The position numbers were made by a program, and so were the translations under genes. A DNA stretch of 42,236 nt from Luminiphilus sp. (GTDB lineage Bacteria; Pseudomonadota; Gammaproteobacteria; Pseudomonadales; Halieaceae), in the NCBI GenBank assembly GCA_029253085.1, contig JAQXAF010000061.1, forward strand, positions 1 to 42,236, written 5' to 3'. Shown here piece by piece: positions 1-42,236 of this stretch; position 1 is the first letter of the stretch, and each line of letters begins with the position of its first letter. Under the pieces are notes generated by a model. The model was not told the origin of the DNA. It searched no databases and saw only the letters and a program-made list of their open reading frames with translations.

Positions 1-248
1 ACCAACCAATTGGCAAAGCCCGCCACACGCTCCGCCGCATCGCGGTAGGTCATGCGTTCATCAAGGTACACAAGATACTCAGCTTCACCGTGTCCGGTCG
101 CCAACATCCACAGATCGCGGATACTGTTAGGGGCGTTGACGTAACCCAGCAGTGACTGCCCCGCAACATCGACCTGCCCTACCTCCAATAGAGATCCGGG
201 TTGAGTAACCAATTTTCTGGCCGCTTCATAACTTGCGATACTACTCAT
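1..248 (-). CDS. Acyl-CoA synthetase (AMP-dependent ligase), N-terminal part only
   Basis: The gene runs off the left edge, so only about 82 N-terminal residues are visible. The start ATG at 248 has an AAGGA ribosome site about 6 bases upstream. The visible residues read as the N-terminal segment of a class I adenylate-forming enzyme: an opening like SYEAARKLVTQPGSLLEVGQ, then a segment in which the enzyme describes its substrate group (LWMLATGHGEAEYLVY), then the conserved ERMTYRDAAERVAGFANWL that precedes the ATP-binding core. Such enzymes activate a carboxylic acid, often a fatty acid, to its CoA thioester using ATP. The P-loop and acyl-binding regions lie outside the window, so the substrate cannot be judged. 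It is divergent from the phosphotransferase-like gene to the right, and the two share a 150-base promoter region. Confidence 0.8.
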   Translation of the reverse strand, partial: MSSIASYEAARKLVTQPGSLLEVGQVDVAGQSLLGYVNAPNSIRDLWMLATGHGEAEYLVYLDERMTYRDAAERVAGFANWL

Positions 249-310
249 GGTCTGTCCTTATCGGGATTCTTAGTTAGGGTTTAAGCAGCCCTACTTGGGT
301 TGCGCGAGCA

Positions 311-339
311 AGCATAACCACAGCATACTTGCCGATCAA
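311..339 (-). promoter_or_regulatory. Possible promoter for the truncated acyl-CoA synthetase
   Basis: On the minus strand TTGATC (334-339) and TATGCT (311-316) are separated by 17 bases, a fair sigma-70 pair. This would leave a leader of roughly 55-60 bases before the ATG at 248. It is a match by eye only. Confidence 0.35.
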
Positions 340-401
340 ATTTTTACTCACATTCGTCTGCTTCTGGGACGTTTTCGCGGTTGTAAGTCAAGGGGTTGCA
401 C

Positions 402-1421
402 TTGAGCACACAAACATTAGATCTTTCAAAACTCAATGATTGGCTAAAAGCGAACGTGTGTGACTTCAGTGGCTCGCTAACGGCCGAGAAGTTTGCCGGC
501 GGACAGTCAAACCCTACCTTTAAGGTGACCGCAGGCGAACGTGAATTTGTGCTGAGGCGCAAGCCCCCGGGTCAGCTACTAGCCTCAGCCCACGCGGTCG
601 ACCGAGAGTATCGGGTTATTTCCGCGCTGCAAAATAGCGATGTCCCCGTGCCGGGTGCCGTGGCGCTGTGCGAAGACGACGATATCATCGGGTCTATGTT
701 CTATCTTATGGAGTACATGGAAGGCCGAGTTTTTTGGGATCCGGTGTTGCCTGAGCTCAGTAATACTGAACGCAGCGCAGTCTATGACGATATGAACCGG
801 GTGCTTGCTGCAATGCATAGTATTGATGTGGCCGATGTTGGCTTGGGCGATTACGGTCGGCCCGGAAATTATTTTGAACGCCAAGTGGGTCGCTGGACCA
901 AACAATATCGAGCGTCAGAAACTGAAACCGTGTCCGAGATGGAAGAGCTGATGGCCTGGCTGCCGGAAAACATGCCTGCTGACGACGGCCGAGTGGCTCT
1001 GGTTCATGGCGACTATCGTTTGGACAACGTTATGTTTCATCCCACCGAGCCAAAAATCATAGCGGTATTAGATTGGGAACTTAGCACCCTAGGCAACCCT
1101 ATCGCTGACCTAGCCTACCAAGTCATGGCCTGGCAACTTCCGCGGGATGCGGGAATTACTGGCTTAGGCGGCATAGACCGCACACCGTTAGCAATTCCAG
1201 AGGACAGCAGCTACGTCACACGTTATTGCGAACGGACCGGTCGGGACGAGATTAAGCATTGGAATTTCTATTTGGCGTTTTGCTTTTTCCGTCTTGCGGC
1301 AATTGTCCAAGGTGTAAAAAAACGCGCACTCGATGGCACGGCCTCAAGCGCCGAGGCAGAGAGTCGAGGCAATCTCGTACATCCACTTGCTGAACTCGGT
1401 ATGTCTTATATTAAAAGCTAA
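402..1421 (+). CDS. Phosphotransferase family protein (APH / ACAD10-11-like kinase fold)
   Basis: A 339-residue protein of the aminoglycoside phosphotransferase (APH) fold, of the type found as a separate protein in bacteria and fused to acyl-CoA dehydrogenase in ACAD10/ACAD11. Seen: a GGQSNPTF nucleotide-loop-like segment near residue 34, a lysine/arginine patch RRKPPGQLLASAH typical of this subfamily, the Brenner motif HGDYRLDN at residues 202-209 with the catalytic Asp, and the metal-binding DWE at 224-226. Family knowledge and the neighbouring acyl-CoA synthetases suggest a role in acyl-CoA or hydroxy-acyl-CoA metabolism rather than drug resistance. Start choice: TTG at 402 has AGGGG (391-395) six bases upstream. 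The in-frame TTG at 396 directly abuts that site, and a stop lies just upstream at 384-386. The real substrate is unknown. Confidence 0.85.
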   Translation: MSTQTLDLSKLNDWLKANVCDFSGSLTAEKFAGGQSNPTFKVTAGEREFVLRRKPPGQLLASAHAVDREYRVISALQNSDVPVPGAVALCEDDDIIGSMFYLMEYMEGRVFWDPVLPELSNTERSAVYDDMNRVLAAMHSIDVADVGLGDYGRPGNYFERQVGRWTKQYRASETETVSEMEELMAWLPENMPADDGRVALVHGDYRLDNVMFHPTEPKIIAVLDWELSTLGNPIADLAYQVMAWQLPRDAGITGLGGIDRTPLAIPEDSSYVTRYCERTGRDEIKHWNFYLAFCFFRLAAIVQGVKKRALDGTASSAEAESRGNLVHPLAELGMSYIKS

Positions 1422-1450
1422 GCTACGGGGTTCATAGCGAGGCCTACGCA

Positions 1451-3091
1451 TCAGTGTGTCATTCTCATTGGCTTCTGCGCCGCCTCTGCTGGCCCTGCAG
1501 ACTTAGCTGCGGCTTTGCGGCCCCTTCGAGGCTTCACGGCGGCAGAGGCAGTGTCAGCGCGACTGCTGAGCCTTTCGCGCTGTGCACGGGTGGCAGCAGG
1601 TCTGCGACGTGAGGAACGGGGCTTCCTGACAGCGGCTGGATCGGGCCGCAAATCACCGTATTCATATCGATAGAGAATATCTTCCAAGGTCCGCGATATT
1701 TGGGTGCAGCGCCTAATCGCCTCAACTTTCTCATAGCAGGCATGCGCGCCGTGGTGAGTTAGGCGAATCAACTCTTCTTCATTGAGGTGTGACAGCAAGC
1801 GTAAAGGGTTAGCCAGCCGAAAACTCGGCATAATATTGATATCGCCCGTGTATTCTTGATCCATGAGTGCATGTAAACCGTGTAGCATCATATTGAACCG
1901 CGGCCACTTGTCACCGCGCTTCTGGGCCAAGCCCCGATAAAAATTGAGAAACTCTCGCCCAACACCCACACCCAATGCCCCGGCTGCTTTGGAAAGCCCT
2001 CCGCGGTCCTCATCTTTGGAAATAAATGCCGTTGCGATCGGATTTACCATACTCACAATGTGATGGTTCGTGCCAAAAAGTCGGGACAGCCGTTTAGCGG
2101 GCAGATCGTCCGCCACAGACCCGTCTATCCAACGCCGCCCGGGTAGGTATGGTTGAGGCTCACCGTGAACATTGCGGGCCATCAACATCACAGCTGGAAA
2201 AACCCCCGGAACAGCACAGGAGGCCATTACGGCCGATCTTATGTAAACATTCGGCGAGGTCACTGCATTGAGCAGACGCGATCGCTGGTGTGGTTCAGCA
2301 GGTGCGATGGTAATACTGACCTGCCTGCCGGTTTTTGCATACGCCTCTTCAAATGTTGCATTCGGAATCAAGCGCTCAATAAGTTGTTCAAGATCGTCGA
2401 GAGAAATACTCGGGCCGCCCGTTAATAATTTGCGCAGGAACCCCGTTTCTTCCTTCGCGCCATTTTGCAGTATGGCAAGCTCCTCGAGATCGGCCACCTC
2501 ATCATCAGTATGACAAGCCAGAACCCCGGCAACGAGGGCCCCCGCACTTGAGCCAGAAATGACGCGCGGCAGTAAGCCCTGCTCCAGCAAAACGTTCACG
2601 ACGCCCAGATGAAGGAAACCCAAAACGCCGCCACCACTGAGCATTAACGCTGAACGGCCAAAACAAATGTTGGCACGGTAGAAGAAATCTATTTTTTGCT
2701 GCGCCGGAATTATGCCGTCATCGAGCTCAGCCAGCAATTTTAACGAGGCGTCGATCTCATCGATGTAATCTTCAATCAGACGTTTTGTACCGGCCTTAGC
2801 CATCCGGTACAGCACCCCCTTGCCCATACCACCCATGTTGCCATGAATGCCTTCATTGAGGGCGTAGAGTAAACCCTGGTGGTCTGACCGAGCGCGCAGG
2901 TTGCGCAGCCGATCGAGTCGCAAACGGATTTGTGCGTAGTCATACAGGTCCGTGTGCTCTATGTGTCGCCAGTCTGTCATCCCCGTAAGATCGTCATGAT
3001 CACGGGCTGCAACTAACCAATCGGCGTAGTTCTCAGTGTTGGCCATGTCCCGTGCCAACGCCTTGAGTTTCCGTTTATTCCGCACCCTCAC
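1451..3091 (-). CDS. Patatin-like phospholipase with N-terminal DUF3336
   Basis: A 546-residue serine lipase. Residues about 10-125 form a DUF3336 region (NYADWLVAA, YDYAQIRLRLDRLRNLR, GTKRLIEDYI). The patatin domain follows, with the glycine-rich oxyanion loop GGGVLGFLHLG (153-163), nucleophile elbow GSSAG (Ser182) and the catalytic Asp in DGS (Asp323), so the Ser-Asp dyad is intact. This domain pair occurs in yeast triacylglycerol lipases and many marine gammaproteobacteria. The expected activity is hydrolysis of acyl esters of membrane or storage lipids. No signal peptide is seen, so it is likely cytoplasmic or membrane-associated. From about residue 480 the C-terminus is a low-complexity tail rich in Arg, Lys and Ala, unlike the rest. 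The start is a GTG at 3091. A second GTG two codons later is equally possible. It converges with the phosphotransferase-like gene. Confidence 0.88.
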   Translation of the reverse strand: MRVRNKRKLKALARDMANTENYADWLVAARDHDDLTGMTDWRHIEHTDLYDYAQIRLRLDRLRNLRARSDHQGLLYALNEGIHGNMGGMGKGVLYRMAKAGTKRLIEDYIDEIDASLKLLAELDDGIIPAQQKIDFFYRANICFGRSALMLSGGGVLGFLHLGVVNVLLEQGLLPRVISGSSAGALVAGVLACHTDDEVADLEELAILQNGAKEETGFLRKLLTGGPSISLDDLEQLIERLIPNATFEEAYAKTGRQVSITIAPAEPHQRSRLLNAVTSPNVYIRSAVMASCAVPGVFPAVMLMARNVHGEPQPYLPGRRWIDGSVADDLPAKRLSRLFGTNHHIVSMVNPIATAFISKDEDRGGLSKAAGALGVGVGREFLNFYRGLAQKRGDKWPRFNMMLHGLHALMDQEYTGDINIMPSFRLANPLRLLSHLNEEELIRLTHHGAHACYEKVEAIRRCTQISRTLEDILYRYEYGDLRPDPAAVRKPRSSRRRPAATRAQRERLSSRADTASAAVKPRRGRKAAAKSAGPAEAAQKPMRMTH

Positions 3092-3318
3092 CTCGTACCA
3101 CTATGGGATCAGCGCCCAGCTTATTACTGTTAAGCCTCCGGGTATATGGACTGAATCAATAAATGCTCGAAAAATCCTAGTCAACCCCGGAATATTTCAT
3201 AAAATAAATAGGTTTATCATGCAGTTATAGATTTTATATAAATCGAATTATCAAGCGCCAACAAAGCACTTAAAGCCCGATTATCGCCCAGATAAACCTC
3301 CGACTTCGGGCGCTAACC

Positions 3319-4854
3319 TCACTTGTTTTCGTTTCGATATGCGTCCATCAAGTGGCGCTTGTAAAGCTTACCGTTATCCATTCGTGGAAGCTGTTCCATG
3401 AAATCTAAATTTCTAGGGATTTTTATATGTGACAACCGCTCTTTTAACCACTCCAGAAGCTCAATAGCCGTTTCATCGGTAGCATCACCCCAATTGGCGG
3501 GCTGCACAACTGCCTGGACCGCCTCACCAAATTCGTCACAAGCAACGCCAAAAACAGCCACATCGGCCACCTTGGCATGATTGATGAGCAGATTTTCAAT
3601 CTCCGCAGGGTAAATATTGACGCCACCCGATATGATCGTGAAATTTTTGCGGTCGGTGAGATACAAATAGCCCTCTTCATCGAGGTACCCCATGTCACCC
3701 ACAGAGGTCCAACCATCTTTGTTGTATGCCTCCGCAGTCTTCCCCGGCTCATTGTGGTATTCAAATTTATTGTCAATATCGGAAAACCAGATCCCTCCGA
3801 CCTCCCCTGCTGGCAGCTCATTGCCCTCCTCGTCCAACACGTGAGGAACGCCGAACAGCGGGCGACCGACCGAGCCTTTATGGTTTAGCCAATCATTGGA
3901 GTCAATCAAGGTGAAACCCGCGCCTTCACTCGATGAATAGTATTCAAGGATCACAGGCCCCCACCAATCAATCATTTGCTCCTTTACATCAATCGGGCAT
4001 GGCGCTGCCGCGTGTATAGCCATTTGCATCGAGCTGGTATCGAACTGGGTCCGCTGCGCCTCTGGTAGCTTAAGCATTCGAACGAACATAATCGGCACCC
4101 ACTGGCTGTGGGTGATGCGATGTTCTTGTATCAATTCCAAAGCACGAAGCGCGTTAAATTTTTCCATAATGATGGAGGTGCCACCCGTATCCAGAACAAC
4201 CAGGTTGTAGTGCAAAGGCGCCGCATGATAAAGCGGCGCCGGAGACAAATACGTTGTTTCTGGGCCAAACCCAAAGGCTGCCCCCAAAGACAGTGTTAAG
4301 GGCAACGGCTCATCAAAAACCTCGGTGTAAGGCTTGCTGTAAACCCCTTTGGGTTTGCCGGTGGTTCCCGATGAATACAGCATCGTTGTCCCCATGGCTT
4401 GGTCATCAATGGTCGAGCTTGGCAGCGTATCAACGGTCTCCTCCCAGGAGAGAAACCCGTCTTCGATGCCGCCGATCATATAAAAGTGCTCAAGATCCCC
4501 AGCGTTTCCCACCATGTGCACCGCGACAGAAGCCAAAGCATGCGATGCAACAAAAAGTTTAGCCCCACAGTTTTCTAAAATATAAGCCGTTTCATCTTCC
4601 TTTAAATGCGTGCTGATTGGCGTGAAAATAACCCCAGATCGCATAGCACCCGTCGTAATTTCAAGAAATTGTCGACAGTTTTCCACCATAATGGCGACGT
4701 GATCACCGGGCTTAAGCCCGCAGAGGCGAAACAGGTGGGCAACCTGATTACTTCTGGCCTCTAGCTCTCCGTAAGTGACCATCTCACCAGAGTTCGCCAT
4801 GATGAAGGCGGGTTTATGTGGTGTTTCAGCAGCAGTAATTGATATATGGGGCAT
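3319..4854 (-). CDS. AMP-dependent acyl-CoA synthetase / fatty-acid-CoA ligase
   Basis: A 511-residue class I adenylate-forming ligase of normal length that makes acyl-CoA from a carboxylic acid, ATP and CoA. The phosphate-binding loop [11 protein letters not shown] lies at residues 160-170, the YYSSSEG adenine motif near 315, [19 protein letters not shown] (ribose binding and hinge) near 405-425, the [13 protein letters not shown] motif after it, and the catalytic lysine in DNGKLYKR near the C-terminus. The N-terminus is short and direct, without signal peptide. The family matches medium or long-chain fatty-acid-CoA ligases, but related enzymes act on aromatic or steroid acids, so the substrate is not settled. 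The start ATG is at 4854, divergent from the D-glutamate/5-oxoproline operon. A TATAGT/TATACA element around 4886-4891 could serve both directions. Confidence 0.88.
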
Positions 4855-4913
4855 CAGGGCTCTCGCAATGGTATGTTTCGCTTACTATACAAGAGCGCGC
4901 AGCGAGTTAAAGC

Positions 4914-4922
4914 AAAGGAGGT
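4914..4922 (+). promoter_or_regulatory. Ribosome binding site that sets the DUF1445 gene start
   Basis: AAAGGAGGT, a near-perfect anti-16S match, ends 4 bases before GTG at 4927. The frame is open further upstream to 4846, but that extension would overlap the divergent gene and lengthen the protein beyond its family. The site therefore argues for the GTG start. Confidence 0.85.
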
Positions 4923-4926
4923 AAAA

Positions 4927-5730
4927 GTGACGGTTGGTGACCCTCTCAAGCCCATGGCGCCCGAGCAGCTGCGCCTTGCTGCACGTCAGGGAAAATTCAA
5001 TGAACCCACGAGCGGTATGGCCCCGGGGTTCGTCCAATGTAATTTGGTGATCGTACCCCAGTATTATGCCGGAGATTTCGCGGAGTTTTGTCGACGCAAT
5101 CCAAAGCCCTGCCCACTACTGGCTGTAAGCCCAAAGCCTGGTGACTTTAGCTTGCCCGAGCTTGGGCTTGATGTTGATGTGCGCACTGACCTACCCCGCT
5201 ACCGGCGCTGGGAAGATGGCGCGTTAGTCGATGAACCGACTCACCTGCTCGATCACTGGACTCCTGACCATGTGGCCTTTGCCTTGGGCTGCTCGTTTTC
5301 TTTCGAAGAAGCACTTCTTGCTGGCGGGCTTGAAATTCGAAATATTTCTGAGGGCGTCAACGTCCCGATGTTCCGCACGAATCAGCCGTGTATATCCGCA
5401 GGTCCCTTTGCAGGCAACTTGGTGGTTAGCATGCGACCAATGAAGCCTAAAGACGCCATTAGGGCCATCCAAATTTGCACCCGATTCCCCGCAGTTCACG
5501 GCGCCCCTGTGCACTTTGGCGACCCCTCTCAAATCGGGATAGCAAACCTTCAGCAACCCGATTTTGGCGACGCCGTATCAATAAACGAAAACGAAGTCCC
5601 CGTATTTTGGGCCTGCGGAGTCACGCCACAGGTCGCACTCGAAAATGCCAAAATACCCTTGGCTTTTACCCACGCTCCCGGTTACATGTTGGTATCCGAT
5701 AAACCCAATATAGGACTTGCCGTACTGTGA
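4927..5730 (+). CDS. DUF1445 putative hydro-lyase, D-glutamate cyclase family (YcsI-like)
   Basis: 267 residues from the GTG start chosen by the strong AGGAGG at 4916-4921, matching the usual 260-270 length. It resembles Bacillus Ycs[21 protein letters not shown] at the N-terminus, the [16 protein letters not shown] segment, [13 protein letters not shown] in the middle and [10 protein letters not shown] at the C-terminus. The family is annotated as putative hydro-lyase within the D-glutamate cyclase family, because the same domain is the N-terminal part of animal DGLUCY. It is the first gene of a seven-gene operon, and its stop overlaps the pxpA start by four bases (GTGA). Inferred role: cyclising D-glutamate to 5-oxo-D-proline, or acting on 5-oxoproline, together with the DUF4392 protein encoded downstream. 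No biochemical proof can be drawn from sequence alone. Confidence 0.85.
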
Positions 5731-6521
5731 AAGCCGTAAAAAGCGTGGTCAGGCGCACGCGAAAAAAACAACCCAGCCCATTAAATATCAAGCTTAACTG
5801 TGATTTGGGTGAAGGTTTTGGTGCCTACACAATGGGCTGCGATGAGGACATCATGCCGCTTATTGACTGTGCGAACGTGGCCTGCGGCTTTCATGGCGGT
5901 GATCCCTCTATCATCCGTCAAACAGTCTTACTCGCCAAACGCCACAAGGTCGAAATGGGTGCCCATGTGGCTTATCCCGATTTACAGGGATTCGGACGCC
6001 GCTCAATGACTCTCCGAGGTCAGGAGCTTATCGACTGCATTCAGTATCAGATATCCGCACTCGATGGGATGGCGCGCACCCATGGTGCCCGGGTTACCTA
6101 TGTCAAACCACACGGCGCGCTTTACAACGATATGAATGCCGACGAGTCACTTGAAAGAACCGTCATGCAAGCGGTTGCATCGTGGTACCGCCCCCTTGAA
6201 CTGGTCCGACTGGCCACGCCTCGAGATAAAAAATCGGTTGAGATCGCCTTTGAGTACGGTCTGAGCCTGCGTTTTGAAGCCTTTGCGGACCGAGGCTACA
6301 CGCGTGCAGGCCACTTGGTGCCGCGAGATAAGCCCGGCGCGATTTTGGATGTCGACGCCGCAGTTGCTCAGGCGAAAGCCATCGCCTCAGGGACACTGCG
6401 CAGCGTTAAGGGACACAAACTCAATATTGTCCCAGACACTCTATGTGTTCACGGCGATACCCCGGCAGCGCTTGAGATGCTCAAAGCGATTCGCTTAGCA
6501 CTACAACCACCCGCAGACTAA
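5727..6521 (+). CDS. pxpA: 5-oxoprolinase subunit PxpA (LamB/YcsF family)
   Basis: 264 residues, matching E. coli PxpA along its length. Seen: NCDLGEGFG at the start of the conserved part, [11 protein letters not shown] near residue 50, the [17 protein letters not shown] segment, [26 protein letters not shown] and the closing CVHGDTP. These are the conserved Asp/His/Glu positions of the YcsF fold. With PxpB and PxpC it forms the ATP-dependent prokaryotic 5-oxoprolinase, which opens 5-oxoproline (pyroglutamate) to glutamate in the cytoplasm. The GTG start overlaps the previous stop (GTGA), and the first 20 residues form a basic leader ([13 protein letters not shown]) longer than in E. coli. 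pxpB follows after three bases. Confidence 0.94.
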
Positions 6522-6524
6522 GCT

Positions 6525-7211
6525 ATGCGCTGGAGTTATGCCGGTCTAACGGGTATCCGATTGAGTTATGATGACTCACCGAGCCCTGCTGTCACCGCAA
6601 GCCTCCTTAGGTTGCGAGACCGGCTGCACACAAAATACCCGAAGGGACTGACCGACTGTGTACTCGGCTATCGAACCCTCACGCTGTTTTTTGATCCTGC
6701 AGCGCTCTCTCGAGAGACTTTGCTAGCCGCCATTGAGGCGTTAGACGACGATCTAGACGCGATGTCCGACTTCCGCCAAGACTCAGGTCAGGCCGTCGAG
6801 TTGCCTGTGTGGTACGCGGAAGAATCAGGTCAAGATTTACCCGCCGTTGCCGAGCGCAGCGGGCTTTCGGTGGATGCGGTGATTGCGCTGCATTCCAGCA
6901 TTTCTTATACCGCCTATGCCACCGGTTTTGCGCCGGGTTTTTGTTACCTAGGCGAAGTCTCTGAGCAGTTGGAAATGCCCCGTTTACGAACGCCTCGGCG
7001 GGCAGTGCCGCCGGGAAGCGTCGCCATCGCAGATCGGCAAACAGCGGTTTATCCGTCACTTTCCCCCGGGGGATGGCATTTATTAGGACGCTGCCCCCTC
7101 TCGCTCTTCGATTTAGAGAAATCACCGCCTGGCTTGATCACTGTGGGTGATCAGGTGTCATTTAGGCCCATTTCTCGAGATGAGTTTCTCTCGCTGGGTG
7201 GGACGTTGTGA
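6525..7211 (+). CDS. pxpB: 5-oxoprolinase subunit PxpB (KipI family)
   Basis: 228 residues of the KipI/allophanate hydrolase subunit 1 family. Typical segments: YRTLTLFFDP near residue 50, the ELPVWY beta strand, SGLSVDAVIALHSSISYTAY, the glycine-aromatic GFAPGFCYLGEV, RLRTPRRAVPPGSVAIADRQ and YPSLSPGGWHLLGRCP. Together these are diagnostic for the family. It forms a complex with PxpC in the ATP-dependent opening of 5-oxoproline. In Bacillus the same protein is known as the KinA inhibitor KipI, but the adjacent pxpA and pxpC point to 5-oxoprolinase here. The ATG lies three bases after the pxpA stop, and its own stop overlaps the pxpC start (GTGA at 7208), which indicates translational coupling. 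Confidence 0.94.
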   Translation: MRWSYAGLTGIRLSYDDSPSPAVTASLLRLRDRLHTKYPKGLTDCVLGYRTLTLFFDPAALSRETLLAAIEALDDDLDAMSDFRQDSGQAVELPVWYAEESGQDLPAVAERSGLSVDAVIALHSSISYTAYATGFAPGFCYLGEVSEQLEMPRLRTPRRAVPPGSVAIADRQTAVYPSLSPGGWHLLGRCPLSLFDLEKSPPGLITVGDQVSFRPISRDEFLSLGGTL

Positions 7212-8188
7212 CTGGGCTTCGCGTAGTCAAAACAGGCTTGCTAGCCACGGTGCAAGACCTCGGTCGTATTGGCTACCTGGGGCATGGGGTCACTACAGGT
7301 GGCGCGCTAGACGCATTTTCGCTTCGCTGTGCAAATCGGCTGCTTGGCAACGCTGATAATCTCGCGGGTATCGAAATAGCACTGACCGGGCTGACGCTCA
7401 TGGCGACCTGCAATCTTCAGCTGGCCTTGTGTGGTGCCCCCGCTACGCTCCTTATCAACGGTGAACAACAATTCATGGATCAAGCGCTATACGTGCCGTC
7501 TGGATCAACCATTACTATTGGTAGAACTTTGACCAGCACCTACAGCTATCTAGCGGTTAAAGGCGGAATATCAACGCCACCGGTTCTTGGGAGCCGTAGC
7601 ACCGTTGTTCGAGAGGGTATAGGCGGACTCGATGGGCAAGCCCTAAAAGCGGGAGACTTATTGCCGGTCGCAGATCTGATCGATCCGACAACTGGCTCAG
7701 CCCCGAAGCATCTCTGGCGGCGTCAGCTGCACGGTAAAACAGACCCTCAAAATGGTATTCTGCGCCTGAGATTTGTGCCGGGATTACACTACGACGATGT
7801 TACCCAAAACTGCAGAGACACTCTGTGTGCTCAAAGCTTTACGATTTCAGGTGCAGCGAATCGTATGGCCGTCCCTCTGAATGGCAACCCGATCGACACT
7901 GGGCTGACAAAACTTTGGTCAGAAGCCACCTGCTTAGGCTCGATTCAAATACCTCCCGATGGCCAACCCTTAGTGCTTCTAAATGATCGCCAAACCATGG
8001 GGGGCTACCCGCAGCTAGGGGTGATCATTTCCCTCGACCGTGTGCGACTGGGGCAAGCAAGAGCGGGACAGCAGGTCCAGCTCGAAGCAATGACTCTGGC
8101 CGCGGCGGAGCAAGTCGTTTGGTTACATGAACACTACGAGGAAACGCACCTTAAGGCCCTTGATCGCCTTGGAGGCACCGCACCTTGA
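7208..8188 (+). CDS. pxpC: 5-oxoprolinase subunit PxpC (KipA / biotin-dependent carboxyltransferase family)
   Basis: 326 residues of the KipA/allophanate hydrolase subunit 2 family. Diagnostic segments: TGLLATVQDLGRIGYLGHGV followed by GGALDAFSLRCANRLLGN, YSYLAVKGGISTPPVLGSRST, the C-terminal SEATCLGSIQIPPDGQPLVL, and NDRQTMGGYPQLGVI. It is the partner of PxpB; the BC pair carries the ATP-dependent step and PxpA completes ring opening of 5-oxoproline to glutamate. The GTG start overlaps the pxpB stop. Its TGA overlaps the TTG start of the DUF4392 gene, whose GGAGG ribosome site (8171-8175) lies inside pxpC. Confidence 0.94.
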   Translation: MTGLRVVKTGLLATVQDLGRIGYLGHGVTTGGALDAFSLRCANRLLGNADNLAGIEIALTGLTLMATCNLQLALCGAPATLLINGEQQFMDQALYVPSGSTITIGRTLTSTYSYLAVKGGISTPPVLGSRSTVVREGIGGLDGQALKAGDLLPVADLIDPTTGSAPKHLWRRQLHGKTDPQNGILRLRFVPGLHYDDVTQNCRDTLCAQSFTISGAANRMAVPLNGNPIDTGLTKLWSEATCLGSIQIPPDGQPLVLLNDRQTMGGYPQLGVIISLDRVRLGQARAGQQVQLEAMTLAAAEQVVWLHEHYEETHLKALDRLGGTAP

Positions 8189-9033
8189 CCTCGTTAGTGG
8201 ACATTAGCCGGTCGATAGAAAGGGCCCTAGTTGCGAGGAACCCGAGGGGAATGCGGTGTGTACAAGAATCGCTGCCATCTGGCTATCTTTTGCGTGCTGC
8301 ACAACGGGTTGTCGCAGCTGAAGGCAATGTCATTATTTGCACTGGCTTCCCGGTAGCGGGCACCTTTGAAACCGATGGGCCTCCCGGAGCGTTTGCGCTC
8401 TATCATTTTATAGAAAGTCTAGGGAGCAAGCCCTGGCTACTCACCGGGGACGCGATCATCCGTGCTCTTGGGGAATCTATTCGAACTTGGCCACTGAAAA
8501 GCTTTGACTTCGAGGCTGCTCATGCGGAGGCACAGGGGCTACTGCTTGATCTGGCGCCTTCACTCATTATTATGATTGAAAGACCGGGTGCCGCAGCAGA
8601 TGGACGCTTCTACAATATCGCCGGAAAAGATATCACCGCGCATTGTCGACCCGTAGAACCACTTTTAGAACTCGCAACCTGCCCCGTTATTGCCATAGGA
8701 GATGGCGGCAATGAAGCGGGCATGGGGCGCGCGGGTCAGATACTTGACACCCTCGATATAAAGCCCGCAAGCGTTGGTTGCGATGAGCTCATTGTTGCTG
8801 ATGTTTCCAATTGGGGGGCCTATGGATTAATCGCCTTGGCCGAGGCAATTTGCGAGCGCCCTGTTCTCGATTGGCTCGATAGCGATGCGCTTTTGCAGCG
8901 CTGTGTCGATCTAGGCGCCGTTGACGGCGTCAGCCATGAGCCGACCAATACCGAAGATGGCTTTAAAGCAGCAGTGGGTGAAGCGCTAATCGAAGAAATC
9001 AGGCAACTAATCAGCAGGGGTAAAGAAACATGA
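8185..9033 (+). CDS. DUF4392 protein, D-glutamate cyclase C-terminal-like (GLUCM-like)
   Basis: 282 residues forming a single DUF4392 domain, the domain found at the C-terminus of animal mitochondrial D-glutamate cyclase (DGLUCY). Seen: CTGFPVAGTFETDGPPGA near residues 52-70, an LDLAPSLIIMIERPG strand near 130, the signature GDGGNEAGMG at 172-181, and CDELIVADVSNWGAYGL after it. In animals this enzyme turns D-glutamate into 5-oxo-D-proline. Here the domain is separate from DUF1445, which is encoded four genes earlier, with pxpABC between them. The start is TTG at 8185 with GGAGG nine bases upstream, overlapping the pxpC stop. Its TGA overlaps the ATG of the aminotransferase gene. Inferred role: D-glutamate cyclisation feeding or balancing 5-oxoproline. 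Confidence 0.87.
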   Translation: MTSLVDISRSIERALVARNPRGMRCVQESLPSGYLLRAAQRVVAAEGNVIICTGFPVAGTFETDGPPGAFALYHFIESLGSKPWLLTGDAIIRALGESIRTWPLKSFDFEAAHAEAQGLLLDLAPSLIIMIERPGAAADGRFYNIAGKDITAHCRPVEPLLELATCPVIAIGDGGNEAGMGRAGQILDTLDIKPASVGCDELIVADVSNWGAYGLIALAEAICERPVLDWLDSDALLQRCVDLGAVDGVSHEPTNTEDGFKAAVGEALIEEIRQLISRGKET

Positions 9034-9884
9034 CGATCGCATACCTAAACGGTAAATTTGTGCCTCTAGAGGATGCGCGTATTTCACCGATGGATCGTGG
9101 CTTCCTTTTTGGTGACGGCATTTACGAAGTCATACCCTCTTATAACGGACAGCTCGTGGGCTTTCAGCGACATATGCAGCGGTTTGACCAAGGTCTTGCT
9201 GCGATTCACCTTGAAAATCCCATGTCAGTCGAGGAATGGCAATCGCTCTTCCGTGATATAACCGCGCAAAACCAAGGTGAATATCAGGGAGTGTATTTGC
9301 AGGTGACCCGGGGCCCTTCTGCGGTGCGCAACCATCGGTTTCCTGCTGAATGCCAACCCACAGTGTTTGCCTATACCTTCACCGTAAACGCGCCCTGTGA
9401 CGGCAATCCCGACACAGCCACTTGCTACCGAGTCGCCACCGCTAAGGACCGCCGTTGGAAGCGCTGCGATATTAAATCTGTTGCGCTCCTTGGCAATGTG
9501 CTGCATATGATGGAGGGGGTTGACGCTGGCGCAGATGAGATTATTTTATTCAACGAACGAGAAGAGCTCACAGAGGCTGCTGCCTGTAATGTGTTCATTG
9601 TTAAAAATAAATCGGTAATCACCCCGCCCTTGGATATCGAAAAATTACCGGGAGTTACGCGCAACATGCTGATCGATATTTTGCGCAAGAACGATTGGCA
9701 GATGGAAGAACGCGCGATTACGCGCGATGAGGTTATGGCCGCAGACGAAGTTTGGCTCACCAGCTCGACCAAAGAAATTGCGCCTGTGGTCGCCATCGAC
9801 GGCCACAGCGTGACTGATGGCAAACCCGGGCCGGTGTGGGCAGCAGCGCAATCGCTGTTTGCATCCCATCGTTTCAGCGCTTGA
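9030..9884 (+). CDS. dat: D-amino-acid aminotransferase (D-alanine transaminase, PLP fold type IV)
   Basis: 284 residues of the class IV aminotransferase family, closest in character to bacterial D-amino-acid transaminase rather than branched-chain transaminase or PabC. The PLP lysine is Lys149 in CDIKSVALLGNV, which is the D-amino-acid transaminase form of that motif. RNHRFP after VTRGPSAV matches the Arg-x-His pair that binds the substrate carboxylate in the Bacillus enzyme. ELTEAAACNVFIV, PGVTRNMLIDI and the C-terminal TSSTKEIAPVVAIDGHSV with GKPGPV complete the pattern. It moves the amino group between D-alanine/pyruvate and D-glutamate/2-oxoglutarate. The ATG overlaps the DUF4392 stop (ATGA), with AGGGG upstream. 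alr follows after eight bases, so both D-alanine enzymes are co-transcribed with the D-glutamate genes. Confidence 0.9.
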   Translation: MTIAYLNGKFVPLEDARISPMDRGFLFGDGIYEVIPSYNGQLVGFQRHMQRFDQGLAAIHLENPMSVEEWQSLFRDITAQNQGEYQGVYLQVTRGPSAVRNHRFPAECQPTVFAYTFTVNAPCDGNPDTATCYRVATAKDRRWKRCDIKSVALLGNVLHMMEGVDAGADEIILFNEREELTEAAACNVFIVKNKSVITPPLDIEKLPGVTRNMLIDILRKNDWQMEERAITRDEVMAADEVWLTSSTKEIAPVVAIDGHSVTDGKPGPVWAAAQSLFASHRFSA

Positions 9885-9892
9885 GATAAATC

Positions 9893-10963
9893 GTGCCAAG
9901 ACCTACTACGCTATCTGTTGATCTCGATGCCCTCTTGAGCAACGCTGCCACGACGCGCAGCCTCGCGGGGAACCGTAAAATTCTGGCCTCGGTCAAAGCC
10001 AATGCTTATGGGCACGGCCTCTCCCGTTGCAGTAAGGCCCTGAGTCAAAATGTCGATGGCTTCGCAGTCGCGTTTTGTGAAGAGGCCGTCGTACTCCGTC
10101 AGCAGGGCATTTCCTTACCACTATTGCTGCTGGAAGGCCCATTCGATCGCGACGATGTTGATGCCATCAATGAACACGACCTGATGGTAGCGATACACGA
10201 CCACCATCAAATCGACTTACTCGAGAAAGCCAGCTACCGGTTTACCTCTCCAGTGTGGATCAAAATTGACACTGGAATGCATCGATTGGGCTTTTCTCCA
10301 GCAGAGGCGTCTACGGTCGATCAGCGCCTGCGCCAACTGGGGGCACATTCGACGATTCTCATGACTCACTATGCCGAGGCGGAACATCCTTCATCAGCGT
10401 TGACCCTAGAACAACAACGAGTCTGGCAAGCATCAACAAGCTCAATGCCACCAACCCGCAGCGCGGCTAATTCCGCGGCCATCATGAATGCCTTGGCAAC
10501 TGCCACCGATTGGGTACGCCCGGGCATTATGCTCTACGGGGCAGCGCACACCGACCCCCTCAAAGGCCTTCCCCTTGAACCGGTTATGTCTTTAACGTCA
10601 GAAGTCATGGCACTGCGTAAAATTTTGGCGGGTGACACGGTCGGGTACGGAGGAAGATGGCGGGCACCGCGGGATAGCCTGATCGCAACAATTCCTGTGG
10701 GCTATGGGGACGGTTACCCAAGAGGCGCCGAAGACGGAACACCCGTGTGGCTCCAGAGCCAACGGTTCCCACTGGCCGGTAGGGTTTCGATGGATATGAT
10801 TACCGTCGACGTGACTGACTTTCAAGCCTGCCAAATTGGCACGCCGGTTGAGCTCTGGGGCAAACATTTATCGGTCAATGAAGTTGCTAAGCATGCGGGT
10901 ACGATTGGCTATGAACTTCTCACGCGGCTGACGGGCAGAGTACCTGTCATTTACCACCCCTAA
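9893..10963 (+). CDS. alr: Alanine racemase
   Basis: 356 residues, normal length for the PLP-dependent alanine racemase that interconverts L- and D-alanine. The PLP lysine is Lys35 in VKANAYGHG and the second catalytic base is Tyr252 in VGYGGRW. Conserved IKIDTGMHRLGF, WVRPGIMLYG, PVGYGDGYPRG, GRVSMDMITVDVT and the closing YELLTRLTGRVPVIY are all present, so the enzyme looks intact. The start is a GTG at 9893. The gene lies eight bases after the aminotransferase stop and closes the operon. It could be the housekeeping enzyme for peptidoglycan D-alanine or a catabolic one; the setting with dat and the D-glutamate genes favours a pathway role. ppx/gppA starts 86 bases later. Confidence 0.94.
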   Translation: MPRPTTLSVDLDALLSNAATTRSLAGNRKILASVKANAYGHGLSRCSKALSQNVDGFAVAFCEEAVVLRQQGISLPLLLLEGPFDRDDVDAINEHDLMVAIHDHHQIDLLEKASYRFTSPVWIKIDTGMHRLGFSPAEASTVDQRLRQLGAHSTILMTHYAEAEHPSSALTLEQQRVWQASTSSMPPTRSAANSAAIMNALATATDWVRPGIMLYGAAHTDPLKGLPLEPVMSLTSEVMALRKILAGDTVGYGGRWRAPRDSLIATIPVGYGDGYPRGAEDGTPVWLQSQRFPLAGRVSMDMITVDVTDFQACQIGTPVELWGKHLSVNEVAKHAGTIGYELLTRLTGRVPVIYHP

Positions 10964-11049
10964 TATGCTGATTCCCTGCATCTCAATCAGAGTCTGTATG
11001 ACCTTAATTCGGCCGAAAAAAACATTAATCGTGGCACGCTGAGGCTACT

Positions 11050-12579
11050 ATGTTTTCAAACACTCCCGATTCCAGCAGCATCAACGCTAACGACGTCGCC
11101 CCGCTCCCTGATGGCAGCCTACTCGCCGCCCTTGATCTTGGCAGTAACTCGTTTCATCTATTAATTGGGCGTTTGGAGCACGGTGAGATCAAGCCTGTAC
11201 ACACTCTCGCAGAAAAGGTTCAGCTCGGCGCAGGCCTCAATGGACGCACGCTTTCACAAGGTGCCATTGAGCGCGGTCTCGCCTGTCTCAAACAATTTGC
11301 TCAATTACTGCAAAGCGTGGAGCCCTCACGAATTCGAGTCGTCGGAACCCACGCGCTACGCAGGGCGAATAATCGCCAAGAGTTCACCCGACCCGCAGAA
11401 CAAATTCTCGGAGTTCCCATTGACGTGGTCTATGGCCGTGAAGAAGCGCGTCTCGTATACCTCGGTGTCGCCCACGCACTAGCTGATGACGAACGAAGCC
11501 GACTCGTAGTAGACATTGGTGGCGGGAGCACAGAGTTTATTGTGGGAAGACGCTTTGAACCAACTCGCCTAGAGAGCTTACAGCTAGGTTGTGTCAGCTA
11601 CGCGAACACCTACTTTCCAAACGGAAAAATCAGTAAACGCCGCTTCTGCAATGCCTATGAACAGGCCATGATTGAGGTCTCTCATATTCGCAAGCATTAC
11701 AGCGCCAAACATTGGTCCGAAGCTGTTGGCTCCTCAGGCACACTGCAGGCGATAGAAGCGCTGATCAGAATCAATGGCTGGAGCCATAACGGTATCGACA
11801 GAACGTCCCTCGAGCGGCTACGAAAATCACTGCTAAAATACAAACACGCCGATGAAATTCCGTGGGAAGGTCTCAACGATAAGAGACGGCAAGTTTTAGC
11901 CGCTGGCGTGGCTATAGCCCTAGCCATTTTTAGGGGTCTCGATATTGAAAAAATGCGCACATCAAAGGGGGCACTTCGAGAAGGTGTCGTTTATGACTTG
12001 GTGGGCAGGTTACGTCATGAGGATGTCCGTGAACGATCGATTGGCGCTATCCTTGCACGATACAACGCCGATCCTGTGGCCTCTGCCGGTGTTGCAACGA
12101 CCGTCAGAGATCTCTCCACAGCGGTTGGAAAGGTGTGGGGATTAGGTCGCCGCGATATCGAATTGTTGGTCTGGGCTGGAAGGTGCCACGCCATCGGCGT
12201 TGGCATCTCGCAAAAACACTACAATCGGCATTCGGCTTACCTACTAGAAAATTCCGACTTGCCAGGCTTCTCCCAAGGAGAGCAGGAGCTACTCGCCACG
12301 CTCGTTAATTATCAACGCGGCAAGCTTCGCCAAAATGAACTGAACGCCATACGTATCAAACACGGCGAGAAGGTTGTCAAAATGCTGGCAATCGTGCGCC
12401 TCGCGGTCGTCTTGAAGTGGGCAGAAGACCTAGAGGGCTTGCAAGTTAAGGCGTCCAGTATATCGCTTCACCTTTGCTTTTCTGCAGGGTGGTACAAGAA
12501 TCACCCCCTCACAACGAAAGAGCTTTCAGCAGCGAGTACCGCAATAAAAAAGTTGGGGCTTCAACTGCAGCTGGATTAA
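11050..12579 (+). CDS. ppx: Exopolyphosphatase / pppGpp phosphohydrolase (Ppx/GppA family)
   Basis: 509 residues, the length of gammaproteobacterial Ppx/GppA. The N-terminal half has the sugar kinase/actin-like fold: LAALDLGSNSFHLLIG (phosphate loop 1), VVGTHALRRANNRQEF, YGREEARLVYLGV, and DIGGGSTEF (phosphate loop 2). The C-terminal half is the HD-like helical domain (LLVWAGRCHAIGVGISQKHYNRHSAYL is in place, read here as two parts). Such enzymes remove terminal phosphate from polyphosphate and, in some cases, convert pppGpp to ppGpp. Sequence by eye does not separate Ppx from GppA. The ATG at 11050 begins 86 bases after alr, so it may be read from the same transcript or from its own promoter. 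No usual ppk partner is adjacent. Confidence 0.9.
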   Translation: MFSNTPDSSSINANDVAPLPDGSLLAALDLGSNSFHLLIGRLEHGEIKPVHTLAEKVQLGAGLNGRTLSQGAIERGLACLKQFAQLLQSVEPSRIRVVGTHALRRANNRQEFTRPAEQILGVPIDVVYGREEARLVYLGVAHALADDERSRLVVDIGGGSTEFIVGRRFEPTRLESLQLGCVSYANTYFPNGKISKRRFCNAYEQAMIEVSHIRKHYSAKHWSEAVGSSGTLQAIEALIRINGWSHNGIDRTSLERLRKSLLKYKHADEIPWEGLNDKRRQVLAAGVAIALAIFRGLDIEKMRTSKGALREGVVYDLVGRLRHEDVRERSIGAILARYNADPVASAGVATTVRDLSTAVGKVWGLGRRDIELLVWAGRCHAIGVGISQKHYNRHSAYLLENSDLPGFSQGEQELLATLVNYQRGKLRQNELNAIRIKHGEKVVKMLAIVRLAVVLKWAEDLEGLQVKASSISLHLCFSAGWYKNHPLTTKELSAASTAIKKLGLQLQLD

Positions 12580-13038
12580 TGCCTATCGTCGGTGACTGCA
12601 ACGACAACGAAGATTTCATTCACCCTGCAGGGCAGTTAAATGCCTCTTGCACTGAGACAAAAAAATGTTGAGCCAAAAAATGAGCCCACCCCCACGGATG
12701 GATCGTTGGGATTAAGTAAAAGCTTGCCGCGCCCCTGCTTTAGACCTGGGCCCCCAGCCTAGCGATAGGTAAAAGGAGGCTTGTGTGGGGCGTCCATGCC
12801 TCCGGGTAACCGCGCGTCATATGTTTAGAGCCCGTGAGCAACGCAACAGGTGATCGCTATTGGTGAGATCGGCTGAAGAAAATTAAACTTTCAAAAGTAG
12901 ATTCCACTCAATCGAATACAGAAAGGATGGCCCACTGCCGGAAACGAGAACCCGCTACCGGCCGATTGCTACAAAAGTTAACCGCTAGCCGCGCATTGCC
13001 CACGAGAAGGTGAAGAACCTGGGAAGGGCCTGAGAACC
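12580..13038 (+). other. Gene-free stretch between ppx/gppA and etfA, possibly a non-coding RNA
   Basis: About 460 bases with no convincing coding frame. A frame near 12928 (ATG after AGAAAGG) gives only 28 residues with no spacing for its ribosome site. Local hairpin potential exists, for example GCCGG/CCGGC near 12938-12962. The stretch ends in an intrinsic terminator on the + strand. It could be a long 3' tail of ppx or a separate RNA. I recognise no tmRNA, RNase P RNA, SRP RNA or 6S RNA motif in it. Confidence 0.3.
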
Positions 13039-13085
13039 ATCGACACCATCACCTTGAATATCAGGGCAATGGCGTCGATTTTTTT
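13039..13085 (+). terminator. Rho-independent terminator on the + strand
   Basis: ATCGACACCAT (13039-13049) pairs with ATGGCGTCGAT (13069-13079) with one mismatch; the loop holds a small inner CCT/AGG pair. Seven T follow directly (13079-13085). The T run is only on the + strand side, so it ends rightward transcription before etfA, which it touches on the other strand. Confidence 0.7.
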
Positions 13086-14013
13086 AGATTGCCGCTTCGA
13101 GCTCAGGCAGCGCCTGAAACAAATCGGCGACCAAACCGTAGTCGGCTACCTGAAAGATAGGCGCATCTTCGTCTTTATTGATCGCAACAATCACTTTGCT
13201 GTCTTTCATGCCAGCCAGATGCTGAATTGCCCCTGAAATACCGACAGCGATGTAGAGATCTGGGGCCACAATCTTGCCCGTCTGCCCTACCTGGTAATCG
13301 TTAGGCACAAACCCTGCGTCTACCGCAGCTCTTGAAGCGCCGATCGCTGCACCCAGCTTGTCAGCAATGCCTTCCAAAAGTTGAAAATTGTCACCGTTTT
13401 GCATGCCTCGACCACCAGATATCACAACAGATGCTGCTGTGAGTTCTGGCCTATCTGAAACCGCAACCTCTTCTCCAATAAAGCTGGAAAGCCCGGCATC
13501 ATGTGCCGCTGCTATGGCCTCAACAGTTGCGGACCCCCCCTCCTCTGGAACCCCGTCAAAAGCGGTTGTTCGAACAGTAATCACCTTTTTAGCATCTGAT
13601 GACTGCACCGTCGCTATGACGTTACCCGCATAAATGGGCCGCTTGAAGGTATCGGGACTATCAACAGCAATGATGTCAGAAATCTGGGCAACATCGAGCA
13701 GCGCTGCGACGCGTGGCATCGTGTTCTTACCACCGGTTGTCGCAGGCGCAACGACGTTGTCGTATGCCGCAGCAACATCGGCAATGAGTAAAGCTAAATT
13801 TTCGGCCAATTGGTTGCCATAGACCGCGTTGTCCGCCACGAGCACCTTGCCAACGCCAGGAATGGCAGCAGCGGCCTCAGCGGCAGCGCCACAGCTAGCT
13901 CCCGCCACCAAAATATCGATGTCACCACCGATAGCCTGCGCAGCGGCAACGGCGTTATGCGTCGCGGGTTTCAGGGTGTTGTTGTCGTGTTCGGCAATAA
14001 CCAGCGTATTCAT
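13084..14013 (-). CDS. etfA: Electron transfer flavoprotein alpha subunit
   Basis: 309 residues, the usual length for EtfA. The N-terminal domain opens with NTLVIAEHDN and has APATTGGKNTMPRVAALLD. The C-terminal FAD domain carries VVISGGRGMQ, the SRAAVDAGF segment, YQVGQTGKIVAPDLYIAVGISGAIQHLAGM and VAINKDEDAPIF, the residues that cradle FAD. With EtfB it collects electrons from acyl-CoA and other flavin dehydrogenases and passes them to ETF-ubiquinone oxidoreductase, encoded divergently next door. The ATG overlaps the etfB stop by four bases (ATGA), so the two subunits are translationally coupled and made in equal amounts. Confidence 0.96.
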   Translation of the reverse strand: MNTLVIAEHDNNTLKPATHNAVAAAQAIGGDIDILVAGASCGAAAEAAAAIPGVGKVLVADNAVYGNQLAENLALLIADVAAAYDNVVAPATTGGKNTMPRVAALLDVAQISDIIAVDSPDTFKRPIYAGNVIATVQSSDAKKVITVRTTAFDGVPEEGGSATVEAIAAAHDAGLSSFIGEEVAVSDRPELTAASVVISGGRGMQNGDNFQLLEGIADKLGAAIGASRAAVDAGFVPNDYQVGQTGKIVAPDLYIAVGISGAIQHLAGMKDSKVIVAINKDEDAPIFQVADYGLVADLFQALPELEAAI

Positions 14014-14762
14014 GAGATCACCTTTGCTTCATTCTTGAGTTTATCGACCAGTTGAGCCACATCCTCAACCTTGATGCCTGCAGCGCGCTCGGGTGGTGGT
14101 GCCACCCCGAGTTGCGTGACGTGGGATTTCACCTCCACACCAAGCTCAGCAGGATTAGTGACGTCCAGAGGCTTCTTTTTAGCCTTCATAATGTTGGGCA
14201 ATGAAGCGTACCGAGGTTCATTAAGACGAAGGTCCGTGGTCACAATCGCAGGCAGTGTCAATTTAAGGGTCTGTAAGCCCCCATCGACCTCTCTGATGAC
14301 TTGTAAACTATCGCCATCGACCTTTATCTCAGAGGCAAAAGTTCCCTGACCCATGTTAGCCAATGCTCCCAGCATTTGCCCGGTCTGGTTGTTGTCACCG
14401 TCGATGGACTGTTTGCCCAAAATGACCAACTGTGGCTGCTCTTTATCGACCACACCTTTCAAAAGCTTGGCGATTTCGAGAGGCTCAGGACGGCCTTCAA
14501 CTTCAACGTGAATTCCGCGATCAGCGCCTAAGGCGAGTGCGGTGCGAATCTGCTCTTGGCTAGACTTTTCACCCACAGAGACCACCACGACTTCAGAGAC
14601 TGTTCCGGCCTCTTTGAGGCGCACGGCCTCCTCGACTGCGATCTCACAAAAGGGGTTGATGGCCATTTTGACATTGTTAAGTTCAACATCACTGCCATCG
14701 GCTTTGGCGCGTACCTTGACGTTATAATCAACCACGCGCTTAACAGCGACCAGTGCTTTCAT
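14010..14762 (-). CDS. etfB: Electron transfer flavoprotein beta subunit
   Basis: 250 residues, standard for EtfB. Seen: MKALVAVKRVVDYNVKVR, NPFCEIAVEEAVRLKE (the loop that binds AMP and contacts partner dehydrogenases), VGEKSSQEQIRTALALGADR, LVILGKQSIDGDNNQTGQML, and LRLNEPRYASLPNIMKAKKK, which is the recognition-loop region near the C-terminus. It pairs with EtfA in the cytoplasm. The start ATG at 14762 has GGAG seven bases upstream. It is the first gene of etfBA and is divergent from the ETF-ubiquinone oxidoreductase gene, with about 210 bases between them that must hold both promoters. Confidence 0.96.
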   Translation of the reverse strand: MKALVAVKRVVDYNVKVRAKADGSDVELNNVKMAINPFCEIAVEEAVRLKEAGTVSEVVVVSVGEKSSQEQIRTALALGADRGIHVEVEGRPEPLEIAKLLKGVVDKEQPQLVILGKQSIDGDNNQTGQMLGALANMGQGTFASEIKVDGDSLQVIREVDGGLQTLKLTLPAIVTTDLRLNEPRYASLPNIMKAKKKPLDVTNPAELGVEVKSHVTQLGVAPPPERAAGIKVEDVAQLVDKLKNEAKVIS

Positions 14763-14972
14763 TATGACTCCGTAGCTTTGCTAGAATAGTGCTTTGCGGG
14801 GTGTTTAGTGTAACATACCCGAGGTTCAAAAAAACGACCACAAGTTCAGTTTTGAGACTGGTCTTGGGTCTGTTCTGGGCAGAAATCTACCTCGGGCGCG
14901 ACTATACCAGTACCGCACCGGAACACACCACACAACTGTGTAGTTCAACACCAATTTTGGGGGAAAATCGCT

Positions 14973-16625
14973 ATGGAACGCGAATCAATGGAGTTTGACG
15001 TTGTCGTTGTAGGCGCTGGGCCTGCCGGTTTGTCTGCCGCAATACGTATTATGCAGCTGGCTCAGGAACAGGAGCGCGAAACGACCGTCTGCGTCGTAGA
15101 AAAAGGATCGGAGGTTGGTGCGCACATTCTTTCAGGTGCGGTATTGGAGCCCAGGGCGCTCAATGAACTACTTCCCAACTGGGAAGAGTTAGGCGCCCCG
15201 CTTTCCACACCGGTGACAGAAGACACCTTTTATTTTTATACCAGCGGAAGCGGCGCCACCAAATTACCGAACTTTATGATTCCAAAGCCTACCCATAATG
15301 AAGGTAACTATATTGTCTCAATGGGGAACGTCTGCAGATGGCTAGCCGAGCAGGCCGAGGGACTGGGCGTAGAGGTATATCCGGGATTCGCCGCAGCTGA
15401 GGTGCTGTACGACGAATCCGGTGCCGTAAAGGGCATCGCTACTGGAGAGATGGGTGTCGGGCTAGACGGGACTCAAAAAGATGCTTATGTGCCCAGTATG
15501 GAACTTCACGCTCGCTATACGTTGTTTGCCGAGGGCTGCCGGGGACACTTGGGTAAGCAACTCATGCAGCAGTTTGAGCTCAACAAGGACGCCGATCCCC
15601 AACACTATGGCATTGGCATCAAGGAAATATGGGAGATAGACCCCAGTAAACACGAGCCGGGCAAGGTAGTCCATGGGCTGGGCTGGCCGCTCTCCGAGAG
15701 CAATTCATCCGGAGGCGCATTTTTGTATCATGCCGAGAACAATCAGGTTTTCTTGGGCCTCATTTGCGATTTGAACTACTCAAATCCCCACCTGAGTCCT
15801 TTTGAAGAATTTCAGCGCTGGAAGACTCACCCCACAACTCAATCGGTTTTGGAAGGCGGCAGCCGAATTGCTTACGGTGCACGAGCACTGGCCAAGGGAG
15901 GTCACAACTCGCTACCAAAAATGCACTTCCCGGGCGGTCTCTTAATTGGCTGTGACGCAGGAACCTTGAACAGCGTAAAAATCAAAGGCAACCACACCGC
16001 CATGAAGAGTGGGATGATTGCCGCAGAGACCCTTATGGAGGCCCTCTCCCACGGTGAGGATGCGCCTAAAGATCTCTCGACCTTCACAGAGCGCCTAAAG
16101 GGCTCGTGGCTAGGCGAGGAACTTTACACAACCCGTAACTTTGCAGGCTTCATGCATAAGTTTGGATACCTTGTCGGCGCTGGACTGGTATGGATTGACC
16201 AAAACATTTTTGGCGGCAAGCTGCCCTTTACACTTCGAGACAAGAAACCCGACTATGCCTGCCTGGAGGACGCGGACAAAGCCAAGAAGCTTGAGTACCC
16301 CAAGCCTGACAATGTCGTTACTTTTGACCGCTTATCCTCGGTGTTCTTATCGAACACCAACCATGAAGAAGACCAACCTTGTCATCTGACATTGCTGGAC
16401 CCTGATGTACCTCTGGCAAAAAACTTGCCGCGCTACGATGAGCCCGCGCAGCGCTACTGCCCTGCCGGGGTGTATGAGATTATTGAGGATCCTAGTGGGC
16501 AGCGTTTCCAGATCAACGCGCAGAACTGTGTTCATTGTAAAACCTGCGATATCAAAGACCCATCACAAAATATCACCTGGGTTACACCTGAAGGCTTTGG
16601 CGGCCCGAACTACCCCAATATGTGA
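14973..16625 (+). CDS. Electron transfer flavoprotein-ubiquinone oxidoreductase (ETF-QO)
   Basis: 550 residues, full length. The N-terminal dinucleotide motif VVVVGAGPAGLSAAIRI binds FAD; GAHILSGAVLEPRALNEL and the FAEGCRGHLGKQL segment are typical of ETF-QO. The ubiquinone-binding/membrane-surface middle part is present. The C-terminal 4Fe-4S ligands appear as CPAGVYEI and CVHCKTCDIKDPSQNI. It takes electrons from reduced EtfAB and reduces membrane ubiquinone, linking fatty acid and amino acid oxidation to respiration. The ATG at 14973 has GGGGG about nine bases upstream. Co-localisation with divergent etfBA and with several acyl-CoA genes fits a cell that burns fatty acids. Confidence 0.95.
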   Translation: MERESMEFDVVVVGAGPAGLSAAIRIMQLAQEQERETTVCVVEKGSEVGAHILSGAVLEPRALNELLPNWEELGAPLSTPVTEDTFYFYTSGSGATKLPNFMIPKPTHNEGNYIVSMGNVCRWLAEQAEGLGVEVYPGFAAAEVLYDESGAVKGIATGEMGVGLDGTQKDAYVPSMELHARYTLFAEGCRGHLGKQLMQQFELNKDADPQHYGIGIKEIWEIDPSKHEPGKVVHGLGWPLSESNSSGGAFLYHAENNQVFLGLICDLNYSNPHLSPFEEFQRWKTHPTTQSVLEGGSRIAYGARALAKGGHNSLPKMHFPGGLLIGCDAGTLNSVKIKGNHTAMKSGMIAAETLMEALSHGEDAPKDLSTFTERLKGSWLGEELYTTRNFAGFMHKFGYLVGAGLVWIDQNIFGGKLPFTLRDKKPDYACLEDADKAKKLEYPKPDNVVTFDRLSSVFLSNTNHEEDQPCHLTLLDPDVPLAKNLPRYDEPAQRYCPAGVYEIIEDPSGQRFQINAQNCVHCKTCDIKDPSQNITWVTPEGFGGPNYPNM

Positions 16626-16658
16626 AGGGTAGTTCGCTTCACGAGTACTCGGGTTTGC

Positions 16659-17279
16659 CTACTCTGTGGGCAGCAGGGACAGGCGTGTGCCATCACTGAA
16701 AATAGCACCTGAATCATCGGCCTGATTCACAAGGCGGTACCATGCCGCCCTTGTGAAGAGAGCTGTCAGACCGTTATCTAGGGTAATGTAAGCGGCGTCA
16801 GCGGCTCGGGGCTCTGGCGTCAGGGTATGTCGTCTGTCTAGCGGGATTTGACCGCCGGTGTTGAGGGTCAAAATCAGCACCTCAGGTAAGTGACCTGAAA
16901 GCGGCTCTGCATCAATAACCCTTAAAGGGTGGAGAGCAACATTGACGACCACCTTCTCTACCGGCGTGACCAGATAGTACTTACCGTCATCTTCTAAACG
17001 CAGGATGCTCGCAAAAAGTTGTACCAACTCGCTGCGACGTATCGGGGCACCATCGTGCCACCAACTGCCATCCTCGCGAATTTCCATGCCGATATCACCG
17101 CAGTGTTCTGGATGCCATCGCTCGACGGGCGGCGGTCGCCGTTCGGTCACCCAATCCGGCGAGGCTAAGGGACTTCGCGGTTCAGCTTTCACTACAGCAT
17201 CTGAAACGGCAGCGGCCAACTGGCCCAGCGCATCGCTCTTGGCCCGCGGTATTGATTCCCCCACCTTTTTATTGGTCAC
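16659..17279 (-). CDS. DUF1285 domain-containing protein
   Basis: 206 residues. The DUF1285 core is clear from about residue 48: PPPVERWHPEHCGDIGMEI, then DGSWWHDGAPIRRSELVQLF, then GKYYLVTPVEKVVVNV. The function of this family is not established. The first 45 residues are a low-complexity, probably flexible region without signal peptide. The start is a GTG at 17279. It lies 14 bases after the ppiD stop on the same strand, so it is likely the last gene of a ppiD transcript. It converges with the ETF-QO gene, with only 33 bases between them and no clear terminator. Confidence 0.8.
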   Translation of the reverse strand: MTNKKVGESIPRAKSDALGQLAAAVSDAVVKAEPRSPLASPDWVTERRPPPVERWHPEHCGDIGMEIREDGSWWHDGAPIRRSELVQLFASILRLEDDGKYYLVTPVEKVVVNVALHPLRVIDAEPLSGHLPEVLILTLNTGGQIPLDRRHTLTPEPRAADAAYITLDNGLTALFTRAAWYRLVNQADDSGAIFSDGTRLSLLPTE

Positions 17280-17293
17280 GGCAAAACCTGACT

Positions 17294-19168
17294 TCAGCGC
17301 GTGATAATTTCTGCATTGTCACGCAGTGCAGTTCGGTACTCGAGCATGGATAGCTGACCCTGAAGCTGAGTGAGCTGAGCGAGCATCACATCTTTTTCAC
17401 CAAGCGAGAGATTCTCTAGCTGACCGGCCTCCACGCCTGCCAACTCGACGATCGCCAAATCACCATTGACCAGCTGGGTACTCTCGAGTGAGGCATCACC
17501 GCCGTGTTGCATCGCAAATGCGACTGTGACGACTTCAGCAGGCAGCAGACTGCCAATTCTTCGCGCGCCCAACTCCACACGCCACTCATACCCCTCAACT
17601 GTGGCAATCTCTTCTAACCGTTCGCCTTCATTCCGGCGTGAACGCAGCGATTCCAATAGCGCTAGCTTGGCTGCCATCTCGGCGCTTTCCTCTAAATCGG
17701 CGCGTATCGTTTGTGCCACTTGGGAAAACGACAAAATTTCGGCAGCCCGCTTTTCTGCGACTCGAACCACAACGAATCGATTTCCCGAGAGTTCTACGAT
17801 GGCACTATTGTTTCCCTCCACATACACGTCATCAGAGAATAGTGCCTCTCGGACAGCGCGCTCTTCAAAAACACCCCCACCGTCGGTTAATGATACTGGC
17901 AACGATTGCTTGACCGAGAGCGACAGCGCATCTCCCGGCTGCTGGAGATCTGCAGCATTAAAACTCAACTCGCGTAATTCATCGACCGTGACCAATAGGG
18001 TTTGATCGGCTTCAGCTTCTTGCATGGATTTTGCTAGCTCATCCTTTAGCTGGTCGTAATTGGGAGTTTCTCCCGCCACGCGCTCCTGAATGCGAATAAA
18101 ATGCGTGCCGGCATCGGTCTTTACTCCAGCAGAGACTTCACCAACGGCAAGATTACTCACCGCACTCTCCATGGGCTCAGGGAATACCGTACCGTCGGTA
18201 AAGCCAAGCTCGCCCCCTAAGGCGGCTGACCCCACGTCGTCAGACAGCTCGGCAGCAAGATCAGCAAAATTTTCATCGGCGGCTATACGGCTCGCCACGT
18301 CATCGACTCGACGGGTATAAGCTTCAATTGACTCATCGTCACCTTGAATTAGAAGAATGTGTGCTATTAGGGTTTGCTCTGCTACGGTGTATTCATCCTG
18401 CACCGCCTCGAATTGATCCTGTAACGCCACAGGGTCAACCGGCGCCAGAAAATCCTCCCTGGATATCACAATGTAATCAGCGATTACAGTCGCTTCTGAA
18501 GTCCACACACTAGGGTCTCGATCGTAAACCTGCCTTACTGAATCCGCCGAAACTTCTGCCGATGATCGGAGCGCTTCGTCAGTCACAATCAGGTACCTAA
18601 CATCACGCTCTTCGGCTGTCGCCTCCGCGGCGGCGACAAGCTCTGCATTGGTGACAAAATCGGATGCCAAAACACCCTGCTGTAACTGGCTAAGAATAAT
18701 TTGCTGCGATTGCTCTCGCCGGAACCGTTCTGGGGTATACCCCGCGTTGGCTAGCACCACTTTGTATTGATCCGCGCTGAAGGCCCCATCAACCTTAAAG
18801 ACGTCTATAGAACTGACAAGCTCGCCAATAGCACGACTGGAGGCAACCATGGCATTGTCTGTCGCGGCCTGCAGCAAAAGGGTTCGCTCAATCATCTCTT
18901 CCAGAGCTCGTGGCCTAATACGATCATCATCTAGCATTTCCGGGTCTATGTTGTCGCCGAAAATTTGTATGAGCTGACGCTTCTGCCCCTCAATGGCGAC
19001 TTGTAGCTCTTGGGGGGTGATCTCAGTGCCGTTGACCTCGGCAACCGACGTCCCTGAGCTGCCAAATATGACCTGCTCGAGACCGAATCCAGCAAAGGAG
19101 AGGATGATAAGGAATATAAGAATCTTGAACCCGGTATTTTGAGTACCGGCGCGAATCGACTGCATCAT
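17294..19168 (-). CDS. ppiD: Periplasmic folding chaperone/peptidyl-prolyl isomerase PpiD (SurA_N family)
   Basis: 624 residues, the length of E. coli PpiD. The N-terminus has one membrane segment (about residues 14-34, FKILIFLIILSFAGFGL), so the body is periplasmic. Then come VAEVNGTEITPQELQ (SurA_N-like chaperone start), a long helical chaperone part, and a parvulin-type domain at about 265-365 recognisable by AHILLI, FADLAAELSDD, GGELGFTDGT and THFIRIQER. PpiD associates with the SecYEG translocon and helps newly exported proteins. In PpiD the isomerase active site is often weak. Its place downstream of hupB matches the conserved clp-lon-hupB-ppiD order, with a terminator between hupB and ppiD. 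Confidence 0.93.
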   Translation of the reverse strand: MMQSIRAGTQNTGFKILIFLIILSFAGFGLEQVIFGSSGTSVAEVNGTEITPQELQVAIEGQKRQLIQIFGDNIDPEMLDDDRIRPRALEEMIERTLLLQAATDNAMVASSRAIGELVSSIDVFKVDGAFSADQYKVVLANAGYTPERFRREQSQQIILSQLQQGVLASDFVTNAELVAAAEATAEERDVRYLIVTDEALRSSAEVSADSVRQVYDRDPSVWTSEATVIADYIVISREDFLAPVDPVALQDQFEAVQDEYTVAEQTLIAHILLIQGDDESIEAYTRRVDDVASRIAADENFADLAAELSDDVGSAALGGELGFTDGTVFPEPMESAVSNLAVGEVSAGVKTDAGTHFIRIQERVAGETPNYDQLKDELAKSMQEAEADQTLLVTVDELRELSFNAADLQQPGDALSLSVKQSLPVSLTDGGGVFEERAVREALFSDDVYVEGNNSAIVELSGNRFVVVRVAEKRAAEILSFSQVAQTIRADLEESAEMAAKLALLESLRSRRNEGERLEEIATVEGYEWRVELGARRIGSLLPAEVVTVAFAMQHGGDASLESTQLVNGDLAIVELAGVEAGQLENLSLGEKDVMLAQLTQLQGQLSMLEYRTALRDNAEIITR

Positions 19169-19327
19169 TGTAAAGGGCTTCCAATTATCTAGTTTGCACG
19201 CAAAATAAAAGAGTTAGGTGCATAGCGCGCGCGGTAGCCCCGACTGCCAAATAGCCAGGGAGCTCACCTATTAAGCGGACGAGCTGCAGACCTTGCTAAC
19301 TGCAGCTTGCCCGCGGGCCATTATACG

Positions 19328-19354
19328 AAAAAAGGCGCAATAAAGCGCCTTTTT
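19328..19354 (-). terminator. Rho-independent terminator after hupB
   Basis: GGCGC (19334-19338) pairs with GCGCC (19345-19349) over a six-base loop, extended by A and T runs on both sides. On the minus strand the stem is followed by TTTTTT, so it ends hupB transcripts. The run on the other side would also let it work rightward. Confidence 0.8.
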
Positions 19355-19418
19355 CATCGTGCGAGCACAGTGCTCCGTTACCTCATCCCGCCAAGGGAAG
19401 TCAGTACGGAATAGGCCT

Positions 19419-19694
19419 CTAGCTATTAACAGCGTCCTTGAGTGCCTTGCCGGCTTTAAAGCCAGGCGCGTTAGACGCCTTAATTTGGATGGTCTCGCCA
19501 CTACGTGGGTTACGCCCTTCTCGAGCAGCGCGATGCTTCACAGAAAATGTTCCAAAGCCCACCAGTGATACGGTGTCCTGCTTGGTCAGGGCGCCAGTAA
19601 TGGCATTGATCGCCGCGTCTAAAGCACGGCCCGCAGAGGCCTTTGACAGGTCGGCTTCTTCGGCAATAGCGTCTATTAATTCATTTTTATTCAC
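19419..19694 (-). CDS. hupB: DNA-binding protein HU, beta type
   Basis: 91 residues, the standard HU size. Seen: [20 protein letters not shown] (helical dimerisation part), [22 protein letters not shown] (the DNA-binding arm with the conserved RxGRNP), [20 protein letters not shown] at the C-terminus. HU is the abundant nucleoid protein that bends DNA. The start is a GTG at 19694 with GAGAGGAA upstream. A good promoter at 19759-19786 and the terminator after it mean it can be expressed as its own short transcript between lon and ppiD. Confidence 0.97.
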
Positions 19695-19758
19695 GTGAGT
19701 TCCTCTCGGCAGGTTTGATGCAGGGTTGGGCGTAAAGCCCGCTTTTCTTAAATTGAAG

Positions 19759-19786
19759 GTTATAACGATGGGATAGAAAGGGTCAA
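19759..19786 (-). promoter_or_regulatory. Sigma-70 promoter of hupB
   Basis: Minus strand TTGACC (19781-19786) and TATAAC (19759-19764) are 16 bases apart, each one base off consensus. Expected start near 19752, giving a leader of about 55-60 bases. An independent promoter for hupB after lon fits the high demand for HU. Confidence 0.65.
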
Positions 19787-19835
19787 TGAAAGTTATCCCT
19801 AATCAGCCGAAAAAAAGACCTAAAGCACAACAAAA

Positions 19836-22247
19836 TTAATGTGCCGGGGGTCTAGAGGGTTCAGCTTGGTCTGTATTGGCTGCTCCCATGACATCATCGG
19901 CTAGGTATTCCTCATCACTGATGGGATCTGGAACACGCTCCAAGGCGATCGCAAGCACTTCATCGATCCATTTGACCGGTTTTATATCCAAATTTTCGAG
20001 AATGTTGTCTGGCACTTCTTTCAAGTCCCGCTCATTCTCTTTGGGTATTACGACGATCTTAATGCCCCCTCGACGGGCTGCAAGTAACTTTTCCTTGAGA
20101 CCACCGATGGGGAGGACTTCGCCACGAAGGGTAATCTCTCCTGTCATAGCCACCTCAGACCGAACGGGAATCTGTGTAGCGACACTGACTAATGCAGTAC
20201 ACATGGCAATGCCAGCACTCGGGCCATCTTTCGGCGTGGCACCTTCAGGAACGTGAATGTGCGTGTCATTACGCTCGTGGTATACCGCGGCAACACCAAG
20301 GCTTTGTGAACGTGAACGAAAGACCGTGTTCGCTGCTTGGATTGACTCTTGCATCACATCCCCGAGAGAGCCCGTTTTAACATGACGCCCCTTACCCGCG
20401 ACAGCAGCGGCCTCAATGGTCAACAATTCACCTCCAACAGAAGTCCAAGCGAGGCCAGTTACCTGCCCGACCTTGCTCTCCTCCTCGGCAATGCCAAAAT
20501 TGTACTTCTGAACGCCTAGCAGGTCGGGCAACATAGCCGGCGTGACTTCAACTTCACCTTGTATTTCACCCGTCGCAAATTGCTTCACCATTTTACGGCA
20601 AATTTTTGCCACCTCACGTTCCAAGCCTCTCACACCCGCCTCTTTGGTGTAGTAACGGATAACGTCGAGAAGCGCCTCGGCCCCCAGCTTAATTTCCTCT
20701 TTCTTCAAGCCATTTTGCTTAATTTGCTTAGGCGCAAGATAGCGCTCGCAGATGTTCAGCTTTTCATCTTCGGTGTAACCCGGTATGCGGATAACTTCCA
20801 TTCGGTCCAAAAGAGGGCTCGGTATATTCATGGTATTAGAGGTGCAGACAAACATAACGTCTGACAAATCGTAATCCACTTCGAGATAATGATCGTTGAA
20901 GGCGTGATTTTGTTCTGGATCCAGAACTTCTAACATTGCCGAGGCGGGATCTCCTCGATGGTCGGTGCCCATTTTATCGATTTCATCCAACAGAAATAGC
21001 GGGTTTCTAACACCCGCTTTTGCCATTTTTTGTAACAACTTACCCGGCATTGATCCTATGTAGGTTCTTCGGTGCCCCCGGATTTCAGCTTCATCACGCA
21101 CCCCGCCAAGGGCCATCCGAACAAACTTTCTGTTGGTCGCTCTGGCCAAAGACTCCCCTAGCGAGGTTTTACCCACCCCCGGGGGGCCCACGAGGCAAAG
21201 GACTGGGCCTTTTATTTTGCGGACGCGCTTCTGCACCGCGAGGTACTCAAGAATACGGTCTTTCACCTCTTCGAGCCCATAATGGTCGGCGTCAAGTATT
21301 GATGCAGCGCGCTTCAGGTCGTGCTTAACCTTACTGCGCTTAGTCCAAGGTACGCTAACCATCCAATCGATGTACCCTCGCAGTACCGAGGCCTCCGCCG
21401 ACATGGGCGACATCATCTTTAACTTGTTAAGTTCTCCTAGCGCTTTATCTCGAGCTTCATCAGGCATTTTTGCATCGGATATGCGCCCCTCGAGATCATC
21501 GAGTTCGTTGGGGGCATCATCGAGTTCGCCTAACTCTTTCTGAATGGCTTTCATCTGCTCATTTAGATAATACTCTCGCTGGCTCTTCTCCATTTGCTTT
21601 TTGACCCGACCACGAATGCGTTTCTCTACCTGAAACAAGTCCATCTCGGCGTCCATCAATCCAAGCAAATGATTCACACGATCTTGCAAAGACGATATTT
21701 CTAAAATGCGCTGCTTTTCTTCGAGATCAACGCTCATGTGCGCTGCTATGGTGTCGGTTAGACGGCCTGGGTCGTCAATGCCAGAAAGTGAAGCAAGCAC
21801 TTCTGATGGAACTTTTTTGCTCAGACTGACATATTTTTCGAACTGCTCGACGACCGTACGAAGACATTCATCAATTTCATCATCAGGTAACTCGCTGTTT
21901 TCGATTTGCCGAACATGAGCGATGGTGTAGTCGCCCTCATCATTCATAGATTCGACCGCAGCCCGGTATTCACCCTCAACCAGCACCTTGATGGTGCCAT
22001 CAGGCAGTTTCAACAGCTGCAAAATGTTGGAGACGGTTCCGACCTGATAAAGATCGTCTACCGCAGGCATGTCGTCGGATGCATTCCGCTGGGCAACCAA
22101 CAGCACCTGCTTGTCATTTGTCATGGCCTGCTCGAGGGCCTCAATAGACTTCTCGCGCCCAACAAAGAGGGGTAGCACCATGTGGGGATATACCACCACA
22201 TCGCGCAGGGGAAGCAGAGGTAACTCAATAGCAACAGCGTCGTTCAT
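19836..22247 (-). CDS. lon: ATP-dependent protease La (Lon)
   Basis: 803 residues, full length. The N-terminal substrate-binding domain begins LPLLPLRDVVVYPHMVLPLF. The AAA+ module carries Walker A GPPGVGKTSLGESLA and Walker B FLLDEIDKMG. The C-terminal protease domain has the Ser nucleophile in PKDGPSAG and the partner Lys in GGLKEKLLAARRGG, so the Ser-Lys dyad is intact. Lon degrades misfolded and selected regulatory proteins in the cytoplasm. A sigma-32 type promoter directly upstream (22274-22302) suggests heat-shock induction independent of clpPX. It lies between clpX and hupB, as in Pseudomonas and E. coli. Confidence 0.97.
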   Translation of the reverse strand: MNDAVAIELPLLPLRDVVVYPHMVLPLFVGREKSIEALEQAMTNDKQVLLVAQRNASDDMPAVDDLYQVGTVSNILQLLKLPDGTIKVLVEGEYRAAVESMNDEGDYTIAHVRQIENSELPDDEIDECLRTVVEQFEKYVSLSKKVPSEVLASLSGIDDPGRLTDTIAAHMSVDLEEKQRILEISSLQDRVNHLLGLMDAEMDLFQVEKRIRGRVKKQMEKSQREYYLNEQMKAIQKELGELDDAPNELDDLEGRISDAKMPDEARDKALGELNKLKMMSPMSAEASVLRGYIDWMVSVPWTKRSKVKHDLKRAASILDADHYGLEEVKDRILEYLAVQKRVRKIKGPVLCLVGPPGVGKTSLGESLARATNRKFVRMALGGVRDEAEIRGHRRTYIGSMPGKLLQKMAKAGVRNPLFLLDEIDKMGTDHRGDPASAMLEVLDPEQNHAFNDHYLEVDYDLSDVMFVCTSNTMNIPSPLLDRMEVIRIPGYTEDEKLNICERYLAPKQIKQNGLKKEEIKLGAEALLDVIRYYTKEAGVRGLEREVAKICRKMVKQFATGEIQGEVEVTPAMLPDLLGVQKYNFGIAEEESKVGQVTGLAWTSVGGELLTIEAAAVAGKGRHVKTGSLGDVMQESIQAANTVFRSRSQSLGVAAVYHERNDTHIHVPEGATPKDGPSAGIAMCTALVSVATQIPVRSEVAMTGEITLRGEVLPIGGLKEKLLAARRGGIKIVVIPKENERDLKEVPDNILENLDIKPVKWIDEVLAIALERVPDPISDEEYLADDVMGAANTDQAEPSRPPAH

Positions 22248-22273
22248 GGAATACTCCAGTGTCTATACCACTT

Positions 22274-22302
22274 ACATGGGGATAGTACGGTGTATTCTCA
22301 AG
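22274..22302 (-). promoter_or_regulatory. Sigma-32 (RpoH) heat-shock promoter of lon
   Basis: On the minus strand CTTGAGA (22296-22302) and CCCCATGT (22274-22281) are 14 bases apart. The RpoH consensus is CTTGAAA, 11-16 bases, CCCCATnT, so only one base differs. It lies about 25 bases upstream of the lon start, between clpX and lon. Confidence 0.8.
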
Positions 22303-22354
22303 GGGTGGATGACTTTCGTTTGAAGGCGCTTAAGAAATTCGCGCCGAGGCGGTA

Positions 22355-23635
22355 TCAGTCTTCAGCTACCGCCCTGGCTGTTTCGTTGTTTTCATAGACC
22401 AACAACGGCTCAGACTCGCCTTTTATAACGCTCTCATCAACGACAATTTTAGCGACGTTCTGCTGCGAGGGTACGTTATACATCGATTCCAAAAGGACAT
22501 TCTCTAGAATAGACCGCAAACCCCTCGCACCGGTTTTACGCTCCATAGCCCGCTCGGCAACCGCACGAAGCCCATCCTCTCTGAAATCAATTTCGACACC
22601 TTCCATGTCAAACATCTTGGCGTACTGCTTGGTCAACGCGTTGCGAGGCTCAGTCAAAATTCGCACCAAGGCTTCAACATCTAACTCTTCAAGAGTCGCA
22701 ATGACCGGCAAACGACCCACAAACTCTGGTATCAGACCATACTGAACCAGATCTTCCGGCTCTAGATCAGAAATCATTTCACCGAAACGGCGCGTTTCAT
22801 CCTTGCTCTTTACTTCAGCCGTAAATCCGATCCCGCCTTTTTCAGAGCGATTGCGAATAATTTTGTCAAGTCCGGCAAAGGCGCCCCCACAAATGAACAA
22901 AATGTTACTCGTGTCGACCTGCAGGAACTCCTGCTGCGGATGCTTTCGTCCACCCTGAGGTGGCACTGAGGCCACGGTGCCTTCAATCAGCTTCAGCAAG
23001 GCTTGTTGCACGCCTTCACCCGATACATCTCGGGTAATCGAGGGATTGTCTGATTTCCGCGAAATTTTATCGATCTCGTCGATGTAGACAATACCCATCT
23101 GCGCCCGCTCTACATCGTAGTCGCATTTCTGAAGCAGCTTTTGAATGATGTTCTCGACATCTTCCCCCACATAACCGGCTTCGGTCAGTGTCGTTGCGTC
23201 GGCAACCGTAAAGGGTACGTCGAGTAGCCGCGCCAGAGTTTCTGCGAGTAGCGTCTTACCAGAGCCGGTAGGACCTACTAATAAAATATTCGACTTACTA
23301 AGCTCAACGTCATCGCCCGACCGCGTGTCCGGGGTGTAGCGCAGGCGCTTATAGTGATTGTACACGGCCACGGCAAGCACACGCTTAGCCCTTTCCTGTC
23401 CGATCACATACTGGTCGAGGATTGCATTAATTTCGTAGGGAATAGGCAATTTGTCTGAGCTTGACTCGCTCGTGGCCTCTTGAACCTCCTCGCGAATGAT
23501 GTCGTTGCAAAGATCAACGCACTCATCGCAAATGAAGACCGAAGGTCCCGCGATTAACTTCCTAACCTCATTCTGGCTCTTGCCGCAGAATGAGCAGTAA
23601 AGCAGCTTATCGCTGTCAGCACTGTCTTTTGCCAT
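22355..23635 (-). CDS. clpX: ATP-dependent Clp protease ATP-binding subunit ClpX
   Basis: 426 residues. The N-terminal zinc-binding domain has CSFCGKSQ and CDECVDLC, the four zinc cysteines. The AAA+ domain carries Walker [16 protein letters not shown] and Walker [11 protein letters not shown]. The RKHPQQEF region is part of the pore/substrate machinery, and [12 protein letters not shown] is sensor 2. The loop IGF that docks on ClpP is seen in [10 protein letters not shown]. ClpX unfolds tagged or regulatory proteins and feeds them into ClpP. It follows clpP by 84 bases, which include an inverted repeat that may affect clpX expression. A GAGG ribosome site lies before the ATG. Confidence 0.97.
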
Positions 23636-23672
23636 TACTTACTTCCTCAATCGGAGACTGAACTATCTCCTT

Positions 23673-23707
23673 TTGCAAACGATGATGGGTTTGGAGCTCG
23701 TTTGCAA
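23673..23707 (-). repeat. Perfect 10-bp inverted repeat between clpP and clpX
   Basis: TTGCAAACGA (23673-23682) and TCGTTTGCAA (23698-23707) are exact complements around a 15-base loop. No T run follows on the minus strand, so it is not a standard terminator. It could be an RNA hairpin that stabilises the clpP message or marks a processing site, or a DNA operator. Confidence 0.6.
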
Positions 23708-23719
23708 TACCCAATTACC

Positions 23720-24358
23720 TTATGAACCTTCCGCAACAACCTCGCGGTTATTCACGACATGATCCACCAAACCATAGGCTTGGCTCTGTTCCGCATCCAT
23801 AAACCGGTCACGTTCAGTATCGCGCTCGATGACTTCGAGTGACTGCCCCGTGTGTTCCGCCATCAGGCGGTTGAGGCGCTCGCGAATGATCAAAATTTCT
23901 TTTGCCTGTATATCGATATCGGTTGCCTGACCCTGCGCACCACCTGAAGGCTGGTGAATCATTGTACGGGCGTTGGGCAAAATGTAACGCTTCCCCGCAG
24001 CGCCGCCACTCAAAAGAAAAGCGCCCATGGAGGCCGCTTGGCCCAGGCACATAGTGCTAACGTCTGGCTTTACAAATTGCATGGTGTCGTAAATCGACAA
24101 CCCGGCGGTTACGGAACCCCCTGGACTATTGATGTACAGGTGGATGTCCTTGTCGGGATTCTCCGATTCTAGAAACAGCAGCTGTGCGACGATAAGATTT
24201 GCCATGTTGTCTTCAACAGGACCTACCGCAAAAATGACACGCTCTTTTAACAGCCGCGAATAAATATCAAACGAGCGTTCGCCACGGGACGTTTGCTCTA
24301 TGACCATAGGTATCAGGCCAAGGTTGCTCATATCCTGCGGGGGTCTGTCATGAATCAT
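23720..24358 (-). CDS. clpP: ATP-dependent Clp protease proteolytic subunit ClpP
   Basis: 212 residues. The catalytic triad is visible: Ser110 in GQAASMGA, His135 in MIHQPSGG, Asp184 in ERDRFMD. The N-terminal axial-loop region [20 protein letters not shown] and [16 protein letters not shown] are also typical. ClpP forms the double seven-membered ring that works with ClpX. The gene starts 23 bases after the trigger factor stop, so tig and clpP are probably co-transcribed. It is of normal length, with a short N-terminal segment that may be processed. Confidence 0.97.
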
Positions 24359-24381
24359 ATTTTACTCCGATGTATACGATG

Positions 24382-25707
24382 TCAAGCCTGTGCGGGGCGG
24401 GCAGCAGCTAAAGCGTCTTGGTAAGTGCTTTCCTGATCTTCAATCTGCGCACCTTCCAATATTTTGTCGACTACTTGATCCTCTAGTACCCGAGACTCCA
24501 CTTGAGCGAGCTGTTCGTTTTCACTGTAGTACCAATTGATCACTTCCTCAGGTTCTTGATAAGTGGAAGCGATATCTTCTATAGCCTCTTTAACCTTAGC
24601 CGGATCAGCTCTCAACTCAAATTTCGTAATCATTTCCCCTAACAGCAACCCGAGCTTCACACGTCGCTCTGCCTGCTCTTTAAACATTTCATCGGGAAGT
24701 ATGCTTTTCAGATCCATTTCTGGTGCCGCTTGACCACCAAATTGCTGAAACATTTGACCTCGCATACCATCGATTTCCTGAGACACCAGGCTTGATGGGA
24801 TCTCAATGTCATCGTGTGCCGCGACAACGCCGTCCATCACTTGATTTTTGATATGTGTCTGCACGGCGTTACGAAGCTCTCGCTCCATATTTTTTTGCAC
24901 TTCTTCGCGGAAAACGGGTTCGCCGCCTTCCTCAACGCCGTAGCTTGCGAACAGCTCTTCATCAAGGGGGGCCAATTCTAGTGATTGGACAGTTTTGCAG
25001 GTAATCGCAAACGACGCGTCTGCCCCTTGCAACTCTTCGCTCGAATAATCATCGGGGAAGGTGACATCAATCGACTTTTGGTCTCCGGCAACCATACCAA
25101 CAATGCCGTCTTCAAACCCTGGAATCATCTTACCGCTGCCGAGCTCTAGGGTTTGGTCTTCACCCGTGCCGCCATCAAACGCCTCGCCATCGCGCGTACC
25201 CGCAAAATCTATGACCACAGTATCGCCAGTCTCGGCAGCCCGCTCAACGTCCTTTAGTTCTCCGCGCTGCTTTCTAAAAATCTCAATAATTTCATCGACA
25301 TCAGCGCTATTTACCTCAGCAACCGGCCGCTCAATCTTGAGATCAGTAATTTCGTTAATTTCCAGCGTCGGAAAAATTTCAAACGTCGCTGTGTATTCAA
25401 CGTCCCTACCCGCCTCAAGTGCTCGAGGCTCGATTCGAGGTTGTCCAGCAGGGCGAAGCTTTTCACTGATAACCGCTTCTTGAAACGATTGATTAATCAC
25501 CTCACCAATCACCTCCTGACGAATACCGCCGCCAAAACGCTGCTGCATGACCTTCATGGGCACTTTACCCGGCCGGAATCCTGGTAGCCGAACATTACGT
25601 GACGCCTCACGGAGACGCTGCTCAACCGCGCCATCGACCCGGTCGGCTGGAACCCCGATGGTCAGGCGCCGCTCTAGGCCTGAGGTAGTTTCGATAGATA
25701 CCCGCAT
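24382..25707 (-). CDS. tig: Trigger factor, ribosome-associated chaperone
   Basis: 441 residues in the standard three parts. The ribosome-binding N-terminus holds the signature LPGFRPGKVPMKVMQQRFG (about residues 40-58). The FKBP-like isomerase domain lies around 150-245 (GDTVVIDFAGTRDGEAFDGG, KMIPGFEDGIVGM). The C-terminal chaperone domain is helical and rich in Glu/Gln (FKEQAERRVKLGLLLGEM). It meets nascent chains at the ribosome exit. The ATG at 25707 has CAGGAG upstream. It heads the tig-clpP-clpX group, with tRNA-Leu 71 bases upstream on the same strand, possibly on the same transcript. Confidence 0.97.
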   Translation of the reverse strand: MRVSIETTSGLERRLTIGVPADRVDGAVEQRLREASRNVRLPGFRPGKVPMKVMQQRFGGGIRQEVIGEVINQSFQEAVISEKLRPAGQPRIEPRALEAGRDVEYTATFEIFPTLEINEITDLKIERPVAEVNSADVDEIIEIFRKQRGELKDVERAAETGDTVVIDFAGTRDGEAFDGGTGEDQTLELGSGKMIPGFEDGIVGMVAGDQKSIDVTFPDDYSSEELQGADASFAITCKTVQSLELAPLDEELFASYGVEEGGEPVFREEVQKNMERELRNAVQTHIKNQVMDGVVAAHDDIEIPSSLVSQEIDGMRGQMFQQFGGQAAPEMDLKSILPDEMFKEQAERRVKLGLLLGEMITKFELRADPAKVKEAIEDIASTYQEPEEVINWYYSENEQLAQVESRVLEDQVVDKILEGAQIEDQESTYQDALAAARPAQA

Positions 25708-25778
25708 GGAAAACTCCTGAATTTCGCAATGTTAGCCTGAGCTACTGGCATCTTTGTACGACGCCCGTGTTGTTTTAA

Positions 25779-25863
<85 letters not shown>

Positions 25864-25984
25864 AGAATCTTCGTAGGAACATCGCCAAAAGCCAGCGATT
25901 CCAAGGGCGCGGATACTCGCACACGCACCCTTTCGTTGCAATATCGACGTCAACCGAGGCTACGTCAAAAATCACGGAAACATC

Positions 25985-26060
25985 ACGTCTTTCATCTTGA
26001 ATATTTTATTTTTATTATTTAATTCAACAACTTAAATTATAATTTTTATTATTTACTTTA
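25985..26060. other. AT-rich stretch between tRNA-Leu and the candidate small RNA
   Basis: About 75 bases made almost only of A and T, in strong contrast to the surrounding sequence. It contains TATAAT at 26038-26043 on the + strand, without a clear -35. It could be an UP element or curved promoter region for a rightward transcript, or simply a relaxed intergenic tract. No coding frame is credible. Confidence 0.45.
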
Positions 26061-26139
26061 TGCTACGGCACACATTCGTCAAGAATAATAACAGGGATAT
26101 TTTTATCGCATATCGATCTAAAAACGTCGCGTTTGATAC

Positions 26140-26312
26140 TAGACAGGCCCCCGGGCCAGTGGGGCATACTCTAAGCGTTGGAGGGTATTTAGCGCTGCCC
26201 GACAGCACAGCAGAGATTTTTATCCTCTGCCGCCGCGAGACCCACGGCAGGATGCTAGGGATCGCTGACTCCTAAACTCGCTGTAGATGGGCCCCTAGGG
26301 GCCTTTTTTTTT
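26140..26312 (+). ncRNA. Candidate small RNA ending in an intrinsic terminator
   Basis: The stretch folds on paper into a long rod. AGGCCCCC at the 5' side (from about 26142) can pair with GGGGCCT at the 3' end. Inside it, AGCG pairs with CGCT, GGAG with CTCC, a second AGCG with CGCT, then CTGCC with GGCAG. The apex holds the hairpin GCAGAG/CTCTGC. It ends in a strong terminator, and no gene upstream on this strand needs one. The closed rod of about 170 bases with interior bulges recalls 6S RNA in shape, but I cannot match 6S sequence motifs. An open frame of 71 codons covers it (26060-26275) but lacks a ribosome site. Confidence 0.35.
26290..26312 (+). terminator. Rho-independent terminator on the + strand
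   Basis: GGCCCC (26290-26295) and GGGGCC (26298-26303) form a perfect GC stem, followed by nine T (26304-26312). The other strand has no T run after the stem. Its direction implies a rightward transcript in this gene-free region. Confidence 0.8.
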
Positions 26313-26393
26313 CGCTACAACTCTGGCAAAACAAGCTTATCGAGACCCGATCTTTAGGCATTTTAGCCACAAGCCGCGAAAGATCAGCAAGCA

Positions 26394-26738
26394 TCACATG
26401 GTGTGCGTCTGCCGTTCAGAGTTTAGTGCGCCACCCAAGTGAACCTCGATTTTTGCGTTGGCCGTTGCATCCTGTTCAGAAAATTGGACCCCTACCCCTG
26501 CTTGCCGATTTCCCTGAGCTCCCGCCGGTGTAATCCACACGACACGCCCCGCTATTGGGATCTTTTCAGGCTCGTCCATGAGGGTTAGCAACATGAATAC
26601 CTCATCGCCGATGCTGTAGCGCTTGTTGGTGGGAACGAAAATCCCCCCGTTATCGAGGAACGGCATGTAAGCGGCATACAGAACAGCCTTGTCTTTAATC
26701 GTTAAGGACAAAATGCCTTGCCGGTTAGTGTCACTCAT
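26394..26738 (-). CDS. pilZ: Type IV pilus assembly protein PilZ (single PilZ domain)
   Basis: 114 residues from the ATG at 26738, which has GGAG nine bases upstream; nine more codons are open upstream but are not expected. It is very like Pseudomonas PilZ: ILSLTIKDKAVLYAAYMPF, NGGIFVPTNKRYSIGDEVFM, LLTLMDEPEKIPIAGRVVWI, GAQGNRQAGVGVQFSEQD, and the closing RQTHTM. This founding PilZ lacks the RxxxR pair that binds cyclic di-GMP in other PilZ proteins; none is seen here. It acts with PilB and FimX-type proteins in pilus assembly. It is the last gene of the fatty acid/replication operon, directly after holB, as in Pseudomonas. Confidence 0.93.
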   Translation of the reverse strand: MSDTNRQGILSLTIKDKAVLYAAYMPFLDNGGIFVPTNKRYSIGDEVFMLLTLMDEPEKIPIAGRVVWITPAGAQGNRQAGVGVQFSEQDATANAKIEVHLGGALNSERQTHTM

Positions 26739-26800
26739 GGCTAAAACTCCAATGCGGTCTGGCATAGTCTAGCAACTGCGCATTAAACATTCATGCTCGC

Positions 26801-27757
26801 TTAAGCCTCAGTCACTAGGAGCCGAGCCAATTCGGGCAATATGACGTCGCGACCAAAGTTTATGCCCTTTCGATTGGCGATTAGCCACTCCAAAATTTTA
26901 TCGCGCTGGCGAAAATGGGCCTTTGAACCCGGTTCTCCTGCTGCATAATAGATTCGCTCTTCCACACGCTGTAGCGCGGTATCAAGAATCACGTCTAAGT
27001 CATAACCACTGAATCCCGCCAAGGCTTCTGGTGTAGTTTTCGATCCTTCGAGAAGTCCACTAAGCGCGTCTATAAGAGCGGCTTTCGTGGCAAGATCCTC
27101 ATTCAAGATTAAGCGAAGTGCTGTGAGTGGCTGAGCCTGAGCAAGGGAATAAGCTTGCTCAGCGATTGGCCCTGAGCACGATGACTGGTTGGCAAGCCAT
27201 GTAAGCGCCACGGGTCTGCTTGGATGTGGCAGATTGTATCGCTGGCACCGCGATCTTACGGTCGCAGGTAATTCCCCTGGACGATGACTCACCAAAATTA
27301 GCAGCGCCTTTCCTGGAGGCTCCTCCAGAGTTTTTAGAAGCGCATTGGCAGCTGCTGCAGTCATAGCCTCTGCCGGCTGAATCACCAACACCTTGTGAGA
27401 TCCATAACCCGATGTCTGCTGCATAAATGTTACCGCCGCCCGAATGGCATCAACTCCAATGGCGCGCTTGCCCTCCTCCGGGGCAATCCATCTGAAATCA
27501 CCGTGGGCTCCGCCTCCCGCAAGCTGGCAGCTCGTACAGCTGCCACAGGGCTCAACACCAGCCCTCTGACAGAGCAGCCCAGTTGCAAATGATGCGGCCA
27601 ACTGGGTTTTACCCAAACCTTTGGCACCGGTTAGTAATATCGCGTGGGGTAGCTTTTTCTGGTGCTCGAGGGATGACAAACGCTCCAGAATACTCTGCTG
27701 CCACGGCAGCGCCGAGTTAAGCCAGGGCTTTAACAGTTCAGGAGATCGCACCGGCAA
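26801..27757 (-). CDS. holB: DNA polymerase III subunit delta'
   Basis: 318 residues. The nucleotide fold is seen in AILLTGAKGLGKTQLAASFA, the zinc-binding cysteines in CQRAGVEPCGSCTSCQ, and the AAA+ arms in KVLVIQPAEAMTAAAANALL and KTLEEPPGKALLILVSHRPG, followed by the SRC of TVRSRCQR. Delta' is part of the clamp loader that places the beta clamp on DNA. The P-loop GAKGLGKT looks complete, although delta' proteins usually do not hydrolyse ATP. The start is a TTG at 27757 with AAGGAG four bases upstream; a GTG two codons later is also possible. The gene overlaps the end of tmk by 20 bases. Confidence 0.94.
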   Translation of the reverse strand: MPVRSPELLKPWLNSALPWQQSILERLSSLEHQKKLPHAILLTGAKGLGKTQLAASFATGLLCQRAGVEPCGSCTSCQLAGGGAHGDFRWIAPEEGKRAIGVDAIRAAVTFMQQTSGYGSHKVLVIQPAEAMTAAAANALLKTLEEPPGKALLILVSHRPGELPATVRSRCQRYNLPHPSRPVALTWLANQSSCSGPIAEQAYSLAQAQPLTALRLILNEDLATKAALIDALSGLLEGSKTTPEALAGFSGYDLDVILDTALQRVEERIYYAAGEPGSKAHFRQRDKILEWLIANRKGINFGRDVILPELARLLVTEA

Positions 27758-28385
27758 TCCACTCCTTTAGAAAACCATCCAATTGTTGCTCTACTTGCTG
27801 CAAATCAACACTCGCATCGATCACATGCCAACGATGAGGCTCCAATTTTACGCGCTGCAAATACCCATTTCTCACGGCCTCAAAAAAAGGAATCGCCTCA
27901 AGTTCAAAGCGATCTAGCTCACCCCGCGCCCGAGCGCGCTCCAGCCCAATTTCTGGATCTACATCGAGCAAAATAGACAGATTGGGATTGGTGTTCGGAT
28001 GAGCAAGCTCAGCTAGCTGCTGTATCGCAGCTAAAGGTAGGCCCCGACCGAAACCCTGATAGGCGAAACTAGCATCGGTAAATCGGTCACATAAGACCCA
28101 CTCACCGCGCTGAAGTGCTGGCGTAATAACGGTATCAACGTGCTGCGCCCTAGCGGCAAAAACCATGAGCAATTCCGCCATAGGTGTAGGCGCAAGCCCT
28201 TCCTTTTGAAGCAGTAACTGGCGCAGTTGTTCGCCGAGCTCCGTGCCCCCAGGTTCTCGTGTAACCAGTAAGGGAATACCTGCCTCGCGCAAGCGCGCTT
28301 CGATGAGGCGTAACTGAGTCGTTTTTCCGACCCCTTCTCCGCCTTCGACCGTGATGAATTTTGCTGTATGGGTCACGCCTTCCAC
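27738..28385 (-). CDS. tmk: Thymidylate kinase
   Basis: 215 residues. The P-loop is FITVEGGEGVGKTTQ, followed by REPGGTELGEQLRQLLL with the DR-type pocket, AELLMVFAARAQHV, and CDRFTDASFAYQGFGRG, which supplies the DRx motif. The LID region LERARARGELDRFE is of the proteobacterial type with arginines. It phosphorylates dTMP to dTDP for DNA synthesis. The start is a GTG directly after the mltG stop (TAA then GTG). A GTG three codons later is also possible. holB overlaps its end. Confidence 0.95.
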   Translation of the reverse strand: MEGVTHTAKFITVEGGEGVGKTTQLRLIEARLREAGIPLLVTREPGGTELGEQLRQLLLQKEGLAPTPMAELLMVFAARAQHVDTVITPALQRGEWVLCDRFTDASFAYQGFGRGLPLAAIQQLAELAHPNTNPNLSILLDVDPEIGLERARARGELDRFELEAIPFFEAVRNGYLQRVKLEPHRWHVIDASVDLQQVEQQLDGFLKEWIAGAIS

Positions 28386-29414
28386 TTAATCACCGCCATT
28401 GGGTGTCGATCGGTAATCAGCTTTTCTAGAAAGCTGATAACGCTGAACGTTAGCATTGTGCTCTTCAAGAGTCTCTGAGAACACATGATAACCATCACCC
28501 CGAGCCACAAAGTAGAGGGCGGCACCAGAAGCCGGCCGTACCGCGGCTTCCAATGCGGCAACACCGGGCAATGCAATGGGGGTTGGGGGCAAGCCTTTTA
28601 TCCGGTAGGTATTCCAAGGGTTAGCCACATCTCTCAGGTGCTGACGTGTCAAATTGCCATTGAAATCCGAACCTAGACCATAAATAACCGTAGGGTCAGT
28701 TTGCAGTCGCATATCCGCCTCCAACCTTCGCGTAAACACTCCGGCAATGGTGGCGCGCTCTTGTGAAACTGAGGTTTCGCGCTCAACAATGGAGGCCAAA
28801 ATCAACGCTTCGTAAGGCGCCGTCAGTGGCGTGTCAGGCGAGCGATTTGCCCAAACCTGCATCAGTGCGCGCTGCATAAGCCTGTGAGCCCGTCGCAGTA
28901 TGTCAAGATCTGAATCACCAGCAACGAATCGATAAGTTTCGGGCAAAAACCAACCCTCGGGCGACGTTAACGGTAACACCAGGTCAAGGAGCAGAGGATC
29001 ATTAGAATCCTGAAGCTCGCGCACCAAGCGACGGTCATCGTGTAGTCGTTGCAATGCCTCCTGAAGCGTAATTCCCTCAGGGAGCGTTACCTGATAACTC
29101 ACTACATCGCCCTGTTTTAAACGCTCCAAAAACTCAAAGCCGCTTAAGCCCGGAATCAGTTGATATTCACCGGTATGGATTTGTCGATCAATTCCTTGCC
29201 AACGAGCCCACACCTCTAATAGTCGACTGGACTCAATAAAATTCCGAGACTTCAGCTTGGCCAATATTTGTTTGAGGCTATCCCCTTGCTCGACAATTAT
29301 AGTGGCGTCGACTTGGGGTAAATTCATGGGGGCGTGCAAAGCCTGCTTCCCGAGGGAAAGGCACATAACTAAGGCACTCAGCACCAGAATTAAACCGATA
29401 AGCCAAGGCTTCAC
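28386..29414 (-). CDS. mltG: Endolytic murein transglycosylase MltG
   Basis: 342 residues. One N-terminal membrane segment (about 5-22) anchors a periplasmic body. A LysM-like subdomain (IIVEQGDSLKQILAKLKSR) precedes the YceG/MltG catalytic domain, with the catalytic glutamate Glu211 in ASIVERETS, and TDPTVIYGLG, NPWNTYRIKGLPPTPIA and the YFVARGDGYHVFS C-terminal part. MltG cuts nascent glycan strands and sets their length. The ATG overlaps the pabC stop by four bases (ATGA), and tmk begins directly after its stop. Confidence 0.95.
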   Translation of the reverse strand: MKPWLIGLILVLSALVMCLSLGKQALHAPMNLPQVDATIIVEQGDSLKQILAKLKSRNFIESSRLLEVWARWQGIDRQIHTGEYQLIPGLSGFEFLERLKQGDVVSYQVTLPEGITLQEALQRLHDDRRLVRELQDSNDPLLLDLVLPLTSPEGWFLPETYRFVAGDSDLDILRRAHRLMQRALMQVWANRSPDTPLTAPYEALILASIVERETSVSQERATIAGVFTRRLEADMRLQTDPTVIYGLGSDFNGNLTRQHLRDVANPWNTYRIKGLPPTPIALPGVAALEAAVRPASGAALYFVARGDGYHVFSETLEEHNANVQRYQLSRKADYRSTPNGGD

Positions 29415-30244
29415 AGCGAAGCCTCTTGATGAATGAGAGCCGACAAGGCCTCACTCGCAGCGCTTTCGGGAAAGAGAGAATCATCTACCGAAGCGATTCG
29501 GCGAATCCCTGCGACAGAGTTACAAGACCATGCCTCCTCAGCCGACGCTACAAGGTCGGCGGTGATTTTTCGAATGCTTACTTGGTAACCTAAGAACTTA
29601 GCCCAGTGATCCAGAATGGCCTCCCGACGCGTCCCTGCTATGCCCACCTCATTGACGGGGGGAGTGATAAAACAAGTGCCAACTCGCAAAAATAAATTCC
29701 CGCTAGCTGTCGATACCCAAGACCCCGATGAATCACACATAATGGCATCAGTGAAGCCTCGACGGCACGCTTCGTCCAAAGCCATCACCTGCTCAGTTCT
29801 TGCCAGTAACTTGCAACCTTGAAAAAAAGGCTGAGTAGACCAGCGCACCCGACTGACTGTCACAAGCGAAGGCGACTCAGCCTTTACCAGACCAGGACTA
29901 AAGCGAAGGATGCTGCGCGGAGTTTGCCGCTGAGGGACCTTGTAACCTCGGGGACCAGAGCCACGTGTCACGGTGAGGCGCAGCGTCCCGCTGGCATGAG
30001 CAACCGTGGTTTTTAGTGCTTTCTCAGCCTCATTAATCAGCGTCAGAGCGGTCTGTTCGGGCGCTGGGAAATTTAATACTTGAAGCCCCCGCCCCAGACG
30101 CTGGACATGGCGCCTTTTACACGACACAACACCAAGTTCAACACGCAGTGTCTCGAAGACCCCGTCGGCGAGACACAAGCCACGATCATCTGGAGGCACC
30201 TCAGCGTTGGCGACTCCGTTGACCCAAAAGGTCTCCTTAACCAA
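29411..30244 (-). CDS. pabC: Aminodeoxychorismate lyase (4-amino-4-deoxychorismate lyase)
   Basis: 277 residues, PLP fold type IV. The start of the fold reads PPDDRGLCLADGVFETLRVE. The PLP lysine sits in GCKLLARTEQVMALDEA, which has the PabC form of the motif rather than the D-amino-acid transaminase form seen at 9030-9884. STASGNLFLRVG and the C-terminal SCNSVAGIRRIASVDD follow. It makes 4-aminobenzoate for folate from aminodeoxychorismate. The start is a TTG at 30244, eight bases after the fabF stop; no strong ribosome site is seen, so translation probably depends on fabF. It is followed by mltG, the usual order. Confidence 0.9.
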   Translation of the reverse strand: MVKETFWVNGVANAEVPPDDRGLCLADGVFETLRVELGVVSCKRRHVQRLGRGLQVLNFPAPEQTALTLINEAEKALKTTVAHASGTLRLTVTRGSGPRGYKVPQRQTPRSILRFSPGLVKAESPSLVTVSRVRWSTQPFFQGCKLLARTEQVMALDEACRRGFTDAIMCDSSGSWVSTASGNLFLRVGTCFITPPVNEVGIAGTRREAILDHWAKFLGYQVSIRKITADLVASAEEAWSCNSVAGIRRIASVDDSLFPESAASEALSALIHQEASL

Positions 30245-30252
30245 GCTAAGGA

Positions 30253-31497
30253 TTACTCTGCAAACTGACTGAAAACGAGCGATCCATTCGTGCCGCCAAA
30301 GCCAAACGAATTACTAATGGCGTGGTGAATCTTAAATTGCTGTGCGTTATGAGGCACATAGTTGAGATCGCAGCCGTCTCCCGGATTATCGAGATTGATC
30401 GTGGGGGGTGCCACCCCATCGCGAATCGCAAGAATCGTAAATACCGCTTCAACCGCACCTGCAGCGCCCAGTAAATGTCCAATCATCGACTTAGTGGAGC
30501 TAACTGCGAGCTGCGGTGCAACATCACCGAAAATAGACTTTACGGCCATTGTCTCGGCGCGGTCACCGACGATTGTTGAAGTCCCATGAGCGTTAATATA
30601 ACCAATATCTGATGCGTTCAGGCCTGAGTCACGGAGGGCATTGGCCATAGAACGCGCTGCTCCCCGGCCATCTTCTGGCGGAGAGGTCATGTGGTAGGCG
30701 TCACCGCTCATACCAAAACCTGTTAGCTCAGCATAAATAGTTGCCTTACGCGCTTTTGCGGTCTCCAGTGATTCGAGCATCAGCATTGCCGCGCCATCAC
30801 CGAGCACAAAACCGTCACGGTCTGCATCCCAGGGCCTGGATGCCAGTTCTGGCGTCGCGTTTCGAGTTGAAAGCGCCCTCGCGGCGGCGAATCCACCTAA
30901 CCCAACCGGCGTGGTTGCCATTTCAGCGCCACCTACCAGCATGGCATCGGCCTCCCCCGTTGCAATCAAGCGCGCGCCCATTCCAATATTGTGCGTGCCA
31001 CTCGTGCACGCAGTAACAATCGCCAAATTCGGTCCCTGAAGGTTGTACATAACCGACAGATTTCCACTGATCATATTAATAATGGCACCCGGCACAAAAA
31101 AGGGTGACATGCGTCGAGGCCCCGCATTTAGGATGAGCTCGTTATTGCGCTCAATGGAACCAATACCTCCAATACCGGAACCAATAGCACAGCCAATGCG
31201 CTCACAGTTCTCCTCATTAACCTCAAGACCACTGTCGCGGATCGCCTGAATGCCTGCGACCATGCCGAACTGAATGAAGGGATCCATGCGCTTTGAATCT
31301 TTAGGCGCAAGGTACCCCTCAGCGGAGAAATTTTTAACTGAACAACTAAATTGGGTGCTGAAGGCATCGGTGTTAAACCCTTCAATGCTGGCCGCGCCAC
31401 TCTTACCATTGCAGATGGCTTGCCAGCTTGATGCCACGTTCAACCCTACCGGCGTCACTGCACCAAGACCGGTTACTACCACTCGATTGCCGTTCAT
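30253..31497 (-). CDS. fabF: 3-oxoacyl-[acyl-carrier-protein] synthase II
   Basis: 414 residues, a full condensing enzyme. The active Cys164 lies in [10 protein letters not shown]; the two His are in NAHGTST (near 305) and GHLLGAAGA (near 341), so the Cys-His-His triad is complete. [14 protein letters not shown] opens the protein and [14 protein letters not shown] closes it. It elongates acyl-ACP with malonyl-ACP and controls unsaturated chain length. An intrinsic terminator lies between acpP and fabF, so fabF is probably read at a lower level than acpP. The ATG has GGGAG upstream (AGGGAGACTGTTC). Confidence 0.96.
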
Positions 31498-31578
31498 GAA
31501 CAGTCTCCCTTGACTAGAAGCGCAAAATAATAGGCTGCGCCAGAGATCTCAACAGACCTCGAATTGATCAAGCCGCAC

Positions 31579-31613
31579 AAAAAAAAGCCGCTCCTCACTA
31601 GTGCAGAGCGGCT
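31579..31613 (-). terminator. Intrinsic terminator between acpP and fabF
   Basis: AGCCGCTC (31586-31593) and GAGCGGCT (31606-31613) form an eight-pair stem. On the minus strand it is followed by eight T (31579-31586). It would end much of the transcription after acpP and allow acpP to be made in excess of fabF and the genes behind it. Confidence 0.8.
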
Positions 31614-31641
31614 CTCATACTTACTGTTTCGTTAGAAAACC

Positions 31642-31878
31642 TTAGGCAAGGTTTTCGTTGATGTAGTTGATAGCCAATTGCACCGTCGTGATTTTTTCGG
31701 CTTCCTCGTCTGGAATTTCGGTTTCAAACTCTTCCTCAAGAGCCATAACAAGCTCCACGGTGTCTAGAGAGTCTGCGCCTAAGTCGTCAACAAAAGACGC
31801 CTCGGTACGCACTTCGTCTTCTTTGACGCCCAGCTGCTCGGCAACGATTTTCTTTACGCGATCTTCAATGCTGCTCAT
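31642..31878 (-). CDS. acpP: Acyl carrier protein
   Basis: 78 residues, acidic and helical. Ser37 in [20 protein letters not shown] carries the phosphopantetheine arm. The N-terminal [17 protein letters not shown] and C-terminal [13 protein letters not shown] are standard. It shuttles acyl chains in fatty acid and lipid synthesis. The ATG at 31878 has GGGAG 12 bases upstream. A promoter-like pair upstream and a terminator downstream allow a separate abundant acpP message inside the fab operon. Confidence 0.97.
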
Positions 31879-31933
31879 GGTCTGTTTTACTCTCCCAGCT
31901 TGTTGGTGGGCCTAAGCCCTCTTCAGTGTGCGG

Positions 31934-31962
31934 ATTCTACCTGTAAACGCGCGCAGATTGAA
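31934..31962 (-). promoter_or_regulatory. Possible internal promoter for acpP
   Basis: Minus strand TTCAAT (31957-31962) and TAGAAT (31934-31939) are 17 bases apart. The -10 is one base off consensus and the -35 is weak. It lies between fabG and acpP, where an extra acpP promoter is known in E. coli. Confidence 0.4.
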
Positions 31963-31981
31963 TACAATATGAAACAGCCTG

Positions 31982-32722
31982 TTAGGCCATATACATACCG
32001 CCATTAACATGAATGGTTTCCCCAGTAATATAAGCGGCCGTATCGCCTACCAAGAACTTCACCGTCTCGGCGATTTCCACTGGGCTACCGAGGCGAGCCA
32101 ACGGTATCTGACTAAGCATGAGGTCACGGTTTTCATCCGACAACTCGCGTGTCATATCCGTATCGATAAAGCCCGGAGCGACCGCATTGACGGTGATAGC
32201 TCGGGAGCCGACTTCGCGCGCGAGGGCGCGGGTAAAACCCTCGGCTCCCGCTTTGGTCGCTGCATAGTTAGCCTGACCCGCATTGCCCATGGAACCCACC
32301 ACAGAAGTAATCGTAACGATGCGCCCCCACCTAGCTTTAGTCATTCCTCGCAGGCAAGCCTTACTCAAACGAAAAACTGAACTTAGATTGGTATCGATGA
32401 CGCTATCCCATTCATCAGCTTTCATCCGCATCAGAATGTTGTCTCGAGTGATGCCCGCGTTATTCACCAATATCAGCGGTGCACCAAAACGCGCTTTAAT
32501 CGTAAGCATCAGCTCATCGATACTGTCAGGACTTGCAACATCTAACACAAGCCCTGCGCCTCCTAGTGGCGCGAGCCTTTCATTAATGCTCGCAGCACCA
32601 GCCGCTGTCGTCGCCGTGCCGATAACGATCATTTTTTCCTGAGCAAGCGTATCCGCAATAGCATGACCGATACCACGACTGGCACCGGTTACGAGGGCAA
32701 CAGGGGGATGGGAATCACTCAT
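31982..32722 (-). CDS. fabG: 3-oxoacyl-[acyl-carrier-protein] reductase
   Basis: 246 residues of the short-chain dehydrogenase family. NADP binding: ALVTGASRGIGHAIADTLA, and LVNNAGITRDN in the middle. The catalytic Ser-Tyr-Lys set is seen in ITSVVGSMGNAGQANYAATK. VNAVAPGFIDTDM and ITGETIHVNGGMYMA close it, the typical FabG C-terminus. It reduces 3-oxoacyl-ACP. The ATG overlaps the fabD stop by four bases (ATGA), so the two are coupled. Confidence 0.95.
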   Translation of the reverse strand: MSDSHPPVALVTGASRGIGHAIADTLAQEKMIVIGTATTAAGAASINERLAPLGGAGLVLDVASPDSIDELMLTIKARFGAPLILVNNAGITRDNILMRMKADEWDSVIDTNLSSVFRLSKACLRGMTKARWGRIVTITSVVGSMGNAGQANYAATKAGAEGFTRALAREVGSRAITVNAVAPGFIDTDMTRELSDENRDLMLSQIPLARLGSPVEIAETVKFLVGDTAAYITGETIHVNGGMYMA

Positions 32723-33720
32723 AGGTCACTCACCTCGGCTAGTTGATTTAGGGCTTCCATAAGCGCCTCGGGATTCTCAATACAATAGCAAGATGCCGAA
32801 CGATCGATGCGCCGCAACAAACCCGCTAAAACTTTACCCGGGCCGCACTCTAGAAAGTCAGTGCTGCCCATAATAATCATGCGTTGCACGCAGGCTGTCC
32901 ACTGCACCGGAGCCACAACCTGCCGAACCAGTAATTTCGCAATGCTCGGGCCGTCTACGTGAGGTCGGGCATCGACATTACTGATCACAGGCATCTGAGC
33001 ATCCGCCACGGTAACGCCGGCTAACGCCTCTTCAAGAGTGACCGCGGCGGGTTGCATTAAAGGGGTATGAAAAGGGGCGCTCACTGGCAGGGGTAAAATG
33101 CGTTTCGCTCCAGCGGCTTTCAAGGTCACCGAGGCCTCTTCAACAGCCGCTACATGACCAGCGATAACGACCTGACCCGGCGAATTGAAATTGACCGCCA
33201 GCACCTGGGTATCGCCCTGGCTAGCTTCAGTGCAAATTGAATTGATGGTTTCATCATCGAGCCCCAGTACCGCTGCCATGGCACCTGCGCCCACGGGAAC
33301 CGCCTCTTGCATCGCCTGCCCTCGAAGACGCACGATTCTCACGGCGTCACGGAAGGCAAGGGATCCGGCGGCTACTAAAGCCGAAAATTCTCCCAAGCTG
33401 TGCCCCGCTACAACACTGGGGGCTTGCCCTCCCCGCTGTAGCCATAACCGATACAACGCAACGCTGGCGGTTAATATGAGAGGTTGGGTATTGGCGGTTA
33501 ATGCTTGGGACTCGGTGGGACCGTCCTGGGCCAGAGACCACAAGTCAAAGGACACGACCTCTGAAGCCTCAGAAAAAGTTTCTCGGATGACCTTTTCGTC
33601 ATTGGCGATATTAGACAGCATTCCTAGGTATTGAGAGCCTTGCCCCGGAAAAATGCATCCTATGCTGCCGCGCTGCACTGCTGAAACGCTCGGCTGCTTG
33701 GGTTCTATCTGCGACACCAC
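32719..33720 (-). CDS. fabD: Malonyl-CoA-[acyl-carrier-protein] transacylase
   Basis: 333 residues. IFPGQGSQYLGML opens the domain, Ser108 in GHSLGEFSALVAAG is the nucleophile, and VSAPFHTPLM holds the catalytic His. VISNVDARPH and FLECGPGKVLAGLLRRI are typical. It loads malonyl groups on ACP. Relative to E. coli there are about 16 extra N-terminal residues, with the start at tandem GTG codons (33720 and 33717) after a G-rich site. rpmF is 69 bases upstream; plsX and fabH, which usually sit between rpmF and fabD, are absent. Confidence 0.94.
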   Translation of the reverse strand: MVSQIEPKQPSVSAVQRGSIGCIFPGQGSQYLGMLSNIANDEKVIRETFSEASEVVSFDLWSLAQDGPTESQALTANTQPLILTASVALYRLWLQRGGQAPSVVAGHSLGEFSALVAAGSLAFRDAVRIVRLRGQAMQEAVPVGAGAMAAVLGLDDETINSICTEASQGDTQVLAVNFNSPGQVVIAGHVAAVEEASVTLKAAGAKRILPLPVSAPFHTPLMQPAAVTLEEALAGVTVADAQMPVISNVDARPHVDGPSIAKLLVRQVVAPVQWTACVQRMIIMGSTDFLECGPGKVLAGLLRRIDRSASCYCIENPEALMEALNQLAEVSDL

Positions 33721-33789
33721 TACGCCCCCCGGCCCAGAATTGACTTCAAGTTAGGGCGGGAACAGCGTTAGGCAATCCCGCCCGGTCGA

Positions 33790-33972
33790 TCAGTCGTCAG
33801 AACCCGTGTCGATCACTTTCTTTCCACGGTAGAACCCGTCTGCACTCATGTGATGACGCCGACGCACTTCACCAGAAGTCGCATCTACCGTCAGAGTAGG
33901 ACCTTCAAGGGCATCATGAGACCGACGCATACCACGACGCGAACGGGTTTTTTTACTCTTCTGTACAGCCAT
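33790..33972 (-). CDS. rpmF: 50S ribosomal protein L32
   Basis: 60 residues starting at the ATG at 33972, with GGAGG eight bases upstream; a longer frame to 33984 is not expected because L32 begins [23 protein letters not shown] and [15 protein letters not shown] are diagnostic. It has no cysteines, so it is the zinc-independent form. It lies between yceD and fabD, which couples ribosome and fatty acid synthesis genes in one transcript. Confidence 0.96.
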
Positions 33973-34015
33973 AACTTCCTCCATTCGATCGCAATGCGTT
34001 TCTGCGTTCCGATCG

Positions 34016-34555
34016 TTAACTATCCGAATCGCCTTTCAATGCCTGAAGCACGCTGAAAGGATTGTCTTTGTCTGGGTTTTCTTGGGCGAGTGCTTCGCCG
34101 TCGCCACCCGGCGCCTGAACCCCAGTCTCGGCTCCACAGTTTAGATCACTGTGGTAACTGAAACTCGGTAACGCCAATAGGAGCTCGTCTTCGACAACCT
34201 CCCAAAGTTCTATCTCAGCCTCTGCCACTAAAGGCTCATATCGCGGCGGTAACTGCCCCGCCTGCTCGTCTGTCCAAACCACTGCCAGCAACGTCGTCGA
34301 GGCCACTGTTTGCTCTAGCGTACTTAAGCAACGCTGACAGGTTACCAATACATCGGCTGAAACCTGCATAGCCACCACGTACCGCCCTTCCTCATCGCGA
34401 TCGAAATCCGCGTTTACCACAACGGGATCCTTCGCCGCTACAATGGCTGCGCTCAGTCGCGTGAGCTTGGCCGGGTCTACGACACCCGCCAATGAGACTG
34501 CGCGCGCTGCCAGTGTGCGCACTTCGACCGTTTGTGGGAGTGCTCCGACCGTCAT
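34016..34555 (-). CDS. yceD: YceD/DUF177 family protein, 23S rRNA accumulation protein
   Basis: 179 residues. The DUF177 core is clear: [20 protein letters not shown], then [13 protein letters not shown] with the CxxC pair, [20 protein letters not shown], and [12 protein letters not shown]. The C-terminal [12 protein letters not shown] is the family ending. In E. coli YceD affects 23S rRNA levels; in plants the relative is needed for rRNA processing. The first residues align with E. coli YceD ([19 protein letters not shown]), so the ATG at 34555 is well supported. The -10 element of a near-consensus promoter ends eight bases before this ATG, so its message would have almost no leader. It is the first gene of the rpmF-fab operon. 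Confidence 0.92.
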
Positions 34556-34563
34556 GGCGGCGC

Positions 34564-34592
34564 ATAATACGGAGGACCCCGCGAGGTGTCAA
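34564..34592 (-). promoter_or_regulatory. Near-consensus sigma-70 promoter at the yceD start codon
   Basis: Minus strand TTGACA (34587-34592) matches consensus fully; TATTAT (34564-34569) is one base off; the spacer is 17. A GC-only discriminator (GCGCCGCC) leads straight into the ATG, so the expected start point falls within about two bases of it. A GC-rich discriminator is typical of promoters under growth-rate or stringent control. Confidence 0.8.
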
Positions 34593-34640
34593 AAGTTAAA
34601 TGCTGGTAATACAAAGGGTTTTTGTGAGGACACCATCGTA

Positions 34641-35228
34641 ATGAACAGACCAGAAACACTCGTCCTTGCCTCAACATCCGCTTACAGGGCCGAATTATTA
34701 GGCCGCTTGGGCCTTTCATTTGAAATTCAACGGGTCACTATCGACGAATCCTGCAAGCCATCTGAAAGCTCCTTAGCACTCTCACAGCGGCTTTCTGTGG
34801 AAAAAGCTAAGGCGGTAACAAACCTACAGGGGGACTACCTAAGTATCGGTAGCGATCAGGTCGCTGCCTGTGATAATCGGCTCTTAGGTAAGCCGGGGAG
34901 CGAAGCTCTAGCTCACAAGCAACTCAGCTTTATCAGCAATAAGACCGTCCAATTCTTTACGGGCGTAGCCCTATGGCGACCCCAAAAAGCCCTGCTCGAC
35001 TGCCGCGTAGTTCAGACCCAAGTCAGTATGCGAGACCTGTCCGATGCGGAAATCACCGCCTACATCGCGAGGGACCAACCCTTAGACTGCGCGGGCAGTT
35101 TCAAATGGGAAGCCCTAGGTATCAGCCTGTTTCGCTCCACCAAAGCCTCTGACCCAACGGCGCTTCAGGGCTTGCCACTGATTGAACTCTCGCACATGTT
35201 GCGCGGGCAGGGATATCGCATCCCTTAG
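34641..35228 (+). CDS. yceF: Maf family nucleotide pyrophosphatase, YceF type
   Basis: 195 residues from the ATG at 34641, with GAGGA about ten bases upstream; the frame is open much further left across yceD but that part is not Maf-like. Seen: LVLASTSAYRAELLGRLGL (substrate loop), SIGSDQVAACDNRLLGKPG with the active Asp, and CAGSFKWEALGISLF, which marks the YceF subgroup rather than YhdE. YceF-type enzymes hydrolyse m7GTP and related modified nucleotides. It is divergent from yceD and converges with rluC, matching the E. coli neighbourhood. Confidence 0.92.
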   Translation: MNRPETLVLASTSAYRAELLGRLGLSFEIQRVTIDESCKPSESSLALSQRLSVEKAKAVTNLQGDYLSIGSDQVAACDNRLLGKPGSEALAHKQLSFISNKTVQFFTGVALWRPQKALLDCRVVQTQVSMRDLSDAEITAYIARDQPLDCAGSFKWEALGISLFRSTKASDPTALQGLPLIELSHMLRGQGYRIP

Positions 35229-35238
35229 GGCGCAGGCA

Positions 35239-36201
35239 CTAGGGTATGGCGTCTAGCAAACGCTGCAATTCGGTCGGCAGGTCAGCCTCTAGCGCGTAAT
35301 TCTGCTCTTCGAGTCGGAAGTTGAGGCTCGCTGCATGTAGAAATAGCCGCTTGAGCCTCAGGTTATCCGCGAGACGGACAGCGGCGTCATCTGCATATTT
35401 GGCATCTCCCAAAATAGGGAAGCCCGCGTGTTGGCAGTGCACTCGAATCTGATGGGTTCTTCCAGTCACCGGCTTAGCCTCTATTAAGGTAGCAGAGGAC
35501 CAGCGTCTGACAACGCGAAACGTCGTTAGGGACTGCCGCCCTGACGTAGCCACTTTAACTCGGCGCTCTCCTGATGGCAGGGCAAATTTCTCTAGGGGTG
35601 CATCGACGCGCTTTAAGTGCGCGGGCCAACGACCACTGACGAGACACAGATAGCGCTTATCTATCCCGTTAGATCGCAACAAACCATGGAGACTACGCAG
35701 AGTAGAGGCTCGACGCGCAACGAGCAAAAGCCCCGAGGTGTCGCGATCCAACCGGTGAACTAGCTCTAGATAACGATCCGTTTCATACATTGCCCTCAAG
35801 GTTTCTATAAGCCCAACGTTAATACCACTCCCACCATGCACAGCAAGACCCGGAGGCTTGTTAACTACCAATAACGTCGCCTCTTCCCTGACAATCGAAG
35901 CGCGTAATCGAGCGCGCCAGCCCGCGGCGCCAGCAGCTTCTGCTTTTTCTGGGACCCGCAATGGAGGGATGCGAACCGAGACGCCCGCTTCAAGGCGGGT
36001 ATCTGGCTTCACCCGTCCTTTATCAACACGCACTTCGCCTTTACGAATGGCTCTGTAGATCCGAGTCTTAGGCACGCCCCCACGCACACGTTGAAGGAAA
36101 TTGTCTAGACGCTGCCCTGCTTCCTCGGGCAGGACAATCCGCCACTCGACCTTGACCTCTGTTTGCGTGTCTCCACCTTTTTTTTCAGACAATTGAATCA
36201 C
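35239..36201 (-). CDS. rluC: 23S rRNA pseudouridine synthase RluC
   Basis: 320 residues. An S4 RNA-binding domain (about 27-85: GQRLDNFLQRVRGGVPKTRI, RAIRKGEVRVD) precedes the pseudouridine synthase domain with catalytic Asp152 in HRLDRDTSG. LLVVNKPPGLAVHGG, TGRTHQIRVHCQHAGFPILG and KRLFLHAASL are typical. RluC makes pseudouridines at three sites of 23S rRNA; the setting beside rne and yceF supports RluC over RluD. The start is a GTG at 36201 without clear ribosome site; a TTG three codons later is possible. About 470 bases separate it from the divergent rne start. Confidence 0.93.
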   Translation of the reverse strand: MIQLSEKKGGDTQTEVKVEWRIVLPEEAGQRLDNFLQRVRGGVPKTRIYRAIRKGEVRVDKGRVKPDTRLEAGVSVRIPPLRVPEKAEAAGAAGWRARLRASIVREEATLLVVNKPPGLAVHGGSGINVGLIETLRAMYETDRYLELVHRLDRDTSGLLLVARRASTLRSLHGLLRSNGIDKRYLCLVSGRWPAHLKRVDAPLEKFALPSGERRVKVATSGRQSLTTFRVVRRWSSATLIEAKPVTGRTHQIRVHCQHAGFPILGDAKYADDAAVRLADNLRLKRLFLHAASLNFRLEEQNYALEADLPTELQRLLDAIP

Positions 36202-36440
36202 TTAGCATTTAGTGTTAATGTCCATTTCGGTCGTATTCCGACACACTGGTGTTTTAGGTAGGCCCGGCGAAAATTTGTTCGACCGGAGCCCCTCCCGCCC
36301 TCAGGCCGACAGAGTAGCCTGATCCGCCGCTCCCCTCCAGAAAATATGTACAGAGGGTGATGCAACCAGCGACAGAATATTACCTTAAAAATTTAAACGC
36401 GCTCCTGCTTGTACCATGACCACTCCGGGCTACTTGAGGA

Positions 36441-36538
36441 CATCTCCCCGTCAGAGCGGGGTACGCAGAGAGCTTTTGTTAACCCGCGAATACAACGAAC
36501 GCGGTGTGATTTTTTGGTCTCGTTATTACGACGAGACC
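36441..36538 (+). promoter_or_regulatory. Structured rne leader, rne5-like autoregulatory element
   Basis: Three hairpins follow each other upstream of rne: CCCCG/CGGGG (36446-36461), CCGCG/CGCGG (36484-36504), and GGTCTCGT/ACGAGACC (36516-36538). The last has an eight-pair stem and a seven-base loop TATTACG, with GATTTTTT just before it. In E. coli a stem-loop (hp2) in the long rne leader is bound by RNase E and controls its own level. Position, U-rich flank and shape agree, but I could not run a covariance search. Confidence 0.55.
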
Positions 36539-36671
36539 TACGGCAACATTAAATCTGTGGAGGACCCACAGATCTGGGTTGGGCGCAGAAGCGCAAAGGA
36601 CCCTGCTTGTTTTCTTACCCTGTCCCGGGGTATCGCACCTGTTCGGTGGCTTCGCCCATTGGACAATGACC

Positions 36672-39623
36672 ATGAAAAAAATGCTTATCAACGCCACACA
36701 GCCTGAGGAAATCCGGGTTGCCATTGTGGACGGACAACGCTTAAACGACCTCGATATTGAGAATCGCTCGAGAGGATCCACCAAAGCGAATGTCTACAAA
36801 GCCAAAATCACTCGAGTTGAACCCAGCCTAGAGGCCGCCTTCGTCGACTTCGGCGCGGAGAGACACGGCTTCTTACCCTTGAAAGAAATCGCCCACCAGT
36901 ACTACCGCAGCACAGCACCAGAGGGCGAAGGAAAAACCCGAATCAAGGACGTCCTCAAAGAAGGGACAGAAGTTATCGTTCAGGTGGACAAAGAAGAGCG
37001 CGGAACCAAAGGGGCCGCCCTCACGACATACATCAGCCTGGCTGGGCGGTATATGGTTTTGATGCCCAACAACCCCAAAGCGGGTGGTATATCCCGTCGG
37101 ATCGAGGGTGATGACCGCAGCGAACTGCGAGACGCCCTATCACAGCTCAATATTCCGGACGGCATGGGTGTCATTATTCGCACCGCCGGCGTTGGGCGCA
37201 GCCCGGAAGAACTCCAGTGGGATCTAGATTACCTGCTACAACTCTGGAGCTCTATCTCCACGGCGTCAGACGAAAACAAAGCACCGGTGCTTTTGTATCA
37301 AGAAAGCGATGTCATCATTCGTTCCATCCGAGACTACCTACGAGACGATGTCGACCAAGTGCTTATTGACGATAAGACGGCATGGCAACAGGCGCATGAC
37401 TTCGTCACTATGGTCATGCCCAAATATGCCCCGCGGATACGGTACTACGAAGATTCCACTCCTCTGTTCAACCGATTTCAAGTCGAGGGGCAAATCGAAA
37501 GCGCATTTCAGCGTGAAGTTCGACTTCCCTCAGGCGGATCGATTGTCATAGACCCTACTGAGGCGTTGATTTCTATCGACATCAACTCAGCTCGCGCCAC
37601 AAAAGGCTCAGATATTGAACAAACAGCGCTGCAGACCAACCTTGAAGCTGCCGAAGAGGTCGCACGCCAGCTCCGCCTTAGAGACATGGGCGGCTTGGTG
37701 GTTATCGACTTCATTGATATGAATGCCAACAAGAACCAAAGAGCCGTAGAAAATAGAATTCGCGATGCCCTTGAAGTCGATCGGGCCCGTGTCCAGGTTG
37801 GCCGAATATCTCGATTTGGTTTACTCGAGATGTCCCGGCAGCGCCTGCGACCCTCACTAGGCGAGATCAGCGCCATGGTCTGCCCGCGCTGTACCGGCAA
37901 AGGCACCATTCGAGACACCAAGTCGCTAGCCCTTGCAATTCTGAGACTACTTCAGGAAGAAGCCGCAAAAGATCGAACCGGTGAGGTCAGGGCCGTCGTT
38001 CCAGTTGAAGTTGCCGCATTTTTGCTCAATGAAAAACGCAGTGCAGTTAACGATATCGAAAACTCCAGCGGCGTTAGGGTTCTGATTATCCCCAACCCCC
38101 ACATGGAAACGCCGCATTTCGACGTTATTCGACTGCGCGACGATGAAGTAGAAGAAAGCACAACATTGAGTTACGAAGTCGCTATTGAGACCCCTGACCC
38201 TATCGCCGTGCGCGACGAGGTGAGTGCTATCCCAGCGGCGCCACAGCCCTTAGTGCGCGGCGTTACCCCTCAGGGCCCTGCTCCGGTGGTTGCTGAGCCT
38301 GAAGCCACGGCTCCGGTAGCCGAGACACCCGCCGTAAAACAGCAGCCCAAGACAGAATCACCCCAGAAGGCGGGTATGCTCACCAGAATGTGGGGAGCGC
38401 TGTTCGCTCCTGCGGCAAGCGAAGAAGTCGATGTTGAGACGGCCATAGAAGCCGAAGACAGCGCCACCGAAGAGAGCCCGGAGCGCAAAGAAAACACCAA
38501 CCGACAGCGAAGAAGTCGTGGCGGCAGAAACCGCACGCGCAGCCGGCGCCCTGATTCTGAGGTGCCAGCTGATGATACCGATGAAGTAGAACAGACTAAC
38601 GTCGATGCTGAAGAGGCAGAAGTTAGTGATTCAGACAGTGACACGGATGATCGGCCAAAGCGCAACCGCCGCCGCCGAGGTCGCCGTGGTGGGCAAAAGC
38701 GCCCGCTGTCTGAAGGTTCAGATGTTGTTGCAGATGACGATGATGAGGGGCAGCCGGCTCCCGATGATGAGTTTGACGCAACAGCAGACAATGCCGTTCG
38801 AGCCGCAGAGACAGAGGAAGCTCAGGAAAGTGCTCGCCATAGACCTTCTGACAAACGCAGCGAAGGCCGACGTCGGCGCCAACGAGGACCTAAGCCTGAG
38901 ATTCAAGCTGACACCGCTGGCGTTACTGCCGAAGCGGCCGTGACCGGCTTGAGCGAGAGCGACGCCCCAGTGGAAAATACGGTTACAGCGGACGCCACCG
39001 CGCCCGCTCCAGCTTTAGGCTCGGTAACGGATCAAATAGACCTTTTAGGCGGCACGGCTGAGGGCACCAGTGAAACAGCAGAACCTCCTGTCCCTAGCGC
39101 ATCGGCAACCGCAAAGGACAGTGGCGAGGCCGATGGCATTGTTGACACTGTTGCTGACAACACGGTTGCTGACAGCACCGCTGTTGATGACACGGTTGTT
39201 GATACCACGGTCCCAACTGCACAAACAGCGGAGCAGGCACATGACACGGGTGGTGCTGCTGGTGTTATCAGCGAAAAGGTTGAGCCCCAAGAAGCAATGG
39301 TTGCCGCTAAAGAGACTGCCACCCCCGTCAGCATTGAAACTGAGACCGTCCAAGATGATCGATCGGGACTTACAGACGCTGGCAGAGCCGTCAACGATCC
39401 AAGAGTTGAACCCAGGCCCATTGGTGATGTAAGCGTAGCGACGCTGAGACAGGCATTATTCCTTGAGCAAGAAGCCCCCCCGGTAAGTATCGTCAGCCGC
39501 GATATCCCCAGAGCGAGCAACGACCCTCGAGGACCGAAAGCTGGCCTGGCATTCACTGCGGCTAAGAGCAGCCCCGATGAGTCCTCTAACGAAGACGCTT
39601 TGCCGGACGCGCAAGCCAACTAA
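36672..39623 (+). CDS. rne: Ribonuclease E
   Basis: 983 residues from the ATG at 36672 ([20 protein letters not shown]). With this start the key residues have the same numbers as in E. coli: metal-binding Asp303 ([10 protein letters not shown]) and Asp346 (VVIDFIDM), zinc-link Cys404 and Cys407 (CPRCTGKGT). The S1 domain is in the first 125 residues. After about 510 comes the disordered scaffold. [13 protein letters not shown] at 569-581 is a likely membrane-binding amphipathic helix. Arg-rich RNA-binding segments lie near 611-627, 663-678 and 722-743, a V-D-T/V-A-D repeat at 824-847, and two NDPR motifs at 908 and 950. RNase E starts mRNA decay and processes stable RNA as the core of the degradosome. 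A frame upstream (to 36579) is rejected. Confidence 0.96.
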
Positions 39624-39630
39624 AAAAAAA

Positions 39631-39653
39631 GGGGCTTACATAGCCCCTTTTTT
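39631..39653 (+). terminator. Rho-independent terminator of rne
   Basis: GGGGCT (39631-39636) and AGCCCC (39642-39647) with a five-base loop, then TTTTTT. It begins seven bases after the rne stop, and an A run before the stem lets it act on the opposite strand too. Confidence 0.9.
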
Positions 39654-39736
39654 ATTTGTAACACCACGTTATCGGCCGATATTTTTGGTCACTGAAAATA
39701 CCAGCTTGCTTCGATCCTATCCTTGGAGCTCAGGCA

Positions 39737-40180
39737 CTAATCGATAGGAAATGCAGTAAAGCTCAACGTACCCTCGATCAAATCGATCACTCCCTCCGCG
39801 TAAATCATGTCTCCGTTAGAAAACCCGTCAAGGGTGTACATCATTACTGACTTACCCTCGCGCTTCCAGATTCCCTGCAGCGTAGCGGCGACCATTTCGC
39901 CATCCTGATTGATGGAGCGAAGATTCCCCGTAAAATTGCCTTTGCTACGATCCGTTGAGTTACTCATAAAGTCGTAGCTCAGGTAGACCTTTCCGTACCC
40001 CTCGCCAACGACGCCCTCAGCCGTCAAGCTGCTACCGGTGGTAGTGCTAGTCCAGCTTGTCATTTTAAAATTTGCCGGAAACGACTCACCCGTTGCCTCA
40101 AAAGTGTGTCCCTGCAGTGTTACAAACATCAAGCACGTGGCAATCAGTGCTGTTACAGCCTTACTCATTATTTTTCTCAT
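39737..40180 (-). CDS. Small secreted protein of unknown function
   Basis: 147 residues, not recognised. The N-terminus (RKIMSKAVTALIATCLMFVT) is a classical signal peptide with a likely cut around residues 24-29. There is no lipobox, as the Cys at 17 sits inside the hydrophobic core. The mature part looks like a small beta barrel: alternating polar/hydrophobic strands with many Gly, Ser and Thr (GSSLTAEGVVGEGYGKVYLS, YAEGVIDLIEGTLSFTAF). It may be a calycin-like or related fold; that is a guess from the pattern. The ATG at 40180 has GAGGGAA upstream. It is preceded by another signal-peptide gene on the same strand, 109 bases away. Confidence 0.7.
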   Translation of the reverse strand: MRKIMSKAVTALIATCLMFVTLQGHTFEATGESFPANFKMTSWTSTTTGSSLTAEGVVGEGYGKVYLSYDFMSNSTDRSKGNFTGNLRSINQDGEMVAATLQGIWKREGKSVMMYTLDGFSNGDMIYAEGVIDLIEGTLSFTAFPID

Positions 40181-40289
40181 GGCGTTGTGTTCCCTCTATT
40201 GTTTATCAATATCACACATCGAAAAAATCAGCCCCAAAACAAACCATAAATGCACTAGCTAAACATGGCACTTCAGGGCGCTAACGCGA

Positions 40290-40991
40290 TTAATTAGCCG
40301 AGTACACTTGTTTGCAGTCTTCGAATGTATCTAACTCCAGAGATACTATGGTAGCCAGCATCTCTCCATAGGGCTCCAAGGCCCACGCCTTGCGCTGCAA
40401 AAAATCATTCACCATCATCCCAGCCACTTCCGGCTCTACAGCAAATATACGCACATCCAATACGTTTGCTTTTTGATGACCATTGCCAAGGGGTTGAAAG
40501 ATCCCTACCTCTACCTTATGCCCATTCGCCTGCATCGCCTGTTCGAGTTTCGTAGCAGCTGCGACGTAAGCAGCAGCATCGTTTACGACAATTTGATAGC
40601 GCCGCTCGAAGCCCGGCGGCAATGTAAACGGCTTAATTACGGCATAAAACTCTGCGGAAACCACAGAAGAAATCGCTTCGAGTTCTGCACTTCGCGGCAT
40701 ATTGGCAAACCGTGTTGCCGCCTTAAATGCCGATCCTGCGTCATTGTAAAAACTGAAGGCAAAAGCCTGTCCCGGGTAACGATGTCCACTAACTGTCGTA
40801 CAAGTACCACCCGACTCGGCGCCCAAAGCTTCAAAGATCTCTGGGTTTTCAATGAGATAAGCTCGGTAGGCTCCCGGATCTGAGGTTTGAACATTCACAA
40901 CACTGACAACGGGTGTCATAACCTCATCGGCAAAGGCTACGCCTGTGGTAAAGATGCTTAGTAGCAATATTAAAGGTGAACGAAATTTCAT
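40290..40991 (-). CDS. Secreted protein of unknown function
   Basis: 233 residues, not recognised. A signal peptide (KFRSPLILLLSIFTTGVAFA) with cut after AFA leaves a periplasmic or secreted protein of about 213 residues. The mature part looks like two related alpha/beta halves: VVSVVNVQTSDPGAYRAYL near the start, and RRYQIVVNDAAAYVAAATKL in the second half, each a strand followed by a helix after a DPGAY/DAAAY turn. This resembles a pair of ferredoxin-like (dimeric alpha-beta barrel) units, by eye only. Two Cys (near 64 and 227) might form a disulfide. The ATG has AGGAG seven bases upstream. Confidence 0.72.
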   Translation of the reverse strand: MKFRSPLILLLSIFTTGVAFADEVMTPVVSVVNVQTSDPGAYRAYLIENPEIFEALGAESGGTCTTVSGHRYPGQAFAFSFYNDAGSAFKAATRFANMPRSAELEAISSVVSAEFYAVIKPFTLPPGFERRYQIVVNDAAAYVAAATKLEQAMQANGHKVEVGIFQPLGNGHQKANVLDVRIFAVEPEVAGMMVNDFLQRKAWALEPYGEMLATIVSLELDTFEDCKQVYSAN

Positions 40992-41289
40992 AATCGACTC
41001 CTGGCGAACGGTTTATGTTATTTGGGTATACCGTTGGTCATGCCACAATTTCAGTTTTTAGGCATTCCAAGCTTCGAGTTTCTGTAAAATCGATAGGGAT
41101 AGCTAGCAAACCCATTGCGACACCCGACTATCGTTTAAGCATTGTGAAGCAAGTCGCAAATTAATTAAAAAATGCGTAAAGCCCTGAGCGCCGTTGCGTA
41201 ATCATGCACTCATATTCAGCATCCCCGTCCTAAAGTCACACTTAAAACGGGTGATTCGCATTTTTATCGCAAGTAATCGCCACATCAGC
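40992..41289. other. Intergenic stretch upstream of tRNA-Ser
   Basis: About 300 bases with no credible frame on either strand. It must hold the promoter of the secreted protein gene on the minus strand, which I cannot place. The tRNA promoter begins at its right end. I see nothing else in it. Confidence 0.5.
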
Positions 41290-41317
41290 TTGATGCCAAC
41301 GCCTCGATCGCTATAAT
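41290..41317 (+). promoter_or_regulatory. Strong stable-RNA promoter of tRNA-Ser
   Basis: TTGATG (41290-41295) and a perfect TATAAT (41312-41317) are 16 bases apart, followed by a GC-rich discriminator GCGCGCTCC. This is the layout of stringently controlled tRNA promoters. The start would be near 41325, about 26 bases before the mature tRNA. Confidence 0.75.
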
Positions 41318-41350
41318 GCGCGCTCCTTTGGACGTTCAGTCTGAAGATTT

Positions 41351-41440
41351 GGTGGGCTGGCTGAGTGGTCGAAAGCGGCGGTCTTGAAAACCGTTGAGGG
41401 TTTATCCCCTCCGTAGGTTCGAATCCTACGCCCACCGCCA
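41351..41440 (+). tRNA. tRNA-Ser (anticodon TGA)
   Basis: A 90-base class II tRNA with encoded CCA. Acceptor arms GGTGGGC and GCCCACC pair fully with G as discriminator base. The D arm starts GCTGAGTGG. Anticodon stem GCGGT/ACCGT encloses CTTGAAA, giving TGA. A long variable arm (GAGGGTTTATCCCCTC) and the T arm CGTAGGTTCGAATCCTACG follow. A T run comes directly after it. Confidence 0.97.
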
Positions 41441-41492
41441 TTTTTATCGACTTGCCCTTCTTAACCCCCTGATTTTGGCATCTCTTTCAAGA

Positions 41493-42236
41493 TTACCTGA
41501 GCATCATGCCTTGAACCCAACCCTCGATATCCGCACCCTGCACGTATAGGAAGCCGTTACTCGACTCTCCTAGGTAAACTACTTCGTCTACTTTGTTGAT
41601 AGTTTCAGTACTGTCAGAGGTTTTGTCCGGCCCTTTATAGACTTTCAAATTATTGATTTTGGGCGTCAGCACATCACCGGCACTAAAAGCCGTAGCTTTT
41701 AATGATGCGCTGGCATTTTCCTGCCCAATCGACGACGTTGGAGCCAACAGTGACGGGTTAACCCTGATGCTCTTCACTATTGTGTTGTAGTTGTCCAAAA
41801 GCGCACCGGCAACGAGTTTACCCTCATCGGTGCTTGTATAGGCCCCACCGCCTACCGCACCAAGAAGCCCACCAAACGCCCAGTCAGTTTTTTTGTAAGT
41901 GCCTGTGCCCGAGGCCACTTGCAAACTAGAGCGTACGTCGACAAGGGTAAGCGTCGTCTGCGCCTCCTGAAATTTCACACCGCCGGCCATAGCACCAACT
42001 AAAGAGCCAAGACCACCAAACAGCGAGCCCACGGCAGCCCCAACAGCCGCTCCGCCAGCATTGCTATCTTTAAACAACACATCAGGTGTCATAACGAAAT
42101 CAGCAGTAACTAATTGTCCACCGCCCATGTTCGAGTTGTTTTGCAGCAAGCCGGATTCCGCAAGGACCCGCTCCTGCTGAATATTTTGCATCGCAACACC
42201 GCGCTCGACCACCTGAAAACAATTTGATGCTTGAAC
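41493..42236 (-). CDS. CsgG-family lipoprotein-like protein with C-terminal SH3-like domain, 5' end outside the window
   Basis: 247 residues are visible and the frame stays open to the window edge, so the GTG at 42212 is probably not the start. The upstream codons read SNCFQVVERG, the usual CsgG/HfaB strand, continuing into VAMQNIQQERVLAESG. Next comes LVTADFVMTPDVLFKD, then a glycine-zipper-like segment (about AGGAAVGAAVGSLFGG, then LVGAMAGG), the CsgG-like TTLTLVDVRSSLQVASGTG, AYTSTDEGKLVAGALLDNYN, and a C-terminal SH3-like part (LKVYKGPDKTSDSTETI, VVYLGESSNGFLYVQG, GWVQGMML). CsgG proteins form outer-membrane secretion pores for curli; this relative has no curli genes in view. Its exact role is unknown. 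Confidence 0.8.
   Translation of the reverse strand, partial: VQASNCFQVVERGVAMQNIQQERVLAESGLLQNNSNMGGGQLVTADFVMTPDVLFKDSNAGGAAVGAAVGSLFGGLGSLVGAMAGGVKFQEAQTTLTLVDVRSSLQVASGTGTYKKTDWAFGGLLGAVGGGAYTSTDEGKLVAGALLDNYNTIVKSIRVNPSLLAPTSSIGQENASASLKATAFSAGDVLTPKINNLKVYKGPDKTSDSTETINKVDEVVYLGESSNGFLYVQGADIEGWVQGMMLR

Follow-up and report, generated by a model that had tools for sequence, protein, structure and literature searches.

The window, by which is meant the whole stretch of 42,236 nucleotides that was analysed, contains seven consecutive genes on the + strand whose products act on, or are predicted to act on, D-glutamate, D-alanine and 5-oxoproline (Table 1). Neighbouring genes share 4-base overlaps at 5727, 7208, 8185 and 9030, and the remaining two gaps are of 3 and 8 bases; the open reading frame listing and the sequence agree in every detail with what the first-pass annotation had described. 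The enzyme identities proposed there are likewise supported, since Pfam provides domain-level evidence for all seven assignments and NCBIfam models do so for most of them, with D-glutamate as the shared metabolite.

Table 1. Features of the cluster and of the region upstream of it, with the evidence for each assignment
Feature	Position	Strand or location	Evidence
acyl-CoA ligase gene, divergent from DUF1445	3319..4854	-	
72-base gap, presumed promoter region	4855..4926	between divergent acyl-CoA ligase and DUF1445	sequence
DUF1445 / UPF0317 (PF07286)	4927..5730	+	PF07286 2e-64; NF003969 above cut-off
pxpA (5-oxoprolinase subunit A)	5727..6521	+	PF03746 1.1e-86; NF003816 above cut-off; tree
pxpB (5-oxoprolinase subunit B)	6525..7211	+	PF02682; TIGR00370 above cut-off
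pxpC (5-oxoprolinase subunit C)	7208..8188	+	PF02626; TIGR00724 above cut-off, equivalog NF045499 below cut-off
DUF4392 (PF14336)	8185..9033	+	PF14336 2.2e-58; alignment to TON_0340; model Z 35.9 to 4fc5
dat (fold-IV D-amino-acid transaminase)	9030..9884	+	PF01063 (class-IV aminotransferase); structure matches; alignment
alr (alanine racemase)	9893..10963	+	PF01168 and PF00842; TIGR00492 336.9 bits, cut-off 168

The start positions are inferred, because five of the seven starts are GTG (4927, 5727, 7208 and 9893) or TTG (DUF4392); an alternative in-frame ATG for DUF1445 lies at 4846, and its use would result in an overlap with the acyl-CoA ligase gene. Judged by spacing only, the seven genes would form one transcription unit. 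A scan for consensus promoters and terminators found no excess of sites (6 versus 4.2 in shuffled sequences, and 10 versus 7.1), and it called no consensus promoter in the 72-base gap.

Assignment of the products

The DUF1445 protein is 49% identical to the solved structures 2pif and 3db9 in a structure alignment. On sequence grounds, it corresponds to the N-terminal half of animal D-glutamate cyclase, and the DUF4392 protein corresponds to the C-terminal half. The animal fusion of both domains has been assayed as a D-Glu cyclase, and the direction published for the mouse enzyme is from D-Glu to 5-oxo-D-proline (PMC5339696). Six metal-binding acidic residues are kept in DUF4392 (E62, D64, E132, D173, E177 and D258) when it is aligned to TON_0340, the source of these six residues, which is reported as a Mn2+-dependent phosphatase (PMC5132392). 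No racemase-like fold is found among the structure matches listed for either DUF protein, a result that carries no weight against such a fold. The presence of DUF1445 and that of DUF4392 are concordant in 135 of the 140 family genomes; four of the five discordant genomes have DUF4392 only, all at contig ends, and the fifth (G008) has DUF1445 only. This co-occurrence suggests that the two proteins act as one functional unit. Some loci that apparently lacked DUF4392 turned out to carry PxpC-DUF4392 fusions, which occur as a single reading frame in some Porticoccaceae.

The PxpC protein exceeds the cut-off of the broad model (240.9/230.2) and reaches 196 of the 500 bits set for the equivalog, so it is named by its domain and by its place beside pxpA and pxpB. 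Dat falls below both NCBIfam cut-offs for D-amino-acid transaminases (266.3/320 and 240.1/277.45 bits), and its identity therefore rests on its motif and on its best-scoring solved structures, which are D-amino acid aminotransferases. The residues Y32, R100, H102 and K149 are invariant across 14 aligned sequences; read as motifs, the first three would be the canonical carboxylate trap, given as Y31/R98/H100 in B. subtilis numbering (PMC10003956), and K149 the catalytic lysine. All 78 high-quality family genomes have Alr, whose gene is essentially single-copy.

Distribution of the cluster and near absence of MurI

Within the family, which is Halieaceae by its named relatives, 35 of the 40 first-read loci keep the seven-gene order whole, and so do 19 of the 28 loci from the order's other families; the locus sets used throughout (of 40, 13, 28 and 80 loci) are mutually non-independent in that some contigs repeat genomes. 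The seven-gene order recurs also in other orders, so that the arrangement is not unique to this strain; uniqueness had been named in the first-pass annotation as a refuting condition, which thus fails. All seven genes are under purifying selection, with dN/dS of 0.035-0.154 against two relatives of the genus (dS exceeds 1 for the second relative). Because of this recurrence and these ratios the cluster is not a product of chance: its genes are genuine and precisely located, and conservation rules out a strain-specific island or chance neighbourhood.

The block formed by the cyclase and 5-oxoprolinase genes can be separated from dat and alr. One clade of the genus (14 genomes) lacks DUF1445 and DUF4392 and has another type of PxpABC elsewhere, with dat-alr in place. 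Across the family 26 genomes lack DUF4392; of the 18 that were read, 16 have dat-alr, and 13 of these hold the pair between the same flanking genes with the block missing. Since dat and alr persist without the cyclase genes, biosynthesis appears to be the core function and the block to be separable from it.

In the trees, the operon PxpA belongs to a clade associated with the cyclase genes, and neither PxpA nor PxpC of the operon groups with its E. coli homologue or with the homologues in relatives that lack the block. The PxpA clade is impure, since it also holds three sequences read away from any DUF4392 gene; two of them belong to genomes that carry DUF4392 at another locus, and the third (L248) to G041, in which both DUF genes are missing. 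Because PxpA lies near a contig end in G041, block loss is less sure there than in the 14-genome clade. A dedicated D-specific PxpABC is a tempting reading of these trees, but block-bearing family genomes have no PxpA besides that of the operon, except for G049 (the two matches in G111 are pieces), so that the operon PxpA must also handle ordinary 5-oxo-L-proline, which weakens this reading.

MurI, represented by model TIGR00067, scores above the cut-off in only 1 of 140 family genomes, whereas it does so in 212 of the 293 genomes sampled from the order and in 8 of the 14 controls. The window genome, which is 79% complete, has no TIGR00067 match, and likewise 72 of the 78 high-quality family genomes have none. 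Weighing against a Dat-based supply of D-Glu, a PF01177 Asp/Glu-racemase homologue exceeds the cut-off in half of a set of 12 family genomes (6); in the window genome the match stays under it (E 1.4e-4). In some families the cluster occurs together with MurI, and in others without it.

Across the 293 genomes of the order, a Dat-like transaminase (E<=1e-60) is found in 66 of 77 MurI-negative genomes versus 36 of 216 MurI-positive ones, the latter defined here by E<1e-20, and all 31 MurI-negative genomes with DUF4392 have a Dat of at least 452 bits. The association of Dat presence with MurI absence holds within four families that vary in both; MurI is absent only where dat is present in f38, f39, f47 and f41, and dat is present with MurI kept in f16, f27 and f6. 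A within-family table of the 12 families outside the window's own in which a dat reaches at least 380 bits gives a CMH p of 3e-6. The 380-bit threshold was chosen once the scores had shown a gap between 388 and 351, and the scoring of dat took in at most 8 candidates per genome. The table covers neither the families whose dat-like genes score lower (216-351 bits, with 31 MurI-negative genomes) nor the 11 MurI-negative genomes that have no dat match at all; one of these (G404) probably belongs to f47, where it would break the pattern. That 11 of the 77 MurI-negative genomes have no dat match indicates that other D-Glu routes exist in the order. Outside the family, MurI is present in 9 of 28 genomes with DUF4392, and 7 of these 9 also have dat of at least 380 bits, which means that replacing MurI is not the only role of the cluster. 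Within the family, Alr and Dat probably make D-Ala and D-Glu for peptidoglycan, because MurI is nearly absent and alr is essentially single-copy.

Possible roles of the cluster

With confidence slightly better than even, the cluster is read here as a Dat-based D-glutamate supply joined to an overflow valve for D-glutamate and 5-oxoproline. Alr would convert L-Ala to D-Ala, and Dat would transfer the amino group of D-Ala to 2-oxoglutarate, yielding D-Glu for peptidoglycan in place of MurI. Dat is reversible and follows its substrates, so that the D-Glu pool would need an outlet. Excess D-Glu would be converted to 5-oxo-D-proline by DUF1445 and DUF4392, together a split metal-dependent cyclase that probably uses Mn2+, and 5-oxoproline would be reopened to glutamate by PxpABC at the cost of ATP. 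We infer the cyclase activity of the bacterial pair, the direction of Dat and Alr and the valve role. Against this reading, opening of 5-oxo-D-proline without inversion returns D-Glu, so that the pool is not lowered on balance; the lactam may be inverted, exported or cycled back to D-Glu. If it were inverted, DUF1445, DUF4392 and PxpABC could form an ATP-driven glutamate deracemase, in which D-Glu is cyclised, inverted as the lactam and reopened as L-Glu. This is decidedly improbable; if true, it would provide a one-way drain bounding the Dat-made D-Glu pool in bacteria in which MurI has been replaced.

The overflow valve does not account for every cluster. Three genomes of genus g2 are without operon-type PxpBC, yet keep DUF1445-pxpA-DUF4392-dat-alr, an arrangement which is not explained by a valve ending in PxpABC. 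A loss of PxpBC from the cluster was considered and set aside: two of the g2 genomes (G001 and G004) have distant pxpB-like and pxpC-like genes about 3 kb apart, and family f4 has a pxpBC pair of another type elsewhere with no adjoining pxpA.

The first-pass annotation had instead proposed a route that disposes of or salvages D-Glu and D-Ala, for example from peptidoglycan, and ends in L-Glu, L-Ala and 2-oxoglutarate. The reaction set can be written in this way, given that Dat and Alr are reversible. In several other families a LysR regulator gene lies within the cluster, with which inducible catabolism would fit as well, and the presence of dat in most MurI-positive genomes with DUF4392 outside the family also favours this route. 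The identities, the shared D-glutamate and the conserved cluster on which that proposal was built all stand, but its direction is not supported: with MurI nearly absent and alr essentially single, Alr and Dat are most likely biosynthetic in the family, and dat-alr remain where the cyclase genes are missing. Among the genes examined, nothing ties the cluster to the breakdown of peptidoglycan. L-Glu, moreover, does not follow as an end product, since D-Glu passes through 5-oxo-D-proline back to D-Glu unless the centre is inverted, and the route as a whole is unlikely. Repair of damage to both enantiomers, in which PxpABC opens spontaneously formed 5-oxo-L-proline, the DUF pair in reverse opens 5-oxo-D-proline derived from D-Glu, and dat-alr adjoin through the common glutamate pool, is a fairly unlikely alternative, in part because an ATP-free opener would be weak when lactam formation is favoured in water. 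The direction published for the mouse enzyme also runs against such repair, but glutamate forms 5-oxoproline spontaneously and pxpTABC of C. glutamicum is needed for growth on 5-oxoproline (PMC13274462), ycsI lies within the pxp operon of B. subtilis (PMC10448178), and the PxpA of the operon is the sole one in nearly all block-bearing family genomes.

It is quite unlikely that DUF4392 and DUF1445 are accessory 5-oxoprolinase subunits, with DUF4392 as a Mn2+ phosphatase of DHH-like fold acting on a phosphorylated lactam or on gamma-glutamyl phosphate. The reported activity of TON_0340 and its six shared acidic residues are consistent with this, as are the similarity of the DUF4392 model to DHH phosphoesterases such as RecJ (Z 11.9, rmsd 3.4, 164 aligned) and the fusion of DUF4392 to PxpC. 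The assay of the animal fusion as a D-Glu cyclase argues against it, however, as do 3 of 9 loci from other orders, where the DUF1445-DUF4392 pair has no adjoining pxp genes, and the 14 control genomes, which have PxpA in 5 cases, DUF1445 in 1 and DUF4392 in 0.

Relation to known systems

A literature search, which mostly did not reach subscription journals, recognised no description of the seven-gene cluster. The cluster occurs in many marine bacteria, and the preferred reading of supply and overflow would explain how a marine family obtains D-glutamate for peptidoglycan without MurI. It would also give animal D-glutamate cyclase a bacterial context and a set of partners, and it makes the fate of 5-oxo-D-proline a testable question, for which families that have both the cluster and MurI can be compared to families without MurI.

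Mammalian DGLUCY (9030617O03Rik / C14orf159) resembles the cluster in its combination of DUF1445 (the Atu3911-like domain) and DUF4392, but here the two are separate genes with three pxp genes between them, they are linked to 5-oxoprolinase, Dat and Alr, and their activity is predicted. TON_0340, the Thermococcus DUF4392 protein, shares the fold and the six acidic metal ligands, but it is archaeal, has no DUF1445 domain and is described as a Mn2+-dependent phosphatase. All three 5-oxoprolinase subunits are common to the cluster and to the known PxpABC systems (pxpB-pxpC-pxpA in E. coli, pxpA-ycsG-ycsI-kipI-kipA in B. subtilis and pxpTABC in C. glutamicum), and the B. subtilis operon is also like the cluster in its ycsI, which we take to be a DUF1445 gene; the genes of the cluster differ in being tied to DUF4392 and dat, and in the separate grouping of PxpA and PxpC from the E. 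coli proteins. Dat-dependent D-Glu synthesis of the Bacillus type likewise uses a fold-IV transaminase with the canonical carboxylate trap, whereas in the cluster dat adjoins alr, probably replaces MurI and is found together with the cyclase/oxoprolinase block.

Layout and conservation of the gene order

The ORF listing and sequence bear out the junctions that the first-pass annotation described for the seven-gene cluster, namely four 4-base stop/start overlaps and gaps of 3 and 8 bases. The window is one whole contig of a draft genome of 2.29 Mb that is 79% complete. Relative to two relatives in the genus, dN/dS is 0.035-0.154 across all seven genes, and is lowest for DUF4392 and PxpA.

Coordinates of the features discussed, in the window unless another locus is named
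Feature	Position	Strand	Content
Seven-gene cluster (ORF listing, sequence, Pfam)	4927-10963	+	Genes encoding DUF1445, PxpA, PxpB, PxpC, DUF4392, Dat, Alr
DUF1445 gene	4927-5730	+	First gene of the cluster
Housekeeping string	17294-25707		Peptidylprolyl isomerase (score below cut-off), lon, clpX, trigger factor
PxpC-DUF4392 fusion of locus L144	621 aa		CT_A_B at aa 45-309, DUF4392 at aa 357-614
Giant frame of locus L266 (G719:C2)	4183-14940		3586 residues, DUF4392 at aa 1448-1687 and 2071-2331

The family is taken as Halieaceae by the closest named relatives, which are Luminiphilus metagenome genomes; within it DUF4392 is present in 114 of 140 genomes and 27 of 28 genera. The seven-gene order, which the annotation had suggested seeking in other genomes, recurs there, being complete in 35 of the 40 loci first fetched around DUF4392. 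The remaining five comprise two without pxpB and pxpC, two (in G048 and G056) whose DUF1445 gene lies elsewhere in the genome, and one second, divergent DUF4392 copy. Thirteen further loci divide into seven complete, five cut by contig ends and one without pxpBC. At locus L040 (G036:C8) a second, divergent DUF4392 is 27-28% identical, and no cluster genes were found within the 19.5 kb read around it.

In other families of the order the cluster is complete in 19 of 28 loci. Among the best 80 of at least 571 named relatives, several of which are contigs already counted under other handles, all seven genes occur in 38 (36 in the order of the window, two with alr first), all of them from Cellvibrionales, Oceanospirillaceae or order-less records. 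All genes but alr occur in another 23 of these 80, with dat reversed in two, and this alr-less version extends to Alteromonadales, Chromatiales and Thiotrichales. Outside the order, a sample of 398 genomes from the phylum contains nine with DUF4392, not counting the window's own. Two of the nine loci keep DUF1445-pxp-DUF4392-dat (one without pxpA), three have DUF1445 adjoining DUF4392 without pxp or dat, one has its pxpA and pxpB at a distance of about 7 kb, and three have none of the cluster neighbours beside DUF4392.

In other families a LysR-type regulator gene can stand between DUF4392 and dat (L125, L135, L178, L191, L213, L214, L234). All seven inserts of about 300 aa that were tested there match LysR, that of L135 and L213 lying on the strand opposite to the cluster, and ten more loci carry an insert at this place; a 220-aa insert at L228 gave no match.

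Separability of the block and association of the two DUFs

The block formed by DUF1445, pxpABC and DUF4392 is separable from dat-alr. Of the 26 family genomes that lack DUF4392, the surroundings of alr were read in 18: dat-alr is present in 16, the other two being cut inside alr, and 13 have the complete string of acyl-CoA ligase, dat, alr and ppx without the block. In a dat+alr tree of 65 rows, 14 block-less genomes form one clade and G041 is a separate case. DUF1445 is also missing, by elimination from the presence lists, in 25 of the 26, and PxpA is present in 18. The PxpA locus was read in eight block-less genomes of the genus, and in each of them PxpA is part of a pxpABC set that lies at another place and falls outside the operon type in trees; the PxpA of G041 is of the operon type.

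The presence of DUF1445 and DUF4392 is concordant in 135 of 140 family genomes, and in four of the five discordant ones the contig edge is reached before the DUF1445 position. PxpC and DUF4392 form a single reading frame in some Porticoccaceae and related contigs (L144 in the table); five named loci are fused alike, one of them being the same contig as L144, while the two are separate in other Porticoccaceae, such as L170. The giant frame of L266 adjoins a DUF1445 gene, and the 1000 residues searched at one of its ends gave no Pfam match.

Supply of D-glutamate

Of the 140 family genomes, a single one has MurI over its cut-off; in 72 of the 78 high-quality genomes there is no MurI match whatsoever. 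The lone case (L107, G138:C53) lies on a 16 kb contig and may be contamination. Alr is present in all 78, with one over-cut-off alr per genome except in G042 and a few genomes with alr in pieces. In the order sample of 293 genomes, where MurI presence is set at E<1e-20 (216 genomes, versus 212 over cut-off) and relatedness is ignored, DUF4392 accompanies the absence of MurI, which is present in 9 of 40 genomes with DUF4392 versus 207 of 253 others, and a Dat-like transaminase occurs in 66 of 77 MurI-negative versus 36 of 216 MurI-positive genomes. Across the 12 families holding dat of at least 380 bits, a table that takes in neither families whose dat-like genes score lower nor the 11 MurI-negative genomes in which no dat was hit (one of these probably from f47), MurI is missing exclusively where dat is present in f38, f39, f47 and f41, and is retained with dat in f16, f27 and f6.

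In alignment, the cluster Dat retains the carboxylate trap of the type described for the B. subtilis D-amino acid transaminase (PMC10003956, in excerpt). Its top-scoring solved structures are D-amino acid aminotransferases, and it scores below two curated NCBIfam cut-offs. Since MurI is nearly absent, Alr present in all high-quality genomes, dat associated with MurI absence, and the trap and structure matches are as described, Alr and Dat are likely to be the source of D-Ala and D-Glu. They are not to be taken as the exclusive D-Glu source, because another member of the Asp/Glu racemase superfamily exceeds its cut-off in 6 of 12 family genomes (the window's genome not among them) and DapF of C. 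trachomatis is able to racemise glutamate (PMC5885031, in excerpt).

Proposed working and comparison with known systems

The most likely overall scheme is one in which Alr and Dat would supply D-Ala and D-Glu, surplus D-Glu would be cyclised by DUF1445 and DUF4392 acting as a putative split cyclase, and the 5-oxoproline would be reopened by PxpABC at the expense of ATP. Its weak point is stereochemistry, in that 5-oxo-D-proline would return to D-Glu without an inverting step; the block might itself invert 5-oxo-D-proline, the compound might be exported, or the two enantiomers might have separate duties. In three genomes of genus g2, DUF1445, PxpA and DUF4392 are retained and operon-type PxpBC is missing; these three proteins can thus persist when the linked pair that uses ATP is not there, and a simple valve does not account for the g2 genomes. 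PxpB- and PxpC-like genes lie about 3 kb apart in g2 (L252, L253), and are adjacent, with pxpA separate, at L251 (G049); these genes may belong to a complex other than 5-oxoprolinase.

The DUF1445 model (pLDDT 88.8) matches 2pif (Z 32.4) and 3db9 (Z 30.7), and next resembles the NrpR-like MJ0159 (Z 10.0, rmsd 3.8, 169 aligned, 11% identity); NrpR binds 2-oxoglutarate. The DUF4392 model (pLDDT 93.2) matches TON_0340 of Thermococcus (Z 35.9, rmsd 1.9, 254 aligned) far better than RecJ/DHH phosphoesterases (Z 11.9, rmsd 3.4, 164 aligned). The B. subtilis gene ycsI is presumably a DUF1445 gene, and PF07286 is found in that species. There, ycsI shares one operon with pxpABC and with ycsG, the gene of a Mn2+ importer (PMC10448178, in excerpt). 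TON_0340 is reported, in excerpts of PMC5132392, to be a Mn2+-dependent phosphatase with six acidic metal ligands, all of which are retained in the cluster DUF4392 and throughout the 33 rows of one alignment (A4), as well as in all 15 rows of another (A1) bar one that is cut ahead of the last site. A mouse protein homologous to both DUFs converts D-Glu to 5-oxo-D-proline (PMC5339696, in excerpt), the DUF1445 half resting on a remark about Atu3911 in the same excerpts of PMC5132392. Full-text searches brought up no description that we recognised of a split bacterial cyclase linked with PxpABC and Dat/Alr in MurI-poor bacteria. Each enzyme of the cluster is from a known family, and the splitting itself has already been noticed, since a table excerpted from PMC11580864 gives, for gut bacteria, a count of six homologues of the human cyclase that are split.
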